NCBI GenBank assembly: GCA_937120495.1
Contig: CAKZJW010000024.1
Coordinates: 1-64,000 of the forward strand
Direction: 5' to 3'
DNA length: 64,000 nucleotides
Source of the DNA: an uncultured Oligoflexia bacterium
GTDB lineage: Bacteria > Bdellovibrionota > Bacteriovoracia > Bacteriovoracales > Bacteriovoracaceae
The translations under genes and the position numbers were made by a program. Positions 1 to 64,000 of this stretch are shown piece after piece. Under the pieces are notes generated by a model. The model did not search any database. It was given only the letters and a program-made list of their open reading frames with translations, and had not been told where the DNA came from. How positions within the stretch are numbered: the stretch's first letter is position 1; every line of letters begins with the position of its first letter.

Positions 1-344
1 AATTCATCAACAGATAAAGAAGTCCCTTGTCTGTTTAATAAAGTTTTTAAATTGTTTTTTGCATAAACACCAGAGATGAAAACTTTGGCTGACGGGTACT
101 TTTCAATTTTCTTAAAAGTATAATCTAGTCTTCCTGAATCACCTGTATAAACGGCAATTAGATCAGGAGCTTTTTCAAAAAGAGCAAGTTTTGCTTTTTC
201 ATTCTGTTCTTGTGCATAAAAAGGAAGGTATAGGCAAAGAGTAAAAAATACGATTGTAAGTGTGAAAAGAACAATCAGTGAGTCTCTTACAAGTCTTCTT
301 GATCTCGTATACTTTGACTCGAACATGTATTTTTTATCAAACAT
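1..344 (-). CDS. YdcF/DUF218-like membrane protein, partial
   Basis: The C-terminal part runs off the left edge. The visible N-terminus (about 114 residues) has a basic stretch, then one membrane segment at about residues 25-45, then an extracytoplasmic region with PDLIAVYTGDSGRLDYTF and SAKVFISGVY. That pattern (a nucleotide-like PDxIxVLxGxxxR strand, then an ISGG-type strand) matches the DUF218 family (YdcF, SanA, ElyC), whose members act in cell-envelope maintenance; the precise reaction here is unknown. Its ATG overlaps the stop codon of ridA by one base (TAATG), so the two are probably co-transcribed. Family assignment is moderately sure, function is not. Confidence 0.6.
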   Translation of the reverse strand, partial: MFDKKYMFESKYTRSRRLVRDSLIVLFTLTIVFFTLCLYLPFYAQEQNEKAKLALFEKAPDLIAVYTGDSGRLDYTFKKIEKYPSAKVFISGVYAKNNLKTLLNRQGTSLSVDE

Positions 345-730
345 TATGCTTTTGCCGCAATAACTTCAATCTCAACAAGAGCTCCCTTTGGAAGAGCTGG
401 CACCTGCACACAGCTTCTTGCTGGGTATGGTTCTTTGAAATACTCAATATAAGCAGCGTTTACTTTGTCAAAGTTTTCAAGGTCAGTTACAAAAATTGAA
501 GTTTTTAAAATATGCTCACGAGAAATTTCACAGTGAGATAGAAGACCATCAATATTTTTCATGATTTGATTTGTTTGTGCTTCAAAACCTTCAAGAAGAG
601 ACCCTGTACTTGGATCAATTCCAATTTGCCCTGAAAAATAAAAAACACCGTTGTACTCAACACCCTGAGAGTAGGTACCAACAGCACTGGGTGCTTTGTC
701 TGTAGCTATAATATTTTTTTGAAAGCTCAT
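344..730 (-). CDS. ridA: RidA family reactive imine/enamine deaminase
   Basis: A 128-residue protein of the YjgF/YER057c/UK114 family, the normal length for RidA. These small cytosolic trimers hydrolyse 2-aminoacrylate and other enamine/imine by-products of PLP enzymes. The family signature is clear: the QIGIDP strand, AQTNQIMKNID helix, and the C-terminal PYPARSCVQVPALPKGALVEIEVIA, which includes the conserved Arg that binds the substrate carboxylate. It sits in a minus-strand group with maeB upstream (10-bp gap) and a DUF218 gene downstream. Confidence 0.93.
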   Translation of the reverse strand: MSFQKNIIATDKAPSAVGTYSQGVEYNGVFYFSGQIGIDPSTGSLLEGFEAQTNQIMKNIDGLLSHCEISREHILKTSIFVTDLENFDKVNAAYIEYFKEPYPARSCVQVPALPKGALVEIEVIAAKA

Positions 731-739
731 GATTATTCC

Positions 740-3004
740 TTATTTTCTAATTTCACTTAAAAGTGCAGTTAGGTGAGTCATATTAACAATTTCTTCAACA
801 GTTGATGTTCTTTGAACGATATTCACTGGTTGATCAAGTGGAGCTAAGATAGGTCCGATTGCAGTACATTCACTTAATTGTGTTAATAATTTATAACTAA
901 TATTTGCAGATTGAAGATCAGGGAAAATTAAAATATCAGCAGGTCTATCTAGTGATGAGAACTTAAATAGATTTGATCTAATAATTTCATTAACAGCTAC
1001 ATCGGCTTGCATTTCACCATCAACCATTAAGTCCGGCATTCTTTCTTTCGTAATCTCAACGGCTTTAATAATCTTTTTTGACTCAGGATCAATATTAGAC
1101 CCAAAGTTTGTATAGCTTAAAAATGCTACAGCAGGATCTTTCTGCATTAAATCCTTATAAAGAGCAGTTGCAGATTCTGCGATACCAGCAAGATCCTCTG
1201 AAGAGGGATTCTTTTGAGCTGTACAGTCTGCAAGAAAAAGAACTCTTTGCTTAAATACTAAAACCATTACACCTGCAACTTTTTTCGTTGAACTGCCACC
1301 ACTTACTCTCATGATAGGTGTAAAGCAATCTGGATAGTTTTGAGTCGCACCAGTGATCATGGCATCAGCGTGACCTTTCTTAACCATCATCGTTCCAAAG
1401 TAGTTACCACTTTTCATTGATTCCTCTGACAGAGAAAGAGTTGCACCTCTTCTTTGACGTTCTTCATGATACGTAAAATAGTAATCTTTAAAATTTTCAT
1501 TTTTTACAGGACGGATTATTTCAATTTTATTTTTTAAATTATTAAGTCCAAGGGTTTCGATTCTATGCTCAATTGTTTCTGGATTACCAAGAAGGATTGG
1601 TTTTACTTTTCCTTCCTCTGCTAGAATTGAAACTGCCTGAAGAACTCTTCCGTTTGCACCTTCTGCGAATACAACTTTTTTCTTTTTAGTCTTTTTAAGA
1701 CGAGAGCGAATAGATCTCATAAATGCATCTGCTTGACCCATTCTTGCTTCAAGTTCAAGGGCGTATTGGTTGAAGTCTGTAATCTCAAGTCTTGCAACTC
1801 CAGATTCACAACCAGCTTTAGCAACAGCCGGAGATACACGTGTTAAAACTCTTTTATCAAAAGGCTTGGGGATCAAATAATTTTTACCAAAGGTAAAATC
1901 TTCTCCACCATAAGCACTCTTAACATCATCAGGAACTTCTTCTTTTGCTAGGTTTGCAAGGGCGTGAACAGCAGCAATTTTCATTTCTTCATTTATTTTT
2001 TTTGCTCTAATATCAAGGGCCCCTCTAAAGATAAAAGGGAATCCTAGTACATTGTTTACCTGGTTTGGATAATCAGTTCTTCCTGTCGCCATAATTGCAT
2101 CATCACGAACCTCAGCAACTTCTTCTGGTGTAATTTCTGGATCTGGGTTTGCCATTGCAAATATAATTGGATTTTTGGCCATTGATTTAACCATGTCTTT
2201 ATTTACTACACCCTTCGCTGAACAACCCATAAATGCATCAGCATCTTTAAGAGCGTCAGCAAGTGTTTTTGCACTTGTTTCAACTGCAAATTCTTCTTTG
2301 TATGGGTTCATCCCTTCAGCTCTTCCTTTATAGATAACTCCTTTAGAGTCACACATTAAAAGGTTCTTAGGATCAACACCAAGTTTAAAAAATAACTTTG
2401 CAATTGCCATTGCTGCAGCACCTGCACCACTGAAAACAATTTTAGTTTTTGAAATATCTCTTTTTGTTAATTCAATCGCATTGATAAATCCAGCCGTTGC
2501 AATAATTGCAGTACCGTGTTGGTCATCGTGAAATACAGGAATATCTAATTCTTGTAATCTTTTTTCAACTTCAAAACATTCAGGAGCTTTTATATCCTCA
2601 AGATTTATTCCACCAAATGTTGGAGCCATTGCAGTAACGGTAGAAACCATTTCTTCTACTGTCTGACAATCAATCTCAATATCGAAAACATCAATATCAG
2701 CAAAGCGTTTAAATAAAACACCCTTTCCTTCCATAACAGGCTTTCCAGCAAGTGCACCAATATTTCCAAGTCCAAGAACAGCTGAACCATTAGAAACAAC
2801 TCCGACTAAATTTCCTTTTGATGTGTACTTATAAGCATCTTCAGGATTATTTGCAATTTCTAAACAAGGCTCTGCAACTCCAGGTGAGTATGCAAGAGAT
2901 AAGTCTCTCGATGTAATACAAGGTTTTGTAGCTATAACTTCAACTTTACCTGGACGTCCACTTGAGTGGTAATCAAGGGCCTGATTTCTTTTTTGTTCGT
3001 TCAC
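740..3004 (-). CDS. maeB: NADP-dependent malic enzyme with phosphotransacetylase-like domain (MaeB)
   Basis: 754 residues, the usual size of MaeB (about 760). The N-terminal 400 residues are malic enzyme: the SPGVAEPC motif, the [14 protein letters not shown] segment, [17 protein letters not shown] and the dinucleotide-binding [16 protein letters not shown]. From about residue 430 to the end lies a phosphate-acetyltransferase domain ([51 protein letters not shown]). It decarboxylates malate to pyruvate with NADP. In characterised MaeB proteins the PTA-like domain is usually regulatory, sensing acetyl-CoA, and not catalytic. It is followed closely by ridA. Confidence 0.95.
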
Positions 3005-3124
3005 GATATTTCCTTATGTAATTTTCAGATAATACTCTCTTAAAATAAACGATTATTCTACTAGTTTGCCACGTGTCATATCTTTAACTTTTATTAAAAT
3101 TAGAAAATAAAGTATACTTATTCG

Positions 3125-3784
3125 ATGAAAAAAATATTGATAGAAAATTTCCATGAGATTTCCCTTTTAGTTGGGGAGGAAAAGACTGATGTTATCTCTG
3201 TAATGCCTGATCAGATAAGCTTTAAGAACAATAGGGATATGAAAGTAGGCGAGAGCCATAATGTTGTTGTGAGAGTTCTCGATAAGCTCTGTGATATTTC
3301 GCTTCATGTTAATTCTATTGAAAATAAAATTGTAGAGGCAAAAGTTGAGGGCAGTTGCGATATTTACCGAAACTTTGTGACCGATTACTTCAATGCAGAG
3401 ATCCAAGGAATGAATTTAAAGGAAATCTCTAAGGAGCAAACAAAAAATGCACCAGAGGGTGAGCCTTATTGGTTCTTTGTAGATAGTGATAATGAAATTT
3501 ATTACACGGCTGTAAAAGAGAAAATTACGAGTTTTCAAATTGCTTTTAGTGGTGAAATGATCTGTTTCGATGGAAATGGTGTCATCATTGGTAGTAAGTG
3601 GGAAGAAGATTCAGACAGAATAAAAGCAAAAGGATCTGATCTTATAAAAGAGGGATCAAAACTTTCAAAAAATACGATGGAACTTCTTTTTAGGTTTATT
3701 CAATCTTGTCAGAAAATTAAAAGTGATCATAAAAAAGAAATCTTATCTATTATAAAAAAACGATTTGAAAAAGATTGGGCTTAA
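3125..3784 (+). CDS. hypothetical protein
   Basis: 219 residues without signal peptide or membrane segment. I do not recognise the family. The N-terminal half is beta-rich (ISLLVGEEKTDVISV, VVVRVLDKLCDISLHV), reminiscent of PilZ-type or flagellar-brake barrels, but no RxxxR/DxSxxG motif is visible, so I do not call it PilZ. The C-terminus is helical and lysine-rich. It ends immediately before the ABC-F gene (TAA then ATG with no gap), so the two are likely co-transcribed. It is divergent from maeB across a 120-bp gap. Confidence 0.7.
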   Translation: MKKILIENFHEISLLVGEEKTDVISVMPDQISFKNNRDMKVGESHNVVVRVLDKLCDISLHVNSIENKIVEAKVEGSCDIYRNFVTDYFNAEIQGMNLKEISKEQTKNAPEGEPYWFFVDSDNEIYYTAVKEKITSFQIAFSGEMICFDGNGVIIGSKWEEDSDRIKAKGSDLIKEGSKLSKNTMELLFRFIQSCQKIKSDHKKEILSIIKKRFEKDWA

Positions 3785-5629
3785 ATGATTCAAGTAACAG
3801 GCCTATTTAAAGAATTAGGCTCTAGAATTCTGTTTAATGAAATCACGTTTACATTAAATAAAAATGAACGACTTGGTTTAGTTGGAAGAAATGGCTGTGG
3901 AAAATCGACACTTTTTAAAATGATTACTGGAAAGATTAGTATTGATGGTGGAGAAATTAGTGTTCCAAAGAATTACTCAATAGGTTATTTAGAGCAGCAT
4001 ATCGCTTTTTCAAAAAAGACAGTAATCGATGAATGTATGCAAGTATTATCAAAAGAAGAAGAATTTGATAATTATAAAGCGGAGAAGATTCTATTTGGAC
4101 TTGGCTTCAGTGAAGAGGATTTATTAAAAGATCCACATAGTTTTTCTGGTGGATATCAGATTCGAATAAATTTGACTAAAATTCTTCTTCAATCGCCAAA
4201 TTTACTCTTACTAGATGAGCCTACAAACTATTTAGACATTATTAGTATCAGGTGGCTTGAGAAATTTTTATCTCGTTATCCCGGAGAGATAATTCTTATT
4301 ACTCACGATAGAGATTTTATGCAAAATGTTTGTAACCACACAATGGCAATTCACAGACAAAAACTAACTAAGATTCAGGGGAGTTATCAAAAACTTAAAG
4401 AGAAAATAGAGCTTGAAGAGAGTGTCTATGAAAATACGAGACTAAACCAAGAGAAAAAAAGAAAAGAAATCGAAGCGTTTGTTGAAAGATTTAAGGCTAA
4501 AGCAAGTAAAGCAAATCAGGCTCAATCGCGTTTGAAAATGCTAGAGAAAATGGAAGAGATTGAAGCTTTAGAAAATGTAAAATCCCTAGACTTTAAGTTT
4601 AATTACAAATCATTTATGGCAAAGAGCCTTTGTGAATGTACAAACTTATCGTTTGCCTATCCAACGACAGACACATTGTTTAAAGACCTAAGCTTCTATA
4701 TTAATAAAGGTGAGAAAATTGCAATCATTGGTAAAAATGGTAAAGGGAAATCAACGCTCTTAAATTTATTATCTCAAAAGTTAAATCCTGTTGATGGAGA
4801 GATTCACCTTCATAACTCAGTATCTATTGGCCATTTTGGGCAAACAAATATTAGTGTTCTTCATCCTGAAAATACAATTGAGCAAGAGATTCAAAGTGTA
4901 AACGCTCAGGTTGGTGTTGCAAAAATACGCTCTATTTGCGCGACAATGATGTTTACAGGAGATGATGCTAAGAAGAAAGTTAAAGTGCTTTCCGGAGGAG
5001 AGAAAAGTAGGGTTCTTCTTGGAAAAATTCTAGCAAAAGAGACAAATCTTCTTTTATTAGATGAACCTACAAACCATCTTGATCAAGAGTCAATTAATGC
5101 GTTAAGTGAACAGATTGTAAACTTTGAAGGAGCAGCTGTAATCGTAACTCACAACGAATATATGCTAAGAAAAATTGCCTCAAAATTTATTATATTTCAT
5201 GAAGATAACTGTTTTGAATTTATTGGAAGCTATGATGACTTTTTAACAAAAGTTGGTTGGCAAGAAGAGAGTGAAAATTTAAAAGAGACTGAAGTTCAAA
5301 ACCAAATCTCACATAAAGAGTATAAACATCTAAGAAGTGAATTGATTAAAGAGAGGTCAAGAGCTGTAAAGCCTTTGAAGATAGAAATTGAAAAAATTGA
5401 ATCAAGTATCTCTGAATGTGAAAAAAATGTAGAAGACGCAAATAATTCTTTAATCAAGGCCTCTGAAGATGATGCAGGGGATGAGATTGTTAAATATTCA
5501 AAAATTCTAAGTGAAAATGAACAAAAAATTGAAGATCTATTCGAGCAGTTAGAAGAAGATTCTAATAAGTTAATGGAAATAGAAGATTCGTTTGAACAAA
5601 AACTAGTTTCTCTTGAGTCTCTTAAATAG
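3785..5629 (+). CDS. ABC-F family ATPase, Uup-like
   Basis: 614 residues with two ABC cassettes and no membrane domain, the ABC-F layout of ribosome-associated ATPases. Walker A sites are GRNGCGKST (about residue 38) and GKNGKGKST (about 318); signatures are FSGGYQIR and LSGGEKSR; both Walker B sites are followed by the LLLDEPTN motif. The interdomain linker is charged and helical. After the second cassette comes an approximately 110-residue coiled coil, as in Uup. Family members act on stalled ribosomes; the exact member is uncertain. Its 3' end overlaps the 3' end of the opposite-strand subtilase by 27 bp. Confidence 0.9.
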   Translation: MIQVTGLFKELGSRILFNEITFTLNKNERLGLVGRNGCGKSTLFKMITGKISIDGGEISVPKNYSIGYLEQHIAFSKKTVIDECMQVLSKEEEFDNYKAEKILFGLGFSEEDLLKDPHSFSGGYQIRINLTKILLQSPNLLLLDEPTNYLDIISIRWLEKFLSRYPGEIILITHDRDFMQNVCNHTMAIHRQKLTKIQGSYQKLKEKIELEESVYENTRLNQEKKRKEIEAFVERFKAKASKANQAQSRLKMLEKMEEIEALENVKSLDFKFNYKSFMAKSLCECTNLSFAYPTTDTLFKDLSFYINKGEKIAIIGKNGKGKSTLLNLLSQKLNPVDGEIHLHNSVSIGHFGQTNISVLHPENTIEQEIQSVNAQVGVAKIRSICATMMFTGDDAKKKVKVLSGGEKSRVLLGKILAKETNLLLLDEPTNHLDQESINALSEQIVNFEGAAVIVTHNEYMLRKIASKFIIFHEDNCFEFIGSYDDFLTKVGWQEESENLKETEVQNQISHKEYKHLRSELIKERSRAVKPLKIEIEKIESSISECEKNVEDANNSLIKASEDDAGDEIVKYSKILSENEQKIEDLFEQLEEDSNKLMEIEDSFEQKLVSLESLK

Positions 5630-7405
5630 TCTTGAAAAGAATTTTCTAATTCTTTTCTTTCTAGGCTTCTTTGGGGCTTTAACTTTTTTAACTTTTAAAG
5701 ATTTAAGAGCTTTATAAACATTCGGAATACCAGCATTAATTGCAATATTCGAAAGTAGAGTTAAACCATCCTCTCCCTTTCTTACTTTAAGATCAGGATA
5801 ACGATTAGATGTTTTTATAATAATGTCTTTTAGTCTTTGCGCGTCTAAATCATTTTTATAAGATAAAATAACAGCGGCAGCACCAGCAACAACAGGTGTG
5901 GCCATACTTGTACCAGAGGCTAAATTGTACTGATTATCTGGGACTGTTGATCTAATTCGAAGTCCAGGTGCGAAGATGTCTATAGAGTTTTTTCCAAAAT
6001 TTGAAAATCTAGCAATGAAACTAGAGTCAGCGACAGGAGAGCTTGCTCCAATCTCCAGCCAGTTTTCTATAACTTCTTTTTGATACTCTTTCGATGGAAA
6101 TACTGGAATAAGATCATTGTCTTGATTCGAATTTCCCGCAGCATGTAATAGAAGTACATTATTTTGTTGTGCATACTTTATCGCTTCGAAAACAATTTTT
6201 TGTCTTGGAGAATAGCTTTTTCCAAAACTCATATTAATAATTTGAGCACCATTATCAACAGCATATCGAATTGAGTTTGCGATATCTTTGTCTCTCTCAT
6301 CTCCGTTTGGAACAGCTCTTAGTGCCATGATCTTTACGTCTTTTGCAACACCTTCAATACCTATTTCATTTTCTCTATTGGCCGCAATTATTCCCGCAAC
6401 GTGAGTTCCATGAAATGCATCTGTTCCAATAACATCGTTGTTCCCATAGTTCATATCATATGGGTCTGCATAATTATCTTTTACGATATCTGCTCGAGTG
6501 TTTGAATCTAAATTATAGTAGAAGTCTGTATGAACTCTATAGTTTTCAATTTCTTGATTGATATTTTCTGCGTCTAGACCTCTGTCGTATAGATCAAGAA
6601 GAACTTTTACTAAACGATCAATCTCTGGATCTTGAATATCGAGTTGTAATAAAAAATCCTCTGAATAGTCTTCAATATTATAATCTTTTAGAGCTTTTTT
6701 TGTTTGATTCATTGTCTTCAAAGAATCTTTGTAGAAGCTCAAATGCTCCATGGCATTATTAAAGCCAAGATCGTAAACTACTTTTACTTCTTCAAATGTT
6801 TTTTGTTCTTCAAAAGTGAGCTCTCGATTATTTTTTATATTAATAAGTCTTTTGTATTCACGTGTTGATTCAAGGGAGTCAGTTGAAACTTGTCCTTCTT
6901 GATTTCCTTGAATTAACTTATGGTTTTTATCGACTGTCGCCATAGATTTAGAATTTCCAATAAAATTCCATCCAAAAATATCATCAACAAATCCGTTATT
7001 GTCATCATCGATATTATTATTCGGAATTTCATTTTTATTTATCCATATCTTTCCAGCAAGGTCTTCGTGATTTACATCAACACCACTATCAATAACAGCA
7101 ACAATTACTTCCTTCTGTGATTTGTCTCTTTTAAAAGTTTTATAGGCGAGATTTGTTGAAACTCCGTGAAAGCGATCTGTTTCTGGGTCGAAATTAAACC
7201 AACTGGGTTGTACAGAGCCAGCCCAAGTGCTTTGCTCTTCAAATATTGTTCCCTTAACAGTTCTTTGCTTAAGACTTCTTTTGAAACTTTTCGTGCTTTT
7301 TAGATTTTGGCTTTCAATCAATAGATCTCTTTGCATTGGTGTCATTGCCCAAGAGCTTGAGATAGGAAGTAGGAGAGTTAAGGATAGAGGCCAATATTTA
7401 ATCAT
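5603..7405 (-). CDS. secreted subtilisin-like serine protease (S8)
   Basis: 600 residues with an N-terminal signal peptide (LSLTLLLPISSSWA). The S8 catalytic triad is visible: Asp in VAVIDSGVDVNHEDLAG (about D106), His in DAFHGTHVAGIIAA (about 332) and Ser in ASGTSMATPVVAGAAA (about 498), plus the oxyanion Asn in LLHAAGNSNQDND. An unusually long insertion of about 200 residues, largely helical, separates the Asp and His regions. The C-terminus is a highly basic tail (KKVKAPKKPRKKRIRK). Exported proteases are common in predatory bacteria, but a role in prey digestion is only inference. Confidence 0.93.
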   Translation of the reverse strand: MIKYWPLSLTLLLPISSSWAMTPMQRDLLIESQNLKSTKSFKRSLKQRTVKGTIFEEQSTWAGSVQPSWFNFDPETDRFHGVSTNLAYKTFKRDKSQKEVIVAVIDSGVDVNHEDLAGKIWINKNEIPNNNIDDDNNGFVDDIFGWNFIGNSKSMATVDKNHKLIQGNQEGQVSTDSLESTREYKRLINIKNNRELTFEEQKTFEEVKVVYDLGFNNAMEHLSFYKDSLKTMNQTKKALKDYNIEDYSEDFLLQLDIQDPEIDRLVKVLLDLYDRGLDAENINQEIENYRVHTDFYYNLDSNTRADIVKDNYADPYDMNYGNNDVIGTDAFHGTHVAGIIAANRENEIGIEGVAKDVKIMALRAVPNGDERDKDIANSIRYAVDNGAQIINMSFGKSYSPRQKIVFEAIKYAQQNNVLLLHAAGNSNQDNDLIPVFPSKEYQKEVIENWLEIGASSPVADSSFIARFSNFGKNSIDIFAPGLRIRSTVPDNQYNLASGTSMATPVVAGAAAVILSYKNDLDAQRLKDIIIKTSNRYPDLKVRKGEDGLTLLSNIAINAGIPNVYKALKSLKVKKVKAPKKPRKKRIRKFFSRLFKRLKRN

Positions 7406-7452
7406 GACGCACTATAGCAATTATTGTCTACTTTAGAAGTACTTTGAAATAT

Positions 7453-8100
7453 TTACTCAAACAATAAGAGCGTAACATCTTGAATTTTCATAGAGATATC
7501 ATCTAAATCACCGTTATTATTTATAATGTGATCAGATTGCTTTCTCTTTTGTTCAATTGATATTTGTTTATCTAAAATGCTCTTTGCCAAATCTTGTGAA
7601 ATCTTATCCCGCGCTATGAGTCTTTGAATTTGAGTTTCTTCCGAGCAGTAAACACAAACAGATACATCGATTAGTGGCTTTAGCTTTTTTTCAAATAGAA
7701 GTGGGACGTCATAGACCACAAATGACGGAGCATTAAAAAGCTTCATGGCCTTTTCAAATTCACTTGGAAGCCTGGCATATATATGATTTTCAAGTTTCTG
7801 TTGAATAAATTCATCTTTAAAAAAAGCTTCACGCAAAGTGGGAAAGTGAATTTCTTCATCTTTGATGCTCTGAGGTGAAAGTGAATTTACAAGTGTTATT
7901 GTACTTTGGTCTTTATAGATTTTATGTACTAACTCGTCCGCGTCTATGAGTGGAAAACCGAGTTTTTTTAAATGATTAGAAACAGTCGACTTTCCTGTTG
8001 CAATGCTTCCGGTTAAACCAATTATAGGTATGCTTAACCCATAAAGTCTTGTGTCGGAGTCGAGTGTGATGTACTTTTGTTTGAGCTTTAATTCTGTCAT
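7453..8100 (-). CDS. coaE: dephospho-CoA kinase
   Basis: About 215 residues from the ATG at 8100; an in-frame GTG at 8124 would add eight. It phosphorylates the 3'-hydroxyl of dephospho-CoA, the last step of CoA synthesis. The P-loop GLTGSIATGKST and the following LGFPLIDADELVH are diagnostic, with the VVYDVPLLFEK strand and LIARDKIS region later. The approximately 25-residue extension before the P-loop is longer than usual. No close operon partner: the phhA gene is divergent. Confidence 0.92.
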   Translation of the reverse strand: MTELKLKQKYITLDSDTRLYGLSIPIIGLTGSIATGKSTVSNHLKKLGFPLIDADELVHKIYKDQSTITLVNSLSPQSIKDEEIHFPTLREAFFKDEFIQQKLENHIYARLPSEFEKAMKLFNAPSFVVYDVPLLFEKKLKPLIDVSVCVYCSEETQIQRLIARDKISQDLAKSILDKQISIEQKRKQSDHIINNNGDLDDISMKIQDVTLLLFE

Positions 8101-8156
8101 AACTAATTGTAAACTAAAGCGCACAAAAACTAAATGTGAATAAATACAGAGGTTCT

Positions 8157-8981
8157 ATGAAAGCACATAAATATGTTTCAAATCCAGTGGATGAAAACGG
8201 ATATGTAGAGTGGAGTAGTGTTGAAGATCAAACTTGGTCTAAGCTTGTTGATAGACAAGGTGATATCGTAAAAGGTAGGGCCTGCTCTGAATATATGAAT
8301 GGTTTAGAGATTCTTGGTTTTACAGATAAGGTGCCTCAGTTGCCTGAACTTAATAAAAAACTTGATGAGTGTACTGGTTGGGGAGTTGCTCCTGTTCCAG
8401 CATTAATTCAACCCAAAGAGTTTTTCACGTTACTTTCAAATAAAAGATTTCCCGCAGCAACATTTATAAGAACACCTGAAGAGATGGATTATCTACAAGA
8501 GCCAGATATTTTTCATGAGCTTTATGGACATACACCTTTATTGACCAATCAAGCCTATGCTGATTTCATGCAAAAATTTGGAGAGCTTGCTCTTAAAGCG
8601 GATCCAAAAGATAGAAGACGTTTGTTCAGATTATTTTGGTTTACGATTGAGTTTGGATTATTAAAAACAAAAGAAGGTTTTAAAGCCTATGGTGGAGGGA
8701 TTCTTTCATCAATTGGAGAAACTCAGTTCGCACTTACTGATGATAATGAAAAAGAGCCATTCGATATTCTAAATGTTCTTAGAACACCGTATAGAATAGA
8801 TATCATGCAACCTTTATATTTTTACTTAGAGAGTTTTGATGATCTATTTACAATTTTAGATCACGATATATTAGGTATATTACAAAAAGCAAAAGAGCTT
8901 GGTGACTTTGAACCAAAGTATCCACCAAAAGAAAGAGTAGAAGATAATAATGATGGCTCAATGAGTTCAATGGGGTGTTAG
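8157..8981 (+). CDS. phhA: phenylalanine-4-hydroxylase
   Basis: 274 residues, the size of bacterial monomeric PheH without a regulatory domain. It converts phenylalanine to tyrosine with tetrahydropterin and O2. Iron ligands are visible in FHELYGHTPLL (two His, four residues apart) and the Glu in FTIEFGLLK. The start at 8157 is preferred because AGAGG lies just before it; an upstream in-frame start at 8136 lacks a ribosome site. It abuts the pterin-carbinolamine dehydratase gene, giving the standard phhAB pair. Confidence 0.95.
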   Translation: MKAHKYVSNPVDENGYVEWSSVEDQTWSKLVDRQGDIVKGRACSEYMNGLEILGFTDKVPQLPELNKKLDECTGWGVAPVPALIQPKEFFTLLSNKRFPAATFIRTPEEMDYLQEPDIFHELYGHTPLLTNQAYADFMQKFGELALKADPKDRRRLFRLFWFTIEFGLLKTKEGFKAYGGGILSSIGETQFALTDDNEKEPFDILNVLRTPYRIDIMQPLYFYLESFDDLFTILDHDILGILQKAKELGDFEPKYPPKERVEDNNDGSMSSMGC

Positions 8982-9245
8982 ATGAGTGATAGAATAAATG
9001 AATTAAAAGATGGTTGGGAAATAATTGAAGGAAAGAAGCTTCGTCAGAAATTTCAATTCAAAGGTTTTTTAAAAACAATGTCATTTGTTAATGCTGTCGC
9101 TTGGGAAGCAAATAGAAATATGCACCACCCAGATATGGAAGTTACATTCAATACTTGTACAATCAATATCACGACTCATGATGAAGGGAATACTCTGACT
9201 GATAAAGATTTTGATCTGGCAAAATCAATCGACCAACTAGGCTAA
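8982..9245 (+). CDS. phhB: pterin-4a-carbinolamine dehydratase
   Basis: 87 residues, matching the PCD/DCoH family. It dehydrates the 4a-hydroxytetrahydropterin released by PhhA so that the cofactor can be recycled. The core motif is NMHHPDMEVTFNTCTINITTHD, with the conserved histidines of the active site, and the C-terminal LTDKDFDLAKSID helix. It starts directly after the phhA stop codon, so translational coupling is likely. Confidence 0.94.
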   Translation: MSDRINELKDGWEIIEGKKLRQKFQFKGFLKTMSFVNAVAWEANRNMHHPDMEVTFNTCTINITTHDEGNTLTDKDFDLAKSIDQLG

Positions 9246-9322
9246 GTGCTTAATATTAAAGTCCTTTCTAATAAAAATAAAAAAGATAGTAACCTTTTAG
9301 TCAAAAGATTCGTTTTACTATT

Positions 9323-9862
9323 ATGAGCGAATTAAATGAGGCCATTTTAGGATTGAAGCAAGGTGAAGATGATGCATTCAGTTTTATCTACAACTTATTT
9401 GAGAAAAGCCTTTATAATCATCTTTATCGAATGCTCGGAAGTGAATCAAGAGCTGAAGAGATATTTCAAGAAACAATGCTCTCTTTAATAAAAAAAATTG
9501 ATCTCTATAGTCATAGGGATGATCTACAAAATAGCTTTAAGTCTTGGATTTTTAGAATTGCTACAAATCTTGCAATCGATGAAATAAGGAAAAATAAAAG
9601 TGTGTCTCCTCTTGAAGAGAATTATTCAATAACTGAAAAAAACAAAATTGAAATACATGATACCGAACAAAGAATTCATTTTCTTATTGGAAAGCTTCCT
9701 TTAATGCAAAGAACGTTTCTTGGATTAAGAGTAAAAGAAGATCTTTCAATAAAAGAGATTGCTGTTATTTGTAAGGTAGAAGTTAATGCCGTGAAACAAG
9801 GTTTATTCAGAGGTCGAAAAGCTTTGAAGGATCTATTAATTGAAGAAGGAATTGTATTATGA
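9323..9862 (+). CDS. ECF-type RNA polymerase sigma factor
   Basis: 179 residues with the region 2 pattern (DAFSFIYNLFEKSLYNHLYRM, EEIFQETML, SWIFRIATNLAIDEIRKNKS) and a region 4 helix-turn-helix (LPLMQRTFLGLRVKEDLSIKEIAVICKVEVNAVKQGLFRGRKALK). It directs RNA polymerase to a specific regulon. Its stop overlaps the start of the next gene (ATGA), a zinc-finger-type anti-sigma candidate, the standard arrangement for ECF pairs. Two secretin-domain proteins follow and are probably under the same control. Confidence 0.93.
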   Translation: MSELNEAILGLKQGEDDAFSFIYNLFEKSLYNHLYRMLGSESRAEEIFQETMLSLIKKIDLYSHRDDLQNSFKSWIFRIATNLAIDEIRKNKSVSPLEENYSITEKNKIEIHDTEQRIHFLIGKLPLMQRTFLGLRVKEDLSIKEIAVICKVEVNAVKQGLFRGRKALKDLLIEEGIVL

Positions 9863-10347
9863 ATCATCCATCGATTAAAGATATTCAAAATTACTTTGAA
9901 TCAATTGAAGATAAATCTAAGACGACTTCTTTAAAAAAACATATTGAATCTTGTGATAAATGTACTTTGATTTTATCTCAGATGGCCAAAATCGATATTC
10001 TTTTAAATAAAGACTCTGAGGTAGAAGTAAGTACAAAAGTACAAGCGGAAACTTTCTTTAAGGCTTCAAGTCTTTTAAAGGAGAAACGCTTAAATCTTAA
10101 AAAAGAAAAAATTCAAAAAGAGATAAAATTAGAGAATATTCAAGTCATTAAAAACTTTTTAACAAATTATACGAATTCAACTTTAAAGAACTTGAAATAT
10201 CCTCTGGCCCAAGCTTCAGCTCTTTTAGTCTTAATTGCTTTTCTAACAGAGGCCTCAAGAGATAAAGAAATAATCCAAAGTGAAAAAATATTGAAAAATG
10301 AATTTAGTGTTGTTTACGCTGAATCTGAAGGAGAAATAAGTGAATAA
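9859..10347 (+). CDS. probable anti-sigma factor (zinc-finger type, membrane-anchored)
   Basis: 162 residues. The N-terminal HxxxCxxC (KKHIESCDKC) is the zinc-binding anti-sigma signature, followed by a helical linker and one hydrophobic segment at about residues 115-130 (LAQASALLVLIAFLT) that could span the inner membrane. It starts inside the sigma gene stop, as cognate anti-sigma factors usually do. The role is inferred from motif and position; the signal it senses is unknown. Its 3' end overlaps the next gene by 8 bp. Confidence 0.8.
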   Translation: MNHPSIKDIQNYFESIEDKSKTTSLKKHIESCDKCTLILSQMAKIDILLNKDSEVEVSTKVQAETFFKASSLLKEKRLNLKKEKIQKEIKLENIQVIKNFLTNYTNSTLKNLKYPLAQASALLVLIAFLTEASRDKEIIQSEKILKNEFSVVYAESEGEISE

Positions 10348-11044
10348 AATTTTAATTTTACTCCTATTGCCCGTTTTATCTTATTCAAAGATAAAAATTG
10401 TCAATGGAATGGTTCAGCCGATGAAATATGAAAATGTAAGTATTGAAAGCTTCTTAGCTGATTACGCACAGGCACTAGATATAACTCTTTTATCTGGGAA
10501 GCTTTCTACTAAAAACAAAAAAGTAAATTTTTCTATTTCAAAAGAACTACCTCTTAAATCATTTAAAGAGATGTTTTTAACAATTCTATCCTCTAAGGGG
10601 TATGCCGTTGTTAAAGATAAATCTTTTTCTAGAGTTATTTCAAGTAGAGATATTCGTTATGGTGGAGGAGAGTTTTATACATCTTCAGACTTTCCAAGAG
10701 ATGACCGTTACGTAATGGTTTTTCATGAACTTAGGAATCCTCTTGCCCACAGTATTGCTAGGAATATGAGACCGTTTATGTCTCGTTATGGAAGGATTAT
10801 AAATTTTAATGATGGGCATTCCATAGTTATTCATGACAGAGGCGATCAAATTGATAAAATTTTAGGGATCATGTCCAAGCTTGATAATAAAAAGAGTATC
10901 CAAACTCTTGCAAAGCTCGGTGTGAAAAAGAAGAAAAAAAGATATTCCCTTGATAGTAAAAGCTTAGATGAGTTAAAGGTCGAAAAGTTAAAGCTAGAGG
11001 AAGAAATTTTAAAAAGAAAAATTGAAAAAAGATCGAGGCAATAA
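10340..11044 (+). CDS. exported protein with secretin N-domain-like fold
   Basis: 234 residues, signal peptide (LILLLLPVLSYS), then a region with the pattern of secretin/TonB short domains (YENVSIESFLADYAQALDITLLSG) and an N1-like domain (YVMVFHELRNPLAHSIARNMRPFMSRYGRIINFNDGHSIVIHDRGDQIDKIL). Secretins (GspD, PilQ) use such domains in the periplasm, but no secretin pore follows; the protein ends in a charged coiled coil. The next gene is a paralogue that shares NMRPFMSRYGRII. Function not known; co-regulation with the sigma/anti-sigma pair is inferred from overlaps. Confidence 0.75.
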   Translation: MNKILILLLLPVLSYSKIKIVNGMVQPMKYENVSIESFLADYAQALDITLLSGKLSTKNKKVNFSISKELPLKSFKEMFLTILSSKGYAVVKDKSFSRVISSRDIRYGGGEFYTSSDFPRDDRYVMVFHELRNPLAHSIARNMRPFMSRYGRIINFNDGHSIVIHDRGDQIDKILGIMSKLDNKKSIQTLAKLGVKKKKKRYSLDSKSLDELKVEKLKLEEEILKRKIEKRSRQ

Positions 11045-11790
11045 TGAAGATAATTCTATGTTTACTTATTAGTTTTGTGGCCGGAGCCCAAGTTTTAATT
11101 AAAAAAAATAATAATACTTATAATGTTATAAAACAAAAATTTGATATAAAAGAGTTTTTTGTTGATTACGGGAAAATTAAAAATATAAATATAATCTTCT
11201 CCGAAGATGTTGTCGGAAAGACTTTTCTATATGGAAAAAAAGAAATTAAAAAAGAAGAGTTGGACTTCTTTGCATCGATTATAGCTGACGAAAATGGCTA
11301 TACAATGGTTGTGAGAAAACATTTAAATCAAATTGAAATTATTAGTACAAGAGATGTTCGTTATAAAACTAATAGTCTTTATTCGGATATAAAAAATGTA
11401 CCTTTTAATTATAATCATGTGAAATTCACTATGAAACTTGAATATGCACTGGCAAATGAAGTTACTCGAAATATGAGACCATTTATGTCTCGATATGGAA
11501 GAATTATTGATGAGAGAAATGCGAATACTATAATTATCTCAGATACTGCGAGAAATATTCATAGACTCTACAAACTTATTAAAGTCTTGGATAAGCCAGC
11601 TTATGTTTCAAGAAAACTTGCTAATGAAAAATTCAATACGAAGCATGCTTTTAAAAAAATAAAAAAGGAAAGCATTCTTAATGTTCTCAAAGATCAGCAT
11701 GTTCTTTTTATAATTGCATTTTCTATTCTGGGGGGAATTATTGGATTTGGAATTGCAAATTCTTTAAATAGAAAGAAGATGGAGTGGTAA
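11044..11790 (+). CDS. secretin N-domain-like protein, paralogue, C-terminally anchored
   Basis: 248 residues. It repeats the architecture of the preceding gene: short signal peptide (IILCLLISFVAGA), an N0-like segment (FDIKEFFVDYGKIKNINIIFSEDVVG) and an N1-like domain with NMRPFMSRYGRIIDERNANTIIISDTARNIHRL. Unlike its neighbour it ends with a membrane segment (VLFIIAFSILGGIIGFGIA) and a short basic tail. A secretin pore domain is absent. The one-base overlap of start and stop codons (TAATG) suggests coupling to the upstream gene. Confidence 0.75.
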   Translation: MKIILCLLISFVAGAQVLIKKNNNTYNVIKQKFDIKEFFVDYGKIKNINIIFSEDVVGKTFLYGKKEIKKEELDFFASIIADENGYTMVVRKHLNQIEIISTRDVRYKTNSLYSDIKNVPFNYNHVKFTMKLEYALANEVTRNMRPFMSRYGRIIDERNANTIIISDTARNIHRLYKLIKVLDKPAYVSRKLANEKFNTKHAFKKIKKESILNVLKDQHVLFIIAFSILGGIIGFGIANSLNRKKMEW

Positions 11791-11823
11791 TGAAGTTACT
11801 TTTTGTTGGTTTATTTGTATTGA

Positions 11824-12300
11824 ATGCTTTTTGCTCTAGAAATAATAAAGCCTGATTATAGCCATAAAAGCTTAACTTTAAAGATTATAAGAGCTTGTCC
11901 AGGAAGCCTTGGAACCTATACACTTATAAATCACAATTCGAGGGAAATGAGCCTTGTTTGTGCTGGGAATCGCTTCTACGGAGAAAATCCAAAACCTGTT
12001 ATTGAGTACCGAAACTTCTATAATGAAAGAGTCGCTGACTTTACGCTTGCTGATAATAAGGTGTGCTTTGAGATGGGAAAATTTATTGAAGCAGGCCATA
12101 TGGCCATTGATGAAGAAACTCCGTTTATAATAACACTTGATAGAAAAAATATGTCTGTTTCCAAAATCGTTTATCCAAAGATTGATGTTTTAAGTGATAC
12201 TGGAGATATGAAAGACTTATTACCAAAAGAAAATATTACGATTAAAATCGAAGAACCAAAAATTAACACTCAGAAAAAAATAAAAAAGGAGCTAAATTAG
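11824..12300 (+). CDS. exported protein, signal peptide in a different frame
   Basis: The open frame from 11824 encodes 158 residues of unrecognised sequence (ACPGSLGTYTLINHN, MSLVCAGNRFYGE, a lysine-rich tail). Just upstream, an ATG at 11790 that overlaps the previous stop encodes MKLLFVGLFVLNAF, an excellent signal peptide, but in another frame that stops at about 11855. Removing one T from the TTTTT run at 11827-11831 would join them into one exported protein reading VLNAFALEIIKP, with a plausible cleavage site. Either the gene carries a frameshift, the base call is wrong, or slippage occurs. Operon position suggests it belongs with the sigma/secretin-domain genes. Confidence 0.6.
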   Translation: MLFALEIIKPDYSHKSLTLKIIRACPGSLGTYTLINHNSREMSLVCAGNRFYGENPKPVIEYRNFYNERVADFTLADNKVCFEMGKFIEAGHMAIDEETPFIITLDRKNMSVSKIVYPKIDVLSDTGDMKDLLPKENITIKIEEPKINTQKKIKKELN

Positions 12301-12307
12301 CTCCTTT
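12285..12307 (+). terminator. stem-loop terminator overlapping the stop codon
   Basis: Perfect 11-bp inverted repeat (AAAGGAGCTAA / TTAGCTCCTTT) with a single central base, followed by CTTATT. It includes the TAG stop of the upstream gene and ends the ECF operon. The T tract is weak, so the efficiency is uncertain. Confidence 0.6.
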
Positions 12308-12342
12308 CTTATTCAACAATGTAATTTAAAAAACTTTATAAC

Positions 12343-13704
12343 TTATAAAAGATCTAATAATTGTTCTCTTGTAAGTTTTGGATGATAAGGGTTCTTTTTT
12401 TCAGCTTTTGCTTTAAGAGCTTTTTTCCCTTGTCCATAAATATATTTATTAAAGTCTTTTTCAAAATTTAATCCTGAAAATGCTTCTAGTTCAGCTCTAA
12501 ACATTTCCGTATTAATATTTTTATGAGTGTATTTTTCATACATTTTACTTAAAAAGGCTTCAAGTCCACCTAGGTTTTTAAGGTTGTAATTTAAATAAGA
12601 CATAAAGCTTGAACCTTGGTTATAAGCTTTGTCATCAGTTGTTCTTCTATACTGAGAGTGAGCGGCCATAGACGTTGAAGAAAAATTTGGTTTCTTCACT
12701 GACTTATATCCATCATCTCTCCATGATGCAATTGCTTCATCCATCCAACCCGAATTACCATCAATGGGCATTACACCTCTTGCAAAGTAACTATGAGTTA
12801 ATTCATGTCCTAAAGCTCCAAGTGATGTCATAGTTGCTCCAGAGTATTCCATTCCTCCAAGCCCAAGACCTCCGCCTCCAGCAGAATAGATAACAACAGA
12901 CTTATGTGACCATGCTCCAAGTTTCGACTCTAATTCCGTAAGTACAGACTTTGATTGTTTAACAGCTTTTGTGACTGTACTTCCACCCCAGAATGATTTT
13001 TTTCCATATACAATAACAGGAACTACATTTCCATTAATTGATTTAAAGTCATATCTTTTTTCTTCAAATCTTCCTTCTGTTGCTGTGTGAAAAAACATCG
13101 AAGATGCTGTGAAGTATTTTGGAAATTCGATTGAGTACTCAGTATTAGAGGCTTTAGTAATATCACCATTTGAATAGACAACTTGATTTACACTTGTATT
13201 TGCAAACTTAATATTAAGATTCATTTTGTATTGGTCAAATTCAATATTAGTAGGAAGGTACTGTTCAAGATACTTTCTATCTTTTAAATCACTCATCCAA
13301 AATGCAGACTGAACTCCACTTTCTTCAAACTTTAAGTTATTGCTAAAGCTATTTCTTATCTCTAGCTTATGCGTTCCAATTGAAAGAACTTTATCGATTG
13401 TTCTGTAGCTTGTCGTTTTATCTGGGGCAGAAACTGTTTTCATTTTAGTTTCTTCTCCATTAATTTTTACTTCTGTTGCATTTGGAAGAAGGTCGAATAA
13501 GGGTTGGCCTTGTTCTTTTTGTTCAAAGGTAATTACCGAGTAAGCAGATACTTTTTTATTTTTAATATCGTACTTTATTGAGTAATTGGCTTCTGTGAAG
13601 TCAACAAATGTATGTTGGCTTTGATTTGATGGAAAGTTGCTTGGAGCAATACTTGCCATTGCACTTAGTGAGAACCATAGTAGTGCGCTCAGGTATTTAG
13701 TCAT
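12343..13704 (-). CDS. secreted M1-like zinc metallopeptidase
   Basis: 453 residues with signal peptide (LSALLWFSLSAMASIAP). An N-terminal beta domain leads to a gluzincin active site: GGMEYSG (the substrate-binding GxMEN-type strand), HELTHSYFARG (HExxH zinc motif) and WMDEAIASW, which supplies the third zinc ligand Glu. This order is that of M1 aminopeptidases, though the protein is only about half the size of PepN and lacks the C-terminal domain. It probably acts outside the cytoplasm. Single gene, divergent from the flavoprotein gene. Confidence 0.85.
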   Translation of the reverse strand: MTKYLSALLWFSLSAMASIAPSNFPSNQSQHTFVDFTEANYSIKYDIKNKKVSAYSVITFEQKEQGQPLFDLLPNATEVKINGEETKMKTVSAPDKTTSYRTIDKVLSIGTHKLEIRNSFSNNLKFEESGVQSAFWMSDLKDRKYLEQYLPTNIEFDQYKMNLNIKFANTSVNQVVYSNGDITKASNTEYSIEFPKYFTASSMFFHTATEGRFEEKRYDFKSINGNVVPVIVYGKKSFWGGSTVTKAVKQSKSVLTELESKLGAWSHKSVVIYSAGGGGLGLGGMEYSGATMTSLGALGHELTHSYFARGVMPIDGNSGWMDEAIASWRDDGYKSVKKPNFSSTSMAAHSQYRRTTDDKAYNQGSSFMSYLNYNLKNLGGLEAFLSKMYEKYTHKNINTEMFRAELEAFSGLNFEKDFNKYIYGQGKKALKAKAEKKNPYHPKLTREQLLDLL

Positions 13705-13820
13705 CTTCGTCTCCTTGAAAATTAATTTGTAATAATCCTAGATTTTATAAAACTTACTGTAAATTAATTGTTAGGAAACATTAGAAAATATATACTTAGA
13801 ATCAATCTGAGGAGATAAAA

Positions 13821-15233
13821 ATGAGAAAAGTAGATGTCGCAATCATAGGAGCTGGAAGTGCTGGTCTTTCTGCAAGGCGTGAAGTTGCTAAGAAGACAGA
13901 TAATTGGGTTGTTATAGATAATGGAATACTTGGAACGACATGCGCAAGAGTTGGCTGTATGCCTTCAAAGGTGTTAATTCAATCAGCATACGATTTCTCA
14001 AGAAAAGAAAAATTTGAAGAACAGGGAATCTTTGGTGGTGAAAACCTAAGAGTAGATACAAGTTTAACCATGAAACATGTTAGAAAACTAAGAGACCGAT
14101 TTGTTCGCGGAGTAAGTTCTGGAATGGAGAGCTGGGTTAGTGATGAAAGACTAATTAGAAAAAAAGCAACTTTTATAGACAAAAATACTCTTGATCTAGA
14201 AGGTGAAAAAATTTGGGCGAAAGAAATTATAATCGCTACTGGATCAAAGCCAGTAGTTCCAGAGCAGTTTGACGATTTTAAAGATTTTATAATTACGACA
14301 GATGAATTTTTTGAACAAGAAACTCTACAAGAGAATATTGCAGTCGTTGGACTTGGAGTTATTGGCATTGAGCTGGGGCAATCACTACATAAATTAGGTC
14401 TTAATGTTCTTGGAATAGCGAGACGTGAAATTATAGCTGGAGTTAGTGATCCTGAAATTAGAGCTTATGTTGTTAGGAAGTTATCAGAACAGATGAACTT
14501 ATCATTTAAGGGAATTCAAAAGCTTGAAAGAGTTGGAGATCAATTAAAGATTACAACTGGTGATAAAGAATTTTTAGCTGATAAAGTTTTAATGACAGCT
14601 GGAAGAAAGCCAGTTCTTAATACGCTTAATTTAGAAGTATTAGACTTAGAGGTGGATAAGCGTTCAATTCCACTACACTCAAAAACAACATTTCAAATAA
14701 CAAGTGCTCCAAATATTTATCTTCCTGGAGATGTTAATGGTGATAAACCTATTCTTCACGAAGCAAGTGATGAAGGAAAGATTGCTGGATATAATGCTGT
14801 AAGAGAAGAAAAAATAGACTTTCAAACGAGAACACCACTCGCTGTTACTTTTTCAGAGCCAAATATTGCTAGTGCTGGTCTTGTATATGATCAACTTCAA
14901 AGTATGGGAGTTGATTTCCAAGAAGGAAAGGTTTTATTCGAAGGACAAGGGCGCTCAATTGTAAAACTCAAAGAAATTGGAATGCTCAAAGTGTATGGTG
15001 AAACGAAAAGTGGAAAAATATTAGGAGCTGAAATGTTTGGCCCTGACACTGAGCATATTGCTCATCTTATGGCTTGGGTAATTCAGATGAAGATGACAGT
15101 TAACCAAGTATTAAGTCTTCCTTTTTATCACCCAGTTATTGAAGAAGGGTTAAGAACTTCACTTCGTGATCTAAGATCTAAGGTAGAGGAGACGAGTCCA
15201 GACTTAGAAATATACCCTTGTGAACCTCAATAG
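13821..15233 (+). CDS. dihydrolipoamide dehydrogenase-like flavoprotein
   Basis: 470 residues of the class I pyridine-nucleotide disulfide oxidoreductase family. An N-terminal FAD motif (VAIIGAGSAGLSA), the redox disulfide in CARVGCMPSK, the NAD-binding IAVVGLGVIGIELGQSL, a second FAD contact (NIYLPGDVNG) and the dimer-interface HPVIEEGLRTSL with the active-site His/Glu pair. No adjacent pyruvate or 2-oxoglutarate dehydrogenase genes, so it may be a stand-alone dehydrogenase, mercuric-reductase relative or similar. The start follows GAGGAGA. A thioesterase gene lies 9 bp downstream. Confidence 0.88.
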   Translation: MRKVDVAIIGAGSAGLSARREVAKKTDNWVVIDNGILGTTCARVGCMPSKVLIQSAYDFSRKEKFEEQGIFGGENLRVDTSLTMKHVRKLRDRFVRGVSSGMESWVSDERLIRKKATFIDKNTLDLEGEKIWAKEIIIATGSKPVVPEQFDDFKDFIITTDEFFEQETLQENIAVVGLGVIGIELGQSLHKLGLNVLGIARREIIAGVSDPEIRAYVVRKLSEQMNLSFKGIQKLERVGDQLKITTGDKEFLADKVLMTAGRKPVLNTLNLEVLDLEVDKRSIPLHSKTTFQITSAPNIYLPGDVNGDKPILHEASDEGKIAGYNAVREEKIDFQTRTPLAVTFSEPNIASAGLVYDQLQSMGVDFQEGKVLFEGQGRSIVKLKEIGMLKVYGETKSGKILGAEMFGPDTEHIAHLMAWVIQMKMTVNQVLSLPFYHPVIEEGLRTSLRDLRSKVEETSPDLEIYPCEPQ

Positions 15234-15242
15234 GGAGTAAAG

Positions 15243-15668
15243 ATGATTTGGAATAAAAAAGTTACAGTCGATCAAATAAATGAAACCTGTAAAAATACAA
15301 TGGTAGAATTTTTAGATATTAAAATTACTGCTATTGATGATAATGAACTTCATGCTCAAATGCCCGTTAGTGATAAGGTCCGCCAGCCCTTTGGTATTGT
15401 CCATGGTGGAGCAAATTGTGTACTTGCTGAAACGCTCGGTAGTCTTGCTGCAAATTTTGTTGTTGATTATGAAAAATTCCATGCAGTGGGATTATCAATT
15501 AATACTTCTCATATAAAAGCTGTTCGAAATGGTATTGTCCATGCAACGGCTAAAGCTGAACACCTAGGCAAAACAACTCATGTTTGGAAAATTGATACTT
15601 TTAACGACAATAAAGCTCTTACTTCGACAACCACATTAACTATGGCTATAATTAATCGTTTAAAATAA
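15243..15668 (+). CDS. PaaI/YdiI-type hotdog thioesterase
   Basis: 141 residues with the hotdog-fold thioesterase pattern: VRQPFGIVHGGANCVLAETLGSLAA, where HGG and the following Glu form the active site, then INTSHIKAVRNGIVHATAKAEHLGKTTHVWKI. Members hydrolyse acyl-CoA such as 1,4-dihydroxy-2-naphthoyl-CoA or phenylacetyl-CoA intermediates; the substrate here is unknown. Probably co-transcribed with the flavoprotein gene. The 3' end overlaps the convergent gene by 17 bp. Confidence 0.88.
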   Translation: MIWNKKVTVDQINETCKNTMVEFLDIKITAIDDNELHAQMPVSDKVRQPFGIVHGGANCVLAETLGSLAANFVVDYEKFHAVGLSINTSHIKAVRNGIVHATAKAEHLGKTTHVWKIDTFNDNKALTSTTTLTMAIINRLK

Positions 15669-16500
15669 AGCGAGCAATAATTGGTCTATGATCTGAAGGA
15701 AAGTTATTCTTTGGGCCAAAGCGGTTTGTGATAATTTTCCAATGGATTGGTTCGAAAATTGAATCTTTCGAGTAAAGAATATGATCAACCCTGCACTCCG
15801 GAAATTCATCCCCTTTTCGAAGATAACAAAGATCTTTTGGATCATTAGAGGCAATCACTCGTTTGTTTGGATCTATATTAAAACTATTTAATAATTTATT
15901 AGATACTAACTTTTTATAACCTCTAAAATCGATATTTGCATTTGTATCAGCTGCAAAAATAACTGGCAGGTTCTTTGTATCGATAAGACTATTTACAAGG
16001 TTCGCGGAGCCAATCATATTTTCGACTCTATTATCAAAATGAGATCCTATAAAGAGAAACTCTTTTTTAGATAACTTGTGCTTTAGCTTTGTCCATACAA
16101 GAATCCTAGGTAATGCAAGTTTCCAACCAAAGCTAAATGAACCATTGTTTGGGCCTAGCCACTTAAACCCAGAGTCAATAACTTTAAATGTATTTTTATT
16201 TATTGCCAGTGCAGCGTCAGCATAGCTTATAAAAAAACTATCTTTGTATAAAAGTTGATATTGATTTAATTTTTTAAAAAGATATTCAACTTGTGAGCCA
16301 GTTCGAACTTCTTGTAAGCTAATAAGATCAGGTAAGTCATTAGAAATAATTTCTTTGATATATTCTCTTCTTTGTTCGAAGGAATCGTATTGGTCCTTTG
16401 TACAGAAGTCACAGAGCGTGTTAAAGCTCATAACGCTAAACTCATTGGCGTAGGAAAAATTAGAGACTAAATAAAGTATTACAGCTAAAATCGATTTCAC
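15652..16500 (-). CDS. exported endonuclease/exonuclease/phosphatase family protein
   Basis: 282 residues with signal peptide (ILAVILYLVSNFSYA). The EEP fold motifs are in order: FSVMSFNTLCDFC, LISLQEVRTGSQVE (catalytic Glu), FIGSHFDNR, FAADTNANIDF and PSDHRPIIARF (SDH). These proteins hydrolyse phosphodiesters (DNA, sphingomyelin or phosphoinositides); the extracytoplasmic location argues for a nuclease or phospholipase, not repair. A second exported EEP protein lies at 20334. Single minus-strand gene. Confidence 0.88.
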   Translation of the reverse strand: MKSILAVILYLVSNFSYANEFSVMSFNTLCDFCTKDQYDSFEQRREYIKEIISNDLPDLISLQEVRTGSQVEYLFKKLNQYQLLYKDSFFISYADAALAINKNTFKVIDSGFKWLGPNNGSFSFGWKLALPRILVWTKLKHKLSKKEFLFIGSHFDNRVENMIGSANLVNSLIDTKNLPVIFAADTNANIDFRGYKKLVSNKLLNSFNIDPNKRVIASNDPKDLCYLRKGDEFPECRVDHILYSKDSIFEPIHWKIITNRFGPKNNFPSDHRPIIARFILND

Positions 16501-16568
16501 TGTAGAATTATACTATAATGAGAATCAATTTGTAGCTTAATTTCCAAAAGATACCGGAGCATAAGAGT

Positions 16569-17711
16569 ATGACAACTTTTAAAGTACTATTTCTATTAAT
16601 CGCTTTTTATAGTAGTGCCGAGGCAAGCTGGAGCTCCCAATCAAGGGATTTAATTTTAAAAGAAACAAGTCATTTAAAAAGTTTTGGAAACGCGGGGTAT
16701 ATAAGCTATTGGGGTGGAATCCGAAGAAGCTTTGGTAATAGGGATATTAAGGGAAGCATTCTACCTGTTGAGATTCCAAAGCTATTTAAAGAGAAACTCG
16801 ATATTTACTATTTTGAAGACAAACAAAGTGATCGTTTAAATGTTTTTTTTCCTGGCGTTTTTGGACCTGTAGAGAATGGTATTACTAAAAGAATGATTAA
16901 TATCCTTGAGAATTTAGAGGGAAGTTTGCTGGTAATTCCAAACTTTTTTTCTGCTCCTTACATAAAATCGTCACCAATTTATAAAGAGAATTCTCTTCTT
17001 ACTGATATGGAAGTTCCAATTCTTCTAATAAATAAATATGTGAAAGAAAGAAAAGAAGTGCATTTGTATGCAGAAAGTCTTGGTAGTTATATTGGGAGTA
17101 GTACTCTTGCAAGACTTTCAAATTCAACAGAATATGCGACAACCAAATTTAGCTTAACTCTACTTTTTCCACCTATAGAGATTCATAATGCCTTAGTACA
17201 TTTTGATGAAAATATTATTCGAACAAAGCCTGTGAGAGAAAATTGTAATATCTTTTTTAATGCAATAAAAACGGCTTATATTTTTGTTAAAGATTTTTAT
17301 CCTAAGACTTTAAAGAAGGATTATGTTGATTGCATGGAATCATTTTTTTATCATGAAGCTTTCGTGAAATCGATCAATGGCTCTTATGAAGAATCTCCAA
17401 GCTACGATGACTCCAGAAAAATTGAAACTTTTTTTGAGTACTTAAAAGAAACGCGACCAAGTCTTTATAAAAATGTAAAGGCGAGACATCCAGAGACGAC
17501 TCTTTCATACTGGCTAAACAAAAGAAATAAGAAGAATTCTGAAATTCGAATCCTTAGTGCAGAGGATGACTTTTTAAACAAATCATTGAGCTGGGATATC
17601 TTTCTTAAAAGTGTTAATTTAAGTTCTGACAGTTTAATACTTCTTCCCACTGGTGGACACTCGGGAGCTCTTGGTATGCCAATATGGCCCAAAGCCCTTC
17701 AGGCGAATTAA
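16569..17711 (+). CDS. exported alpha/beta-hydrolase-like protein
   Basis: 380 residues with signal peptide (FLLIAFYSSAEAS). The pattern of an alpha/beta hydrolase is visible: an oxyanion-type turn (FFPGVFGPVENG), a nucleophile-elbow candidate in YAESLGSYIGS, an acid strand (RILSAEDDFLN) and a late His in LPTGGHSGALG. The elbow is ESLGS, close to GxSxG but with Glu at the first position, so activity is plausible and not proven. It overlaps the radical SAM gene by one base (TAATG). Confidence 0.7.
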   Translation: MTTFKVLFLLIAFYSSAEASWSSQSRDLILKETSHLKSFGNAGYISYWGGIRRSFGNRDIKGSILPVEIPKLFKEKLDIYYFEDKQSDRLNVFFPGVFGPVENGITKRMINILENLEGSLLVIPNFFSAPYIKSSPIYKENSLLTDMEVPILLINKYVKERKEVHLYAESLGSYIGSSTLARLSNSTEYATTKFSLTLLFPPIEIHNALVHFDENIIRTKPVRENCNIFFNAIKTAYIFVKDFYPKTLKKDYVDCMESFFYHEAFVKSINGSYEESPSYDDSRKIETFFEYLKETRPSLYKNVKARHPETTLSYWLNKRNKKNSEIRILSAEDDFLNKSLSWDIFLKSVNLSSDSLILLPTGGHSGALGMPIWPKALQAN

Positions 17712-18571
17712 TGAAATTAAGACGTATCTATGTAGAAATTTCTAATATCTGTAATATTCAGTGCTCTTTTTGCCCTGTGGTAGAGCGAGATAATAAAATT
17801 ATGTCTGTTGAAGAGTTTAAGAATGTTCTTGGTCAAATATCACCATATACGGATGAAATTTGCTTACACTTAATGGGGGAGCCACTTGCTCATCCAAAGA
17901 TAAAAGAGATTTTAAATATCTGTGATGACTCAGGCATACAGGTGATGATTACTACAAATGGTATCTTAATAAAAAGATATCAAGACTTACTTCTTTCATC
18001 AAAATGTATAAGACAAGTAAACTTCTCATTACAAAGTTATAAAGACAATTTCCCTGACAAGGACCTTCATGGATACTTAACTCCCATTTTAGGTTTTTCA
18101 CTTCTTGCTGAAAAGCAAAAGCCAGACTTATACATTAACTACAGGCTTTGGAATTACGATGTCGATACAGGTGAAAATGAAGAAATTTTTCAAGCATGTG
18201 AAAAGTTTTATGAAGTTGAAATTAAACGTGTTGCTGATGTCGGTGGGATAAAGTCAAAGAAAATTAAAGGAAGAGTCTATCTTCACTTTGATTCTCGGTT
18301 TGAGTGGCCAGCAATGGATCAACCTATTCTTGGAGATAAAGGGCGTTGCCACGGAATGATCTCACATATGGGAATCCAAGCAAATGGAGACGTTGTTCCC
18401 TGTTGTTTAGATAAAGAGTCAGTAATAAATCTTGGAAATGTTTTCAAAACAGATTTTAAATCAATTATTGAAAGCTCTCGAGCTGTGAAAATGAGAGAGG
18501 GATTTCAAAATAATACGCTAACAGAAGAGCTATGTAAGAGATGTTCTTTTATTACTCGATTTAAGAAATAA
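17711..18571 (+). CDS. radical SAM/SPASM domain protein
   Basis: 286 residues from the ATG that overlaps the upstream stop. The N-terminus has the radical SAM cluster motif CNIQCSFC (CxxxCxxC) and the GEPLAHP motif (GGEP-like). The C-terminus has cysteines in GRCHGMISHMGIQANGDVVPCCLD and LCKRCSFI that fit a SPASM auxiliary cluster. SPASM enzymes often modify peptides or act as anaerobic sulfatase-maturase-like enzymes; there is no precursor peptide nearby and the substrate is unknown. Ends one base before the convergent ABC-F gene. Confidence 0.88.
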   Translation: MKLRRIYVEISNICNIQCSFCPVVERDNKIMSVEEFKNVLGQISPYTDEICLHLMGEPLAHPKIKEILNICDDSGIQVMITTNGILIKRYQDLLLSSKCIRQVNFSLQSYKDNFPDKDLHGYLTPILGFSLLAEKQKPDLYINYRLWNYDVDTGENEEIFQACEKFYEVEIKRVADVGGIKSKKIKGRVYLHFDSRFEWPAMDQPILGDKGRCHGMISHMGIQANGDVVPCCLDKESVINLGNVFKTDFKSIIESSRAVKMREGFQNNTLTEELCKRCSFITRFKK

Positions 18572-20164
18572 TTACTTTTTAAGCTTCATCTCTAAATAAT
18601 CGTCGTACGACATATATCTATCTTCAGTAAGAGTTCCATTAATATCAATGATTCTATTGGCAACGGTTTGTATAAATTCATGATCGTGGCTTGAGAATAA
18701 AATAGTTCCCTTATAGCGAACAAGGCCTTCGTTGACAGCAGTAATACTCTCGAGGTCAAGGTGAGAGGTTGGGCCATCAAGAGTGACTGCATTTGGTCTC
18801 TCAAGCATCATTTTTGATAGTACACAACGAACTTTTTCTCCACCAGATAGAACATTTGTTTTCTTTTTTGCTTCCTCTCCAGAGAAAAGCATTTTTCCTA
18901 AGAAACCTCTTACGAATGTATCTGACTGATCGTAGGAATATTGTTTTAGCCAATCAATGATCGAGTACTTTCCATCCATAAAAAAGTGTGAGTTATCTGA
19001 AGGGAAATAAGAATTATTAATTGTAACACCCCATTTGAATTCACCAAAATCTGCTTGGATTTCACCGTGAATAATTTGGAATAGAGTTGTAATTGCAAGG
19101 TCATTATCACTTAGAAAGGCAATTTTATCACCTTTGTTAAGAGTAAAAGAAATATTATCTAGAACTTTAACTCCATCAATAGTTTTAGAAATACCATCAA
19201 CCTTTAAGATATCTTTTCCAGCTTCTCTTTCTTGCTCAAAGTTTACAAAAGGGTATTTTCGACTTGAGATTGGAAGGTCATTAAGTTCAAGTTTTTCGAG
19301 TTGTTGCTTTCTTGAAGTTGCTTGCTTTGACTTTGAAGCATTTGCTGAGAATTTCTGAATAAATTCTTTCAGCTGTTTTGCTTTATCTTCATTTTTTCTT
19401 TTTTGATCAGAGCGAAGCTGTTGAGCTAACTCACTTGATTTTCTCCAAAAGTCATAGTTTCCAGAGTAGTTTTGAATTTTTCCAAAATCTAAATCTGCAA
19501 TATGTGTACATACTTTATTTAAAAAGTGCCTGTCGTGAGAAACAACTATTACTGTATTATCAAAATTATATAAAAACTCTTCTAACCATTGAATTGCAGC
19601 TATATCTAAATGGTTTGTTGGCTCATCTAGTAGAAGGACTTCAGGCTTTCCAAAAAGAGCTTGTCCTAGAAGAACTTTTACTTTCTGAGATCCAGTAAGA
19701 TCAGACATTTTCTTGTTATGATATTGATCTGAAACACCAAGGCCACTTAGCATTATTCCAGCATCAGACTCGGCTTCCCATCCATTCATTTCTGCAAAAT
19801 CAGCTTCTAGTTGTGCCGATTTAATTCCATCTTCCTCTGTGAAGTCTTCTTTGGCATACAGAGCATCTTTTTCTTGCATGATCTTATAGAGCTTATCATT
19901 ACCCATAATAACAGCTTGAAGTGCCGTGTATTCGTCAAAGGCAAAGTGATCTTGTTTTAAAACAGATAGTCTTTCACCTGGAGTCAGTTCAATATTTCCA
20001 GTGTTAGGTTCTAGATCTCCAGCTAGGATTTTTACAAATGTTGATTTTCCAGCTCCATTTGCTCCAATAAGGCCATAGCAGTTTCCAGGTGTAAAACGAA
20101 TATTTACATCGTCAAAAAGTTTTCTTCCACCAAAGCTTAAGCTTACATTATTAGCGCTAATCAT
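18572..20164 (-). CDS. ybiT: ABC-F family ATPase, YbiT-like
   Basis: 530 residues, the same length as E. coli YbiT. Two cassettes: GANGAGKSTFVKILAG with LTGSQKVKV and LLLDEPTNHLDI in the first, and a degenerate second Walker A region (KIAFLSDNDLAITTLFQII) with LSGGEKVRC and TLDGPTSHLD in the second. The degenerate second P-loop and the TLDGPTSHLD motif are typical of the YbiT branch. The linker carries the basic KQATSRKQQLEKLEL segment. Single minus-strand gene; translation-associated ATPase by family. Confidence 0.9.
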   Translation of the reverse strand: MISANNVSLSFGGRKLFDDVNIRFTPGNCYGLIGANGAGKSTFVKILAGDLEPNTGNIELTPGERLSVLKQDHFAFDEYTALQAVIMGNDKLYKIMQEKDALYAKEDFTEEDGIKSAQLEADFAEMNGWEAESDAGIMLSGLGVSDQYHNKKMSDLTGSQKVKVLLGQALFGKPEVLLLDEPTNHLDIAAIQWLEEFLYNFDNTVIVVSHDRHFLNKVCTHIADLDFGKIQNYSGNYDFWRKSSELAQQLRSDQKRKNEDKAKQLKEFIQKFSANASKSKQATSRKQQLEKLELNDLPISSRKYPFVNFEQEREAGKDILKVDGISKTIDGVKVLDNISFTLNKGDKIAFLSDNDLAITTLFQIIHGEIQADFGEFKWGVTINNSYFPSDNSHFFMDGKYSIIDWLKQYSYDQSDTFVRGFLGKMLFSGEEAKKKTNVLSGGEKVRCVLSKMMLERPNAVTLDGPTSHLDLESITAVNEGLVRYKGTILFSSHDHEFIQTVANRIIDINGTLTEDRYMSYDDYLEMKLKK

Positions 20165-20333
20165 AATCTATCCTTTAAAATTTTGAATTAATGAAATCTA
20201 TAGAATTTGACTCTATTTGTAAAAGGTTAATAGGCTCAACTATGTAAAAAAGTACATGCTAATTGACTGAATAAGACACGTGTAATATTTGAGCGCGTAA
20301 TATAGATTATTTAGCTAGTTTAATAAGGCCACC

Positions 20334-21209
20334 ATGAAGTTCTTTCTTCTACTCATTTTTCTTTTTCCTCTTGGCAGCAAAGCTTCTTTTGCTACTGATC
20401 AACTGCGTGTTTTAACTCTGAATACGTGGATGATTCCTGTAAAAAGAAAGAAAGCAAAGGTAAGATCTAAGCTTATTGGTAAGGCTATTCAGGGCTACGA
20501 TATTGCTCTTCTTCAAGAAGTTTTTACTTCTAAGGTTAGAAGATTGATAACAAATTCTACAAATAGAGCTGGTTTCTCTAATCGTTTCCAAAAAAGAGAG
20601 TTCTTAAAAGTAAATGCAGGAGTCCAGTCATTTTCAAAATACCAAATTACAAAGTCAGCCTTTTTGCGTTTCACCAATTGTAATGGGGGACAGTGCCTTT
20701 CAAGGAAAGGGGTTTTGTATATTCAGATAAAACTACCTAGCGGACAACTTCTTGATGTTTTTAATACCCATCTTCAAGCTTATGAAAAAGATTCAGAAAT
20801 AAGAAAGAGACAGTTAGTTAAGGCAATGAAATTTATTAATAAATATAATTCTCAAAGTACGCCGGCTCTTTTCGCTGGTGACTTTAATATCATCGGTGAG
20901 ACTCAAGAGTATGATGAACTTATGAATACGCTAATTGGCTATCAAGATGCTTGGAAGGAGCTTAAATCAGGGGAGCCTGGATATACTTGGAACCCATCAG
21001 TTAATACGTGGGCTAGTTTTGATTATGAGGAGTCCAGACTTCATCAGAGGCTAGATTATATATTTATAAAGAGTACCTCTGAGGTTCAGGTAAAAGTTAA
21101 GAGTATTAACCTGGCATCAAATAAAAAGAAGGCTTACAGAAAAAGTGACTACTTTCTTTCTGACCACTTTGGAGTTGAGGCAATTTTAGAAATTAGTTCT
21201 GTGAAGTGA
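20334..21209 (+). CDS. exported sphingomyelinase/nuclease-like EEP protein
   Basis: 291 residues, signal peptide (LLLIFLFPLGSKASFA). Motifs of the neutral sphingomyelinase branch of the EEP family: RVLTLNTWMIP, DIALLQEVF (catalytic Glu), LDVFNTHLQAY, ALFAGDFNIIG, YTWNPSVNTW, LDYIFIKS and the C-terminal SDHFGVEA. The family cleaves phosphodiester bonds in sphingomyelin, phospholipid or DNA; an exported form may attack membrane lipids. The last 61 bp are shared, antisense, with the downstream gene. Confidence 0.88.
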   Translation: MKFFLLLIFLFPLGSKASFATDQLRVLTLNTWMIPVKRKKAKVRSKLIGKAIQGYDIALLQEVFTSKVRRLITNSTNRAGFSNRFQKREFLKVNAGVQSFSKYQITKSAFLRFTNCNGGQCLSRKGVLYIQIKLPSGQLLDVFNTHLQAYEKDSEIRKRQLVKAMKFINKYNSQSTPALFAGDFNIIGETQEYDELMNTLIGYQDAWKELKSGEPGYTWNPSVNTWASFDYEESRLHQRLDYIFIKSTSEVQVKVKSINLASNKKKAYRKSDYFLSDHFGVEAILEISSVK

Positions 21210-21550
21210 TATCCAAGATAGACTGACAAGAATGCACTTAAACCTAGTGCCCCACCAATACCAGTAAGGTATTTAGAAAAGTTAAATAGAAAAACGGTAT
21301 ATAAAAAACTGTATAGTAATAACTGATAGAAATTCCCTTTTTCTTTTGAACACATTCCAACGAAACTAGCTCCAAATATAAAAAACATAAAGTGATTTAT
21401 ATCAAAATCAACTACTAGGTTTATTACCAGGAGAACTAGGAAACTAATAATTGTAACTAGTGACGACGCAAAGACGGAACTTGCACGATTACTTCCGTGA
21501 AGTTTCAAAGTTGAATAGGCCGTAATAAAAGATAAGATAAATTCAATCAT
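21149..21550 (-). CDS. small integral membrane protein, pair member 2
   Basis: 133 residues with about four hydrophobic segments; unrecognised family. It shares a pattern with the product of the gene just upstream: a GASFVGMCS turn and GIGGALGLSAFLSV, against GSFIGMSS and GIGGKFGMIAFLSV in the partner. The two genes overlap by 4 bp (ATGA). They probably form a duplicated, perhaps heterodimeric, membrane module. The 3' end overlaps the convergent EEP gene by 61 bp. Confidence 0.65.
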   Translation of the reverse strand: MIEFILSFITAYSTLKLHGSNRASSVFASSLVTIISFLVLLVINLVVDFDINHFMFFIFGASFVGMCSKEKGNFYQLLLYSFLYTVFLFNFSKYLTGIGGALGLSAFLSVYLGYHFTELISKIASTPKWSERK

Positions 21551-21927
21551 ACAAAAGACCTTAAAATTATCAGGCTTGAAACACTTAGAAAGGCAATCAT
21601 TCCAAACTTACCACCAATTCCTTTGAAATGAGGAGTTAGTAACAAATAAAAAAATGTTGCAAAGCTTGATATAAATAAAAAGTCAGAAACTTCATTCACA
21701 TAAAAAGCTGAACTCATCCCTATAAAGCTTCCTGTGTATATTTCGTATGAGTATTTTTTTATAAAGATAGCACTAAGAAAGCCAACAGCGGCAGAAGGGA
21801 CTATTGAACTAATAGATAAATTAATTGTTAAAAGATAAACGGCAACAAAGCCCATCGATAACGTGACCCATGTTTGAATTATTGTTTTTAGTGAATAACT
21901 ATTTTTTATCGAAAGTTGTTTTAGCAA
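21547..21927 (-). CDS. small integral membrane protein, pair member 1
   Basis: 126 residues with about four hydrophobic segments; no signal peptide or catalytic motif. It resembles its downstream neighbour (see the shared GIGG...AFLSV and G(A)SF(I/V)GM motifs). It starts 2 bp after the stop of the lipase gene, so the three genes 22804-21149 probably form one transcript. Function unknown. Confidence 0.65.
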   Translation of the reverse strand: MLKQLSIKNSYSLKTIIQTWVTLSMGFVAVYLLTINLSISSIVPSAAVGFLSAIFIKKYSYEIYTGSFIGMSSAFYVNEVSDFLFISSFATFFYLLLTPHFKGIGGKFGMIAFLSVSSLIILRSFV

Positions 21928-21928
21928 G

Positions 21929-22804
21929 TTATCTATTCGCTGAATTGTGAACTTTTTGCAAGTGAGGGATTAGTACCTTTAAGAGTCTCTTGCAGCCTTT
22001 AGCGTATCTTGTATAGAGAACGCAGCCAGCTTCTAAGTGATCTGCTTTTATTTCTGCCAAGTGAGTTCCGTAAACCATTGAAGAAGTTTCAATAATACCA
22101 TCGCTTTTCTTAGAACGATTTTCATACTTTTTAGCCTCAAGAGATATTATTTTTGAGGTAACAGCAAGAGGGGTATTATAAAGATTCGTTTTATAGTTCG
22201 AGATAGAGTAGATTGGAATGTTAAGCCTATTTCTAAGAGATTCTGAAAATAGATTGCGATTATTTTTTATCGCAAGATCAGGAATGTATTTTCTTTTTGC
22301 TGGGCTGAACTCAATTAGTCTAATAAAGCTTCCAACAACAGATTTCTTTTGATGATTTTCAATTACATAATTTGCAAGAATTGAACCTTTGTGTGGTGTT
22401 GCGATAGTTGTAACTGATTTGATAAGTCTAGAAACTGGAAAAAGGTCTAAAATTTTTCGTGCAACAAGTCCACCCATGCTATGGCCAACTAAATGGTATT
22501 TAGCATAAGGATTCTTGAGAGAGTTTGCTAATATAAAGGCACTGCAGTCGTATGCTCTTTTAGTTAAATTTCGAGAATCTTTATCTCTAAGCTTTGGGCA
22601 TGTTAATACATTTTGAAATTTATTTTTAAGTTTAAGCTCTAGGTGCTTGAAATATTTACCTTCTTTGATTGGACCAAAGACTGGAGTTAGACCTCTAATT
22701 GAGATTTGGTCACCAGATGAGGCTGCACCTGGAATTAAAATAACGTACTGCTCGCTAGCTGCGAGTATGTTTAAACTGAATAAAAGGATAGCTAAAATTT
22801 TCAT
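21929..22804 (-). CDS. exported lipase/esterase (alpha/beta hydrolase)
   Basis: 291 residues from the ATG at 22804, which gives a clean signal peptide (ILAILLFSLNILAASEQ). The longer in-frame version would add 32 residues before it. The sequence shows YVILIPGAASSGD (oxyanion region), a nucleophile elbow in HLVGHSMGGLVARKIL, TTIATPHKGS (typical of PGAP1/triacylglycerol-lipase-like proteins) and SDGIIETSSM with a late HLEAGC. A periplasmic or secreted acyl-ester hydrolase is likely. Confidence 0.85.
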   Translation of the reverse strand: MKILAILLFSLNILAASEQYVILIPGAASSGDQISIRGLTPVFGPIKEGKYFKHLELKLKNKFQNVLTCPKLRDKDSRNLTKRAYDCSAFILANSLKNPYAKYHLVGHSMGGLVARKILDLFPVSRLIKSVTTIATPHKGSILANYVIENHQKKSVVGSFIRLIEFSPAKRKYIPDLAIKNNRNLFSESLRNRLNIPIYSISNYKTNLYNTPLAVTSKIISLEAKKYENRSKKSDGIIETSSMVYGTHLAEIKADHLEAGCVLYTRYAKGCKRLLKVLIPHLQKVHNSANR

Positions 22805-22914
22805 AAAAATGATACTAGCCTTTTGAGGGCGCTTAGGCAAAATGAAGGGATTGTGCTTTGCGTAATACCTGTTGCTGGTGCTATCTAAAATTTCTAACAA
22901 TGCTATAATTAATT

Positions 22915-23697
22915 ATGGATTATTTACTAATATTTTTGCCTGGAAACCCAAGTGTTCCAGAGATCTATGATGACTTTCTTTTTGAAATAGTAGACGGACA
23001 TAAAAATATTGAGGTCAAGACACTAAACCATCTAGGTCAGTCCAGAGAAACAGTTTCTTTAAAACGAAAAATTGACTTGTCTGATGTTATCTCTCATCAC
23101 AAAAAGAATATAAGAGAAATACTTGAAAAGAATAAAAATCACAAAATAGTTCTCGTCGGACACTCTTTAGGTTGCACAATTGGAATTGAGATTTATAAGG
23201 AATTCCAATTAAGAATAGAAAAAGTCATTATGATATGTCCATTTCTAGGACCCAGTCTGAATAATGATAAGTTTTTAAAAGCATTTGAAAGAAAAGTTTC
23301 AAGAAATGCAATCTTCGCATTGATGGCCGGAGTCTTAATAAATAAAAGAGTTGGGTCTCTCTTCTTTCGAATTTGGCTTGGTAAAAATAAAAAGAATGCA
23401 CATATTTTAAAAAATGTTAGAAAACAAAATTTTATCGCCAATTTTGTTTCTCTTCTATCTTCATATCGAAAAGAATTTAGCTCATTGGATATTGAATCAA
23501 AGATAGATCTTCTTGAAAAAAAGAAAACACACTTTATTTTTGCAAAAGAAGACTTTTGGGTTCCAGCTGAAGTGGAAAAAAAATTAAGTTTGAAATTTAA
23601 CTGTGAAGTCATTGATGGAATCAGCCATGATTTCTGTTTATCTTCTGAAGAGACAAAAAAGATTGCGACAAGAGTAAAACGGTATTTAGAAATTTAG
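22915..23697 (+). CDS. LDAH-like alpha/beta hydrolase
   Basis: 260 residues, no signal peptide. The N-terminal LLIFLPGNPSVPEIYDDFL matches the lipid-droplet-associated hydrolase family (LIPGNPG..FY..F), and KIVLVGHSLGCTIGIEI holds the nucleophile elbow GHSLG. An acid strand (FIFAKEDFWVP) and the late His (GISHDFCL) complete the triad. The substrate is probably an acyl ester. Divergent from the lipase gene; followed by the lipoxygenase homologue 41 bp downstream. Confidence 0.82.
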   Translation: MDYLLIFLPGNPSVPEIYDDFLFEIVDGHKNIEVKTLNHLGQSRETVSLKRKIDLSDVISHHKKNIREILEKNKNHKIVLVGHSLGCTIGIEIYKEFQLRIEKVIMICPFLGPSLNNDKFLKAFERKVSRNAIFALMAGVLINKRVGSLFFRIWLGKNKKNAHILKNVRKQNFIANFVSLLSSYRKEFSSLDIESKIDLLEKKKTHFIFAKEDFWVPAEVEKKLSLKFNCEVIDGISHDFCLSSEETKKIATRVKRYLEI

Positions 23698-23738
23698 AGT
23701 ATAATATTATTAAACATATAATTAAAAGAGAGTAGAAA

Positions 23739-25172
23739 ATGGGAAAGTCATTTAAAGATTATAAACCAAAAGATTTTTTGTATAGAAGGAAGGGACCTTG
23801 GCCACAACCCTCTCCAGCTCATCCTCTAGGAGAAGCACCATCTGTACTTCATTTACCTTTAAAAGAATGGTTTGAGTGGTGGGTGCATATTGGATCTCGA
23901 TTTGTTCTTACTTTGGGATATAGTCCAATTGCCTATTTACAAGGGATCTTTAACGGAAGTCTAGATGATATTGATGATAAAGAATTTATGGAGCTATTTG
24001 AAAGTACCATGCTTGCAAAATTTATAACGAAGGGCTTAGATGATATTGATAAAGGGATCTTTAAAGACTATTTAAATGAAGAGGATGACTTTTATATTCT
24101 CGACTTTGAAATTGCTAAAGTAGTAAAACCTTTTCCTGGAATATATGTTTCAGGAACAAAGTGTCTTCTAAAAAAAGTCGCTGGCGGAAAATATAAATAC
24201 GAACCTATTGTTATTCATATTGATAATACAAAAGCACTTATTGAACCAACGGATGGAGACGCATGGGAACTTGCAAAATATTATGTTTTACAGGGAGCAG
24301 CTTTAGGAATTACTCTTGTCGTTCATTCGGTCCTTCACTTTCCACTGGATTCAATTAATGCAATTACGAAATCAGCCGTACCGAAATCTCATATTTTATT
24401 TAAACTAATTGGTCCTCATCTGAGATTTACACTTCCTCTTGAAAATGCGGTACTTACTTTTAAGTCAACAGTAATTAGGCCAGCATGGTATAAGCCATAT
24501 TCACCACACCCAGGACCTGCAGAGGGTCTTAGGGATTTATTAGTAGAGGGATTTAAAGGGATTGATGGCAATGCATCTTATAAAACTTATTCGTATCCAA
24601 TGAAGCCAATTAAAGTTCATGCATACTTTGGTGAGTATAGGGATCGTTACTATGAAGTCTTTTTGTCTTTTGTTAGTAAGGTTTTAAAAGACTTTGATCG
24701 CAATGACGAGATTATTAAGCAATGGGCAAAATATGTTTCACAAAATGTTCCAGGCTTTCCAGATGATACAAAAATTATGGAGGGTGATAATTTAGTTCAG
24801 GCAGTGGCGTATTACATGTGGGCTGTTACAGTTGGGCACGCAGTCGACCATGAGACTTACGCAACAATTGGAGTTCGTAAAAAACCAATGCGTCTGCGTC
24901 AAGCACCACCAGATAAAAATACAAAAAAGATGGACCGCAGTAAGCTAAATACTTTCTGGGATATTGGAAAATATGTTATGGCACAGATCTTATTCTTTAA
25001 GGCATGGACTGTAGATTACTTAAAAGATATTGATTATAAATTCGATAAAAAAGATCAGCAGACAGCGCAAGAAGAATTCTTTAAAGAGCTTGAAGTTTTA
25101 GACAAAGCTCTTCAAGAGGAGGGTATTTGTTATATGAAATATAAAGATATGCCTTCAAGCATCCAGTACTAA
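23739..25172 (+). CDS. lipoxygenase-family protein
   Basis: 477 residues, no signal peptide. The lipoxygenase catalytic-domain pattern is recognisable: WELAKYYVLQG, then VVHSVLHFPLDSINA (H196, H200), then PKSHILFKLIGPHLRFTLPLE, very close to the family HPLYKLLxPHxRyTL block, and YYMWAVTVGHAVDHETYA, corresponding to the W..S..HAAVN block. The position of the iron-binding Asn holds His371, and the C-terminal Ile ligand is absent (the protein ends SIQY). It may therefore be an atypical or inactive lipoxygenase. Plausible role: oxidation of polyunsaturated fatty acids. Confidence 0.75.
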   Translation: MGKSFKDYKPKDFLYRRKGPWPQPSPAHPLGEAPSVLHLPLKEWFEWWVHIGSRFVLTLGYSPIAYLQGIFNGSLDDIDDKEFMELFESTMLAKFITKGLDDIDKGIFKDYLNEEDDFYILDFEIAKVVKPFPGIYVSGTKCLLKKVAGGKYKYEPIVIHIDNTKALIEPTDGDAWELAKYYVLQGAALGITLVVHSVLHFPLDSINAITKSAVPKSHILFKLIGPHLRFTLPLENAVLTFKSTVIRPAWYKPYSPHPGPAEGLRDLLVEGFKGIDGNASYKTYSYPMKPIKVHAYFGEYRDRYYEVFLSFVSKVLKDFDRNDEIIKQWAKYVSQNVPGFPDDTKIMEGDNLVQAVAYYMWAVTVGHAVDHETYATIGVRKKPMRLRQAPPDKNTKKMDRSKLNTFWDIGKYVMAQILFFKAWTVDYLKDIDYKFDKKDQQTAQEEFFKELEVLDKALQEEGICYMKYKDMPSSIQY

Positions 25173-25175
25173 GCT

Positions 25176-26501
25176 TTAAACCATTTCAAGTGGAACAGTT
25201 ATTGTAATAGTTGTTCCACTTTTTTTATTATCTTCAGATTCCTCAACACTGTGAATATTAATTGAACCTTTCATTTGTTCAATTAGAATTTTCACTATGG
25301 GCATCCCGAAACCAGTCCCTTTTTCTCCACCTGTACCTATTGTTGATGTACTTTTAGCAGGATTAAAGATTGATTCGATGATCTGTTTTGGAATTCCACA
25401 GCCCTCATCAATAACTTGGAGCTGTAAGTGAGTAGATTTAACTTCATCAATTTTTAGAGTTATTTTCCCATCTGGGGGTGAAAATTTCGCTGCATTAGAT
25501 AATAAATTATTCATGATTTGGTATTTAAAGGCGTTTTCATCAATTAAAACTTTCGTGTTTAAGTTAACTGAAGAGTTTACTTCAAAATGTATTTTTTTAT
25601 TTTCAAAAATAGGAGAAAAAGCCGCTTCTAAATGCTCTGGAACAACACCAATCTCAACAGAAGTAATAGTTAACGGAATTTCACTATCGTTTGCTTTCAT
25701 CCACTGCAAAGTCGAGGCACTTATATTTCTGATTTGTTCATTCGAATTTAAAATCATATCCAAACGTTTTTGAATATAGGGATCCTCTTGATTATTTTTT
25801 CTATAGTACTTTTGTATCGAGTTAGTTGAAAGAACTGAAATCGTAAGGGCGTTACCTACATCGTGGGTAATAATTCGCATCAAGTCTTCAACAAGTTTAT
25901 TTCTTTGGGCCAATTCGTTTTTGTGTTGCTCAGTAGTCTTAATAAATACAATTGTATAAACAGCAATAATAATATCAAGGCCAATAAGAGAGCTTATTTT
26001 CATTATCTGAGTCGAGTCTATGGGAAGAGCATCAACAGGAAATAAACCTAAATTTCCTAAAAGTGTGAGCCCTATCACAAGAGTCATATTTAAAAATACA
26101 CTGAAAAATATTAGAGATCGACTGGCAAAAAATGAGATAATCACAGGGTGAGCTGTAAACCAAATGGCTGAAGGGGAATCAATTCCACCGTTGTATATAC
26201 AAAAAGTAACTTGAAATACTAAAGCCGTAAGTGAGATATTTAACCCAGTTAAAACTAAAGACTTTGTTTTTCGATATATAAGAGGTGAGAGTGTATGGGC
26301 AATAGTGCAAAGAAGTCCAATACAGCCAACTATTGCAAAATCAAAAACCCAGTAAGAAAATACAACATAGAACCACATTATAATGGTAGTAGATATCCAC
26401 ACGAGTACAAACGCTCGGATATTTCGAAGTTCATCTTTGCTTGATACAGAAGATTCATTTGAACTATAACTAATAACTTTGTTAACTAAATTATCAAACA
26501 A
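25176..26501 (-). CDS. membrane sensor histidine kinase
   Basis: 441 residues. The N-terminal half has about six hydrophobic segments (residues 30-190), with no recognisable extracellular sensor domain. The kinase core follows: dimerisation/phosphoacceptor region with IITHDVGNALTISVLST (His in THDVGN), N-box NNLLSNAAKFSPP, G1 DEGCGIP and GGEKGTGFGMPIVK. No response regulator is adjacent, so its partner is elsewhere. This is the last gene before the proposed integration site. Confidence 0.9.
   Translation of the reverse strand: MFDNLVNKVISYSSNESSVSSKDELRNIRAFVLVWISTTIIMWFYVVFSYWVFDFAIVGCIGLLCTIAHTLSPLIYRKTKSLVLTGLNISLTALVFQVTFCIYNGGIDSPSAIWFTAHPVIISFFASRSLIFFSVFLNMTLVIGLTLLGNLGLFPVDALPIDSTQIMKISSLIGLDIIIAVYTIVFIKTTEQHKNELAQRNKLVEDLMRIITHDVGNALTISVLSTNSIQKYYRKNNQEDPYIQKRLDMILNSNEQIRNISASTLQWMKANDSEIPLTITSVEIGVVPEHLEAAFSPIFENKKIHFEVNSSVNLNTKVLIDENAFKYQIMNNLLSNAAKFSPPDGKITLKIDEVKSTHLQLQVIDEGCGIPKQIIESIFNPAKSTSTIGTGGEKGTGFGMPIVKILIEQMKGSINIHSVEESEDNKKSGTTITITVPLEMV
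25188..25227 (+). terminator. Rho-independent terminator of the lipoxygenase gene
   Basis: Inverted repeat AAGTGGAACA (25188-25197) / TGTTCCACTT (25212-25221), followed by TTTTT. It lies within the 3' coding end of the convergent kinase gene, so the kinase C-terminal codons double as the terminator of the lipoxygenase transcript. Confidence 0.75.
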
Positions 26502-26625
26502 AATATAACCTTTTAAATAACTATCTTGCTTATATTATCGGACTAATCTCAATAAATATTAATTGAAATGTGTATTTAAAGGCTAACAACTATTTAATAT
26601 CCATCAATTTGAAAGCTATGATTTT

Positions 26626-26659
26626 TTCCAAAAAAAAAGCCTTTCCGAAGAAAGGCTTT
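26626..26659 (-). terminator. Rho-independent terminator downstream of the tRNA-like fragment
   Basis: On the minus strand: stem AAAGCCTTTC / GAAAGGCTTT (10 bp, plus-strand 26636-26659) with a UUCG tetraloop, followed by a run of ten T. It is a textbook strong terminator for minus-strand transcription. It sits 15 bp beyond the ACCA end of the fragment at 26675, as expected for the terminator of a tRNA gene. Confidence 0.8.
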
Positions 26660-26674
26660 CTTTTAATATAAATT

Positions 26675-26695
26675 TGGTACTCCCAAGGGGGGATT
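26675..26695 (-). other. candidate attachment site: tRNA 3'-end fragment
   Basis: Read on the minus strand this stretch ends in CCCCTTGGGAGTACCA: a C-rich T-stem side, a 7-nt acceptor strand (TGGGAGT), discriminator A and CCA. No tRNA body precedes it; upstream (to the right) the sequence is unrelated. A tRNA 3' end kept next to its own terminator, without the rest of the gene, is what is left at the distal end when an element integrates into a tRNA gene. The T-loop-adjacent bases do not fit perfectly (two extra C), so the isoacceptor is not named. Confidence 0.5.
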
Positions 26696-26805
26696 ACCAT
26701 ATCAATATTAACACTAATAAATTCAAAGCTTTACGAGTAATTACAACGATTTATCTTTTTTATACTTCATTATTTTTCATCTTTTTTAATCCAATATCAT
26801 GCACG

Positions 26806-26848
26806 AGTTGGTCTGAAACTGGTCTGGCAGACCAACTTCAGACCAACT
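26806..26848. repeat. 43-bp near-perfect palindrome with four TGGTCTG half-sites
   Basis: The arms match at 19 of 21 paired positions around base 26827. The motif TGGTCTG occurs at 26809 and 26820 on the plus strand and, inverted, at 26828 and 26839, with 11-bp spacing in each arm. That regularity suggests a cooperative protein-binding site (operator, or recombination-directionality/integrase arm site). It could also fold as a hairpin in RNA; only TTTT follows. Confidence 0.7.
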
Positions 26849-26890
26849 TTTAAAGAATATGGTGAATTAAATAGGTGAGAGAAAGTAAAG

Positions 26891-26930
26891 TTCTCCTTTT
26901 TCGATTTATGAAAAGGAGAATCATTTTTTT
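26891..26930 (+). terminator. hairpin with T tract ahead of the RHH-like gene
   Basis: Perfect 10-bp stem TTCTCCTTTT / AAAAGGAGAA (26891-26900 and 26911-26920), 10-nt loop, then TCATTTTTTT. It could end a short non-coding transcript from the palindromic region or act as an attenuator for the gene at 26991. The rest of the gap 26502-26990 holds only the terminator, the tRNA-like fragment and the palindrome listed separately. Confidence 0.65.
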
Positions 26931-26990
26931 GAAAAGGTTGAGCTTTCGTTCTGCCTAAAAACAAACATTTAAACTAAAAAAGGTAACATT

Positions 26991-27332
26991 ATGAATTTAA
27001 AAAGTAGCACTAAATCCACAATCTCAGTAAAGCCAGAAGTAAAAGAAAGGTTTCTAAGGCATATAGAAGAACTTAACCAGAAACGACACAGTAAAAGTAA
27101 GATTATCCCCAACGATTGGCTTACTTTCTTCATAGATAATATGACAGATTCTCAAGTAGAAGGGTTGAGATCTCACAAAATGACAATCCTCGATGAGCAA
27201 CAAAGAATTAGGTCAATTTATGAGAAAGAAAATAGTAAAGTCTCTGATGAAAAGTGGGAACTTCTAAAGATCTCAGGGGTACTAAAGACGTACTTTAAGA
27301 AGCATTCCATAATTTCATTAGATGCACATTAA
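26991..27332 (+). CDS. small DNA-binding-like mobile-element protein
   Basis: 113 residues. The N-terminus (STISVKPEVKERFLRHIEELNQ) looks like a ribbon-helix-helix strand-helix; the remainder is helical and charged. It resembles the partial protein encoded at 63673: both have a short beta strand, a V-K-x-EVK(E/K) helix, a helix ending near residue 60, then a Y(E/R)-EY-S...(D/S)E segment. RHH-type proteins of this size commonly accompany partition or mobilisation genes. RBS AAAGG lies 7 nt before the ATG. Function not known. Confidence 0.7.
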   Translation: MNLKSSTKSTISVKPEVKERFLRHIEELNQKRHSKSKIIPNDWLTFFIDNMTDSQVEGLRSHKMTILDEQQRIRSIYEKENSKVSDEKWELLKISGVLKTYFKKHSIISLDAH

Positions 27333-27362
27333 TTAAAAAAAGAGTGAATGGAGAAGTGGCGA

Positions 27363-27827
27363 CTATGCCGCTTCTTCCATTTCTTGCTCCACTTCTTCGA
27401 TGTAATTCTCTACATCGTATTTCCAATAATAATTAGCTCCATTGTCAAAAGAGATGATTTCCTCATCTTGTTCTAATCCGTCCATATATTCACCTTTGGC
27501 GATATCCCAAGCTATGGGATCTTTCATTACTTGAGAAGTAGAGAGGTTTAAGAATCCAACTTGCACTTCTTCGCCGTAGCAATCATCAATCATTTGCTCA
27601 AAGAGTTCTTCTGAATCTATTGGATTTAGGTTCTCGTCTATTAATTCTTCTACCACCCAGTCGATGTCAAATTCGACACCCGAGTCCTTTTTTAGTCTCA
27701 TCAAATCGTCATTAGAGCAAGTTTTACAAATTCCAGTAGGAGCTTCTTCATAACATGTATAGCAGAAGGGAGTAGTTTTGAAATAAGCAATTTTGTTAAG
27801 CTTTTCTAGTAAGTTTTGAGAACACAT
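27363..27827 (-). CDS. conserved-type mobile-element protein with Cys-rich motif
   Basis: 154 residues from the ATG at 27827 (AAAGG upstream); a longer frame extends to 27962 but lacks a ribosome site. Two CxxC pairs (FCYTCYEE and GICKTCSND) suggest a small zinc knuckle, followed by an acidic alpha/beta region with VQVGFLNLSTSQVMKDPIAWDIAKGEYMDGL and an acidic C-terminus. I recall similar proteins from proteobacterial plasmids and conjugative elements but not an assigned function. Confidence 0.7.
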   Translation of the reverse strand: MCSQNLLEKLNKIAYFKTTPFCYTCYEEAPTGICKTCSNDDLMRLKKDSGVEFDIDWVVEELIDENLNPIDSEELFEQMIDDCYGEEVQVGFLNLSTSQVMKDPIAWDIAKGEYMDGLEQDEEIISFDNGANYYWKYDVENYIEEVEQEMEEAA

Positions 27828-27863
27828 ATTTAATACCTTTTGTTGAAGTTTTGAGGCATCTAT

Positions 27864-27899
27864 TTCAACCCCTTTCACCCAAAGGCAAGGGGTTGAAAA
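27864..27899. repeat. 12-bp inverted repeat upstream of the Cys-motif gene
   Basis: Perfect arms TTTCAACCCCTT (27864-27875) and AAGGGGTTGAAA (27888-27899) with a 12-nt spacer, 37 bp upstream of the minus-strand ATG at 27827. It could be an operator or a 5'-leader hairpin for that gene; there is no T tract to make it an obvious terminator. Confidence 0.6.
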
Positions 27900-28289
27900 T
27901 AGTGTCATTAGTGAGCTGTTGGTAAACCTTAGTCTGACCCTTTGGGGCTTTAAGAGTGACAAAAATCTTATTTTTGGCGCGAAAAAAGCGGGCAGACGAA
28001 GAGAGGTTGGACTTAAAGCGAGCGATAAACGTAGAGAAAAGCTTTACATATATTCAAGAAATACTTTTATGGTTAAGATCGTTATTACAGAGCTGAGTTA
28101 CTTGTGCTACACTTAGTGAGGATTATTTATGCCTACAGTAAAAAAAGTATACAAATATCTGTGTCAGACAGAGTTCACTAAGAAATTCTCATTCAAAAGA
28201 GAATGACTCGGTATCTCATGAAGATGCTTGGTCTTAGCTAGTGTATAAACCTTATCCTCCATATTTCACTTCAACGGCTGGGATAGATT
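27900..28289. other. non-coding gap, no supported gene
   Basis: About 390 bp between the Cys-motif gene and hipA. Open frames here are short, lack ribosome sites and look like chance. A 25-codon frame from the ATG at 28128 might be a gene remnant, but I cannot support it as coding. Confidence 0.5.
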
Positions 28290-29555
28290 TTACTCAATTC
28301 CTTGTCGACTTAAGTTTTTACACCTGTTCTCAATAAATTCAGAAATTCTATTAATTATTTTTACTCGGGGGTATTTATCTTTCATCTCACTAGCAAGCAC
28401 ATCCTTATTCTTAAGTAGTTTGTCTCTCATCAAAATCATTCTTTCTGTTACTGTTCCTGACTTAAGTCCTAACTCTACTTCTAGCTTGGTTAATTGGTTT
28501 TTACCTATTTTAGATGAGTCATTGCGGCCACCAATTTGAAATGAGAACTGCTTCGTAAGTTTTGGGTATATCTCTGTACAAAGTAGATCATAGTAAGGTG
28601 CTAATTCAATTTTACCATTAGAGAGCAATAAAGAGATATTTTTAGAATGGCTATCATTATTACCAATTAATAAATTGAAACATAACCAATCAAGAAACGA
28701 GAAAGCCGCACTTTTTCTTGTTTTGATCCCTACATTTTTAATAACAATATTATAGTTATCTTTTATTGTTGGGCCACCTTTCACCTCATACTTCATCTCG
28801 CTAACAACACCTTGAGCCTGACAAAAGTCTTGCTGGTGCAGTCGACTAAACGTTCCATTTTCATTTTTGATACGATCATATCTTTCAGTTATAAAGAGTG
28901 GGTGCTTCCCATCATCTAAAATTGTAACTTCGGAAACCTTTAAACCTACAAGCTGAGCAAGCTTCATACAATAGAACTCATTAAAAACTGATTCCTTCAC
29001 TCCAGAGCGAAAGATAGGAACTTTCACAATATGAGTTGTAGGAGAGCTATCTTTTGGAATATAAAATTTACCATTTTTAAAGTTGGCTGGAAATTTATCC
29101 TGAGCCCCTGCAATAGATAAGTACCCAGGGTTCTCCTCAGATATAACTTCCGCAACAGATTGTTTGTCTTTAATCGCTTTATAGATTTTTTCTATTTGTA
29201 ATTCTACTTCTGCACCAGTTGTATTCAAGCTTGGTAAAATATCTTTATCCGTTAAAAGAATTGCACCAGCGCAGTCTCTTCCAAACTCTCTTAAAAATTC
29301 ATAAGGACTTTCTATTTTATGATTATTACCAATTGTCTTTCTTACATCCCCCTCAGGTAATAAGTTTTCAAAAAATGATAAAGTTATTTTGTTTCCAAAA
29401 GACTCTTTCTGAAAGGGCATTGCTAAGCTCAATTGAAATCGATTTGTGAAGGCCAGCCACTGGTCACTATACTGAAAGGAAAGTGTTAGCTCTTCACTTC
29501 TTTTAAGCTCACCGACTTTTATATCGTCATAAAATACATTTAACTTTTCATTCAT
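28290..29555 (-). CDS. hipA: HipA-type serine/threonine kinase toxin
   Basis: 421 residues, the usual HipA length. An N-terminal HipA_N domain (MPFQKESFGNKITLSFFENLLPEGDVR) leads to the kinase: SIAGAQDKFPA (phosphate-binding loop), HIVKVP (ATP-binding Lys), the ITERYDR strand, LIGNNDSHSKNISLL (catalytic Asp/Asn) and LAPYYDLLCT (metal-binding Asp). HipA kinases phosphorylate aminoacyl-tRNA synthetases or related targets, halting growth. Its start overlaps the hipB stop (ATGA). On a mobile element it would serve as a stabilisation module. Confidence 0.93.
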   Translation of the reverse strand: MNEKLNVFYDDIKVGELKRSEELTLSFQYSDQWLAFTNRFQLSLAMPFQKESFGNKITLSFFENLLPEGDVRKTIGNNHKIESPYEFLREFGRDCAGAILLTDKDILPSLNTTGAEVELQIEKIYKAIKDKQSVAEVISEENPGYLSIAGAQDKFPANFKNGKFYIPKDSSPTTHIVKVPIFRSGVKESVFNEFYCMKLAQLVGLKVSEVTILDDGKHPLFITERYDRIKNENGTFSRLHQQDFCQAQGVVSEMKYEVKGGPTIKDNYNIVIKNVGIKTRKSAAFSFLDWLCFNLLIGNNDSHSKNISLLLSNGKIELAPYYDLLCTEIYPKLTKQFSFQIGGRNDSSKIGKNQLTKLEVELGLKSGTVTERMILMRDKLLKNKDVLASEMKDKYPRVKIINRISEFIENRCKNLSRQGIE

Positions 29556-29776
29556 TCTTCAAGCTCGATTAGTAATTTAAACCCCAAAGTCTGCCTTATC
29601 TTAAAAAGTGTAGATAGTTTCAATTCTCTGTCTCCAGCATTACTTTCAAACTTGCTAATACCATTAACAGATAAGTCGCAAAGCTTAGCCAACTCAGTCT
29701 GTGAAATACCAAGTTCTTTTCTTCTTTCAGTTATTAAAGTCACGAGCTCTTCTATTGAATTAAATGATTTTTTCAT
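29552..29776 (-). CDS. hipB: HipB-type antitoxin/repressor
   Basis: 74 residues, an XRE-type helix-turn-helix (ELGISQTELAKLCDLSVNGISKFESNAGDRELKLSTLFKI) with a short C-terminal strand (LGFKLLIELEE). HipB neutralises HipA and binds operators upstream of its own gene. Three TCTCCC/GGGAGA inverted repeats lie immediately upstream (29780-29896), the first only a few bases before the ATG, which fits autorepression. Confidence 0.92.
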   Translation of the reverse strand: MKKSFNSIEELVTLITERRKELGISQTELAKLCDLSVNGISKFESNAGDRELKLSTLFKIRQTLGFKLLIELEE

Positions 29777-29779
29777 ATT

Positions 29780-29896
29780 TCTCCCTATGGGGAGATTCTA
29801 TCATGTTTTGAAGTATATTTCACATATATCTCCCCGAAGGGAGATATATGATCATTTTGCACAAAATAATGCGAATATATCCCTGAAGGGAGAATT
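29780..29896. promoter_or_regulatory. triple inverted-repeat operator of hipBA
   Basis: Three related palindromes: TCTCCC-tatg-GGGAGA at 29780-29795; a perfect 12-bp-arm copy (CATATATCTCCC / mirror, spacer CGAA) at 29823-29850; and a weaker half-conserved copy with CCC-tgaa-GGGAGA at about 29881-29893. Centres are about 49 and 50 bp apart, close to a whole number of helical turns. They fill the hipB promoter region and are the probable HipB/HipAB binding sites. Confidence 0.75.
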
Positions 29897-30086
29897 AGAG
29901 GGGCGTCTATGAGTAAATCTAAATACTCTCAAAACTAAGATTTAATACTATTGCGTTGCAAAAAGAGTTTGGTAATAAGGTTCTAAGAGAAATTGTCATT
30001 ATTATTGCTAGACATCACTTCTCAAAAATAAAGTGATATAGCATTTATCCATAATTTTTCCTTGTCAGGTGTGAAAGGAGAAAATT

Positions 30087-30194
30087 ATGAATAAGAACAA
30101 TAAAAGCATAGTGCTTGAAGTTGAGCTACGTATACTAATTCAAAGAAGAAGCTTTTACTTTAGAGTATTATTTCTAGCTTTTGGCTTTTTTTAG
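30087..30194 (+). CDS. possible small protein (35 aa)
   Basis: An ATG preceded by AAAGGAG at good spacing (7 nt) opens a 35-codon frame, MNKNNKSIVLEVELRILIQR and on, ending in a hydrophobic run (VLFLAFGFF). I do not recognise it. The strong ribosome site is the main support; it could be a small membrane peptide or the truncated start of a lost gene. The stretch 29897-30086 before it shows nothing else I can support. Confidence 0.4.
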   Translation: MNKNNKSIVLEVELRILIQRRSFYFRVLFLAFGFF

Positions 30195-30273
30195 AAAATT
30201 TATTGAGAGTCCTGTGATTAGTGATAAACTTTGCCGACTTCCAAAAAAAAATGTTTATTCGTAAAATGTTATT

Positions 30274-30918
30274 GTGAGATCTCTAATTACTTACCTTCCC
30301 CTCTCCTTGCTTGTCTTAGTCATTTTTCAAAGTGATGGATATGCTATTATATTAAAACTCTCTAGATCTTCTGGTGAAGTTAGAGGGCAGTATGGAAAAA
30401 GCTCTCGTCTTGATGGAGTTGAGCATCTCAAGCGAAGCTATAGCAGTATTTCTGCTGAGCATGATTGGGGGAAGTGGTTTGGAAGCTCCTCGTTTACAAC
30501 GAACAACTACTCTGAAGATAAGTCTGACTATGAAGAGTCAGCAATTGCCATAAAAATTGGTAAATCATTTGGCAACAAATCCAATCAACTTGGACTAGTT
30601 GTGGGTCTTACCCAAAATCATATCTATACTCCACAGGTCGGGGAGTTGAGCAAAGCTAGCTTCATGGGAAAAGGATTTGGGGTAAAGATAAGAAGTAACT
30701 TTTTGATATATGAGTTTTTTACACAGGACTTTGGTGCTGTTGAGTTTGGAGAATTAAGTTCATCGGGGAAAGGATTTTCCCACAAGGTGTCACTTAATCT
30801 TGGGAAGAAGTTTAAGTATGGGCTTTACTATCTTTCTGAAACATACGACTTTCAGGGAGATGCTTCTTACCTTAGAAACTCACAGAGTATTGGTGCCTAT
30901 GTTGGGTATGAGTGGTAA
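30274..30918 (+). CDS. outer-membrane beta-barrel-like protein
   Basis: 214 residues from a GTG start; signal peptide (LPLSLLVLVIFQSDGYA). The mature part alternates polar and hydrophobic residues with repeated short strands (SAIAIKIGKSFG, LGLVVGLTQNH, VSLNLGKKFKYGLYYLSETYDF) and ends IGAYVGYEW, a C-terminal aromatic residue typical of outer-membrane barrels recognised by BamA. It lies 100 bp upstream of the DGR variable lipoprotein gene and may work with it at the surface. No family recognised. Confidence 0.7.
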   Translation: MRSLITYLPLSLLVLVIFQSDGYAIILKLSRSSGEVRGQYGKSSRLDGVEHLKRSYSSISAEHDWGKWFGSSSFTTNNYSEDKSDYEESAIAIKIGKSFGNKSNQLGLVVGLTQNHIYTPQVGELSKASFMGKGFGVKIRSNFLIYEFFTQDFGAVEFGELSSSGKGFSHKVSLNLGKKFKYGLYYLSETYDFQGDASYLRNSQSIGAYVGYEW

Positions 30919-31017
30919 TTGCATAAATAGTTGGCACGGGAAAGAATTTCCCTTTAGTGAACCCTTGCTAAAGGATTGATTTTTGTAACCGATAGTTGAT
31001 ATGAGGTATAATAAATT

Positions 31018-32502
31018 ATGAAAACAAAACTACTAATGACACTGACTTTACTTTTATCACTTACTCTTTTGGGAGGCTGTGAAACTGGAGCCGAATTTGA
31101 GACAATCGCAGAAAACAGCGACTCTGGAAATAACTCAGGAGATAGTGGCGGGTCAGGAACACCATCAGATGTGACCTTTGCCGGCATTGATAATATCTCA
31201 GCAGTGACAGACTCAACTGCAACTATAAATTGGACTCATGTTGCTGGCGGAGTTCAATATCAAATTTTTTCAGTGAGTGGATCAACTTTAACTTATATCT
31301 CTTCAGTCGAAGCCCCAACAGCAACCTACAATCTAACAGGATTAACGGCAGCAACAAGCTACACCTATAGAGTTAGACTTGTTGACTCTGGTGGTCTTAA
31401 CGATGCAAATACAAACGACATAAGCTTTACAACAATAGGCGCACCAAGTGCTCCGACAGGTCTAGCTCTAACAACACCAGCCTCAAGCCCAGGCTTTGAT
31501 ACAACACCAACTATTACTGTTAGCGGAGTAAAGTCAGGAGATACCATTAAACTTTTTACAGACCTAACTTGCTCAACAGAAGTCGGTTCCGCAGTTTCTG
31601 CTGGAACAACAACAGCAATTACAACATCTACCTTAGCAGCAGCAAGCTACACCTTTTACGCCAATGCAACTGGAAGCGGCGGAGCAAGCTCCTGCTCCAC
31701 TGCAAATGTTAGTTATACTATAAATGCATGCCCTGCTGGATATATCTCAGTTCCATCAATGGCATCAGTAGGCGCACCAGATAATTTCTGTGTCATGCAA
31801 TATGAAGCAAAGAACAGCGGCGGCGCCCCAGTGTCAACAGCAACAGGTGCCCCATGGGTAAGTATAAATCAGGTAAATGCCAAGGCTGAATGTCAATCCT
31901 TAGGTGCAAACTACGACTTAATTTCAAACCCTGAATGGATGGCAATAGCTAGAAACGTAGAAAATGTCGCTTCTAACTGGACAGATGGAGCAGTAGGTTC
32001 AGGCTGTCTTAAAAGAGGAAATGTCGGCGGAGCAAATGCTTGTGCTGGAGGAGACTCTGGTTATAACGGATCAGACCCTGAATCAGGAGCCGGCAGAAAC
32101 GCCTTAGCCTCACTCACGCTTGATAACGGCGAAGTAATTTGGGACCTCTCAGGAAACGTCTGGGAATGGACAGACTGGACCCTAGGCGGAGCCCTCTCAA
32201 CGAATATGAGCCAAGCTAATAAGCCAAGTAGTGGTGGTACACCGGTAGCATCATGGATTGAGTTAACAGCAGTAGATACATTTACAGCACTCTCTCCTGC
32301 GGAATCAATATTACCAGATGACCCTAGTTTTAACGCAAGTTATGGTATGGGCAGATACTATGCAGGAACATCCGGCGGGGCGGCGCTTCGCGGTGGTATT
32401 TGGGGCAGTGGAGCGAACGCTGGTGCGTTCGCGCTCTATTTGGTCCTTTCCTCTACGTCCTCGTACACGAGCGTTGGCTTTCGCTGCGTCTTCCGCCCAT
32501 AG
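31018..32502 (+). CDS. DGR variable protein: surface lipoprotein with C-type-lectin/FGE-like domain
   Basis: 494 residues. Signal peptide II with lipobox LLGGC (lipidated Cys21), a Ser/Gly-rich linker, a fibronectin type III domain at about 52-140 (ATINWTHVAGGVQYQIF, TYNLTGLTAATSYTYRVRLVD), a second Ig-like domain to about 235, then a formylglycine-generating-enzyme/C-type-lectin fold with the hallmark IWDLSGNVWEWTDW. Residues 452-493 are the variable repeat; codon differences from the template fall at residues 461, 463, 464, 466, 474, 476, 477, 482, 483, 485 and 486, the usual binding face of such folds. The gene is clearly more GC-rich than its neighbours. It is expected to display a diversifying ligand-binding surface, target unknown. 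GAGG lies 11 nt before the ATG. Confidence 0.93.
   Translation: MKTKLLMTLTLLLSLTLLGGCETGAEFETIAENSDSGNNSGDSGGSGTPSDVTFAGIDNISAVTDSTATINWTHVAGGVQYQIFSVSGSTLTYISSVEAPTATYNLTGLTAATSYTYRVRLVDSGGLNDANTNDISFTTIGAPSAPTGLALTTPASSPGFDTTPTITVSGVKSGDTIKLFTDLTCSTEVGSAVSAGTTTAITTSTLAAASYTFYANATGSGGASSCSTANVSYTINACPAGYISVPSMASVGAPDNFCVMQYEAKNSGGAPVSTATGAPWVSINQVNAKAECQSLGANYDLISNPEWMAIARNVENVASNWTDGAVGSGCLKRGNVGGANACAGGDSGYNGSDPESGAGRNALASLTLDNGEVIWDLSGNVWEWTDWTLGGALSTNMSQANKPSSGGTPVASWIELTAVDTFTALSPAESILPDDPSFNASYGMGRYYAGTSGGAALRGGIWGSGANAGAFALYLVLSSTSSYTSVGFRCVFRP
32371..32495 (+). repeat. DGR variable repeat (VR)
   Basis: 125 bp at the 3' end of the variable-protein gene, matching the template repeat at 34794-34918. 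All 100 positions that are not adenine in the template are identical. 15 of 25 template adenines are replaced (7 to G, 7 to T, 1 to C). The first 27 bp and last 20 bp contain no adenine in the template and are unchanged; the GC-rich 3' block is the expected initiation-of-homology (IMH) segment. Confidence 0.97.
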
Positions 32503-32548
32503 TAACGCACAGAGCATAACTTAATTTGTAAGTAACTCTCTGCATAGG

Positions 32549-32562
32549 GTGCCGTCAGGCAC
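32549..32562 (+). promoter_or_regulatory. hairpin downstream of VR
   Basis: GTGCC-gtca-GGCAC, a 5-bp stem extendable by two G-T pairs with a tetraloop, 53 bp after the VR. In the Bordetella phage DGR a hairpin just after the VR marks the target for efficient retrohoming; this one is shorter and farther away, so the parallel is tentative. GGGTGCCGTCAG (32547-32558) recurs immediately after the TR (34918-34929). Confidence 0.45.
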
Positions 32563-32630
32563 TTGGACCCTTGAAATCTTGGCTCTTGGAATTTTAATTT
32601 TCTTTTTTAACAACTAAAAACATTGCAAAC

Positions 32631-32792
32631 TTTCCGGAAACCAAATGGCTTCTTTCCGAATCAAGCCAAATTTTCCGGAAAAATGTTTTGTTTTCTGAAA
32701 ATCTCTTTAAATTTTCAATATTTTCCGGAAATGGCAAATTATACGGCCGCACTTTCGGAAAAAAAGTGCTATGCTTTCCGAAAGTACGGAAA
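32631..32792. promoter_or_regulatory. cluster of TTTCCGGAAA palindromic sites
   Basis: Three perfect TTTCCGGAAA sites (32631, 32672, 32722) alternate with imperfect copies: TTTCCGAA (32653), TTTCTGAAA (32692), TTTCGGAAA (32753), TTTCCGAAA (32775) and a CGGAAAG half-site near 32787. Spacing is about 19-31 bp. The cluster ends just before the ATG at 32802 of the HTH gene, so it probably is its operator and promoter region. It fills most of the gap between the variable-protein gene and the HTH gene. Confidence 0.75.
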
Positions 32793-32801
32793 GATAGAGA
32801 A

Positions 32802-33464
32802 ATGAATAAAAATAAGATTGAAGTATCAGTTAAAGAAGCTGCTGAAATGATCGGGGTAAGCAGTCGTAGCATCATAAACTATATTAAAGCAAAAGAAATT
32901 GCAGCGATTAAAGTTGGAAAGTCATGGTTTATCAAGGAACCTTCTCTCATAGCATTTTCTCAAAGACATGGAATAAACATTGGGCAAAACAACAATAACG
33001 ATGAGCCAGAGACTGAAGATAGTACAGAGAATCATAGTCTCCAAGAAGAAATAAGTCCTGTAGCTATTAAAAGTAAGGATTCTAGACAATCTAAAAATAA
33101 AAAGGCCAGATATATAATCAAAAATTTAAAACTGTACGAGATAGCTCATAAGGCTTTTCAAATGCAAAATTGGGTTCAATTAGACAACAGCAAAACCCCA
33201 CCTCAACTACTAACTAAGCTTTATGACTTAAAGTTAGCAGCTCTTGAATTAATTGGGGCCGGATATCACTCATTTGATAAAAAAGAGAAAAGAAACTTAT
33301 ATAATCAATCAAGGGAGAAAGTAGGAGGAATTCTTGCTTTGCTGTATTCTGACGAAGAACTAGAAAAAGCTTGGGGCAATGAAATTAAGTTTATGGAAAA
33401 TCAACTTCTTGCAGCTTACTCATCCCTGATTAGAAAAATGGAAAAAAGAAATGAAAAACAATAA
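32802..33464 (+). CDS. excisionase-type HTH protein with helical-bundle domain, DGR-linked
   Basis: 220 residues from the ATG at 32802; a longer open frame (from 32688) runs through the repeated palindromes and is rejected. The N-terminus is a MerR/excisionase-type winged HTH (VSVKEAAEMIGVSSRSIINYIKAKEIAAIKVGKSWFI), then a charged linker (about 65-110), then a helical domain (YEIAHKAFQMQNWV, LLTKLYDLKLAALELIGAGYH, LYNQSREKVGGILALL) that resembles a four-helix bundle of the Avd type. Located between the variable protein and avd and overlapping avd by 14 bp, so part of the DGR operon. Probably an autoregulator or a second accessory factor; exact role unknown. Confidence 0.8.
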   Translation: MNKNKIEVSVKEAAEMIGVSSRSIINYIKAKEIAAIKVGKSWFIKEPSLIAFSQRHGINIGQNNNNDEPETEDSTENHSLQEEISPVAIKSKDSRQSKNKKARYIIKNLKLYEIAHKAFQMQNWVQLDNSKTPPQLLTKLYDLKLAALELIGAGYHSFDKKEKRNLYNQSREKVGGILALLYSDEELEKAWGNEIKFMENQLLAAYSSLIRKMEKRNEKQ

Positions 33465-33807
33465 GATATATTCAGACTGCTATCAAACGAGTATTCATAT
33501 TTTTAATAGAACAAAGTCATTTCCTAAACATTTAAGACCAACTCTTGGTAGAAAAATTGAAGAATCAATTTTAGACTGTTTATTAAATATTAGAAAGGCG
33601 AATGTTTCCACTGCTCCTAAAAGAATTGAATTTCTCTATCAAGCATCAAACTCTCTTGATGATTTAAGAACTTTAGTGGGGATATCAAAAGATATGATGG
33701 CATTAAATCCTGCTGGTTTTTCTGATATCACAGAGCTTACAAAAACAATTGGAAAAGAACTGGGAGGGTTTATTAAATATGAGAAAAACCGAAACCCTGC
33801 TAGATAA
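33451..33807 (+). CDS. avd: DGR accessory variability determinant (Avd)
   Basis: 118 residues with the four-helix-bundle pattern of Avd and the 23S rRNA intervening-sequence protein family: KSFPKHLRPTLGRKIEESILDCLLNIRKAN, KRIEFLYQASNSLDDLRTLVGIS, then a last helix (ITELTKTIGKELGGFIKYEK). Avd forms a basic pentamer that binds the DGR reverse transcriptase and the template RNA and is needed for mutagenic cDNA synthesis. It overlaps the HTH gene upstream and the RT gene downstream. Confidence 0.9.
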   Translation: MKNNKIYSDCYQTSIHIFNRTKSFPKHLRPTLGRKIEESILDCLLNIRKANVSTAPKRIEFLYQASNSLDDLRTLVGISKDMMALNPAGFSDITELTKTIGKELGGFIKYEKNRNPAR

Positions 33808-34777
33808 GGTTGCTAACTTTAATAATCTATGTGCTGCTTTTAAAGAATGTTCAAGAGGAAAAAAACAAAAATCTGGCTATCAAAATTTCCTTTTTAATTA
33901 TGGAGAAAAACTCAAATCAATTGAGCATGAACTTCTTGAAACAGGAACTTTTAACTGGGGAGGATATAGAGAGTTTGAAGTTTCCGATCCTAAGAAAAGA
34001 ACTATAATGGCCGCTCCGTTTAAAGATAGAATTTTGCATACAGCAATTCATAGAGTTATTGCACCTAATATTGATAAAACATTTGGTGCTAGGACTTATG
34101 CCTGTCGTAATGATATGGGTAACCGAAATGCAACAACAAGAGTGTGGGAACAAGTAAAAAAGATGGGGGCGAAAAGGTATTGTATAAAGTTAGATGTTAA
34201 ACAGTACTTTGCTCACATCAATCACACTATTTTGGAGGAACAAATCTTTAGAATTTTAAAAGACAATTCTCTTCGTCCATTAACTCATGGTTTGATTTCT
34301 TCTCACCCGAAATATAAAGTATCACAATGTGGTATACCAATAGGAAACTTAACATCTCAGCTTTTTGCTAATCTGTACTTATCAGGAGCAGATAAATACG
34401 CCTGTGAGCTTCTCGATATAAAATATAATGAAGATGATACTAATGAAAAGAATTTTTATATACGCTATATGGATGATATGGTTATCCTTGCTGAAAACAA
34501 AGAGCAGGCATTTTATTGTGCTAATAACCTAATAAGACATATTCAAGAGCAGTTAAAGTTATCAATACCTACAAGTAAGAAAGTGATACTTGCAAATGAT
34601 CCTATTCCATTTTTAGGGTTTGTTCTTGATAATGACTACCGAGTATTAGCAAGAAACAAGAGAAAACTGTTCAAAAAAATTAAAAGATTGGATAAAGCAG
34701 GGGCTTGTCTATCTGATAAGGCCATGGTGCTACAATCTTATAATGCTTGGAAAGACTTAGATCATAGTATGGGATAG
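33779..34777 (+). CDS. DGR reverse transcriptase
   Basis: 332 residues from the ATG at 33779 (GGGAGG 11 nt upstream, overlapping avd by 29 bp). RT fingers/palm blocks in order: KKRTIMAAPFKDRILHTAIHR, CIKLDVKQYFAHI (first metal Asp), GIPIGNLTSQLFANLYLS (the SQ motif typical of DGR enzymes, where group II introns have QG...SP), IRYMDDMVI (YMDD, residues 230-233) and PFLGFVL. There is no maturase, endonuclease or integrase domain, which separates it from group II and LTR elements. It makes error-prone cDNA from the adjacent template repeat, with misincorporation opposite adenine. Confidence 0.96.
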   Translation: MRKTETLLDKVANFNNLCAAFKECSRGKKQKSGYQNFLFNYGEKLKSIEHELLETGTFNWGGYREFEVSDPKKRTIMAAPFKDRILHTAIHRVIAPNIDKTFGARTYACRNDMGNRNATTRVWEQVKKMGAKRYCIKLDVKQYFAHINHTILEEQIFRILKDNSLRPLTHGLISSHPKYKVSQCGIPIGNLTSQLFANLYLSGADKYACELLDIKYNEDDTNEKNFYIRYMDDMVILAENKEQAFYCANNLIRHIQEQLKLSIPTSKKVILANDPIPFLGFVLDNDYRVLARNKRKLFKKIKRLDKAGACLSDKAMVLQSYNAWKDLDHSMG

Positions 34778-34793
34778 AACCATGCCTCAGAAG

Positions 34794-34918
34794 TCCGGCG
34801 GGGCGGCGCTTCGCGGTGGTAATTGGAACAATGGAACGAACGCTGGTGCGTTCGCGCTCAATTTGAACAATTCCTCAACGTCCACGAACACGAACATTGG
34901 CTTTCGCTGCGTCTTCCG
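34794..34918 (+). repeat. DGR template repeat (TR)
   Basis: Begins 17 bp after the RT stop codon. 125 bp, GC-rich apart from 25 adenines concentrated in nine AAY codons plus ACG, TCA, GGA and ATT codons when read in the VR frame. AAY codons cannot mutate to stop codons by adenine substitution, the known design of DGR templates. The open reading frame that runs through it (34782-35081) is incidental. The transcript of this region serves as template RNA. Confidence 0.97.
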
Positions 34919-35001
34919 GGTGCCGTCAGACTTGAAAACAATAGGTGTTAGAAGTAATTTAGTACTGCTAAAATACCACCTTTCTCTTTATGAGATTTCA
35001 A

Positions 35002-35058
35002 GGCCCTTCGGTTCTATTCCAGGGCCCATCACGAGGGGGAATATTTTTCCCTCTCGTG
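35002..35058. other. two strong stem-loops downstream of TR
   Basis: First: GGCCCT / AGGGCC (35002-35007 and 35021-35026). Second: a 12-bp stem with one G-T pair, CACGAGGGGGAA / TTCCCTCTCGTG (35030-35041 and 35047-35058), 5-nt loop. No T tract follows on the plus strand. They may stabilise or end the template RNA or mark the DGR boundary. Confidence 0.6.
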
Positions 35059-35126
35059 AAGTCCGAATTACAATAGTTTAACATTTAACAATGATACTCC
35101 GATTAAATATTGAGGAGAAAAATTGT

Positions 35127-35915
35127 ATGATAAATAAAAAACTACTTTTTCCATTGGTTGCAATACCCTATGCATATGCTACTTGTGCTTATGGAGGTGA
35201 GTATATTGTTAAAGAGGGAGAAAGTATTTCAAGTATTCTTCAATACTATCGACAAACGAGAGGTATGAGCACTAAAGGAGAAGACTTTAAAAGAATAGTT
35301 AAGAAAGTCCTCGATCTTAACCCTACAATTCTCAATGCTAATTTGATCAAAGTAGGACAAAAGCTTCAATTACCAAAAGATTACTCGTTTGAGACAACGC
35401 CGATACAAAAATATGAAGTTAAATTTGGTGATACTTTTTCTGAAATAGCACAGCGATTTTTAGAGCATGGAAAAATTTGGAGTAAAGTTAATTACTTAAA
35501 AAAATATAATCCAAAAGTAAAAAATATTGATTTTATAAGATCTGGAAGTATAATAAATATTCCTAGTAGTAAAAAAAGAAGAGAAATTGCGACTAACAAT
35601 AATTTCTCTTCGAATCCTGAATTGACCAATGAAATTTATTTTTTGAAATCAACTGATGCTCAAGATTATATACTCGCTTTTAGATCATTAGTTCAATCTG
35701 AAAGTAAAATTGACTTGGTAAAATCACTAAAGTTTTCTCTTGAGCTATCTCGAAAATTTAAAAATGATCATCTTGAACAAGCTTTTTTAGAACTTATTAC
35801 TGTGACTTTAAAATCAAAGGATGATATTCATTTAGATGAGATAAAGAAGTTTCTTTTATCATGGAAAAGAGTAAGAAAGAAGAAAAAACAAAATGGATAT
35901 GTTTCATCGCTATGA
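35127..35915 (+). CDS. LysM-domain envelope protein
   Basis: 262 residues from the ATG at 35127, which has TGAGGAGAAA upstream. Signal peptide (LLFPLVAIPYAYATCAYGG), then two LysM-like modules: EYIVKEGESISSILQYY...LNPTILNANLIKVGQKLQLPKD and QKYEVKFGDTFSEIAQRFLEHG...YNPKVKNIDFIRSGSIINIPSSK. LysM binds peptidoglycan glycan chains. The C-terminal third is helical and unrecognised. Its stop overlaps the start of the next gene (ATGA), a second LysM protein. Confidence 0.83.
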   Translation: MINKKLLFPLVAIPYAYATCAYGGEYIVKEGESISSILQYYRQTRGMSTKGEDFKRIVKKVLDLNPTILNANLIKVGQKLQLPKDYSFETTPIQKYEVKFGDTFSEIAQRFLEHGKIWSKVNYLKKYNPKVKNIDFIRSGSIINIPSSKKRREIATNNNFSSNPELTNEIYFLKSTDAQDYILAFRSLVQSESKIDLVKSLKFSLELSRKFKNDHLEQAFLELITVTLKSKDDIHLDEIKKFLLSWKRVRKKKKQNGYVSSL

Positions 35916-36889
35916 AAATAAATACGCTCTTTATCACCATATTTATTAGTATATCAGCTTTAAGTAATGAGGTTTTAAAAGACATTAAATTCGCTGATGA
36001 GAAAGTAGGAGGTGATCGAGTTGAGACCTACCGAGTTCTTGACTCTGATACATTCTCGTCAATTGTAGAGGAACATACAAAAAAATCTACAAGTACATTT
36101 AATGAGAATGCAAACTTTATAAGAAACTTAAACCCACAAATTATAAATATTAACAAACTTACTGTCGGACAATTAGTTTACCTGCCAAAGGTAGATGAAA
36201 AGAAAATTGCAAGAATTCAAGAAAACACTAAGAAATGGAGTGTCGGAGCTAGCTATGGGTCAAGCTATTTTAATCTTCTCCAGAGAGGAGTTCTTGGGAA
36301 TTCAAATATAAGAGTGAATACAGCTTCAAGTCTTAATTTATATTCACAATATAGTAATGAAAATTATAAATTAAGGATTGACTATGAATCGTATAAATTA
36401 AACTACAAAGCGAATGGAAGTGAAAAATCTGATAGCTTAAATAATTTTGGCTTGAGCTTTAGATATAAATCATTTGTTACAAACATCCTTGCAAGTGAAG
36501 AACTTCTATTTAAAAATAACAATGGAACAGTTAGTCATTCTAAGGTATTAAATAAAAAAATTGGAGCAGGATTTGTAAAAGATTGGAATCTTGAATTTAA
36601 AAATCCAACCTCACTAGAGTTCAGCTCTATTTTGAATTATCAATTTGCTGGAGATTCTTCTGATAAAGAGTTAAAACTCTCAAAAAGTTCAGGATATGGA
36701 GTAAGCTTCAATACAATCTTAAAGCGAGAGCTATATAAGAAGTCTTTGTTTGAGATTTATTTTGTCTGGCCAACATCAATAGGATACCAAGAAAACTCAT
36801 CAACATTAGACTGGAACTCAACCTCTGGAATATCAAAATCAAGGAACTGGGAAGTTGGAACACGTCTTGGAATAGAGGCTAGATTCTAG
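35912..36889 (+). CDS. LysM plus outer-membrane barrel protein
   Basis: 325 residues from the ATG overlapping the upstream stop; signal peptide (LFITIFISISALSNE). One LysM-like module (ETYRVLDSDTFSSIVEEHTKK...LNPQIININKLTVGQLVYLPK) precedes about 210 residues of alternating beta-strand pattern (YKLRIDYESYKLNYKAN, FGLSFRYKSFVTNIL, IGAGFVKDWNLEFKN) that ends GTRLGIEARF, a C-terminal Phe as in BamA-inserted barrels. The layout suggests a barrel tethered to peptidoglycan, resembling the periplasmic LysM of inverse autotransporters but without a passenger. Confidence 0.75.
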   Translation: MKINTLFITIFISISALSNEVLKDIKFADEKVGGDRVETYRVLDSDTFSSIVEEHTKKSTSTFNENANFIRNLNPQIININKLTVGQLVYLPKVDEKKIARIQENTKKWSVGASYGSSYFNLLQRGVLGNSNIRVNTASSLNLYSQYSNENYKLRIDYESYKLNYKANGSEKSDSLNNFGLSFRYKSFVTNILASEELLFKNNNGTVSHSKVLNKKIGAGFVKDWNLEFKNPTSLEFSSILNYQFAGDSSDKELKLSKSSGYGVSFNTILKRELYKKSLFEIYFVWPTSIGYQENSSTLDWNSTSGISKSRNWEVGTRLGIEARF

Positions 36890-36954
36890 TTAGGTAAAGA
36901 AGTTTTAAGAAAGTAAGAGCAAAACGTCAAAGCAGATGCTTTCGTGGAGTGGCT

Positions 36955-38646
36955 CTAAAGTTCTTTATCAAGGTTGTTAATAAGTTTGACTAGGTCATTT
37001 ATGATTGTTCCTGCTTTTTTTGGAATAAAACCTCTAAAGGGAACCATAATCCTATCTTTGATATCGTTATACTCCTCTCCTGAGTATAATGTTAAATTGT
37101 GAAACCCTTTTTCTTTAACCTTTCTTGCTATCTCATCACCAGTTTTCCCTTCTGGCATTAATTGCAAGTCAAAAACTATTGGTAAGTCTTTTGGGTACAA
37201 GTCTATATCTCTTAAAAAATCTATCGAGTTCGTAAATACAGTACTATGAATACCCAGAGCTGAAAGCTCTTTCTTTAATCGCTTCAAGAGATTTACATCA
37301 TCATCGAGAAGAAGAATTTGAGTATTTGGATCAATCGATGGCTCTGAGGTTTCTTTTTCTGGATGATATGCTGGAATAACTATAGAGATTGAGGTTCCAA
37401 CTCCAACCTCTGAGTGCTCTACAAAAATATCTCCACCAAGTTCTTTGATTCTTGAGGCTTGATAAAGTCCTGAGCCTGTTCCTTTCTCTTTTAAGGTAAA
37501 ACCCTTTTTAAAGATATCTTCCCACAGATCTTCCTTTAAGCCAGACCCATCATCTATGACTTTTATTGTATGTCCTTCTCGTCCACCAGATAAGGCCACC
37601 TTTATATTACCATTGCGGTTAATGGCATCTGCTGCATTATTAATAATATTTTCCAAGGTTACTTTTAAAAAGTTCAAATTAAAGTGAGTATATAAAGTCC
37701 AGTTTTCTAAAGTTATATTTGAAATATTTATTTCAAAATCCTTTAGCCTGTATTCTTTTTGCTTTTCTTTACAGACCTTATTGATTAAGTCATTTAAATG
37801 TATCTCTTCAACATCACCTAGAAAATCTTTTAGCTCTTCAGTAGGTCTTCTTAAGCTATTAATGGAATTTTCAACTTCTTTAAAGTACGACAAAGCTTCG
37901 TCGTCAAAGTCTTTGGCTCTTTTCTTTAGAATTATGCCTAAAGTTGTTAACTTACTATGAACATTGTGAACAATTTCTTTTTGTAGTTCGGCTCTTGCCT
38001 TGTAGTTGATTGACTCAAAGAGCTTAATTATCAGAGGTTTTATTTCACTTGGAGCCGCCGTTATTATTTTATCGCTAAAATGCTCACTGTTTGAAGACTC
38101 TTTAACAACACGATGGAGTGGCTTGAAAACAAGATTTGTTGTATATACAGTGATTAAGAAAGATATGATTATAAAAGTTATAAAAATAAGTAAGGCTAAA
38201 TTTTGAAGGTCATTTTGCCTTTTTTTAAGCGAGCAAAGAGACTCTCTAATAATGATATGGCCCATTGGTTTATTATCAATTTCATTTAAGAAATTATACT
38301 TATGATCTTTTAATAGTGAACACTTACCATTATTCGATCCCTTGCGTTCTGCGACTTGTTCATTGCCTTTAAAGACTTCTATGTAAGAAATAAACTCAGG
38401 GAGATGTTTTGTTTGAATCATTCTTTCAACCTCTGCAAGCTGTCCTTCGCTGTGAGGTCTCTCTAACATTGTTATAAACATGTTACCTATAGAGTTGATA
38501 TGTGAATCCCTATCTTTTGTTTGATTATCAAAAATGTAGCTTTTTGATCCAAAAATAAGGACTGTAAAAAAAAGTAAACTGGTAAGTATCGAACTTAAAA
38601 CAATCATTAGTTTTAAAGATTTTTTTTGTTTTTGATCTGTTTTCAT
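36955..38646 (-). CDS. hybrid sensor histidine kinase with receiver domain
   Basis: 563 residues. N-terminal membrane segment (LKLMIVLSSILTSLLFFTVLIFG), an extracytoplasmic sensor of about 110 residues, a second segment (NLALLIFITFIIISFLITVYTT), a phosphoacceptor helix (KEIVHNVHSKLTTLGI), ATPase boxes (NIINNAADAI, VIDDGSGL, KGTGSGLYQASRIKELGGD) and a C-terminal receiver (ILLLDDDVNLL, IVFDLQLMPEGKTGDE with the phospho-Asp). It is the last gene of the six-gene operon; its start overlaps the stop of the solute-binding protein gene. Likely partner: the sigma-54 activator encoded first in the operon. Confidence 0.9.
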   Translation of the reverse strand: MKTDQKQKKSLKLMIVLSSILTSLLFFTVLIFGSKSYIFDNQTKDRDSHINSIGNMFITMLERPHSEGQLAEVERMIQTKHLPEFISYIEVFKGNEQVAERKGSNNGKCSLLKDHKYNFLNEIDNKPMGHIIIRESLCSLKKRQNDLQNLALLIFITFIIISFLITVYTTNLVFKPLHRVVKESSNSEHFSDKIITAAPSEIKPLIIKLFESINYKARAELQKEIVHNVHSKLTTLGIILKKRAKDFDDEALSYFKEVENSINSLRRPTEELKDFLGDVEEIHLNDLINKVCKEKQKEYRLKDFEINISNITLENWTLYTHFNLNFLKVTLENIINNAADAINRNGNIKVALSGGREGHTIKVIDDGSGLKEDLWEDIFKKGFTLKEKGTGSGLYQASRIKELGGDIFVEHSEVGVGTSISIVIPAYHPEKETSEPSIDPNTQILLLDDDVNLLKRLKKELSALGIHSTVFTNSIDFLRDIDLYPKDLPIVFDLQLMPEGKTGDEIARKVKEKGFHNLTLYSGEEYNDIKDRIMVPFRGFIPKKAGTIINDLVKLINNLDKEL

Positions 38647-40142
38647 TCTTTAATCCATTCGTTAATAAAATAGGAGTAAAGCATATATTGGTTTGTTCTC
38701 CTTAATCTCCAAGGCTTTCTGATTAAAACTAGCCCCGAGTTATGAGATGCCAGAGGAACAATAACTTGATGATCTATTAGGCATTTCCCTGCTATCTGAT
38801 AGAGCTTATTTCTTTTAGAACTATTATTTTCGTTTACAGCAGTATTGATTTTAGTATCACATTCTTTTTGTTTCGCTCTAGGTGTATTGTAGACTGATGT
38901 TGATAAATATGAACCCAATAAAATATCTGGTTCAAGTGATCCAGCGTACTTTGTATACCTTATGACTTCAAAGTCTCCGGCCTCTTTTCTTTTTACCAAT
39001 TCTTTATGTTCTAATAGTTTTACTTCTACTTTGATAAAAGACTTATTAAAGAGTTTTGGCCAAAGTTTAATTTCTTTTTCAATATTTTTTCTCATTGATG
39101 TTAGTATGATAAACCGAAATGGCTTTTTTTCTGAATAACCTAAAGATTTTAAAATCTTATTTGCCTCTAGGTAATTTCTTTTCTCTAAATTTCTTTTTAT
39201 AAAACCACTCATTCCATAAGGAAAAAGACCTTTTTGCATTCTTGAAGATGACCATTTCATCTTTTCAGAGAGAAGTTTGTAGTCGATAGCAAGTTCAACA
39301 GCTTTCCTTAGCTTTTCATTATCAAAGGGCTTTTTAGAGTTATTAAAACCTAATTGATATGTTGCAAGACTTGAGCTTTTATATCTATTAAATTCTGGTG
39401 TTGGCCCCGGATCTTCTTTTAGTTCGATAAGGTCAAACTTGTTCTTCATCTTTTCATAGTTTCCGAAGTCATTATTAGAAGTATAGATGATCTTATCTGG
39501 CCCTGATTTCTTACCAAAGAACTTATTTCTTTTCACTAGTACTAACGAGTTTTGGTCAGAGTTTTTTTGTAACTGATACGGGCCAGAACCTATAGCTCCT
39601 TTTAAAAGATCATTACTATTTTTAGTAGCCTTTAAAGCGGAACAACTAACATGGTGAAGGTTGTCGATTATACGAGGAGCATATTTTTTTGTATTAAATT
39701 GAATGGTTTCACTATCAATAACTTTAAGTCCTTCAAGAGTTTTACTTTTGTTTGAAATAAAGTTCTTATATCCAATAATTTGCCGAAAGCTAGTTAGAGG
39801 TAATCTTTTACTTCGTTTTATACAATCAGTTAGAGATTTAATTAGCTGTTTACTCGTTATAGGAGAGGCATCACTAAAAAAATGTTTCCCTAATTTTATT
39901 TCAAGAGTCTTTTGATTATTTTTCCATTTACTCTCTTTCATCAACCGAGGGTTAAACTTTAAGTTTTCACCAATTTCAATAAGACCGTCGACTAACATTC
40001 CTGCCACCTTGGTCTGATCCATATTTATTAATTTGTCGAGTTCTAAGTTTGATGGAAGAGCTTTTAATGGCACTCTAACAATTGTTTCACTTGAGAAAAC
40101 AGACAAGGATAATAGAAATATTAATACGATTTTAAGAATCAT
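38643..40142 (-). CDS. peptide/nickel-type ABC solute-binding protein, orphan
   Basis: 499 residues, signal peptide (LKIVLIFLLSLSVFSSE), SBP family 5 pattern: WKNNQKTLEIKLGKHFFSDASPITSKQLIKSLTD (the KFHDG.P.TA.DV block), PYQL..., KKPFDNEKLRKAVELAIDYKLLSEKM, and a C-terminal half with IAGKCLIDHQVIVPLASHN. These proteins bind oligopeptides, but there are no permease or ATPase genes here. Next to a histidine kinase and a transcription activator, a sensory role (delivery of a ligand to the kinase) is more likely than transport. ATGA overlaps on both sides. Confidence 0.88.
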   Translation of the reverse strand: MILKIVLIFLLSLSVFSSETIVRVPLKALPSNLELDKLINMDQTKVAGMLVDGLIEIGENLKFNPRLMKESKWKNNQKTLEIKLGKHFFSDASPITSKQLIKSLTDCIKRSKRLPLTSFRQIIGYKNFISNKSKTLEGLKVIDSETIQFNTKKYAPRIIDNLHHVSCSALKATKNSNDLLKGAIGSGPYQLQKNSDQNSLVLVKRNKFFGKKSGPDKIIYTSNNDFGNYEKMKNKFDLIELKEDPGPTPEFNRYKSSSLATYQLGFNNSKKPFDNEKLRKAVELAIDYKLLSEKMKWSSSRMQKGLFPYGMSGFIKRNLEKRNYLEANKILKSLGYSEKKPFRFIILTSMRKNIEKEIKLWPKLFNKSFIKVEVKLLEHKELVKRKEAGDFEVIRYTKYAGSLEPDILLGSYLSTSVYNTPRAKQKECDTKINTAVNENNSSKRNKLYQIAGKCLIDHQVIVPLASHNSGLVLIRKPWRLRRTNQYMLYSYFINEWIKE

Positions 40143-41353
40143 TTAATGGCCTCACTAACTTTAACTTTTGGTATAAAAAAGAATGCAAAAAATCCTGAAA
40201 GACAAACAACAACAAAAGCATATTGAATGCCTAATCTTAGGTTTGACTGAGCTACAGGAATAATAAAAAGTCCTCCCATTATTTGGCCTACATTTATTAG
40301 GGCACTATATAAGGTATTGACTCTCGCTGTAAGTTCTTTGGGTATTCTTTCTTTTCTTAGCCCCATAATAACAACATTTCTAAGCCCTGAACCGAAGCAG
40401 GCCGTTAAGTATAGAAAACCAATCGCGTAGATATTAGGAAAAATGTAAGCAATCAACAAAGCGATAATGTTTGGTAAAAACGATATCGGTAAGATATGAT
40501 TTGCACTTTGTTTTTGAGCAAACTTTTTAAAAAAACGATAAAATACTGTACCCAGTAAAAGACCACCAGCGAGAATAAAGCCAACAACAGTATTATTTGT
40601 TCCAAAGGTTTCAATTGAAGCATATTTAACAAAAGCAGGTATTAATGCTCCTACAAAGTTAAAAATTAAGACTGACAGACCGAAAAATAAAAGTAACTTG
40701 TCTTTAATTAAAAAATCAAAGCCTTTTTTAAAGCTTAAAACAAAGTCCTCTTTAGCTTTAACCTTATCTTTCATCATTGGAAAGATTCTAGGATAAAGAA
40801 ACAAAATGGGTATAAAAGTAACTAGAGCAAAATAGATACACCCTTTTAATCCGAAGTACTCAGAGATAACACCGGCAACAAGAAGCCCCGCAGAGTTTTG
40901 AATTGCAAATACTGTCGCTAGAATTACTTCTCCTTTACCTTTTTGCACATTTTGCTTTATAGCTGAAAATCCCACAGAGCTGTGATGTAGTTGAGAGAGA
41001 GAAGCAGTAAGAGTTGTCGCAATAAAAATCCCCAAAAGTGTTAGCTCTGAGTAGGAGTAGAAACTTAAAATTCCAATAAGAACAAATATATAGGAAATAT
41101 CTATTGCAAAACTTGAAACTCGACTAGAAAACTTATCAAAAAATACAGCCAATATTGGAGCTATAATACTTCTTCCAACCGCCGACCCAATAAAAAATAA
41201 ACCAACGCTACTTAAGTCTGACTCGACAGCATTAGATACTCCAAACTTAGTGAAAGCATAGTAAAATAGTGCAAACTCAGCACAAACGTTACCAACTGTC
41301 GACAATATCATAACGCCAAAAAACAAATTTAAGAAGCTAAGGTGTCTTTTCAT
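40139..41353 (-). CDS. major facilitator superfamily transporter
   Basis: 404 residues, 10-12 hydrophobic segments, MFS features such as the FFIGSAVGRSIIAPILAVFFDKFSSR loop (A-motif-like) and a central loop after about residue 190. The substrate is unknown; efflux of a small molecule or peptide is typical for this size. Starts one base after the stop of the TPR-like gene and overlaps the solute-binding protein gene by 4 bp, so it is part of the signalling operon. Confidence 0.88.
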   Translation of the reverse strand: MKRHLSFLNLFFGVMILSTVGNVCAEFALFYYAFTKFGVSNAVESDLSSVGLFFIGSAVGRSIIAPILAVFFDKFSSRVSSFAIDISYIFVLIGILSFYSYSELTLLGIFIATTLTASLSQLHHSSVGFSAIKQNVQKGKGEVILATVFAIQNSAGLLVAGVISEYFGLKGCIYFALVTFIPILFLYPRIFPMMKDKVKAKEDFVLSFKKGFDFLIKDKLLLFFGLSVLIFNFVGALIPAFVKYASIETFGTNNTVVGFILAGGLLLGTVFYRFFKKFAQKQSANHILPISFLPNIIALLIAYIFPNIYAIGFLYLTACFGSGLRNVVIMGLRKERIPKELTARVNTLYSALINVGQIMGGLFIIPVAQSNLRLGIQYAFVVVCLSGFFAFFFIPKVKVSEAIK

Positions 41354-42475
41354 CTATTCAATCTCCATACCTAAAGTTATAATAAGGCTCTCTAAATGAT
41401 TGGCTTCACTCGTTAGGCCCATGTCCCATAGTTGCCGTCCGTAATCAAATATAAGGTCATAGAAAACAGGAGAGGTTTTTAAAGCTTCTTCATAAAGATA
41501 AAGTGCTACTTGAGGTTCATTCTTATACTTTAGCTCGGCTAATAAATAATCATATTCAAAAAAACCATAATCTAATTCTTTTGCTTTTTGTAAGTAGTTT
41601 TTTGCATTAGATAATTTCTTTTGGGATTTTGCTATCTTGGCTTTATGTCCGAAGATATTACCTTTAATATGGGCCGACACTTCTTGATCGGCAATTTGGG
41701 CTGATAACAGATCAACTTTTTCAAAGCTTTTTTCAATCTCTAAACTCTTATTGGTCTTGTGATAAAAGTAGTTTGCTCTGTTAATAATTTGAATCTCAGC
41801 AAGAAGCTCTTTGTCATTAGTAAAGTTTTTCTTTTCTGAGAAGCACTTCTCTATTTCGCAAATAGAAAGGCTTGAGTTCAAATTAAACCAGTATTGAGAT
41901 TGAATAAGTTTTTTTTCAAAATCAGGAATTGCATGCTTGCTAAGACATTCATGTAATTCTTTAGTTGTAATTTTGTCTAGCCATATCTTCGATCTAAGTG
42001 GATAACTACTATGCGTATACTCTGTAAAAGAAGATAAAGTTTTATATTGTCCTAACTGATATAAAAGTTTGAAGTCATTTAAGTTCTTAGTGAGTTCGCT
42101 TAATGTAGAAATTCCAAAAAGATTAAAAAGTTTATCGGTGTTCCTCGATATCTCTTTTCCAAAACCACGCGACCCATTACCATGTATCATTAATTTTATC
42201 CAAAGAGGAAGGTCTTTCGCTTTTGAGTCTTCATTATTAAAAATAGCAAGATAAGTATCAAGAGATTTTAATAATAGTAATGAAAATCGAGACTTTGAGG
42301 AAAGAAGGGCTTCTATGGTGCAATTGAACTTTTGTTCATCAGTACCATAGAAGCACTCATTTTTTAACCGTCGTAAGACGCTCTCAATGATCCATTCTTT
42401 CTTTTTCCGTTCCTGAACATTAGATTCTCCTTTGTTAAGGGGAAAGTCGATATTAGGTTTGCTCGTTAAACTCAT
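41354..42475 (-). CDS. TPR-like helical protein
   Basis: 373 residues from the ATG at 42475, which overlaps the upstream stop (ATGA). Entirely helical and charged; C-terminal TPR-like repeats (NAKNYLQKAKELDYGFFEYDYLLAELKYKNEPQVALYLYEEALKTSP). No catalytic motif. Large TPR proteins in signal-controlled mobile elements can bind peptides (Rap/PlcR type), but I see no direct similarity. Located between the sigma-54 activator and the MFS transporter. Confidence 0.72.
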   Translation of the reverse strand: MSLTSKPNIDFPLNKGESNVQERKKKEWIIESVLRRLKNECFYGTDEQKFNCTIEALLSSKSRFSLLLLKSLDTYLAIFNNEDSKAKDLPLWIKLMIHGNGSRGFGKEISRNTDKLFNLFGISTLSELTKNLNDFKLLYQLGQYKTLSSFTEYTHSSYPLRSKIWLDKITTKELHECLSKHAIPDFEKKLIQSQYWFNLNSSLSICEIEKCFSEKKNFTNDKELLAEIQIINRANYFYHKTNKSLEIEKSFEKVDLLSAQIADQEVSAHIKGNIFGHKAKIAKSQKKLSNAKNYLQKAKELDYGFFEYDYLLAELKYKNEPQVALYLYEEALKTSPVFYDLIFDYGRQLWDMGLTSEANHLESLIITLGMEIE

Positions 42476-42675
42476 GATAAGTTGCCTCTTAGCACTTCTT
42501 GGCAACCTTTCCAATTGTTAGTAATTGTTTTTATATATTCATCTATTTCTTGAATTAATTCGTCCTCAGTATTAGAAGGAGCTACTTCTTTTAATGCAAG
42601 CTCAAGGCCTAGAATAGCGTTTGCTATTTGATGCTTATGAGTTTTTACAACATTTAATTGGTTCATATCGCTCAT
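42472..42675 (-). CDS. small helical protein
   Basis: 67 residues, helical, soluble, slightly acidic (VVKTHKHQIANAILGLELALKEVAP, LIQEIDEYIKTITNNW). The pattern KHQIANAILGLELAL resembles the dimerisation/phosphoacceptor helices of histidine kinases or HPt-like bundles, with a candidate His in THKHQIANA, but it is too short to assign. Overlaps the activator gene (TAATG) and the TPR-like gene (ATGA), so it is certainly in the operon. Confidence 0.7.
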   Translation of the reverse strand: MSDMNQLNVVKTHKHQIANAILGLELALKEVAPSNTEDELIQEIDEYIKTITNNWKGCQEVLRGNLS

Positions 42676-44063
42676 TACTTCTTCTCCGAGCTATATTTAC
42701 CTTGTGCTTCTAGCTTTTCAATAATTCGGCTAATTCTTTGCCTTGTCATTCCAAGGACTTTGGCTGCATTAGTTCTGTGTCCGTTTTTTTCTTTTAATGC
42801 TTCGAGTACTGCTGCTTCTTCAATATCTTTAATGAAATAATCTAGGCCATTTGCTTTTATTTTGTTAAAAGCTTGTTTTGTAAGACTTTTTCCATTGTCT
42901 TGTTCAGCTCCGCCTAATGGCTTATTATCCCATATATGCTTAGGTAAAAAATCTGCTTTATAGCGACTTTTTCCACTGGCACAAATCATTTTTATTACAC
43001 TTTGAAGTTCTCTAATGTTTCCAGGCCAATCATAATTTATCAATTTCTGTATCGTTTTGTTATCTAATTCAACCTTTAATAGTTCTCCATATTCATTCAT
43101 GTAGAAATCAATAAGCATCTTAATATCACAACGTCTTTCTCTTAATGGTGGCACTTCAATTATAGTTCCACTAAGTCTGTAATAGAAATCTTTAACAAAA
43201 ACATCGCTAAGAAGTTGTTGAATGGGTGTACTTGTTGCTGCTATTAATCTTGAGTTCCATTTTATTTTTTTATTTGATCCCATTGGGCTAAAGAAACCTT
43301 CTTGCAAGGGAACTAAAAGTTTATTTTGAATTTCTTTACTCAGTAAACCTATTTCATCCAAAAAAAGTGTTTTTCCATCAGAGTGTTTTAGCAAACCATC
43401 TTTTTCTTTATCTGCGCCTGTAAATGCACCTTTAGTGTGACCAAATAGTTCACTCTCAATAAGCGATGATGAAAAGTCATTTAAGCTTGCATGGGTAAAT
43501 TTTGTACTATCAATTTCGGCGAGTGAATGAATGAATTTTACTATAGGTGTTTTTCCTGAACCTGTTTCTCCAAGGACAAGAAATTTTTGGCCAAGTTCTC
43601 CTGTTACTAATCTTGGGAGTTGTTTAATTTGTTTAATAAGCTCTGGACACTTTGTTTTATATTCATTTCTTAAAAAATTTTCAACTAAAATATCACCTCT
43701 AAGCATATTACATAGATATCTGACTGATTGTTCACCATTCCTAAGCAGTACCTTTTTATCAATATGAAGAGTTCCGTCGATCTCGTTGAGCTGCCTTGTT
43801 GTCTTAGAGTCATTAAAACTTGTAATTGCAACTGTTTTGATATTTTGTCTTTTAGCCCTCTCTAGCAGTTGAAACCCCTCCTGAGTATCAGGGTTTTCTT
43901 TATCAAGGTTAAGATCCGAAAGAACGGCATCAATTTTATTATTATCTAGTATATCAAAACTACCGCTTAAGTCTTTAGCTTTGAAAACATTAGCATAAGT
44001 ACCAAACTCTTCTGCGAGAGTTTTTAAGATTCGAGGCTCATCTTCAAGTAATAAAAAATTCAT
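42675..44063 (-). CDS. NtrC-family sigma-54-dependent response regulator
   Basis: 462 residues. N-terminal receiver (LLLEDEPRILKTL, phospho-Asp50 in VLSDLNL, Thr/Lys region TVAITSF and HIDKK), an AAA+ domain with Walker A GETGSGKT (about 165-172), the GAFTGA loop (212-217) that contacts sigma-54, Walker B-type TLFLDEIGLL, LRERRCDI arginine-finger region, and a C-terminal Fis-type HTH (NGHRTNAAKVLGMTRQRISRIIEKL). First gene of the minus-strand operon and divergent from the conjugation genes, whose promoter is sigma-54 type. It is the prime candidate for their activator. Confidence 0.95.
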   Translation of the reverse strand: MNFLLLEDEPRILKTLAEEFGTYANVFKAKDLSGSFDILDNNKIDAVLSDLNLDKENPDTQEGFQLLERAKRQNIKTVAITSFNDSKTTRQLNEIDGTLHIDKKVLLRNGEQSVRYLCNMLRGDILVENFLRNEYKTKCPELIKQIKQLPRLVTGELGQKFLVLGETGSGKTPIVKFIHSLAEIDSTKFTHASLNDFSSSLIESELFGHTKGAFTGADKEKDGLLKHSDGKTLFLDEIGLLSKEIQNKLLVPLQEGFFSPMGSNKKIKWNSRLIAATSTPIQQLLSDVFVKDFYYRLSGTIIEVPPLRERRCDIKMLIDFYMNEYGELLKVELDNKTIQKLINYDWPGNIRELQSVIKMICASGKSRYKADFLPKHIWDNKPLGGAEQDNGKSLTKQAFNKIKANGLDYFIKDIEEAAVLEALKEKNGHRTNAAKVLGMTRQRISRIIEKLEAQGKYSSEKK

Positions 44064-44127
44064 AAGTGCTTGTTCCTTCTATTTGAATAGAAATATCAGT
44101 TAATTGTATTAGGTACAAATAAAAAGG

Positions 44128-44186
44128 TTTTTGCATGTAACATTTATAGTTATGCCGTATAACATAAAAAGTTACGCTCTGTAACG
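44128..44186. promoter_or_regulatory. triple upstream activator sites, GTTAY-N5-RTAAC
   Basis: Two clear inverted repeats, GTTAT-gccgt-ATAAC (44150-44164) and GTTAC-gctct-GTAAC (44172-44186), and a degenerate third, GTTTT-tgcat-GTAAC (44128-44142). Centres are exactly 22 bp apart, two helical turns. They lie about 100 bp upstream of the sigma-54 -24 element, the standard enhancer position for an NtrC-type activator, and between the divergent activator and conjugation genes. Confidence 0.8.
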
Positions 44187-44282
44187 TAGTTTTAGTTGTC
44201 ATTTCGGATTTCTTTTTTATTAAAGTCAATCATTTTAAGAGGTTAAGAAACACTATTCTCTGAGATGTTGATTCTAAATTAT

Positions 44283-44298
44283 TGGCATTCAACTTGCT
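44283..44298 (+). promoter_or_regulatory. sigma-54 promoter of the conjugation operon
   Basis: TGGCATTCAACTTGCT: the GG (44284-44285) and GC (44296-44297) are separated by exactly 10 bases, as in the -24/-12 consensus TGGCAC-N5-TTGCA. Transcription would start near 44309 and reach the small regulator gene at 44382. The rest of the gap 44064-44381 holds the activator sites and a 7-bp-arm palindrome (44077-44092) close to the activator start. Confidence 0.82.
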
Positions 44299-44381
44299 CT
44301 AGTCTTTTGTAAGAATCAAAGGAAAGCATGCAACCCCTTTAAGGTTTCTTAACTAAAACGAAATCAACCAAAGGATTGAAT

Positions 44382-44609
44382 ATGACAGTTGGAATAGCTT
44401 ATACAAATTTTGAAAAAGCACAATTACATGAATGCTTAAAAGAGCTTAATGAAAAACAGCAACAGGCACTTCATTTAAGGTTTTGGGAAAACTTCTCAAT
44501 AGAGGAAATAGCAAAAGAGATGAGAGTCAGTTGGTACTTTGCAAATGAGCTTATTGAAAATGGTATCTCAAGTTTAAAAGAAAAATTTAAAGATAGGGGA
44601 ATCCTATGA
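44382..44609 (+). CDS. small sigma-region-4-like HTH protein
   Basis: 75 residues from the ATG with AAAGGA 6 nt upstream (a TTG two codons earlier is possible). ECLKELNEKQQQALHLRFWENFSIEEIAKEMRVSWYFANELIENGISSLKEKF is a sigma-70 region 4 pattern (L..LPxxxRxxLxLRFxxxxSxxEIAxxxxxS), but region 2 is absent. It cannot be a full sigma factor; a DNA-binding co-regulator or decoy is more likely. First gene of the conjugation operon. Confidence 0.82.
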   Translation: MTVGIAYTNFEKAQLHECLKELNEKQQQALHLRFWENFSIEEIAKEMRVSWYFANELIENGISSLKEKFKDRGIL

Positions 44610-44749
44610 ACTTAATAAAAAAAGTAAAAGAAAATATTTGTAAAGTCTTGAAATGTATTTTTATGGAGAACGTTGATTATAGATATTTAAAAAGAAGGAA
44701 GGAAGAAGATTACTTCAAGTTCTTATCAATGGGTATAGGACGAATTTAA
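44606..44749 (+). CDS. small basic protein (47 aa)
   Basis: The ATG overlaps the stop of the preceding gene (ATGA). The 47 residues are strongly basic, with LIKKVKENICKVLKCIFM and LKRRKEEDYFKFLSMGIG. No family recognised. Coupled translation with the regulator gene and its place in the operon favour a real gene. Confidence 0.55.
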   Translation: MNLIKKVKENICKVLKCIFMENVDYRYLKRRKEEDYFKFLSMGIGRI

Positions 44750-44778
44750 TTTAAATATTATTAAGGGGATAAATTAAA

Positions 44779-47700
44779 ATGGAAACGACAAATAAAAAAA
44801 ATGAGATGGGAATGCCAGAAGCTCTTATGGCAAGCATCGGTGTAATCGCAATCTTTTTCTTATTATCTTTTAGTGCGAAGTATGGAGTAAATAACACAAT
44901 AGATAAAATTGAGCTTATCTGGGAATTAAACAAAGTACGAATAGTCTCTCTTGTTAGTATTTTAATCGTAAATATATTCCTTATTTGCTCAATTACAAAA
45001 CGAACTCTCTTTATGAAAGGACAGGGAAATAGACTCAAAAATATTAGGGGAGAAAAAAAGCAAGGTTTAAAAGAGAAGTTTCTCAGTATTAGTCTTTCAT
45101 CTTTTCTCATAGGACTTTTGTACTTAACTTTTAAGGAAACTCTTATTTATCCTTTTATATCGATTGAAGGAATACGTTTGCCTTATACAGTTAAGCAAAA
45201 TATAGAAATATTATATTTGACCAACTTTGGGTTTTTAGCACTTTTTCTTTTAAATAAGGTACTTTTATTAATTCAAAAGAGCTTCCGTTTTTTTGAAGTG
45301 AAGCAAAAATTACCTCGAATTCCTACCCAAGAGAATCAAGTTGTGATCGGGACAGAGGGAGAAGAAGATGATAATGAGTCTCACAAGTTATCTGTATATT
45401 TTAACTATATTGTTCAAAGAGTAATCAAGTGGGTGACAATACCTGTAAAAGGTTTAAATGCGAATGTTTTATTTCTTGGTTCGATAGGAACAGGTAAAAC
45501 GGCAGGGATGTTAATTCCTTTTGTTGAACAGATTTTAGTGAACTTTAAAGTTGCTCCATCTATTTTAGCTTTAGACCCTAAAGCTAACTTTGTTAAAGAG
45601 TTGATTAAGTTATTAAAAGAATATGGAGTTGAGAAGGACATTTTGCATCTTAAACTTGGTGGTCCTGTGACTTTAAATCCTGTCTATAAGAAGGATATGC
45701 TTAAGAATGGTAACTTTATTGAAGTTGCGCAAAATTTTAGAGCAGCATCAGCAAATTATATGGGAAAGTCGTCAGAGTCTCCATTTTGGGATAACTCAGC
45801 TTTTAATCTAATAAAGAATACGATTGTATATTGTTCAGCAGTTTATGATTATTTCACACTGAAGGAAGTGTATAAGGTAATGCTTATTGCTGTCGGAGAT
45901 AATGGAGGTATTGAGTTAAGTGATACGCTTGAATCAATTATTGATAGCGAAGAACGAGGCTTTGATGAAGAAGAGCAATTTAATATCACAACCGCAATAG
46001 AATTTTTTAGAGGTGAGTACAACGAAATTGATAAAAAACTTAAAAGTGGTGTTCATGCAACGGCAACAGTTTTTATGTCGATGTTTAACGAATATCAAGC
46101 AAATAAGATCTTTTGTCCAAAAAAAGAAGATTTGGTTATTCAAAGTATGGAGGATTTAGTTAATAGCGGAAAAATACTGATCTTTGATGTCCAAAAAGAA
46201 GGTTTAGCAAGACCTATGGGAACATATATTAAGCTTCTCTATTTACAGGCCGTCTTAGCTAGAGGGCAGAAAGAGTCAGAGAATGATTCTGATGGAACCT
46301 ATCGAAATGCTCTTGTCCTTGCAGATGAATATCAAGACCTTGTAACAGCAGGAGGAGCCGGTATGGTTTCTGATGTTTCGGCACTGGCAAAAGGAAGATC
46401 AAAGAAGTTGATTTTTGTTGCAGCAACACAAAGTTATAGCTCAATTATTAATGCTGTTGGAAATGAAAAAGCTTCAAAGGAGTTATTGCAAAACTTTAGA
46501 ACTAAAATATGCGGCCAATCATCAGATTTGACAACAATTAAGGAGTTTCAAGAGTTAGTTGGAAAAATTGATATTGAAAAAGTCTCTCGAAGTATTGGTG
46601 AGAATTCTCAGCAAGCTAAAAGAAATATGGTTTTGGGTGGCTTCGATGCTGATAATGCTAATATCAATGAATCTGTAAGCACGAGTACACAAAAAGAATA
46701 TATTATAACGGCACAAGACTTTATGAATTTAAAAACTTATGAAGCTTTTGGCTTTATATATGATGGAGTTGGCCAAAGTTTTAAGAAGATATTCTTTAAG
46801 CCTCATTACTATACAGATAAGAAGATTAAGCATAAAAAAGTTTTATCTGATTTAGCAAAAGAGTTAACTACTGCAATGTTTGTGTTTTGTTTTTCTTTCG
46901 GAGCAATGGCATTTCCTAATATTTGTAGTGTTGTGAAAACACCGACTTTTAATTCATGTTTAAGTTTAAAGGTTGGTAGTTGTACTTGTGGCCCTTGGTA
47001 TGCACCAAGACCTTGTGCAAGAGTAAGTTACTATGTACCTCAATCTTTTATTGAAGCTCATCCCCATAGAAAGACTTCATACTTTATGGATCTACCTTTG
47101 GCGGCGGCACAAATCAACTCTTTGAAGGATGTATCAACACCCTTTGGAGCAGAGGCAGATCAGGGAGCCTATTCTTTTCATGCTCATTCGTTAGCGGTTC
47201 CCTTTGGAAGCTATATGAATGTATTGCCTTGTGGTGGAAGTAGATCGGAGAAAACTTGTTTTGATGGAATGTCAGAGCATTTACCTACGCATTGGAGAAC
47301 GGGAAGTGGCGATACGCTTCAACCTAAGTTTTTGGCTTGGAGTCTTGCTCCAAAAGCTTGCCTAATCAAAGGGGCTGCTATGTCCGCAACTGGTGGAGAG
47401 GCCAGCTTTTCAGGAGAGGGGGGGTGTAGTTTTCCTATGGATTGGATGAAAAAATTTCTTCCTTCGACTCACTCTGTTTGTAATGGGTGGGGAACTTTCT
47501 TTCCTCGGAGTGGAACAGTTCAAGGTGTAAATCAAACAACTGCATCTTTAATGATTGCATCACGGATAAAAAGCTTATCTTCGGAAGTGTTTAAGTCAAT
47601 GCCAAGCTCTTTTGATGAAAAATGGCAGATGATTTCTCCACAGGCCAGTTCTTGTTTTAGAGAAGGGCAAAATATGGGGATGTTGGAGCTTCCCAAAATG

Positions 47701-47856
47701 GTAAATGAAGTAAAAAGACTTAGCACTGGAAAGGTGACAGGTTATTTATATACAGTCTGGAAAAGAGTTAGCTGCTGCATTGATTATCCACGATTACCTG
47801 CTGTTTATGCTGCGATTTCATTATTGAAATCTACATGCCAAGGGGTAAAAAAATGA
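44779..47856 (+). CDS. VirD4/TraD-type coupling protein fused to a TraU-like domain
   Basis: 1025 residues. Residues 1-180 hold several membrane segments; Walker A is GSIGTGKT (about 234-241), ALDPKANFVK follows, and Walker B with its flanks is ALVLADEYQDLV, then FVAATQSYSSI: a VirD4/TraG-type coupling ATPase that feeds relaxosome DNA to the channel. Near residue 700 a hydrophobic segment with signal-peptide character (AMFVFCFSFGAMAFP) starts a second part rich in Cys (CSVVK, CTCGPWYAPRPCARVSYYVPQ, CYSF-like SFHAHSLA, TGYLYTVWKRVSCCIDYP) that resembles TraU, normally a separate periplasmic protein. The frame is open throughout, with no ribosome site at the junction. Fusion of the two is unusual. 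Confidence 0.87.
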   Translation: METTNKKNEMGMPEALMASIGVIAIFFLLSFSAKYGVNNTIDKIELIWELNKVRIVSLVSILIVNIFLICSITKRTLFMKGQGNRLKNIRGEKKQGLKEKFLSISLSSFLIGLLYLTFKETLIYPFISIEGIRLPYTVKQNIEILYLTNFGFLALFLLNKVLLLIQKSFRFFEVKQKLPRIPTQENQVVIGTEGEEDDNESHKLSVYFNYIVQRVIKWVTIPVKGLNANVLFLGSIGTGKTAGMLIPFVEQILVNFKVAPSILALDPKANFVKELIKLLKEYGVEKDILHLKLGGPVTLNPVYKKDMLKNGNFIEVAQNFRAASANYMGKSSESPFWDNSAFNLIKNTIVYCSAVYDYFTLKEVYKVMLIAVGDNGGIELSDTLESIIDSEERGFDEEEQFNITTAIEFFRGEYNEIDKKLKSGVHATATVFMSMFNEYQANKIFCPKKEDLVIQSMEDLVNSGKILIFDVQKEGLARPMGTYIKLLYLQAVLARGQKESENDSDGTYRNALVLADEYQDLVTAGGAGMVSDVSALAKGRSKKLIFVAATQSYSSIINAVGNEKASKELLQNFRTKICGQSSDLTTIKEFQELVGKIDIEKVSRSIGENSQQAKRNMVLGGFDADNANINESVSTSTQKEYIITAQDFMNLKTYEAFGFIYDGVGQSFKKIFFKPHYYTDKKIKHKKVLSDLAKELTTAMFVFCFSFGAMAFPNICSVVKTPTFNSCLSLKVGSCTCGPWYAPRPCARVSYYVPQSFIEAHPHRKTSYFMDLPLAAAQINSLKDVSTPFGAEADQGAYSFHAHSLAVPFGSYMNVLPCGGSRSEKTCFDGMSEHLPTHWRTGSGDTLQPKFLAWSLAPKACLIKGAAMSATGGEASFSGEGGCSFPMDWMKKFLPSTHSVCNGWGTFFPRSGTVQGVNQTTASLMIASRIKSLSSEVFKSMPSSFDEKWQMISPQASSCFREGQNMGMLELPKMVNEVKRLSTGKVTGYLYTVWKRVSCCIDYPRLPAVYAAISLLKSTCQGVKK

Positions 47857-49046
47857 CAGACAATATTTTTATCGAAAAAACTAAAAGTATTGAAGAGAAA
47901 ATGGAGTCAGACTTTGCCTATACTTCAATCTTTAGAGAGTCAATTAAGAAAGCGAAAGAGTTTGAAGCAAGTGATGTTCACATTGAACCTTTTGAAAGTG
48001 GTGTTCGTATTCGCTTCCGTGTTTTTGGAAAACTATTTATTTGGAAAGAGCTTTCTTTGGTACATAGAGAAAGTTATATAAGAGAAGTTAAGCAATTATG
48101 CAATATGTCGATTGCAATTGTTGGTAAACCTCAAGACTCCTCAGTTACTTTTAGTAATTGGAAATTAAAACTTAGAGCAAATATAATTCCTTCAATGGAT
48201 GGTGACAGTATTGTTTTAAGGTTAATTGATATTGGAAGAGAGGTTAATCTTAATGATTCAGGCTTTTCAAGTGATGTTTATACTAATTTAGTCCAATTAA
48301 CACAGCTAAAGATGGGGCTTTGTGTTTTTTCTGGGCCAACAGGTAGTGGAAAATCAAAAACTCTAAATGGAGTCATCAATAAAATAGATAGGATCAAAAA
48401 TAAAGTTATTACTTTAGAGAATCCAATTGAATATCCAATTGTTGGCGCAACACAAGTTGAAACAAGTGCAAAGCTTACCTTTTCAGAGGCGCTAAGAGCA
48501 TGTATGAGGCAAGATCCAGATATTATTCTTGTTGGAGAAATTAGAGATAAAGAGACTGCACATTTAGCTGTAGAAGCAGCAGCAACAGGGCACTTAGTCT
48601 TTTCAACGATACATGCAAACAGTGCTATAGAGGTTATTACAAGACTTGTCGATACCTTTGAAGTTGATAGGGGATTATTGAAATCTGTTCTAAAGTTTTC
48701 TTCGGCACAAAGGCTTATTTCTAAAATTTGTTCTGAGTGTTTCCAATTAGCAAATTTAGAGGATGCGGCAATATTAAGAAAACGAATTTCTGAAAAATGG
48801 TATTTAGCAGAAGAAAAAGAAGAATCTCTTCGAGTGAAAAATACTCATGGGTGTCAGCACTGTAACGATGGAGTTATAGGCCGTCTACCAATTCTAGAGT
48901 CGATTGCGGAAAGAAGCATCATAGATGTTTTTGAAGGAGAAGAAAACAGTATTAAAAAAAACGATTTATTTAAAAATGCAATAACTCATCTGGCTAGAGG
49001 TGAGGTTTGTTTAAAGGAGGTGATGCAAATTGATAAATCTAGTTAA
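47853..49046 (+). CDS. GspE/PilB-type secretion ATPase in the conjugation operon
   Basis: 397 residues from the ATG overlapping the upstream stop (ATGA; AGGGG upstream). N-terminal ASDVHIEP, Walker A GPTGSGKSK (about residue 161), the Asp box ENPIEYPIVGATQVE, LRQDPD-type MRQDPDIILVGEIRD, the His box GHLVFSTIHANSA, and two Cys pairs (CSEC and CQHC) of the zinc finger typical of GspE/PilB. Classical F-type systems have no VirB11 ATPase, so a GspE/PilB-like enzyme here is notable; it may power pilus dynamics or substrate switching. Confidence 0.92.
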   Translation: MTDNIFIEKTKSIEEKMESDFAYTSIFRESIKKAKEFEASDVHIEPFESGVRIRFRVFGKLFIWKELSLVHRESYIREVKQLCNMSIAIVGKPQDSSVTFSNWKLKLRANIIPSMDGDSIVLRLIDIGREVNLNDSGFSSDVYTNLVQLTQLKMGLCVFSGPTGSGKSKTLNGVINKIDRIKNKVITLENPIEYPIVGATQVETSAKLTFSEALRACMRQDPDIILVGEIRDKETAHLAVEAAATGHLVFSTIHANSAIEVITRLVDTFEVDRGLLKSVLKFSSAQRLISKICSECFQLANLEDAAILRKRISEKWYLAEEKEESLRVKNTHGCQHCNDGVIGRLPILESIAERSIIDVFEGEENSIKKNDLFKNAITHLARGEVCLKEVMQIDKSS

Positions 49047-49842
49047 AAGTAGCAGTTTGCTTGTTGCTATCGCTTTGTGCTTACAAAGTGCGAAAGCAGT
49101 AGAGAGTGAAGTTAATTTTTTTGAGGACAGTTCGATTAACTATTGGGGCAATGAAAAGAAAGAAGCAGTAAGTGAAACTAAACAAAAAAACAAAGATGAA
49201 ACGAAAAAGAAGGAGGCTAAAAAGAATAAGTTCTCATGGAGAAATCATCTGGACGTGGAAAAAGATGATTTTTTTAAAGAAGGGAAACACACGCCGCCAG
49301 CACCTTTAATGGAAGTTGCAAGAAGACCAACTGATAAAAATATCAAAAATTATTTAAAGTATTTTGGTATGAAAAATTTCATTAAAGAAAGAATGCAAAA
49401 TGCTATTGAAAATTACATCAAAAGAACTAGGTTGAGCAAGAAGAGAGAACTGCCACTTGCTTCTAAGAAGTATTTAATTCAAAAAGCAAATGAATTTAAA
49501 GGACATGTTAAAGGAAGAGAGAAAATTCGATTTGTAATGTATTTTCGTTCGACATGCCCGCACTGTAAAAGAATGTTCAAAACCTTAGAGGAATTACAGG
49601 AGTTAGGCTTTATAACTCATGCAATTCAAATGGATAAAGGTACTTTAAGAGATAGCTATAATATCGCAATCTCTAATGGAACACAAAAAGATTTGAATCT
49701 CTTAAAACGACTTGGAGCGAAGGGAGTTCCATTTACATTGATTCAAGTTGAAAACAAAAAACAATACTCTTTAAAAGGTTATCGCTCTGTCAGCGAAATT
49801 TTAAATCTTTTAAAGGCTCAACTTAAACAAGAACAGATTTAG
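49030..49842 (+). CDS. thioredoxin-like periplasmic protein (TrbB/TraF-like)
   Basis: 270 residues from a TTG start at 49030. The start is fixed by a perfect AGGAGG (49015-49020) and by the signal peptide that follows (VKSSSLLVAIALCLQSAKAVES). The C-terminal domain is thioredoxin-like with the redox motif CPHC (RFVMYFRSTCPHCKRMF) and the cis-Pro region KGVPFTLIQVE. In F-type systems TrbB/TraF assist disulfide formation in Cys-rich Tra proteins; the TraU-like domain encoded two genes upstream is a likely client. Overlaps the ATPase gene by 17 bp. Confidence 0.85.
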   Translation: MINLVKSSSLLVAIALCLQSAKAVESEVNFFEDSSINYWGNEKKEAVSETKQKNKDETKKKEAKKNKFSWRNHLDVEKDDFFKEGKHTPPAPLMEVARRPTDKNIKNYLKYFGMKNFIKERMQNAIENYIKRTRLSKKRELPLASKKYLIQKANEFKGHVKGREKIRFVMYFRSTCPHCKRMFKTLEELQELGFITHAIQMDKGTLRDSYNIAISNGTQKDLNLLKRLGAKGVPFTLIQVENKKQYSLKGYRSVSEILNLLKAQLKQEQI

Positions 49843-49935
49843 TTCTTTTTTCTTCTGACTTAGAATGAATCAGAAATTATCAACGACATAATGAAAATTA
49901 TGAGGATTTTCCTTGTGTCAAAATGTGAGGTGCTT

Positions 49936-50382
49936 ATGGATGCAACTAATGCATATCTATTGTCTCATTCTATTCTTAAATCATCTGATTTGGGAGGGAA
50001 TAGAGATAGGCCACCAAGTGGCTTTTGGTTTTTAGTCTTTATTATCGGGGCTTTATGTCTTTTCCAAGTATGTGATGCCTATGGCGGAAGAATACCTGGG
50101 GAAGACGTGAGTGATAAAATGGAAGCCGCAGGGAGTTTGTTAAAACTTACTGATACGCTTTTGTTTAATTGGGTAACAAAGCTCTTGTCGGGGATATGTA
50201 TCTTAACAGGGGCACTTGCTTTAAAGGATCAGCGTTTTCCTATTTTTATCATGTGTATCATTGCTGCTCTTTTACTTGGAACCATTAGTTTATGGATCAA
50301 AAACATTTGGGCTGTTGGTGGAGGATCAACATTATTTAGCTTTGTTGAGCAGTTGATTGCTATGGTGAACAATTATGCATGA
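49936..50382 (+). CDS. TraA/VirB2-like pilin candidate
   Basis: 148 residues from the ATG at 49936, with GAGGTG upstream; earlier in-frame starts at 49891 and 49900 are weaker. A long leader with a hydrophobic segment ends about QVCDAYGG, as in F pilin, which has a 51-residue leader. Then two hydrophobic helices joined by a short loop with two charges (FNWVTKLLSGICILTGALALKDQRFPIFIMCIIAALLLGTISLW), the core layout of VirB2/TraA pilins. The position just before traL supports it. No sequence-level proof; peptidase processing is inferred. Confidence 0.72.
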   Translation: MDATNAYLLSHSILKSSDLGGNRDRPPSGFWFLVFIIGALCLFQVCDAYGGRIPGEDVSDKMEAAGSLLKLTDTLLFNWVTKLLSGICILTGALALKDQRFPIFIMCIIAALLLGTISLWIKNIWAVGGGSTLFSFVEQLIAMVNNYA

Positions 50383-50686
50383 CTATTCAGAGTTTAAAGT
50401 TAAGTATGGAACGCAAGTTTCACAAACTGTAGATGAACCAATTATGTTTTTAAACTTTTGGGATATCACAGATCTTTGTTTGGGAATGCTTGTCATCTTA
50501 GTGTTTGGAACTCTCTTTTATGCGTGGTGGACAATGATTTTTCTATTGTTATTCGTCGTTATCATTATTCCACAGATTAAGCGTAAAAATAATAGAGGTG
50601 TATTTCAACACTGGTTTTACAAGAACTTAGGGATAAGTCTACCTTCCTTAATGAACCCAAAGGGTAGGCGCAAATTTTCAGATTAA
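50375..50686 (+). CDS. traL: TraL-family pilus assembly protein
   Basis: 103 residues, the size of F TraL (VirB3 counterpart). The family order is present: a short N-terminal region with a DEPIMFLNFWDITDL motif (conserved P.R./..W..DE in TraL), a double hydrophobic segment (LGMLVILVFGTLFYAWWTMIFLLLF) and a basic C-terminal region with HWFYKNLGISLP. Overlaps the pilin gene by 8 bp. Inner membrane component of the mating channel. Confidence 0.86.
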   Translation: MHDYSEFKVKYGTQVSQTVDEPIMFLNFWDITDLCLGMLVILVFGTLFYAWWTMIFLLLFVVIIIPQIKRKNNRGVFQHWFYKNLGISLPSLMNPKGRRKFSD

Positions 50687-50700
50687 CAATGGAGAAATTT

Positions 50701-50931
50701 ATGAATGAAAAAATAGAAACTACAAAAATAGGGGAAAAGAAGTATGAAAACAAAAGCAAAAACTACACAAGAAGGCTTCCGAATATCGAGCTATTTCAAA
50801 GTGTCTCTAAAGACGGAAGGTATCAAATCGTTAAAAGAGTGGAAACCTTTGTTATACCTATCAACTATATTAAAACAGTTATGGGGGAAACAAAAGGAAC
50901 TGGTAAGCAAATTGCTTCAAAGAATGAGTAG
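50701..50931 (+). CDS. small protein between traL and traE
   Basis: 76 residues from the ATG at 50701 (GGAG upstream). Lysine-rich N-terminus and a beta-prone C-terminal part, NIELFQSVSKDGRYQIVKRVETFVIPINYIK. No membrane segment. It occupies the traL-traE gap and its stop codon overlaps the traE start (ATGAGTAG), which is why I assign this frame, and not the N-terminal extension of traE in another frame, as the coding one. Unknown function. Confidence 0.6.
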   Translation: MNEKIETTKIGEKKYENKSKNYTRRLPNIELFQSVSKDGRYQIVKRVETFVIPINYIKTVMGETKGTGKQIASKNE

Positions 50932-51643
50932 TTCTATGAGATCAAATATGATCGGGCCTATTGAAAAGGGCCTAGAGGCTGCAAGGATTCAAACTCCCAA
51001 GGTCGGAACTTATGAAGGTCACGATTTAAGGGTTTTACCTGAGTTTATTTCTTACAAAGCGGCTTTAATTAAAGAAAAGCTAATTTGGAGAAATATAAGT
51101 TTTTTAATGGGCCTTATGTTTTTACTTGTCGCGATCTTTAGTGGGGGGACAATTTCATCTTTAAATGAAAGATTAAGGTTAAAAGAGTATATCTCTTTAC
51201 CTGATTTCGTTGCTGTTAGTCCTCAGTCTATCTCTGATGAAGAAATTAAGGGCTTTGTAGAGGACTTTATAGACAAGCTTGGAAATTACAATGCATTGAA
51301 TGTTGAAAAGAACTATTTGAGACTTTCAACAAGTATGAGCAATAAGCTGCGCATGAAGTTTGAACTAGAAAGCTCCGATCTTATCAATTGGATTAAAGAA
51401 GAGAATGTTACAGAGACTTTACAATGTCGAAAAACTGAAATTGTAGAAGTTGATGGTGTTTACAAGGTTGTTGCATCTTGTTCCAAAGAAACTTATGTAA
51501 ATCGTGAGTTTCTTGGAGTTAAGGGGCAAATTATTGAAATGGAAGTTAAGCTCTTGCCGCCTAAAAAAGGAAAAAAACCTCTTCAAGTCTTCGATCTTCA
51601 AAGAATCACTCCCGAAGGGTTTAAGGCCAAAAATTCAAAGTAA
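50924..51643 (+). CDS. traE: TraE-family (VirB5/8-like) channel protein
   Basis: 239 residues from the ATG overlapping the preceding stop. A cytoplasmic N-terminal part, one membrane segment (ISFLMGLMFLLVAIFSGGTI) and a periplasmic domain with YISLPDFVAVSPQSISDEEIKGFVEDFI, LRLSTSMSNKLRMKFE and IEMEVKLLP, matching the TraE family. The open frame continues 60 codons upstream but that stretch overlaps the small gene. Part of the inner-membrane scaffold. Confidence 0.85.
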   Translation: MSSSMRSNMIGPIEKGLEAARIQTPKVGTYEGHDLRVLPEFISYKAALIKEKLIWRNISFLMGLMFLLVAIFSGGTISSLNERLRLKEYISLPDFVAVSPQSISDEEIKGFVEDFIDKLGNYNALNVEKNYLRLSTSMSNKLRMKFELESSDLINWIKEENVTETLQCRKTEIVEVDGVYKVVASCSKETYVNREFLGVKGQIIEMEVKLLPPKKGKKPLQVFDLQRITPEGFKAKNSK

Positions 51644-51670
51644 TTTATTAATTTTAATTAGGAGGTACTT

Positions 51671-52456
51671 ATTAGACACTCAATTGTCTTTTTGTTTCTG
51701 CTTGCGACGTTCTTGGGAGCGTCTCAAGCCTTGGCAAAAACTATTTATTATGGAGAGGGGCGAGAAACAGTAACGGTGGTCCAGAAAGAACCAACTATTT
51801 TTCGCTTTTCAAGTTCGGTAAAAACAATTTCAAAAACTGATGAATTTTCTATTTCGCCAGTAGATAAAGCTGATCCAGATTATTCAAAGTTAAAGGTTGT
51901 TGCTCATTTTAGAAAAAGTAAAAGCAAGATAGAGTTTATTTTGGATAACGGCGAGGTTGTTAAAATTTTGCTTGCAGTTGTTCCTGGCAATATGCCAAGT
52001 CAAACAGAGTCCATTTATGATTTTGAATCAAAAGACTCTCTTCTTGCTAGAAAGGATAAGCGAACATTTATATCTGAAATGGACTTGATGAAAGCAATGA
52101 TAAAAGGAAGTTTTGTTACTGGTTATAAAATTGAAAGCATGAATCGTGCTGTATGGACAAAAGCTAAGAAGTTTAAAGTAAAGTTATTAAAAGTGTATGT
52201 GGGAGAAGAGTTTAATGGCTACATCTTCAAGGTAACTAATACTTCGAGAAAACTAAAACGCTTAATTGATCTTTCTAAAATTAAAATGGGAAGGACGAAT
52301 CTAGCTGTTTTAGCACAAGTAGATAGAAAAGAGCTTCTTTCCTATTCGAAGAAAAGTAGCCGATCTACTTTACTGAGAATCGTTGCTAAACCTTCTGCTA
52401 TTTATAGCTATCTTCAAATTCCTGTTAGAGCAATTAGGAGGGGAAATGAAAGGTAA
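51671..52456 (+). CDS. traK: TraK-family secretin-like protein, probable AUU start
   Basis: 261 residues if translation starts at the ATT at 51671. The strong site AGGAGG (51660-51665) is 5 nt upstream and this start supplies the Arg-His n-region of a signal peptide (RHSIVFLFLLATFLGASQALA). The first conventional start, TTG 51692, lies 26 nt from the ribosome site and cuts the signal peptide. No ATG/GTG/TTG lies in frame between. The mature part is beta-rich with VVAHFRKSKSKIEFILDNGEVVKILLAVVPGN, as in TraK (VirB9 counterpart). Overlaps traB. Confidence 0.82.
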   Translation: MRHSIVFLFLLATFLGASQALAKTIYYGEGRETVTVVQKEPTIFRFSSSVKTISKTDEFSISPVDKADPDYSKLKVVAHFRKSKSKIEFILDNGEVVKILLAVVPGNMPSQTESIYDFESKDSLLARKDKRTFISEMDLMKAMIKGSFVTGYKIESMNRAVWTKAKKFKVKLLKVYVGEEFNGYIFKVTNTSRKLKRLIDLSKIKMGRTNLAVLAQVDRKELLSYSKKSSRSTLLRIVAKPSAIYSYLQIPVRAIRRGNER

Positions 52457-53630
52457 ACTCATTGAGAGCATTTCTCAAACTTTTGAGGAACTAAAGAGAA
52501 AGAATACAATTTTTGTTGTAATCGGAATCGTTTTAGTTTTTTTGATTAGCTATACGTTTATTGTTATCAGCTCTAGCCCGAGTAAAAAGATCGTCGTTGA
52601 GAATAATAGGGACAAGGGAAAGTATGAGCACTCTAGAGTACTAGGTGACTTTTCAAGTTCTGGATATAGAGGAAAAAATCGTATTTTTTCAAAAAAATTG
52701 AATAGTATGGCAAAAGGCCAAAAATCTATTACAGATTCTCTTTCAAGACTGGCTAAGAGGCTTGAGGAAATAGAGCTTCAAAGTCAAAAGGAAGAAGCTG
52801 AAAAGGAGAAAAAGGCTTTAGAAAAAGAAAAAACTGAGTCTAAAGTTGGAAATGTAACTTTTCACACATCAAGTGAAGAGTTTACTGCCAGTAAAGGAGA
52901 AATGATTAAGCATACTAAAAAGAAACTAAAAAAAATTAAGCGAAAAAGCAAAAGGTTAGTTGTTTCTTTTCCTGTTAAAGATAAAACCAAGAGGAAAAAG
53001 CTTGGAATTGTTCTACCGTCGGGAAGTTACGTTAAAGCAAAGCTTCTAACTGGTGTAGAAGTACCAGAAGGAAAGACCTATCCTGTTCTTGCTCAACTAG
53101 ATTATGCTTTTATTGCTCCAAGCAATACTAGGATTGATCTTTCAGGCTGTTTTCTAATTCTAAAGAGCACAGGTGATTTAAGTACAGAGTCGGTGCAGTT
53201 TCAAGCAACGAAACTTAGTTGTGTAAGCAAAAAAGGAATGATGTTTGAAAGAAAAGTTAATGGGTTTATTGCAGATAACAAAGATAGCAATTTTGCTGTA
53301 AAGGGAGAAGTTTTATCAAAGCAAGGACGAGTTGCAAGAATGGCACTTGTTTCTAGCATTGTTGAAAAAGCATCGACACTAATCTCTGGAGCAAAATCCG
53401 GAACGACTAAAGCTCTTGGCTCTAGTGGTGGGGATGCAGCTTCAATTGTTGCTAATTGGTATCTAAAACAAGCTCAAAGCTTGCTACCAACAATTAGAGT
53501 TGGGTCTGGTCAAGATATTTGGGTTGTTATGGCCGATAGAGTTGATTTGCCAACAGAGTATTTTAAACGAACAAAAAGGAGAAAAGGAAATGAAACTATT
53601 TACTCGTATTTTTCAAACATTCTTGATTAG
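52446..53630 (+). CDS. traB: TraB-family (VirB10-like) channel protein
   Basis: 394 residues from the ATG within the traK stop region. Cytoplasmic N-terminus, membrane segment (IFVVIGIVLVFLISYTFIV), a coiled coil (SLSRLAKRLEEIELQSQKEEAEKEKKALEK) and a C-terminal beta domain: GIVLPSGSYVKAKLLTGVEVP, PVLAQLDYAFIAPSNTRIDLSGCFLI, QARVA-like GRVARMALVSS and IWVVMADRVDLP. This is the TraB/VirB10 energy-transducing envelope-spanning subunit. Overlaps traV by 41 bp. Confidence 0.9.
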   Translation: MKGKLIESISQTFEELKRKNTIFVVIGIVLVFLISYTFIVISSSPSKKIVVENNRDKGKYEHSRVLGDFSSSGYRGKNRIFSKKLNSMAKGQKSITDSLSRLAKRLEEIELQSQKEEAEKEKKALEKEKTESKVGNVTFHTSSEEFTASKGEMIKHTKKKLKKIKRKSKRLVVSFPVKDKTKRKKLGIVLPSGSYVKAKLLTGVEVPEGKTYPVLAQLDYAFIAPSNTRIDLSGCFLILKSTGDLSTESVQFQATKLSCVSKKGMMFERKVNGFIADNKDSNFAVKGEVLSKQGRVARMALVSSIVEKASTLISGAKSGTTKALGSSGGDAASIVANWYLKQAQSLLPTIRVGSGQDIWVVMADRVDLPTEYFKRTKRRKGNETIYSYFSNILD

Positions 53631-53823
53631 TATTTTTATGATTTCATGTGCGCATAGAGAGCATAGTAATGAGTTAAGCCTAAGGTCTAATTATGATAAG
53701 GACTCGAAAAGAACTAGAGCAAAAACAACTGAGATTTATATCTTTCCCCATGAAATGCCAAGTGGAGATCGTTTTATGGGAGGCAGAGTTCATGCAATCA
53801 TAGAAAGGGAAAACTGGAAATAA
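53590..53823 (+). CDS. traV: TraV-like small lipoprotein
   Basis: 77 residues; signal peptide II with lipobox ISCAH (FQTFLISIFMISC). After the lipidated Cys only about 60 residues remain, smaller than F TraV (about 170). Position between traB and traC is that of traV, the VirB7-like outer-membrane anchor. The C-terminal PHEMPSGDRFMGGRVHAIIE is beta-prone. Start chosen because AAAGG precedes the ATG at good distance; an upstream in-frame start would not give a signal peptide. Confidence 0.7.
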   Translation: MKLFTRIFQTFLISIFMISCAHREHSNELSLRSNYDKDSKRTRAKTTEIYIFPHEMPSGDRFMGGRVHAIIERENWK

Positions 53824-53877
53824 TAGAAGCGATTCGCGTTTCTATTTCAACTTAAATCTAACATTGTGAGGTGTGTA

Positions 53878-56439
53878 TTGAAGAATCAAGAAATTCTTGA
53901 TGAAGGACTAGTATCGACTAGTTTGTTCAGTAAGGCATTATTTCAAAGGCCCGAGTCTTTGAGTAAGTATTTGCCTTATGAAAAATTTATTAAAAAACAC
54001 AAAATATTTTTGTTAAAGGATGGCTCTTTTGGGGCTATCTTTAAAATGGATCTTTTAGAGCATGAAACTATGTCAGCTCAAGAAATCATTGATAGTGTGG
54101 AGTCTTTAAAGTCATGGTTCCACTTACCTACAAATTGTACTTTCCAAGTTTCATTCGATCAGTCTTATGTTTCTAGGCTTGATCGAAGATGGGAAGAGAT
54201 GAGAACTACTTATAAATATCCCCATAGTGTTTCAAAAATCTTATTTGAAGAAAAGTTAAAGAAGCTAAGACTTGCAAAAGGGGAGCAGAGATCAATGGAG
54301 CGTAAGGCATATATCTCTATTCGTTATTACCCTGACTATATTGGAAAGACAGGTTGTTATAAGGAGCTATTTAAAAAAGGTGAATATGTACTTTTTGAGC
54401 AGACAAAAGAATTTGTTAGAGAACTGAAAACGTTTAGTTCTATTTTAAAAACTTTTAAGATGAACTCAAAAGTTAATCTTTCTCAAGTTGATGCAAACGA
54501 ATTGGTAGAGTATCTAAGAAAGTGTTTTAATCCAAAGACATTTTATAAAAGAGAATTTGCAAAGTTTAATGACAATCTTTCAATTAGTGAGCAGATCATT
54601 TATAACTTTCCAATTCTTGATTACTCTGGAATTGAAAGGGAAAAAGTTAAAAGTCGGACTCTATCATTAAAGACAGCTCCATCTTTTGCATACTCGGGTG
54701 GTATGAGTTATTTTTTAAAGCTTAACATCCCTTATACAATTTCTATGAACTTTAGTTTTCCAACAAGTCGAAAGATAAATGGATTTTTTAACTTTAAACA
54801 TACTTTACTTGAAAAAGCCGTTAGTGAATCAGCAAAAAGACAGTTAGGAGAAATTAAAGAAGTTCAAAAGTCATTGGCACATGGTGATCGTTGTCTGCAT
54901 TTAACCTTTAATATAACGATTGAAGGAGGTACAGAAGATGAATTAGACGATATGGAAAGAGAGATCGCCAAGATTTTCAACGAAGATCTTTCATGTGAAA
55001 TTATTCGAGAAGATGATATTGGACTAGGGCTGTTTTTAAACGGACTCCCATTAAACTACACTGTTAAGTCTGATCTATCAGCAGCGAGGTTTATTAGAAT
55101 CCTTCGCTCTGATGCGATTAAGTTCTTACCTATTTTTGATTCTTTTAGAGCTGAAATGATGAATAAGCCGCAGGGTATTTATCTTTCAAGAGAAAAGAAT
55201 ATAGTTCCTTTCTCTTTACCTAAGGGACATTCTGTTGTCGTAGCAGACACTGGATCAGGAAAAAGTAATTTTATTGTTGATTGTGTTCAAGCTTCAAAGC
55301 TAGAAGAGGTAGAGCCTTTAATTTTTGTTATAGATCGTAAATCAAGTTATGAGATGATAACTCCAAACTTTGATGGCGATTTAACAATCTTTAATCCTAC
55401 TGAGGATATGCCATTTTCACCGTTTAGAGGTGTTTATGATGAGCAGAAGATAACTTTTTTAACAAAGTTAATAGTGACGGCGGTTAAGTTAAGTTCTCCT
55501 AAGTTTGATGTTGAAAGTGAGCATATATCAGCAATTAATAAAGCCCTAAAGCTAGCATATTTAAGTAAGAGTAAAAAGTTAGGACTTGTTTATCAAGACG
55601 GTGACCTTGTAAAGATGAATGAAGAGGAGATTGAGCTAGAGTTGTCGATGGATGATGTTATTGCTGAACTAGCAAGTCTTACTTCACTTAAAGAGTTTGA
55701 AAAGCTTGAATCTGAAATTGAAATACTTTTGAATAAGCTTAAACCTTTTTATGGTGATGGGTTATATGCGAAGTACTTTAGAGAAAGTAACTTAAAGAAA
55801 AAAACAAAACAAACTTTGTTTTATGCTTATGACTTAGATGCTCTTTCTACAGATGAAACCTTGCAGTCTCTTATGACAATGAGTGTAATTGAAGAGATCA
55901 GGCAAACAATACGGCTACCAGAGAATGAAGGAAGAGGCGGTTATATTGTGATTGAAGAACTTGGAATGTTTGGAAGAGACAATAAAGAAGCTTCTAATTT
56001 TATTATTGATGCGGCCGAAACTTTTAGAAAACTTGGTTACTACTTAATTGCATTAACACCAAGAGTTTCTAATTACTTTGAACTTGATGTTGGTAAAGCA
56101 ATGTGGGCTTTATCTACAAATTATATTTTCTTACAAATGAAAGAAGATGATGTGGATTTTATTTTAAATAATTCCAATGTTTTAGATGAGGCCACAGCTC
56201 CCATTGTAAAATCTTTAAGAACAGTAGCAGGAGAATATGCAGATGTCTTTTATGTGAATAAGACTAAGACGATTAAAGGAGCATTTCGCTATATTCAAAC
56301 AATTTTAGATCACTGGCTTGCACCAACTAATAGTCTTGAAGCAAAAGAGGCGAGAAAGGCTAGAAAGAAGTTTGGCCAGCACAAATGGCAAGCACTGGAA
56401 TATTTAGCGAAAACTTTTCCTCAAGGAATAAAAGCGTGA
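53878..56439 (+). CDS. traC: TraC/VirB4-family conjugation ATPase
   Basis: 853 residues from the TTG at 53878, preceded by GTGAGG; a GTG at 53866 is an alternative. The N-terminal TraC domain (FGAIFKMDLLEHETMS, FQVSFDQSYVSRL) leads to the AAA+ part: Walker A DTGSGKSNF (about residue 456), FVIDRKSSYEM, Walker B IVIEELGMFGRDN and LGYYLIALTPRVSNYF. It powers pilus assembly and substrate transfer. Its stop overlaps the start of the next gene. Confidence 0.93.
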   Translation: MKNQEILDEGLVSTSLFSKALFQRPESLSKYLPYEKFIKKHKIFLLKDGSFGAIFKMDLLEHETMSAQEIIDSVESLKSWFHLPTNCTFQVSFDQSYVSRLDRRWEEMRTTYKYPHSVSKILFEEKLKKLRLAKGEQRSMERKAYISIRYYPDYIGKTGCYKELFKKGEYVLFEQTKEFVRELKTFSSILKTFKMNSKVNLSQVDANELVEYLRKCFNPKTFYKREFAKFNDNLSISEQIIYNFPILDYSGIEREKVKSRTLSLKTAPSFAYSGGMSYFLKLNIPYTISMNFSFPTSRKINGFFNFKHTLLEKAVSESAKRQLGEIKEVQKSLAHGDRCLHLTFNITIEGGTEDELDDMEREIAKIFNEDLSCEIIREDDIGLGLFLNGLPLNYTVKSDLSAARFIRILRSDAIKFLPIFDSFRAEMMNKPQGIYLSREKNIVPFSLPKGHSVVVADTGSGKSNFIVDCVQASKLEEVEPLIFVIDRKSSYEMITPNFDGDLTIFNPTEDMPFSPFRGVYDEQKITFLTKLIVTAVKLSSPKFDVESEHISAINKALKLAYLSKSKKLGLVYQDGDLVKMNEEEIELELSMDDVIAELASLTSLKEFEKLESEIEILLNKLKPFYGDGLYAKYFRESNLKKKTKQTLFYAYDLDALSTDETLQSLMTMSVIEEIRQTIRLPENEGRGGYIVIEELGMFGRDNKEASNFIIDAAETFRKLGYYLIALTPRVSNYFELDVGKAMWALSTNYIFLQMKEDDVDFILNNSNVLDEATAPIVKSLRTVAGEYADVFYVNKTKTIKGAFRYIQTILDHWLAPTNSLEAKEARKARKKFGQHKWQALEYLAKTFPQGIKA

Positions 56440-57764
56440 GATTGTTTATATCTCTTGCCCTATTAGTAGCACTTTTAAAACCTAATATAAGTGTAGGGCA
56501 AGATTGGAGCCGTAAACATTCGATAAAGCTTTCTCCTAGTGATTATCTGTTAAAGGATCGCGGAGATCGAAGTGATCCTATTTTTGAAAATAGGCCAACA
56601 ATTGAACTTGGAGCAAATTTAGGTATTGGCTCTGATTGTGGAAAAGTAAACTTTAGTAGCACACTCAAAGCAACTTTAAAGAACCTTTTAGGATCTAAGA
56701 AGTACTTTGAAAAAGTCGGAATGGATATTTTGGCGGCAAGCCCTATGCTTTTGACATGTTATTTCTCTCCGACTTGGTGTTCAATTTTAAAGTCTACAAG
56801 GATGGATGCAAACTTTCTTTCATCAATGAGATTAGATCAATGTGCTTTGATTGATAAATACACAGACAGTAGAACAGATGATTTTTACCGAGAAAGGCAA
56901 GAGTGCGTACATAAGGCAATTCAGCAAAATGGAGGAAATATGGAAGAAGCAATGCAAGAATGTAAAAATGGCAATGTTTGGAAATATAACCTCAGTGATT
57001 GGGCTGGAAACGGTGGACGAAAGGTAAGTGAAAATAAGCTTCTTGAGTCTTCGGCAAAGTGGGCCGGGATTAAAGGAAGTGAGGGAGAAAAGACATTAAA
57101 TCTTTTAAAGTCATTAGTTGGAGAGACGATTATTTCAAAAGGTCGTGTATCTGTTGATTATGGGCCTAAAAAGTTTGGCATAACTCCGAGAACTCATTTT
57201 CTTGGATTAAAAAAGGTCACTCATGAATTGTTATGTGAAAAACTTTTAAAGAAAGTTGAAGCCAAAGGAACCGCTCAAAGCTTTTCTAAAACTGTTACAG
57301 ACGAAGAGTTAAAAGAGATAAGTGGAGACTCTAAAAGTCTTCTTTTAGATAGGCAAACGGTGAGATCAATAGCGTTCATGCCATATCATAAAAGAAAAAT
57401 GATATGTCGAAAGCTTTCAAGTGCAATTGCGACAACACGTTTTGCCAGTGAGATGAATAAAACCCTTGATGTTCTTCATTTAGCAGCACAAAACCCTAAT
57501 CTTCCAGAGAAAAGAAAGAAGGAAGTTATTCAAAAAAGAAATTCATTGCATGAGTCTGTAAAACTTACGATGGAACTATATGAACAAAAAAACAGTCCGT
57601 TAAACAAAGTTTTATCCCAGATTAATGAGCAGGGAATAAAGCTGATTGATGAAGCGACAAAAGAGAGTCTTGGTGGTGATGTTAACTCTTTAAATCAGAG
57701 GAAAGTTGAATCTTTATTTTGGGATTGTGCAGATGGAATCATGTGCAAACAAGGAGGTCGATAG
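56436..57764 (+). CDS. TraH-like (ICE PFL_4711-type) periplasmic conjugation protein
   Basis: 442 residues from the GTG at 56436 (AAGGA 8 nt upstream, TraC stop overlapped), giving signal peptide LFISLALLVALLKPNISVGQ. Recognisable pieces: LGANLGIGSDCGKVNFSSTL, MDILAASPMLLTCYFSPTWCSIL, SMRLDQCALID (Cys-containing), then YNLSDWAGNGG and later CEKLLKK. The Cys-rich N-terminal pattern recalls the TraH/PFL_4711 family of mating-pair stabilisation proteins; the match is by pattern, so the name is tentative. It sits directly ahead of the TraG-like gene, as traH often does. Confidence 0.65.
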   Translation: MRLFISLALLVALLKPNISVGQDWSRKHSIKLSPSDYLLKDRGDRSDPIFENRPTIELGANLGIGSDCGKVNFSSTLKATLKNLLGSKKYFEKVGMDILAASPMLLTCYFSPTWCSILKSTRMDANFLSSMRLDQCALIDKYTDSRTDDFYRERQECVHKAIQQNGGNMEEAMQECKNGNVWKYNLSDWAGNGGRKVSENKLLESSAKWAGIKGSEGEKTLNLLKSLVGETIISKGRVSVDYGPKKFGITPRTHFLGLKKVTHELLCEKLLKKVEAKGTAQSFSKTVTDEELKEISGDSKSLLLDRQTVRSIAFMPYHKRKMICRKLSSAIATTRFASEMNKTLDVLHLAAQNPNLPEKRKKEVIQKRNSLHESVKLTMELYEQKNSPLNKVLSQINEQGIKLIDEATKESLGGDVNSLNQRKVESLFWDCADGIMCKQGGR

Positions 57765-59276
57765 ATGTATTCACATACAGCTTATGAAGCTTTTTATGTT
57801 TACCTTGGATTAGCTTTACAGGGCAAAATAACAGAGATTATCGTATCAGAAGCCTTCTTTAAGGGACTGATACTAATGATTTTTGCTGTAGTCTTTTTTG
57901 TTACAGCTCTAAAGTTCTTTTCAAAATATCTGCCGCCAACTTTGATACAAAGAAAGCCTGTACCTCTTTCAAAATTTGTGAAAGTGGTAGCTTCTCTCTT
58001 TTTAGGGTTATCTTTACTTAAGATGGGTACAAGTACAAAGCTTTTGAGTTATTCAAATAAGTCGTGGCACGACAACACCTATGTAGAGAAGAATATGAAA
58101 ACAACTACTGAAACTCATAAAGTAAGCTACGTTTTTGATATCCTAAGTCGTACTAGTGAAGAAGTAAGCTATATGTTCTCAAAGGTTATTGATAAACTTA
58201 TGAGTCGAACACATTCTCAACTAGAGGCCCCAAATTTCTTTTATAAAGCAGTCCTTTATTCAAGCTCTGCTACGATAGAGAACCCTGAGATCAAATCTCA
58301 AATTGGTCGATATACTGAGAATTGTTTAGATCAAGTATTACCTTTAATGGGGGATGATATTGTTCGCAGTAAGTTAGATGGCTTCTTTTTTAATTCGACA
58401 GGAGCTTTAGATGACAAATTAAACTCAATTGACCTTGAATCAAGAAAGTTTGGGCCAATAGGTTATGACTATACTTGCCTAGATCTAAAGGAAGAACTAA
58501 GAGAGAACTTTATTGATTACTCATTTAGTAAGAATCAAAGCTTTTTAGAACTTGTTGAAGAAGGTAGGAGAGGAAATCCATTTAAGTATGATTCGTGGAA
58601 AAACCTTCATGCATCTAATCTATTGGTAAACCATTTTCTAGATCAAAAAGAAGTTGGGCTTGGAATCCAAAAAGGATCACAGCTTCCAACAACAAGCGGA
58701 AGGGTATTTCAGTATTTGAATAAAGTATGGGGGATGGACACTATTCTTAGTTTTTTTGGTTTGAAAGAACTTCATGGAGCAAGTCTGGCTGCAAAAAGAA
58801 GCCAAGAGTTTAGTGAGCTTTTAACTCGTGCGCCACACTTACAAGGAGCAGTAAAATTATTCTTGATAGCTTGTTTTCCTCTTTTAGTGTTCATCGTTGT
58901 CGCAGGGAAATGGAAGTGGTTAGTCTATTACTTTGCAGTTTACTTGTCGGTGTTGTTGTGGACACCGATTTGGACATTACTTTATCACATTGTGACAAAT
59001 ATTCATTTGGCGACAGGAACGATGGAAGATTTTGGGCGGCTTTATGACGGTATAAGTCTTTATTCGTCAAAGGTTCTGAGTTCAAGGATTTACTACATGT
59101 ACTCTGTGTATTCATGGTTGCAGATAACACTCGGCCCACTTTTTACAGGCCTTTGTTTGTATTTTCTAAGGCCAATGCTATCAGATACAGAGAGTGAGAA
59201 AGCTCCTGAGTTTGTTAGTGATGCTGTGAGTGCTGGAGGTAAAGCGGTGTCTGCTGCGAAGTTTGTTGGAGTATAA
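57765..59276 (+). CDS. TraG N-terminal-domain-like membrane protein
   Basis: 503 residues, start fixed by AGGAGG upstream. Membrane segments at about 20-60 and 70-90 (FKGLILMIFAVVFFVTALKFF, VVASLFLGLSLLKMG), a large extracytoplasmic region of about 260 residues with two Cys pairs, then C-terminal membrane segments (AVKLFLIACFPLLVFIVVAG, WLVYYFAVYLSVLLWTPIWTLLYHI, WLQITLGPLFTGLCLYF). The layout is that of TraG, minus the large C-terminal periplasmic domain. F TraG acts in pilus formation and aggregate stabilisation. End of the operon's channel genes. Confidence 0.8.
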   Translation: MYSHTAYEAFYVYLGLALQGKITEIIVSEAFFKGLILMIFAVVFFVTALKFFSKYLPPTLIQRKPVPLSKFVKVVASLFLGLSLLKMGTSTKLLSYSNKSWHDNTYVEKNMKTTTETHKVSYVFDILSRTSEEVSYMFSKVIDKLMSRTHSQLEAPNFFYKAVLYSSSATIENPEIKSQIGRYTENCLDQVLPLMGDDIVRSKLDGFFFNSTGALDDKLNSIDLESRKFGPIGYDYTCLDLKEELRENFIDYSFSKNQSFLELVEEGRRGNPFKYDSWKNLHASNLLVNHFLDQKEVGLGIQKGSQLPTTSGRVFQYLNKVWGMDTILSFFGLKELHGASLAAKRSQEFSELLTRAPHLQGAVKLFLIACFPLLVFIVVAGKWKWLVYYFAVYLSVLLWTPIWTLLYHIVTNIHLATGTMEDFGRLYDGISLYSSKVLSSRIYYMYSVYSWLQITLGPLFTGLCLYFLRPMLSDTESEKAPEFVSDAVSAGGKAVSAAKFVGV

Positions 59277-59298
59277 AAATTAAAAATGGAGATTAAAA

Positions 59299-60024
59299 AT
59301 GAATAAAGAAGAGAAAAAAATAACAGCATTATATGCGCGTACATCAACTTTAATGCAGGCTTCTGGCCTAGACGCTCAGATTAGAGCACTTAGAAGATAC
59401 TGTTCTGCAAATGAAATTTCAGACTATGTCATCTATGAAGATGATGGTATCTCTGGTACTAAAGCATCAAGGCCAGCACTTGATAGAATGATGAAAGATG
59501 TAAAGGAAGGTAAGATTGAAAAAGTTATTGTATACTCATTTTCAAGGTATGCCCGATCGACAACTCACTTATTACAAGCACTGGAAACTTTCAAATCTTT
59601 AGGTGTTGCTTTTGTAAGCACTACTGAAAATTTAGATACAAATACGCCGCTCGGTGTGGCGATTTTTTCGATCATTTCTAGCATTTCTCAACTTGAAAGG
59701 GACCTAATTTCAGAAAGAGTGCGGAATGGACTGAAGGCTGCAATTGAACGTGGAGTAAAAGTTGGGAGGAAAAAAACTAGGCCTTCTCAACTGATTAGAA
59801 CTCTAAGAAAGTCAGGATTAACGTATAGACGAATATCTGAAATAGCAGGAACCAGTCAGGGAAGTGTAAGTCTAGAGATGAGAGAATGGGAAAAAGAAAT
59901 CGCTGAAAATAGAGAAACTATTTATGAAGGAGATATTCCTATACCGGCGGAAGAAGATGAAAGCACTGAGAAAAATGAAGAGATAATTGGAGAACTTAAG
60001 CCAATTGAAACTGTTCGCTTTTAA
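59299..60024 (+). CDS. serine recombinase (resolvase/invertase family)
   Basis: 241 residues. Catalytic Ser16 in YARTSTLMQ, then IYEDDGISGTKASRPALDRMM, VIVYSFSRYARSTTHLLQALE (the SR.ARS helix), SIISSISQLERDLISERVRNGLKAA (E helix) and a C-terminal HTH (IRTLRKSGLTYRRISEIAGTSQGSV). It is small, a resolvase/invertase and not a large serine integrase, so more likely resolves multimers or inverts a segment than mediates integration into a tRNA gene. It starts 22 bp after the TraG-like gene. Confidence 0.92.
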   Translation: MNKEEKKITALYARTSTLMQASGLDAQIRALRRYCSANEISDYVIYEDDGISGTKASRPALDRMMKDVKEGKIEKVIVYSFSRYARSTTHLLQALETFKSLGVAFVSTTENLDTNTPLGVAIFSIISSISQLERDLISERVRNGLKAAIERGVKVGRKKTRPSQLIRTLRKSGLTYRRISEIAGTSQGSVSLEMREWEKEIAENRETIYEGDIPIPAEEDESTEKNEEIIGELKPIETVRF

Positions 60025-60112
60025 TTTATTTGGGATTGATTGAGAGTATTCTAGAGGAACTTTTTGATGTAAACAGCGTAAAGTATTGAATATATAGTGG
60101 CCTGTCTAAACA

Positions 60113-60126
60113 ATTTACATGTAAAT
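60113..60126. promoter_or_regulatory. perfect 14-bp palindrome between recombinase and small exported protein
   Basis: ATTTACATGTAAAT in the otherwise gene-free stretch 60025-60246, about 90 bp after the recombinase stop. A related TGTAAA lies at 60069. It could be an operator or part of the recombination site of the serine recombinase. No distinct promoter elements were assigned. Confidence 0.5.
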
Positions 60127-60246
60127 AATACCTATACTGGAATTGAGCGTTGAGTTAAGTTGGTTTTGCACATAATATTACGGAAAAGAATATTAACGGT
60201 TTAAAAAGAACCATTAGTTTGATGAGTTTATCTCAAAGGATAAGTT

Positions 60247-60429
60247 ATGAAGAAGTTATTAATTGGATTAATTGCTATTACTTCAACTTTAAGCTTCGCA
60301 AATGCAGGAGTTTATTGCAAGGGAAACAGCTTGATGGATTTAAAAACTAGTGATCACTTAAGAACTATTTATAAATATCTTGGTGATGAAATGAGTTGCA
60401 AAGACTTAGTGAAGAATGCAAAACTCTAG
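60247..60429 (+). CDS. small exported protein
   Basis: 60 residues, clear signal peptide (KLLIGLIAITSTLSFANA) leaving a mature peptide of about 40 residues with two Cys (GVYCKG and EMSCKDLV), which may form a disulfide. AAAGGATA upstream. No family recognised. Monocistronic, with its own terminator. Small exported proteins next to transfer genes sometimes serve exclusion or surface roles; that is speculation here. Confidence 0.7.
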   Translation: MKKLLIGLIAITSTLSFANAGVYCKGNSLMDLKTSDHLRTIYKYLGDEMSCKDLVKNAKL

Positions 60430-60475
60430 TTTTATGAGTTAGAACTACACATCAAATTCAGTAAAAGAAAAATAT

Positions 60476-60502
60476 AGAGAGCATCGTTGATGCTCTCTTT
60501 TT
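60476..60502 (+). terminator. Rho-independent terminator
   Basis: Perfect 10-bp stem AGAGAGCATC / GATGCTCTCT with GTT loop, followed by TTTTT. Ends the transcript of the small exported protein. Confidence 0.9.
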
Positions 60503-60600
60503 ATATTTAGAGTTTATTGGCAGAGATAAGCTTTAAATTCACTTTATAAGCTTTGATATCGAGTGTGGTACAAACTCAAGAGTTGTTTTCGGGGGATTGG

Positions 60601-60681
60601 GGGCTTGCCCTCAACAAGCAAAAAAGGGGATTTATCCCCTTGGGCCGAAGGCTCTTTTTTGGGACTCAGATATCTGAGTCC
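60601..60681. other. stem-loop cluster, oriT candidate
   Basis: Three hairpins in 60 bp: AAGGGGAT / ATCCCCTT (60624-60641), GGGCC-gaa-GGCTC followed by six T (60642-60660, terminator-like), and the perfect 20-bp palindrome GGACTCAGATATCTGAGTCC (60662-60681). They lie 720 bp upstream of mobC and 1.1 kb upstream of the relaxase, where oriT is normally found. No nic consensus that I can identify; the call is by position and structure. The stretch 60503-60600 shows nothing more. Confidence 0.45.
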
Positions 60682-60870
60682 ATGCTTGCAACCACCAAAA
60701 TATACAAAAAAACAAAACTAGAAAATAGAATACAAACGAAAAATTAAAAACGACTAAAAATACAATAAACCAATCCAAAAAAGAAAACAAAAAACTACCA
60801 AAGCAAACTAAAAACAATACCAAGCTAATCAAAATTAACAACCCAAACAATTAACAAAAAAAATACTTTC
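60682..60870 (+). other. G-depleted, A/C-rich tract
   Basis: About 190 bases between the palindrome and the ribosome site of the lipoprotein gene. The plus strand is almost entirely A and C, with only a few G and T residues and long runs of A. Such a strand cannot fold, so it would remain single-stranded as RNA leader or as transferred DNA. No open reading frame of note on either strand. Confidence 0.65.
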
Positions 60871-60890
60871 AAGTAAAAGGAGGAATACGC

Positions 60891-61211
60891 ATGCTATTTC
60901 AAAATATCCCTATATCCAAAAAAATGTCTATGTTACTTATTCTACTAATCGTTTGCACTTCGTGCAGCTCTTACAAGTATCAATGTAAAAAAATTGTGAA
61001 GTCATTAAAAGTTCAAAATAAGCTAATTATAAAAATAAAAAAGCAACGAGAGTCAAAAGAAGTAATAGAACAGATAAATATGAACAGTAGCCTAAAAAGA
61101 TCAGAGTATTACTTAAAGGAACTTTTTAAAAGTATCCAACTCTCAAATGAAGCAGTCATCAGACACTTAGAAATAGATCGAAGCCATAAAGGAGGAAGAG
61201 ATGACAAGTAA
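60891..61211 (+). CDS. small lipoprotein, mobilisation operon
   Basis: 106 residues; AAGGAGG lies 7 nt before the ATG. Signal peptide II with lipobox in LLILLIVCTSCSS, then a highly basic helical region (KIVKSLKVQNKLIIKIKKQRESKEV). Family not recognised. First gene of the group that ends with the relaxase; small lipoproteins in this place can be entry-exclusion proteins (compare TraT/EexN), an inference from context only. Overlaps the next start by 11 bp. Confidence 0.7.
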   Translation: MLFQNIPISKKMSMLLILLIVCTSCSSYKYQCKKIVKSLKVQNKLIIKIKKQRESKEVIEQINMNSSLKRSEYYLKELFKSIQLSNEAVIRHLEIDRSHKGGRDDK

Positions 61212-61380
61212 TTCAAACTTAGAAGAACAGGGAAATCAAATATTGAAAGATATTGGTACTTTGGATGGAGTTACAGAAGAATTGAATGAGCTTGATGTTA
61301 TAGATTCAGAAGCAGAGATGGAAGAAGTAGGAAGTGTGCTAACTGTTTTAGGGAAAGCACTCTTAGCAATCTTTAAATAA
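61201..61380 (+). CDS. small acidic protein (59 aa)
   Basis: 59 residues, starting inside the lipoprotein gene with GGAGG upstream. Very acidic (TLDGVTEELNELDVIDSEAEMEEVG), ending with a hydrophobic helix (VLTVLGKALLAIF). No family recognised. The good ribosome site and tight packing with mobC 19 bp downstream support a real gene. Confidence 0.65.
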   Translation: MTSNSNLEEQGNQILKDIGTLDGVTEELNELDVIDSEAEMEEVGSVLTVLGKALLAIFK

Positions 61381-61399
61381 ACTATTAGGAGATTTTAGT

Positions 61400-61747
61400 A
61401 TGGCAAAGAATAAGAAAATTAAAAAGAAACTTTATACACATGCAACATGTGTAAAGCTTGATGAGAATGAATATGAAAATATCTCAGAAGCTTCGAAAGT
61501 AACAGGGAAAAGTATTCCTGAGATTTTGAGAAGTTGTTATTTTAAAAAACCGATTGGTAGACCTTTAATTGCTAATGATATGGCAAAGACCATTAGAGCA
61601 GAGCTAAAAAGAATCGGAAATAATGTAAATCAAATCGCTCGATTGATGAATAGTGGCATCTATGATGGTTGGCATAGTGAATTTAGAGACTTTCATCGTG
61701 ACTTTGCAAAAATCTGCCAGTTACTTGTTAGTTATTCGAGAAGTTAA
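61400..61747 (+). CDS. mobC: MobC-family relaxosome protein
   Basis: 115 residues. The MobC signature is present: IRAELKRIGNNVNQIARLMNSG (L+RIGNNLNQIAR). A preceding VKLDENEYENISEASKVTGKSIPEILR resembles a ribbon-helix-helix fold. MobC proteins bind oriT, extend melting and recruit the relaxase. Its stop overlaps the start of the relaxase gene (TAATG), the usual order mobC-relaxase. Confidence 0.9.
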   Translation: MAKNKKIKKKLYTHATCVKLDENEYENISEASKVTGKSIPEILRSCYFKKPIGRPLIANDMAKTIRAELKRIGNNVNQIARLMNSGIYDGWHSEFRDFHRDFAKICQLLVSYSRS

Positions 61748-63582
61748 TGGCATGGAATCATATAAGAGGCTTTCGTTCTGGTATGCAAGGTGCAATTGAA
61801 TATGCTTTACGAATGGTTCAAGAAGGTGCTGCATTTCATAGTTCAGTTGGGTCTTCTGATCCTAAAGAAATAGCCTCTATTTGGAAAGCAGATCAGAAAC
61901 TTCATAATTATAAAGGAGCAAAAAAGTATTACGTTGTTAAACAAAGTTTTAGCATTGAAGATGGCAAAAGATCATCCTTGGAAGATCTTAAAGAAGTAGG
62001 AAGAAAGACAGCAGAGAAGTTATTTCCAAATCACGATTTTGTGGTTGGCCAGCACACAGATACAAAAAATATACATAATCATATAATCTTTAATATTGTG
62101 AATCATGAAACCGGACGAATCATAAATAATAAATATGAAAACCGTAATCGACTGATGGAGATTAGTGATAAGCTTTGCAAGGAAAAAGGCTTGTCGGTCA
62201 TACAGCCAGAGGAAAAACTAAAAATAGAAAAAGGTAAGTATGATCTTGAAAAACAACGAAAGAAAATTGGACGGTATGCGTATGTTAAAGATTTAAAGCA
62301 AAAGGCAGATTTGGCCAAAGAGCTGTCGATAGACTTTAAAGAGTATTCATCTTTTCTTGGAGCATTTGATATAAAAATCAGAGTTGAAAAGGATAATATC
62401 TCTTATCTTTATCCAGATAAAAAAAGACCCATTAGAGGAGAAAAGCTTGGAGAGACATACGAAAGATCTAGTTTAACAAAGGACTTTATTAAAAACGAAG
62501 AAAGATTTCGCACTAACCCTAAGTTAAGAGAATCCTTCTTAGGAGAAATAGATAGAGTTAAAAATAATAAAAACTATGTTTTTACCTCTGAAGAGAGAAA
62601 AGAGTTCTTAAAGTCGGTAGAAAGTTTTACATCAAAGGGAAGACGAGAGCAAAGATATATGTCACCTTCTGAGAAGAATCTAGGACGTATTAAGTTTCCA
62701 GACTCGGAACTAAAAAAGGCTAAGAGTAATAGCATTATAGATTATGCAAAGAAGAACAAAATAGGACTTGTAACTGATGATAAGGGAAAGACCGTTTTAA
62801 AAGGCCGAGAGCATATATCAGTACAAAACTACTCTTGGAAAAATAACAAAAATGGAACAAGAGGAAACATAATTGATTTTGTGGCAATTGATAAGAATAT
62901 TTCATTTATAAAGGCAGTTTCAATCTTAAATGATAACCCTCGGTTAACTCTATTAGAAGAACACCATAAAATCAAAAAGATGGAATACAAGTCTTTTCAT
63001 ATTCCTAAAGACAAGAGGATGAATAAGGACAAGGCAATTAGTCATATTGGTAAACTTTTTTATCAAAAAGGATGGGACTCTCAAATGATCTCACCTTTAA
63101 TGAAAAGAGGGCAGCTACAAGTCGACAAAAAGGGACGTATATTCTTGTTTGGTGAAAGTGACGACAAAGGAGCTTATGAGTTCTACCAAGATCATAATAA
63201 GAAATGGCAAAAGCAAGAGCATGGAAAGTTTACTAATAGTTTCTTTAAAAGCTTTAATCATTCGAAAAAAGGAACTCTTTTCTTAGACTCATTCTCATTT
63301 ATGAATCAGGCTAAAAAGTCTGATTTAACTCAAAAAGAAAGCTCTAGGAGTATTTTATCTTTAATGAAGTTAAATGTTGAAGAGGTCGATCGTTTCGTAG
63401 CAGAAAACAAGAACATGACAGAGTTAAATATCTTTTTACCAAAAGGAAAGAAGTTAAAAGGATTTCTAATTGGGTTTATATCTACTTTAAAAGATAGATA
63501 TAAAAGCTTTGGAATGAGTATCAATACTTCTGATGATATTGGGAAATCAACATCAAGAGACATCGACATTAATTTTCATTAA
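61747..63582 (+). CDS. MOBP-type relaxase with primase-like C-terminal domain
   Basis: 611 residues. Relaxase/VirD2-like N-terminal domain with the three-His metal motif HTDTKNIHNHIIFN (H103, H110, H112) and a candidate catalytic Tyr in an upstream helix (AIEYALRMV). The region of about 320-400 (NSIIDYAKKNKIGLV, SVQNYSWKNNKNGTRGNIIDFVAIDKNISFIKAVSIL) matches the CHC2/DnaG-like pattern, here without zinc cysteines, and is followed by a region with TOPRIM-like strands (KGTLFLDSFSFMNQAKK). The relaxase nicks oriT and pilots the strand; the primase-like tail may prime replacement-strand synthesis in the recipient. Such fusions are known in Firmicute and some proteobacterial elements. Confidence 0.9.
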   Translation: MAWNHIRGFRSGMQGAIEYALRMVQEGAAFHSSVGSSDPKEIASIWKADQKLHNYKGAKKYYVVKQSFSIEDGKRSSLEDLKEVGRKTAEKLFPNHDFVVGQHTDTKNIHNHIIFNIVNHETGRIINNKYENRNRLMEISDKLCKEKGLSVIQPEEKLKIEKGKYDLEKQRKKIGRYAYVKDLKQKADLAKELSIDFKEYSSFLGAFDIKIRVEKDNISYLYPDKKRPIRGEKLGETYERSSLTKDFIKNEERFRTNPKLRESFLGEIDRVKNNKNYVFTSEERKEFLKSVESFTSKGRREQRYMSPSEKNLGRIKFPDSELKKAKSNSIIDYAKKNKIGLVTDDKGKTVLKGREHISVQNYSWKNNKNGTRGNIIDFVAIDKNISFIKAVSILNDNPRLTLLEEHHKIKKMEYKSFHIPKDKRMNKDKAISHIGKLFYQKGWDSQMISPLMKRGQLQVDKKGRIFLFGESDDKGAYEFYQDHNKKWQKQEHGKFTNSFFKSFNHSKKGTLFLDSFSFMNQAKKSDLTQKESSRSILSLMKLNVEEVDRFVAENKNMTELNIFLPKGKKLKGFLIGFISTLKDRYKSFGMSINTSDDIGKSTSRDIDINFH

Positions 63583-63672
63583 TTAAGTCTAACTAAATTA
63601 TCAAAATTACTAAGAAGCCAGCTAGCAATGATTGCATAGAGAGGTTTTTTAGTAGCTAAACTGGAGGAACAA

Positions 63673-64000
63673 ATGGAAACACAAGTAAATAAAGTAATCA
63701 TAAAGAAAAAAGCAAAAGGTGATGGATCATCATCAATAAAGATTAGTAAGGAGGTGAAGAAAAAACTTAATTCACTCTTAATTAAGATCAATAAAAAGGA
63801 TTTTGGAAAAAGAGTACGATCAGAAAAAGTTATACTTTTGGCCTTGCAGCAAATTGATGAAGAACATATCAAGGAGTTACAGAACTCAGCACTTACAAAT
63901 GCAGATAAATTAGAGATTAAATATAGGGAATATGTCTCACGAAATGGGAGCATTTCTAAGGATGAGTTTCTTGGAAAACTATTGGAAATAGGAGCATTTG
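63673..64000 (+). CDS. paralogue of the 26991 protein, partial
   Basis: The frame is open to the window end; ATG with GGAGG upstream (CTGGAGGAACAAATG). Visible residues include SIKISKEVKKKLNSLLIKINKKDFG, VRSEKVILLALQQIDEEHIKELQN and YREYVSRNGSISKDEFLGKLLEIGAF. Length and order of secondary structure resemble the protein at 26991. Likely an RHH-type DNA-binding mobile-element protein; position after the relaxase suggests a relaxosome or partition role. The opposite-strand frame 63579-63953 is a shadow. Confidence 0.7.
   Translation, partial: METQVNKVIIKKKAKGDGSSSIKISKEVKKKLNSLLIKINKKDFGKRVRSEKVILLALQQIDEEHIKELQNSALTNADKLEIKYREYVSRNGSISKDEFLGKLLEIGAF

Follow-up and report, generated by a model that had tools for sequence, protein, structure and literature searches.

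Near the middle of the DNA analysed here, a stretch of 64,000 nucleotides that we call the window, a template repeat (TR) and a variable repeat (VR) lie on either side of a reverse transcriptase (RT) gene. Are these the parts of a complete and working diversity-generating retroelement (DGR)? Or, is the pair an ordinary duplication, or what is left of a system that is now dead? If the DGR is working, what controls it and what brings it to its target? Here we investigate the locus, the DNA that carries it and its relatives among 129 genomes of the order Bacteriovoracales.

The retroelement and its repeats

The features of the locus, in the order in which they lie, are as follows.

31018–32502, plus strand: target (variable protein), 494 aa, with a lipoprotein-type signal, fn3 and a C-terminal FGE/C-type-lectin-like domain
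32371–32495, plus strand: VR
32549–32562, plus strand: short hairpin GTGCC-GTCA-GGCAC, 54 bp past the VR, weak in the window
32562–32591, plus strand: CTTGG repeat block, kept after the VR in relatives by sequence comparison
32631–32793, no strand: helically phased array of TTTCCGGAAA, TTCCGAA and TTCGGAA, candidate binding sites of the helix-turn-helix (HTH) protein
32802–33464, plus strand: HTH protein, 220 aa, with an excisionase/BldC-like HTH and a C-terminal four-helix bundle of predicted Avd/IVP fold
33451–33807, plus strand: Avd, 118 aa
33779–34777, plus strand: DGR reverse transcriptase, 332 aa
34794–34918, plus strand: TR
34928–35069, plus strand: structured RNA after the TR, covarying in ten relatives

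The TR/VR pair is by far the longest direct repeat within 30–36 kb, and no copies beyond these two were found in the genome assembly. The repeats differ at 15 of 125 positions, and all 15 are adenines in the TR (7 replaced by T, 7 by G and 1 by C). There are 25 adenines in the TR, and the chance that 15 random differences would all fall on them is 3.6e-13. Nine TR codons are AAY, and replacement of an adenine in any TR codon never yields a stop. The VR encodes residues 452–493 of the target's 494, and the protein variants that can be reached through the TR adenines number about 10^13.6. An exact 23-nt core of the TR was absent from IMG/VR. The first-pass annotation had reported the 125-bp repeats with 15 adenine-only differences and the nine AAY codons that make diversification stop-free; recounting and recomputation returned exactly these results.

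The proteins fit the repeats. The RT carries IGNLTSQ at residue 188 and YMDD at residue 230, and its top PDB match is the RT of the BPP-1 DGR (8ub7_A, E 1.2e-30). Avd scores above the cut-off for PF22296 and matches PHROG 3206, 'Avd protein of DGR', at E 7e-20; it matches the NCBIfam Avd model at E 8.5e-12, yet below that model's cut-off. In the target, fn3 is above cut-off and a lipobox-like LGGC is found at residue 18; the protein is probably a surface lipoprotein. Its C-terminal domain matches the DGR variable protein TaqVP (5vf4) with E 3.7e-7, and FGE from Pfam falls below cut-off. The structure model of this lectin domain was too poor for use, and the domain call is from profiles. On the plus strand the order is target lipoprotein, HTH protein, Avd, RT, TR and structured RNA, with the HTH, avd and RT genes mutually overlapping in the manner of an operon. 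The RT, Avd, target gene and TR are all intact.

These matches agree with the annotation's SQ-type YMDD RT, its Avd protein and its C-type-lectin/FGE domain with the VR at the C-terminus. Its overall judgement, that the locus is a DGR on every count, also held when the TR/VR pattern, the RT, Avd and the position of the VR in the target were each tested again. Its extent covered the DGR core and ended too early, at the TR, when the conserved RNA reaches 35069. It also overlooked a fourth protein (gene 32802–33464), the site array and a conjugative element.

The DGR of the Bordetella phage BPP-1 (mtd-avd-TR-brt) has in common with the window locus the RT, Avd, adenine-only TR/VR changes, an RNA after the TR and a lectin-type target. 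The window differs in its order, target-HTH-avd-RT-TR, in its additional HTH protein and site array, and in lying on a conjugative element where BPP-1 lies on a phage. To our knowledge, no HTH gene or phased array is present in the DGRs of Legionella pneumophila or Treponema denticola (TvpA). Those DGRs, likened to the window by description only, are also cellular and also have a surface lipoprotein as target (PMC8867640).

HTH protein, phased array and structured RNA

The gap between the target and the HTH gene contains 6 TTTCCGAA/TTCGGAAA/TTTCCGGAAA sites, against a mean of 0.08 in shuffles. The 3.3-Mb genome has 5 copies of TTTCCGGAAA, three of which fall inside 101 bp at the array. When one mismatch is allowed there is no excess of it across the window overall; the signal is the clustering. 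Relatives that have this region also show an excess of sites, the weakest being that in the gap of G005C10 (1 vs 0.05). In G005C10 and several other relatives the array extends into the HTH coding sequence, and the GC-rich relatives from IMG/VR retain it. Across the relatives, neighbouring sites tend to lie about 10, 21, 31, 41 or 50 bp apart (R=0.84 at 10.5 bp, n=52), a pattern that would suit proteins sharing one face of the DNA helix.

A second target with a VR, its own array and a hairpin is found at G001:C59. Other FGE-type paralogues in related genomes, considered as extra targets, had neither VR nor array among those examined. Because the array is kept with the DGR relatives, is present at G001:C59 and is absent from these non-DGR paralogues, we regard it as part of the DGR.

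The array adjoins the gene of the HTH protein, which at residues 9–52 matches HTH_17 (E 1.3e-9). Where the assembly of an element of the order covers this stretch, a homologue lies directly 5' of avd, as it does in the IMG/VR contigs; a profile of the protein gave zero matches in 75 DGR loci from other groups. The model of the protein has a mean pLDDT of 74, rising to about 90 in the last helices. Foldseek matched the N-terminus to phage Xis and BldC (4j2n, 6ama, 6amk, 8dgl), and the C-terminus to 2gsc and 2rld of the IVP/S23 family and to chain B of 8ub7, the BPP-1 DGR complex, which we take to be Avd. The C-terminal matches have weak E-values (0.07 to 1.1), and BLAST and hhalign of this domain against Avd gave nothing significant. 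'Avd-like' is therefore a statement at the level of the fold only, and the four-helix bundle possibly has the Avd/IVP fold. No HTH-Avd protein is described for DGRs in the literature searched, a partial coverage that is not proof of novelty. Proteins of the BldC/Xis family bind cooperatively along repeated sites. The window protein has the HTH_17-type domain in common with them, and differs in the four-helix bundle fused to its HTH and in its association with a DGR operon.

Two further elements follow the repeats. The RNA after the TR, of about 140 nt, folds into eight helices that comprise 38 pairs; 94.4% of cells are paired and 23 pairs are altered on both sides. Its covariation is 0.536, compared with 0.198 in shuffles (0/500) and at most 0.16 in slid versions. 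A covariance model of the ten members recovers held-out members with E from 8e-16 to 3e-5, and found none in the 75 DGR loci from other groups. Searching 28–38 kb against Rfam gave nothing real, and the RNA is absent from Rfam. The trailing RNA of BPP-1 interacts with the RT and the accessory protein, according to a review (PMC8867640). By its position, the RNA in the window corresponds to it.

The second of these elements is the hairpin after the VR. Phage-type DGR target sites have a hairpin of 7–10 bp with a GRNA loop, 4–34 bp after the VR (Guo 2011, PMC3240598). The window has no such site, only the weak GTGCC-GTCA-GGCAC at +54. In most relatives the hairpin is GC-rich with longer stems, of 5–8 bp, and GAA, GTA or GTAA loops, farther from the VR than in the phage type. 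We rejected the hairpin as an intrinsic terminator, as no T-run lies 3' of it in the window.

What do these parts do together? The reading that we prefer, and hold with considerable confidence, is that of a complete, probably working DGR, carried as cargo on a conjugative element in an uncultured member of the Bacteriovoracales and rewriting the VR of a probable surface lipoprotein, with an HTH protein that most likely binds the array and whose likeliest role is to regulate its own operon. By analogy with other DGRs, the RT and Avd would copy the TR RNA, including the structured tail at its 3' end, and place random bases at adenines. The mutagenic cDNA would then replace the VR at the C-terminus of the probable surface lipoprotein with its lectin-like domain. 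The adenine-only product is the part of this cycle that is directly seen. The HTH protein, with its HTH and Avd-like bundle, most likely occupies, in a cooperative manner, the phased TTTCCGGAAA sites that separate the target from the operon; this DNA binding we infer solely from the co-conservation of protein and array. The HTH protein may be dispensable: an IS66-like insertion disrupts its gene in G032, where the rest of the DGR looks intact. Control of its own HTH-avd-RT-TR operon would be the likeliest consequence. A second possibility is that binding would keep the RT complex near the VR.

This second possibility would give the HTH protein and the array a part in homing, instead of or besides regulation, in which the bundle would join Avd/RT and the HTH would tether the complex beside the VR. 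We think it rather unlikely. The resemblance of the C-terminal fold to IVP/Avd speaks for it, but the match is weak and unconfirmed by profiles. The array does sit between the VR and the operon, but this is also the operon's leader, where autoregulation usually takes place, and in some relatives the array enters the HTH gene. The target at G001:C59 has its VR, hairpin and array, the 8 kb examined there contain none of the HTH, avd and RT genes, and G001 has no RT or HTH match outside C21; paralogues without a VR are likewise without an array. However, the C59 contig terminates 358 nt 3' of the VR, and therefore the operon there may be lost or unassembled. In addition, comparison of the C59 VR with the C21 TR shows differences at 14 adenines and 9 other positions, and therefore this VR may have been made by another TR. 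Doubtful to a slightly greater degree is the proposal that a dedicated, Avd-like protein binds DNA, covers the phased array and guides the mutagenic RT complex to the target, so that targeting would be partly protein-guided.

Relatives and signs of activity

In the 129 genomes of the order, matches to the RT (39–58% identity) point to roughly a dozen copies of DGRs or pieces of them, with three in G005 and two in G081. Adenine bias is present in eight further elements. TR adenines account for 13/14 of the TR/VR differences in G005C32, 18/19 in G005C10, 15/15 in G005C11, 14/14 in G012C227, 14/18 in G032C104 and 11/15 in G119C63, and for 14/15 and 13/14 in distant IMG/VR relatives. In the sister elements G005C10, G005C11, G012C227 and L184 the variable domain sits at the end of a target that is long, repetitive and fibre-like.

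The first-pass annotation had proposed comparing the VR with that of sister strains, where variation should be confined to TR-adenine positions. This comparison was made across species, with G054:C124, where the orthologue of the target domain has 87% amino-acid identity and the upstream gene is 85.7% identical. The two VRs have 20 differences, which fall on 16 of the 25 TR-adenine positions and on 4 of the 100 others (Fisher p 1e-10, across species). The concentration at adenines supports activity; the four other differences may reflect a diverged, unrecovered TR.

Other observations in the relatives bear on activity. G005C11 and G081C11, from different genera, have an identical 127-nt TR and 97.4% identity over 6.7 kb. 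The DGR contigs of G081 (112 and 134 kb) have one N run each, of 2 bases, and both are within the VR. G001 has 7 N runs in 136 kb, and one of them, 294 bases long, spans the VR. Mixed VRs within the population would account for such breaks, and so would TR/VR confusion in assembly. The IMG/VR contigs L184 and L185, whose dataset numbers differ, have identical VRs and showed no variation.

Could the VR have been rewritten formerly, by a system that has since died? Decayed copies do occur in the order: G054:C156 has an RT with a stop and a TR deletion, G054:C101 is an array-target locus without RT, and G054:C85 has lost both RT and TR by deletion. In the window, however, all genes are open, the catalytic motifs are present, the RNA helices after the TR are intact, and the TR/VR differences are confined to adenines, the other positions showing no drift. 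We consider decay improbable; the window DGR is real and, to judge by its sequence, probably active. That the repeats are an ordinary duplication, altered by chance or gene conversion, would suit their being just two in the genome, but the calculated chance and the recurrence of the pattern in independent relatives contradict it, and we give it practically no credence.

A conjugative element as carrier

The DNA around the DGR has features of its own, some of which lie on the contig past the end of the window.

26674–26690, no strand: left attachment repeat TTGGTACTCCCAAGGGG, a 17-bp exact repeat; its right copy is at contig 65732–65748, past the window, overlapping tRNA-Glu
44779–59276, plus strand: F-type conjugative type IV secretion system (T4SS) genes (TraD/TraU, T2SSE, TraF, TrbI, TraC, TraG)
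61747–63582, plus strand: MobA/VirD2-type relaxase, within the conjugative element
contig 64060–65624: AlpA-like gene and tyrosine integrase, 3' of the relaxase and beside the right repeat
L188 5734–5811, minus strand: tRNA-Glu, overlapping the right attachment repeat

The DGR, two-component genes, the F-type T4SS and the relaxase all lie between the attachment repeats. The integrase, relaxase, T4SS and tRNA-associated attachment repeats are those of an integrative conjugative element, and the DGR is cargo of this predicted 39-kb element in tRNA-Glu. DGR-bearing conjugative elements are already known in general (PMC8867640). G119, G001 and G032, from three other genera, keep the colinear order DGR, histidine kinase, sigma-54 regulator, T4SS; their DGR lies on the other strand relative to the window arrangement. 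In five genomes TraC and a DGR are on one contig, about 14–28 kb apart. Some DGRs of the order, such as that of G081, are not near TraC. Comparison with the same-genus G018 for an empty site gave matches too scattered for use.

What might the diversified protein recognise? The host is a relative of Bdellovibrio, in which the target may bind prey or other cells. Given the conjugative element, it may also aid mating contact. The available part of a paper on the MAT fibres of Bdellovibrio describes fibre tips that include an Mtd-like C-type lectin, and reports no DGR in Bdellovibrio (PMC10769870). The fibre adhesins described there (Bd2740) have in common with the window target a surface lectin-type domain and a related predatory group (PMC10769870), and differ in being fibres, where the window target is a lipoprotein of 494 aa.

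The DGR type itself is known. What is added here is a predicted DNA-binding HTH protein, a phased array near the target and a covarying RNA after the TR. How DGRs find their targets and are controlled is poorly understood, and an HTH protein, possibly Avd-like, with a regular array makes regulation and target recognition directly testable. The locus also places hypermutation of a probable surface protein on a transferable element. Its bearers are relatives of predatory bacteria, and there the diversified target could aid the recognition of prey or of mating partners.

Surroundings of the HTH gene in relatives

At loci L145, L136, L140 and L141, a divergent gene sits in the interval between the target and the gene for the excisionase/BldC-like HTH protein (HTH gene), between the phased site array and the HTH gene; this divergent gene is absent from the window. 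In L145 its product, judged by eye, looks like an XRE-type repressor. At L144 (G032:C104) the HTH gene is split into two fragments by approximately 2.3 kb with IS66-like reading frames, and avd, the reverse transcriptase (RT) gene and the template repeat (TR) appear intact.

Loss and variation of RT and TR

At L142 (G054:C85, 547-983), avd is truncated after 28 codons, and the sequence that comes next is related to the gene at 35861-36889, which in the window lies downstream of the DGR; RT and TR are deleted at the corresponding site. L146 (G119:C41) has a second, partial match to the post-TR RNA model at 2514-2583, 3' of the first, where TR-like sequence adjoins N runs; together these are perhaps a second TR. 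The DGR at L150 (G071:C86) has a different RT (33% identity), one TR and two VR-like copies, and the HTH gene was not found at this locus. The window's own genome has a second reverse transcriptase (G000:C105:1470-2375; L112, L151; 27% identity).

The conjugative element

In the integrative element carrying the DGR, 44779-47856 is a single open frame of 1025 aa, matching TraD/TraG coupling-protein C-terminal models and, further along, TraU; two conjugation proteins may be fused in this frame. The 15-bp repeat ACGAGTTGGTCTGAA is present at 26803-26817 of the window and 65659-65673 of the contig, with additional copies of GTTGGTCTGA close to either end of the element. These repeats and copies are possibly integrase arm sites.
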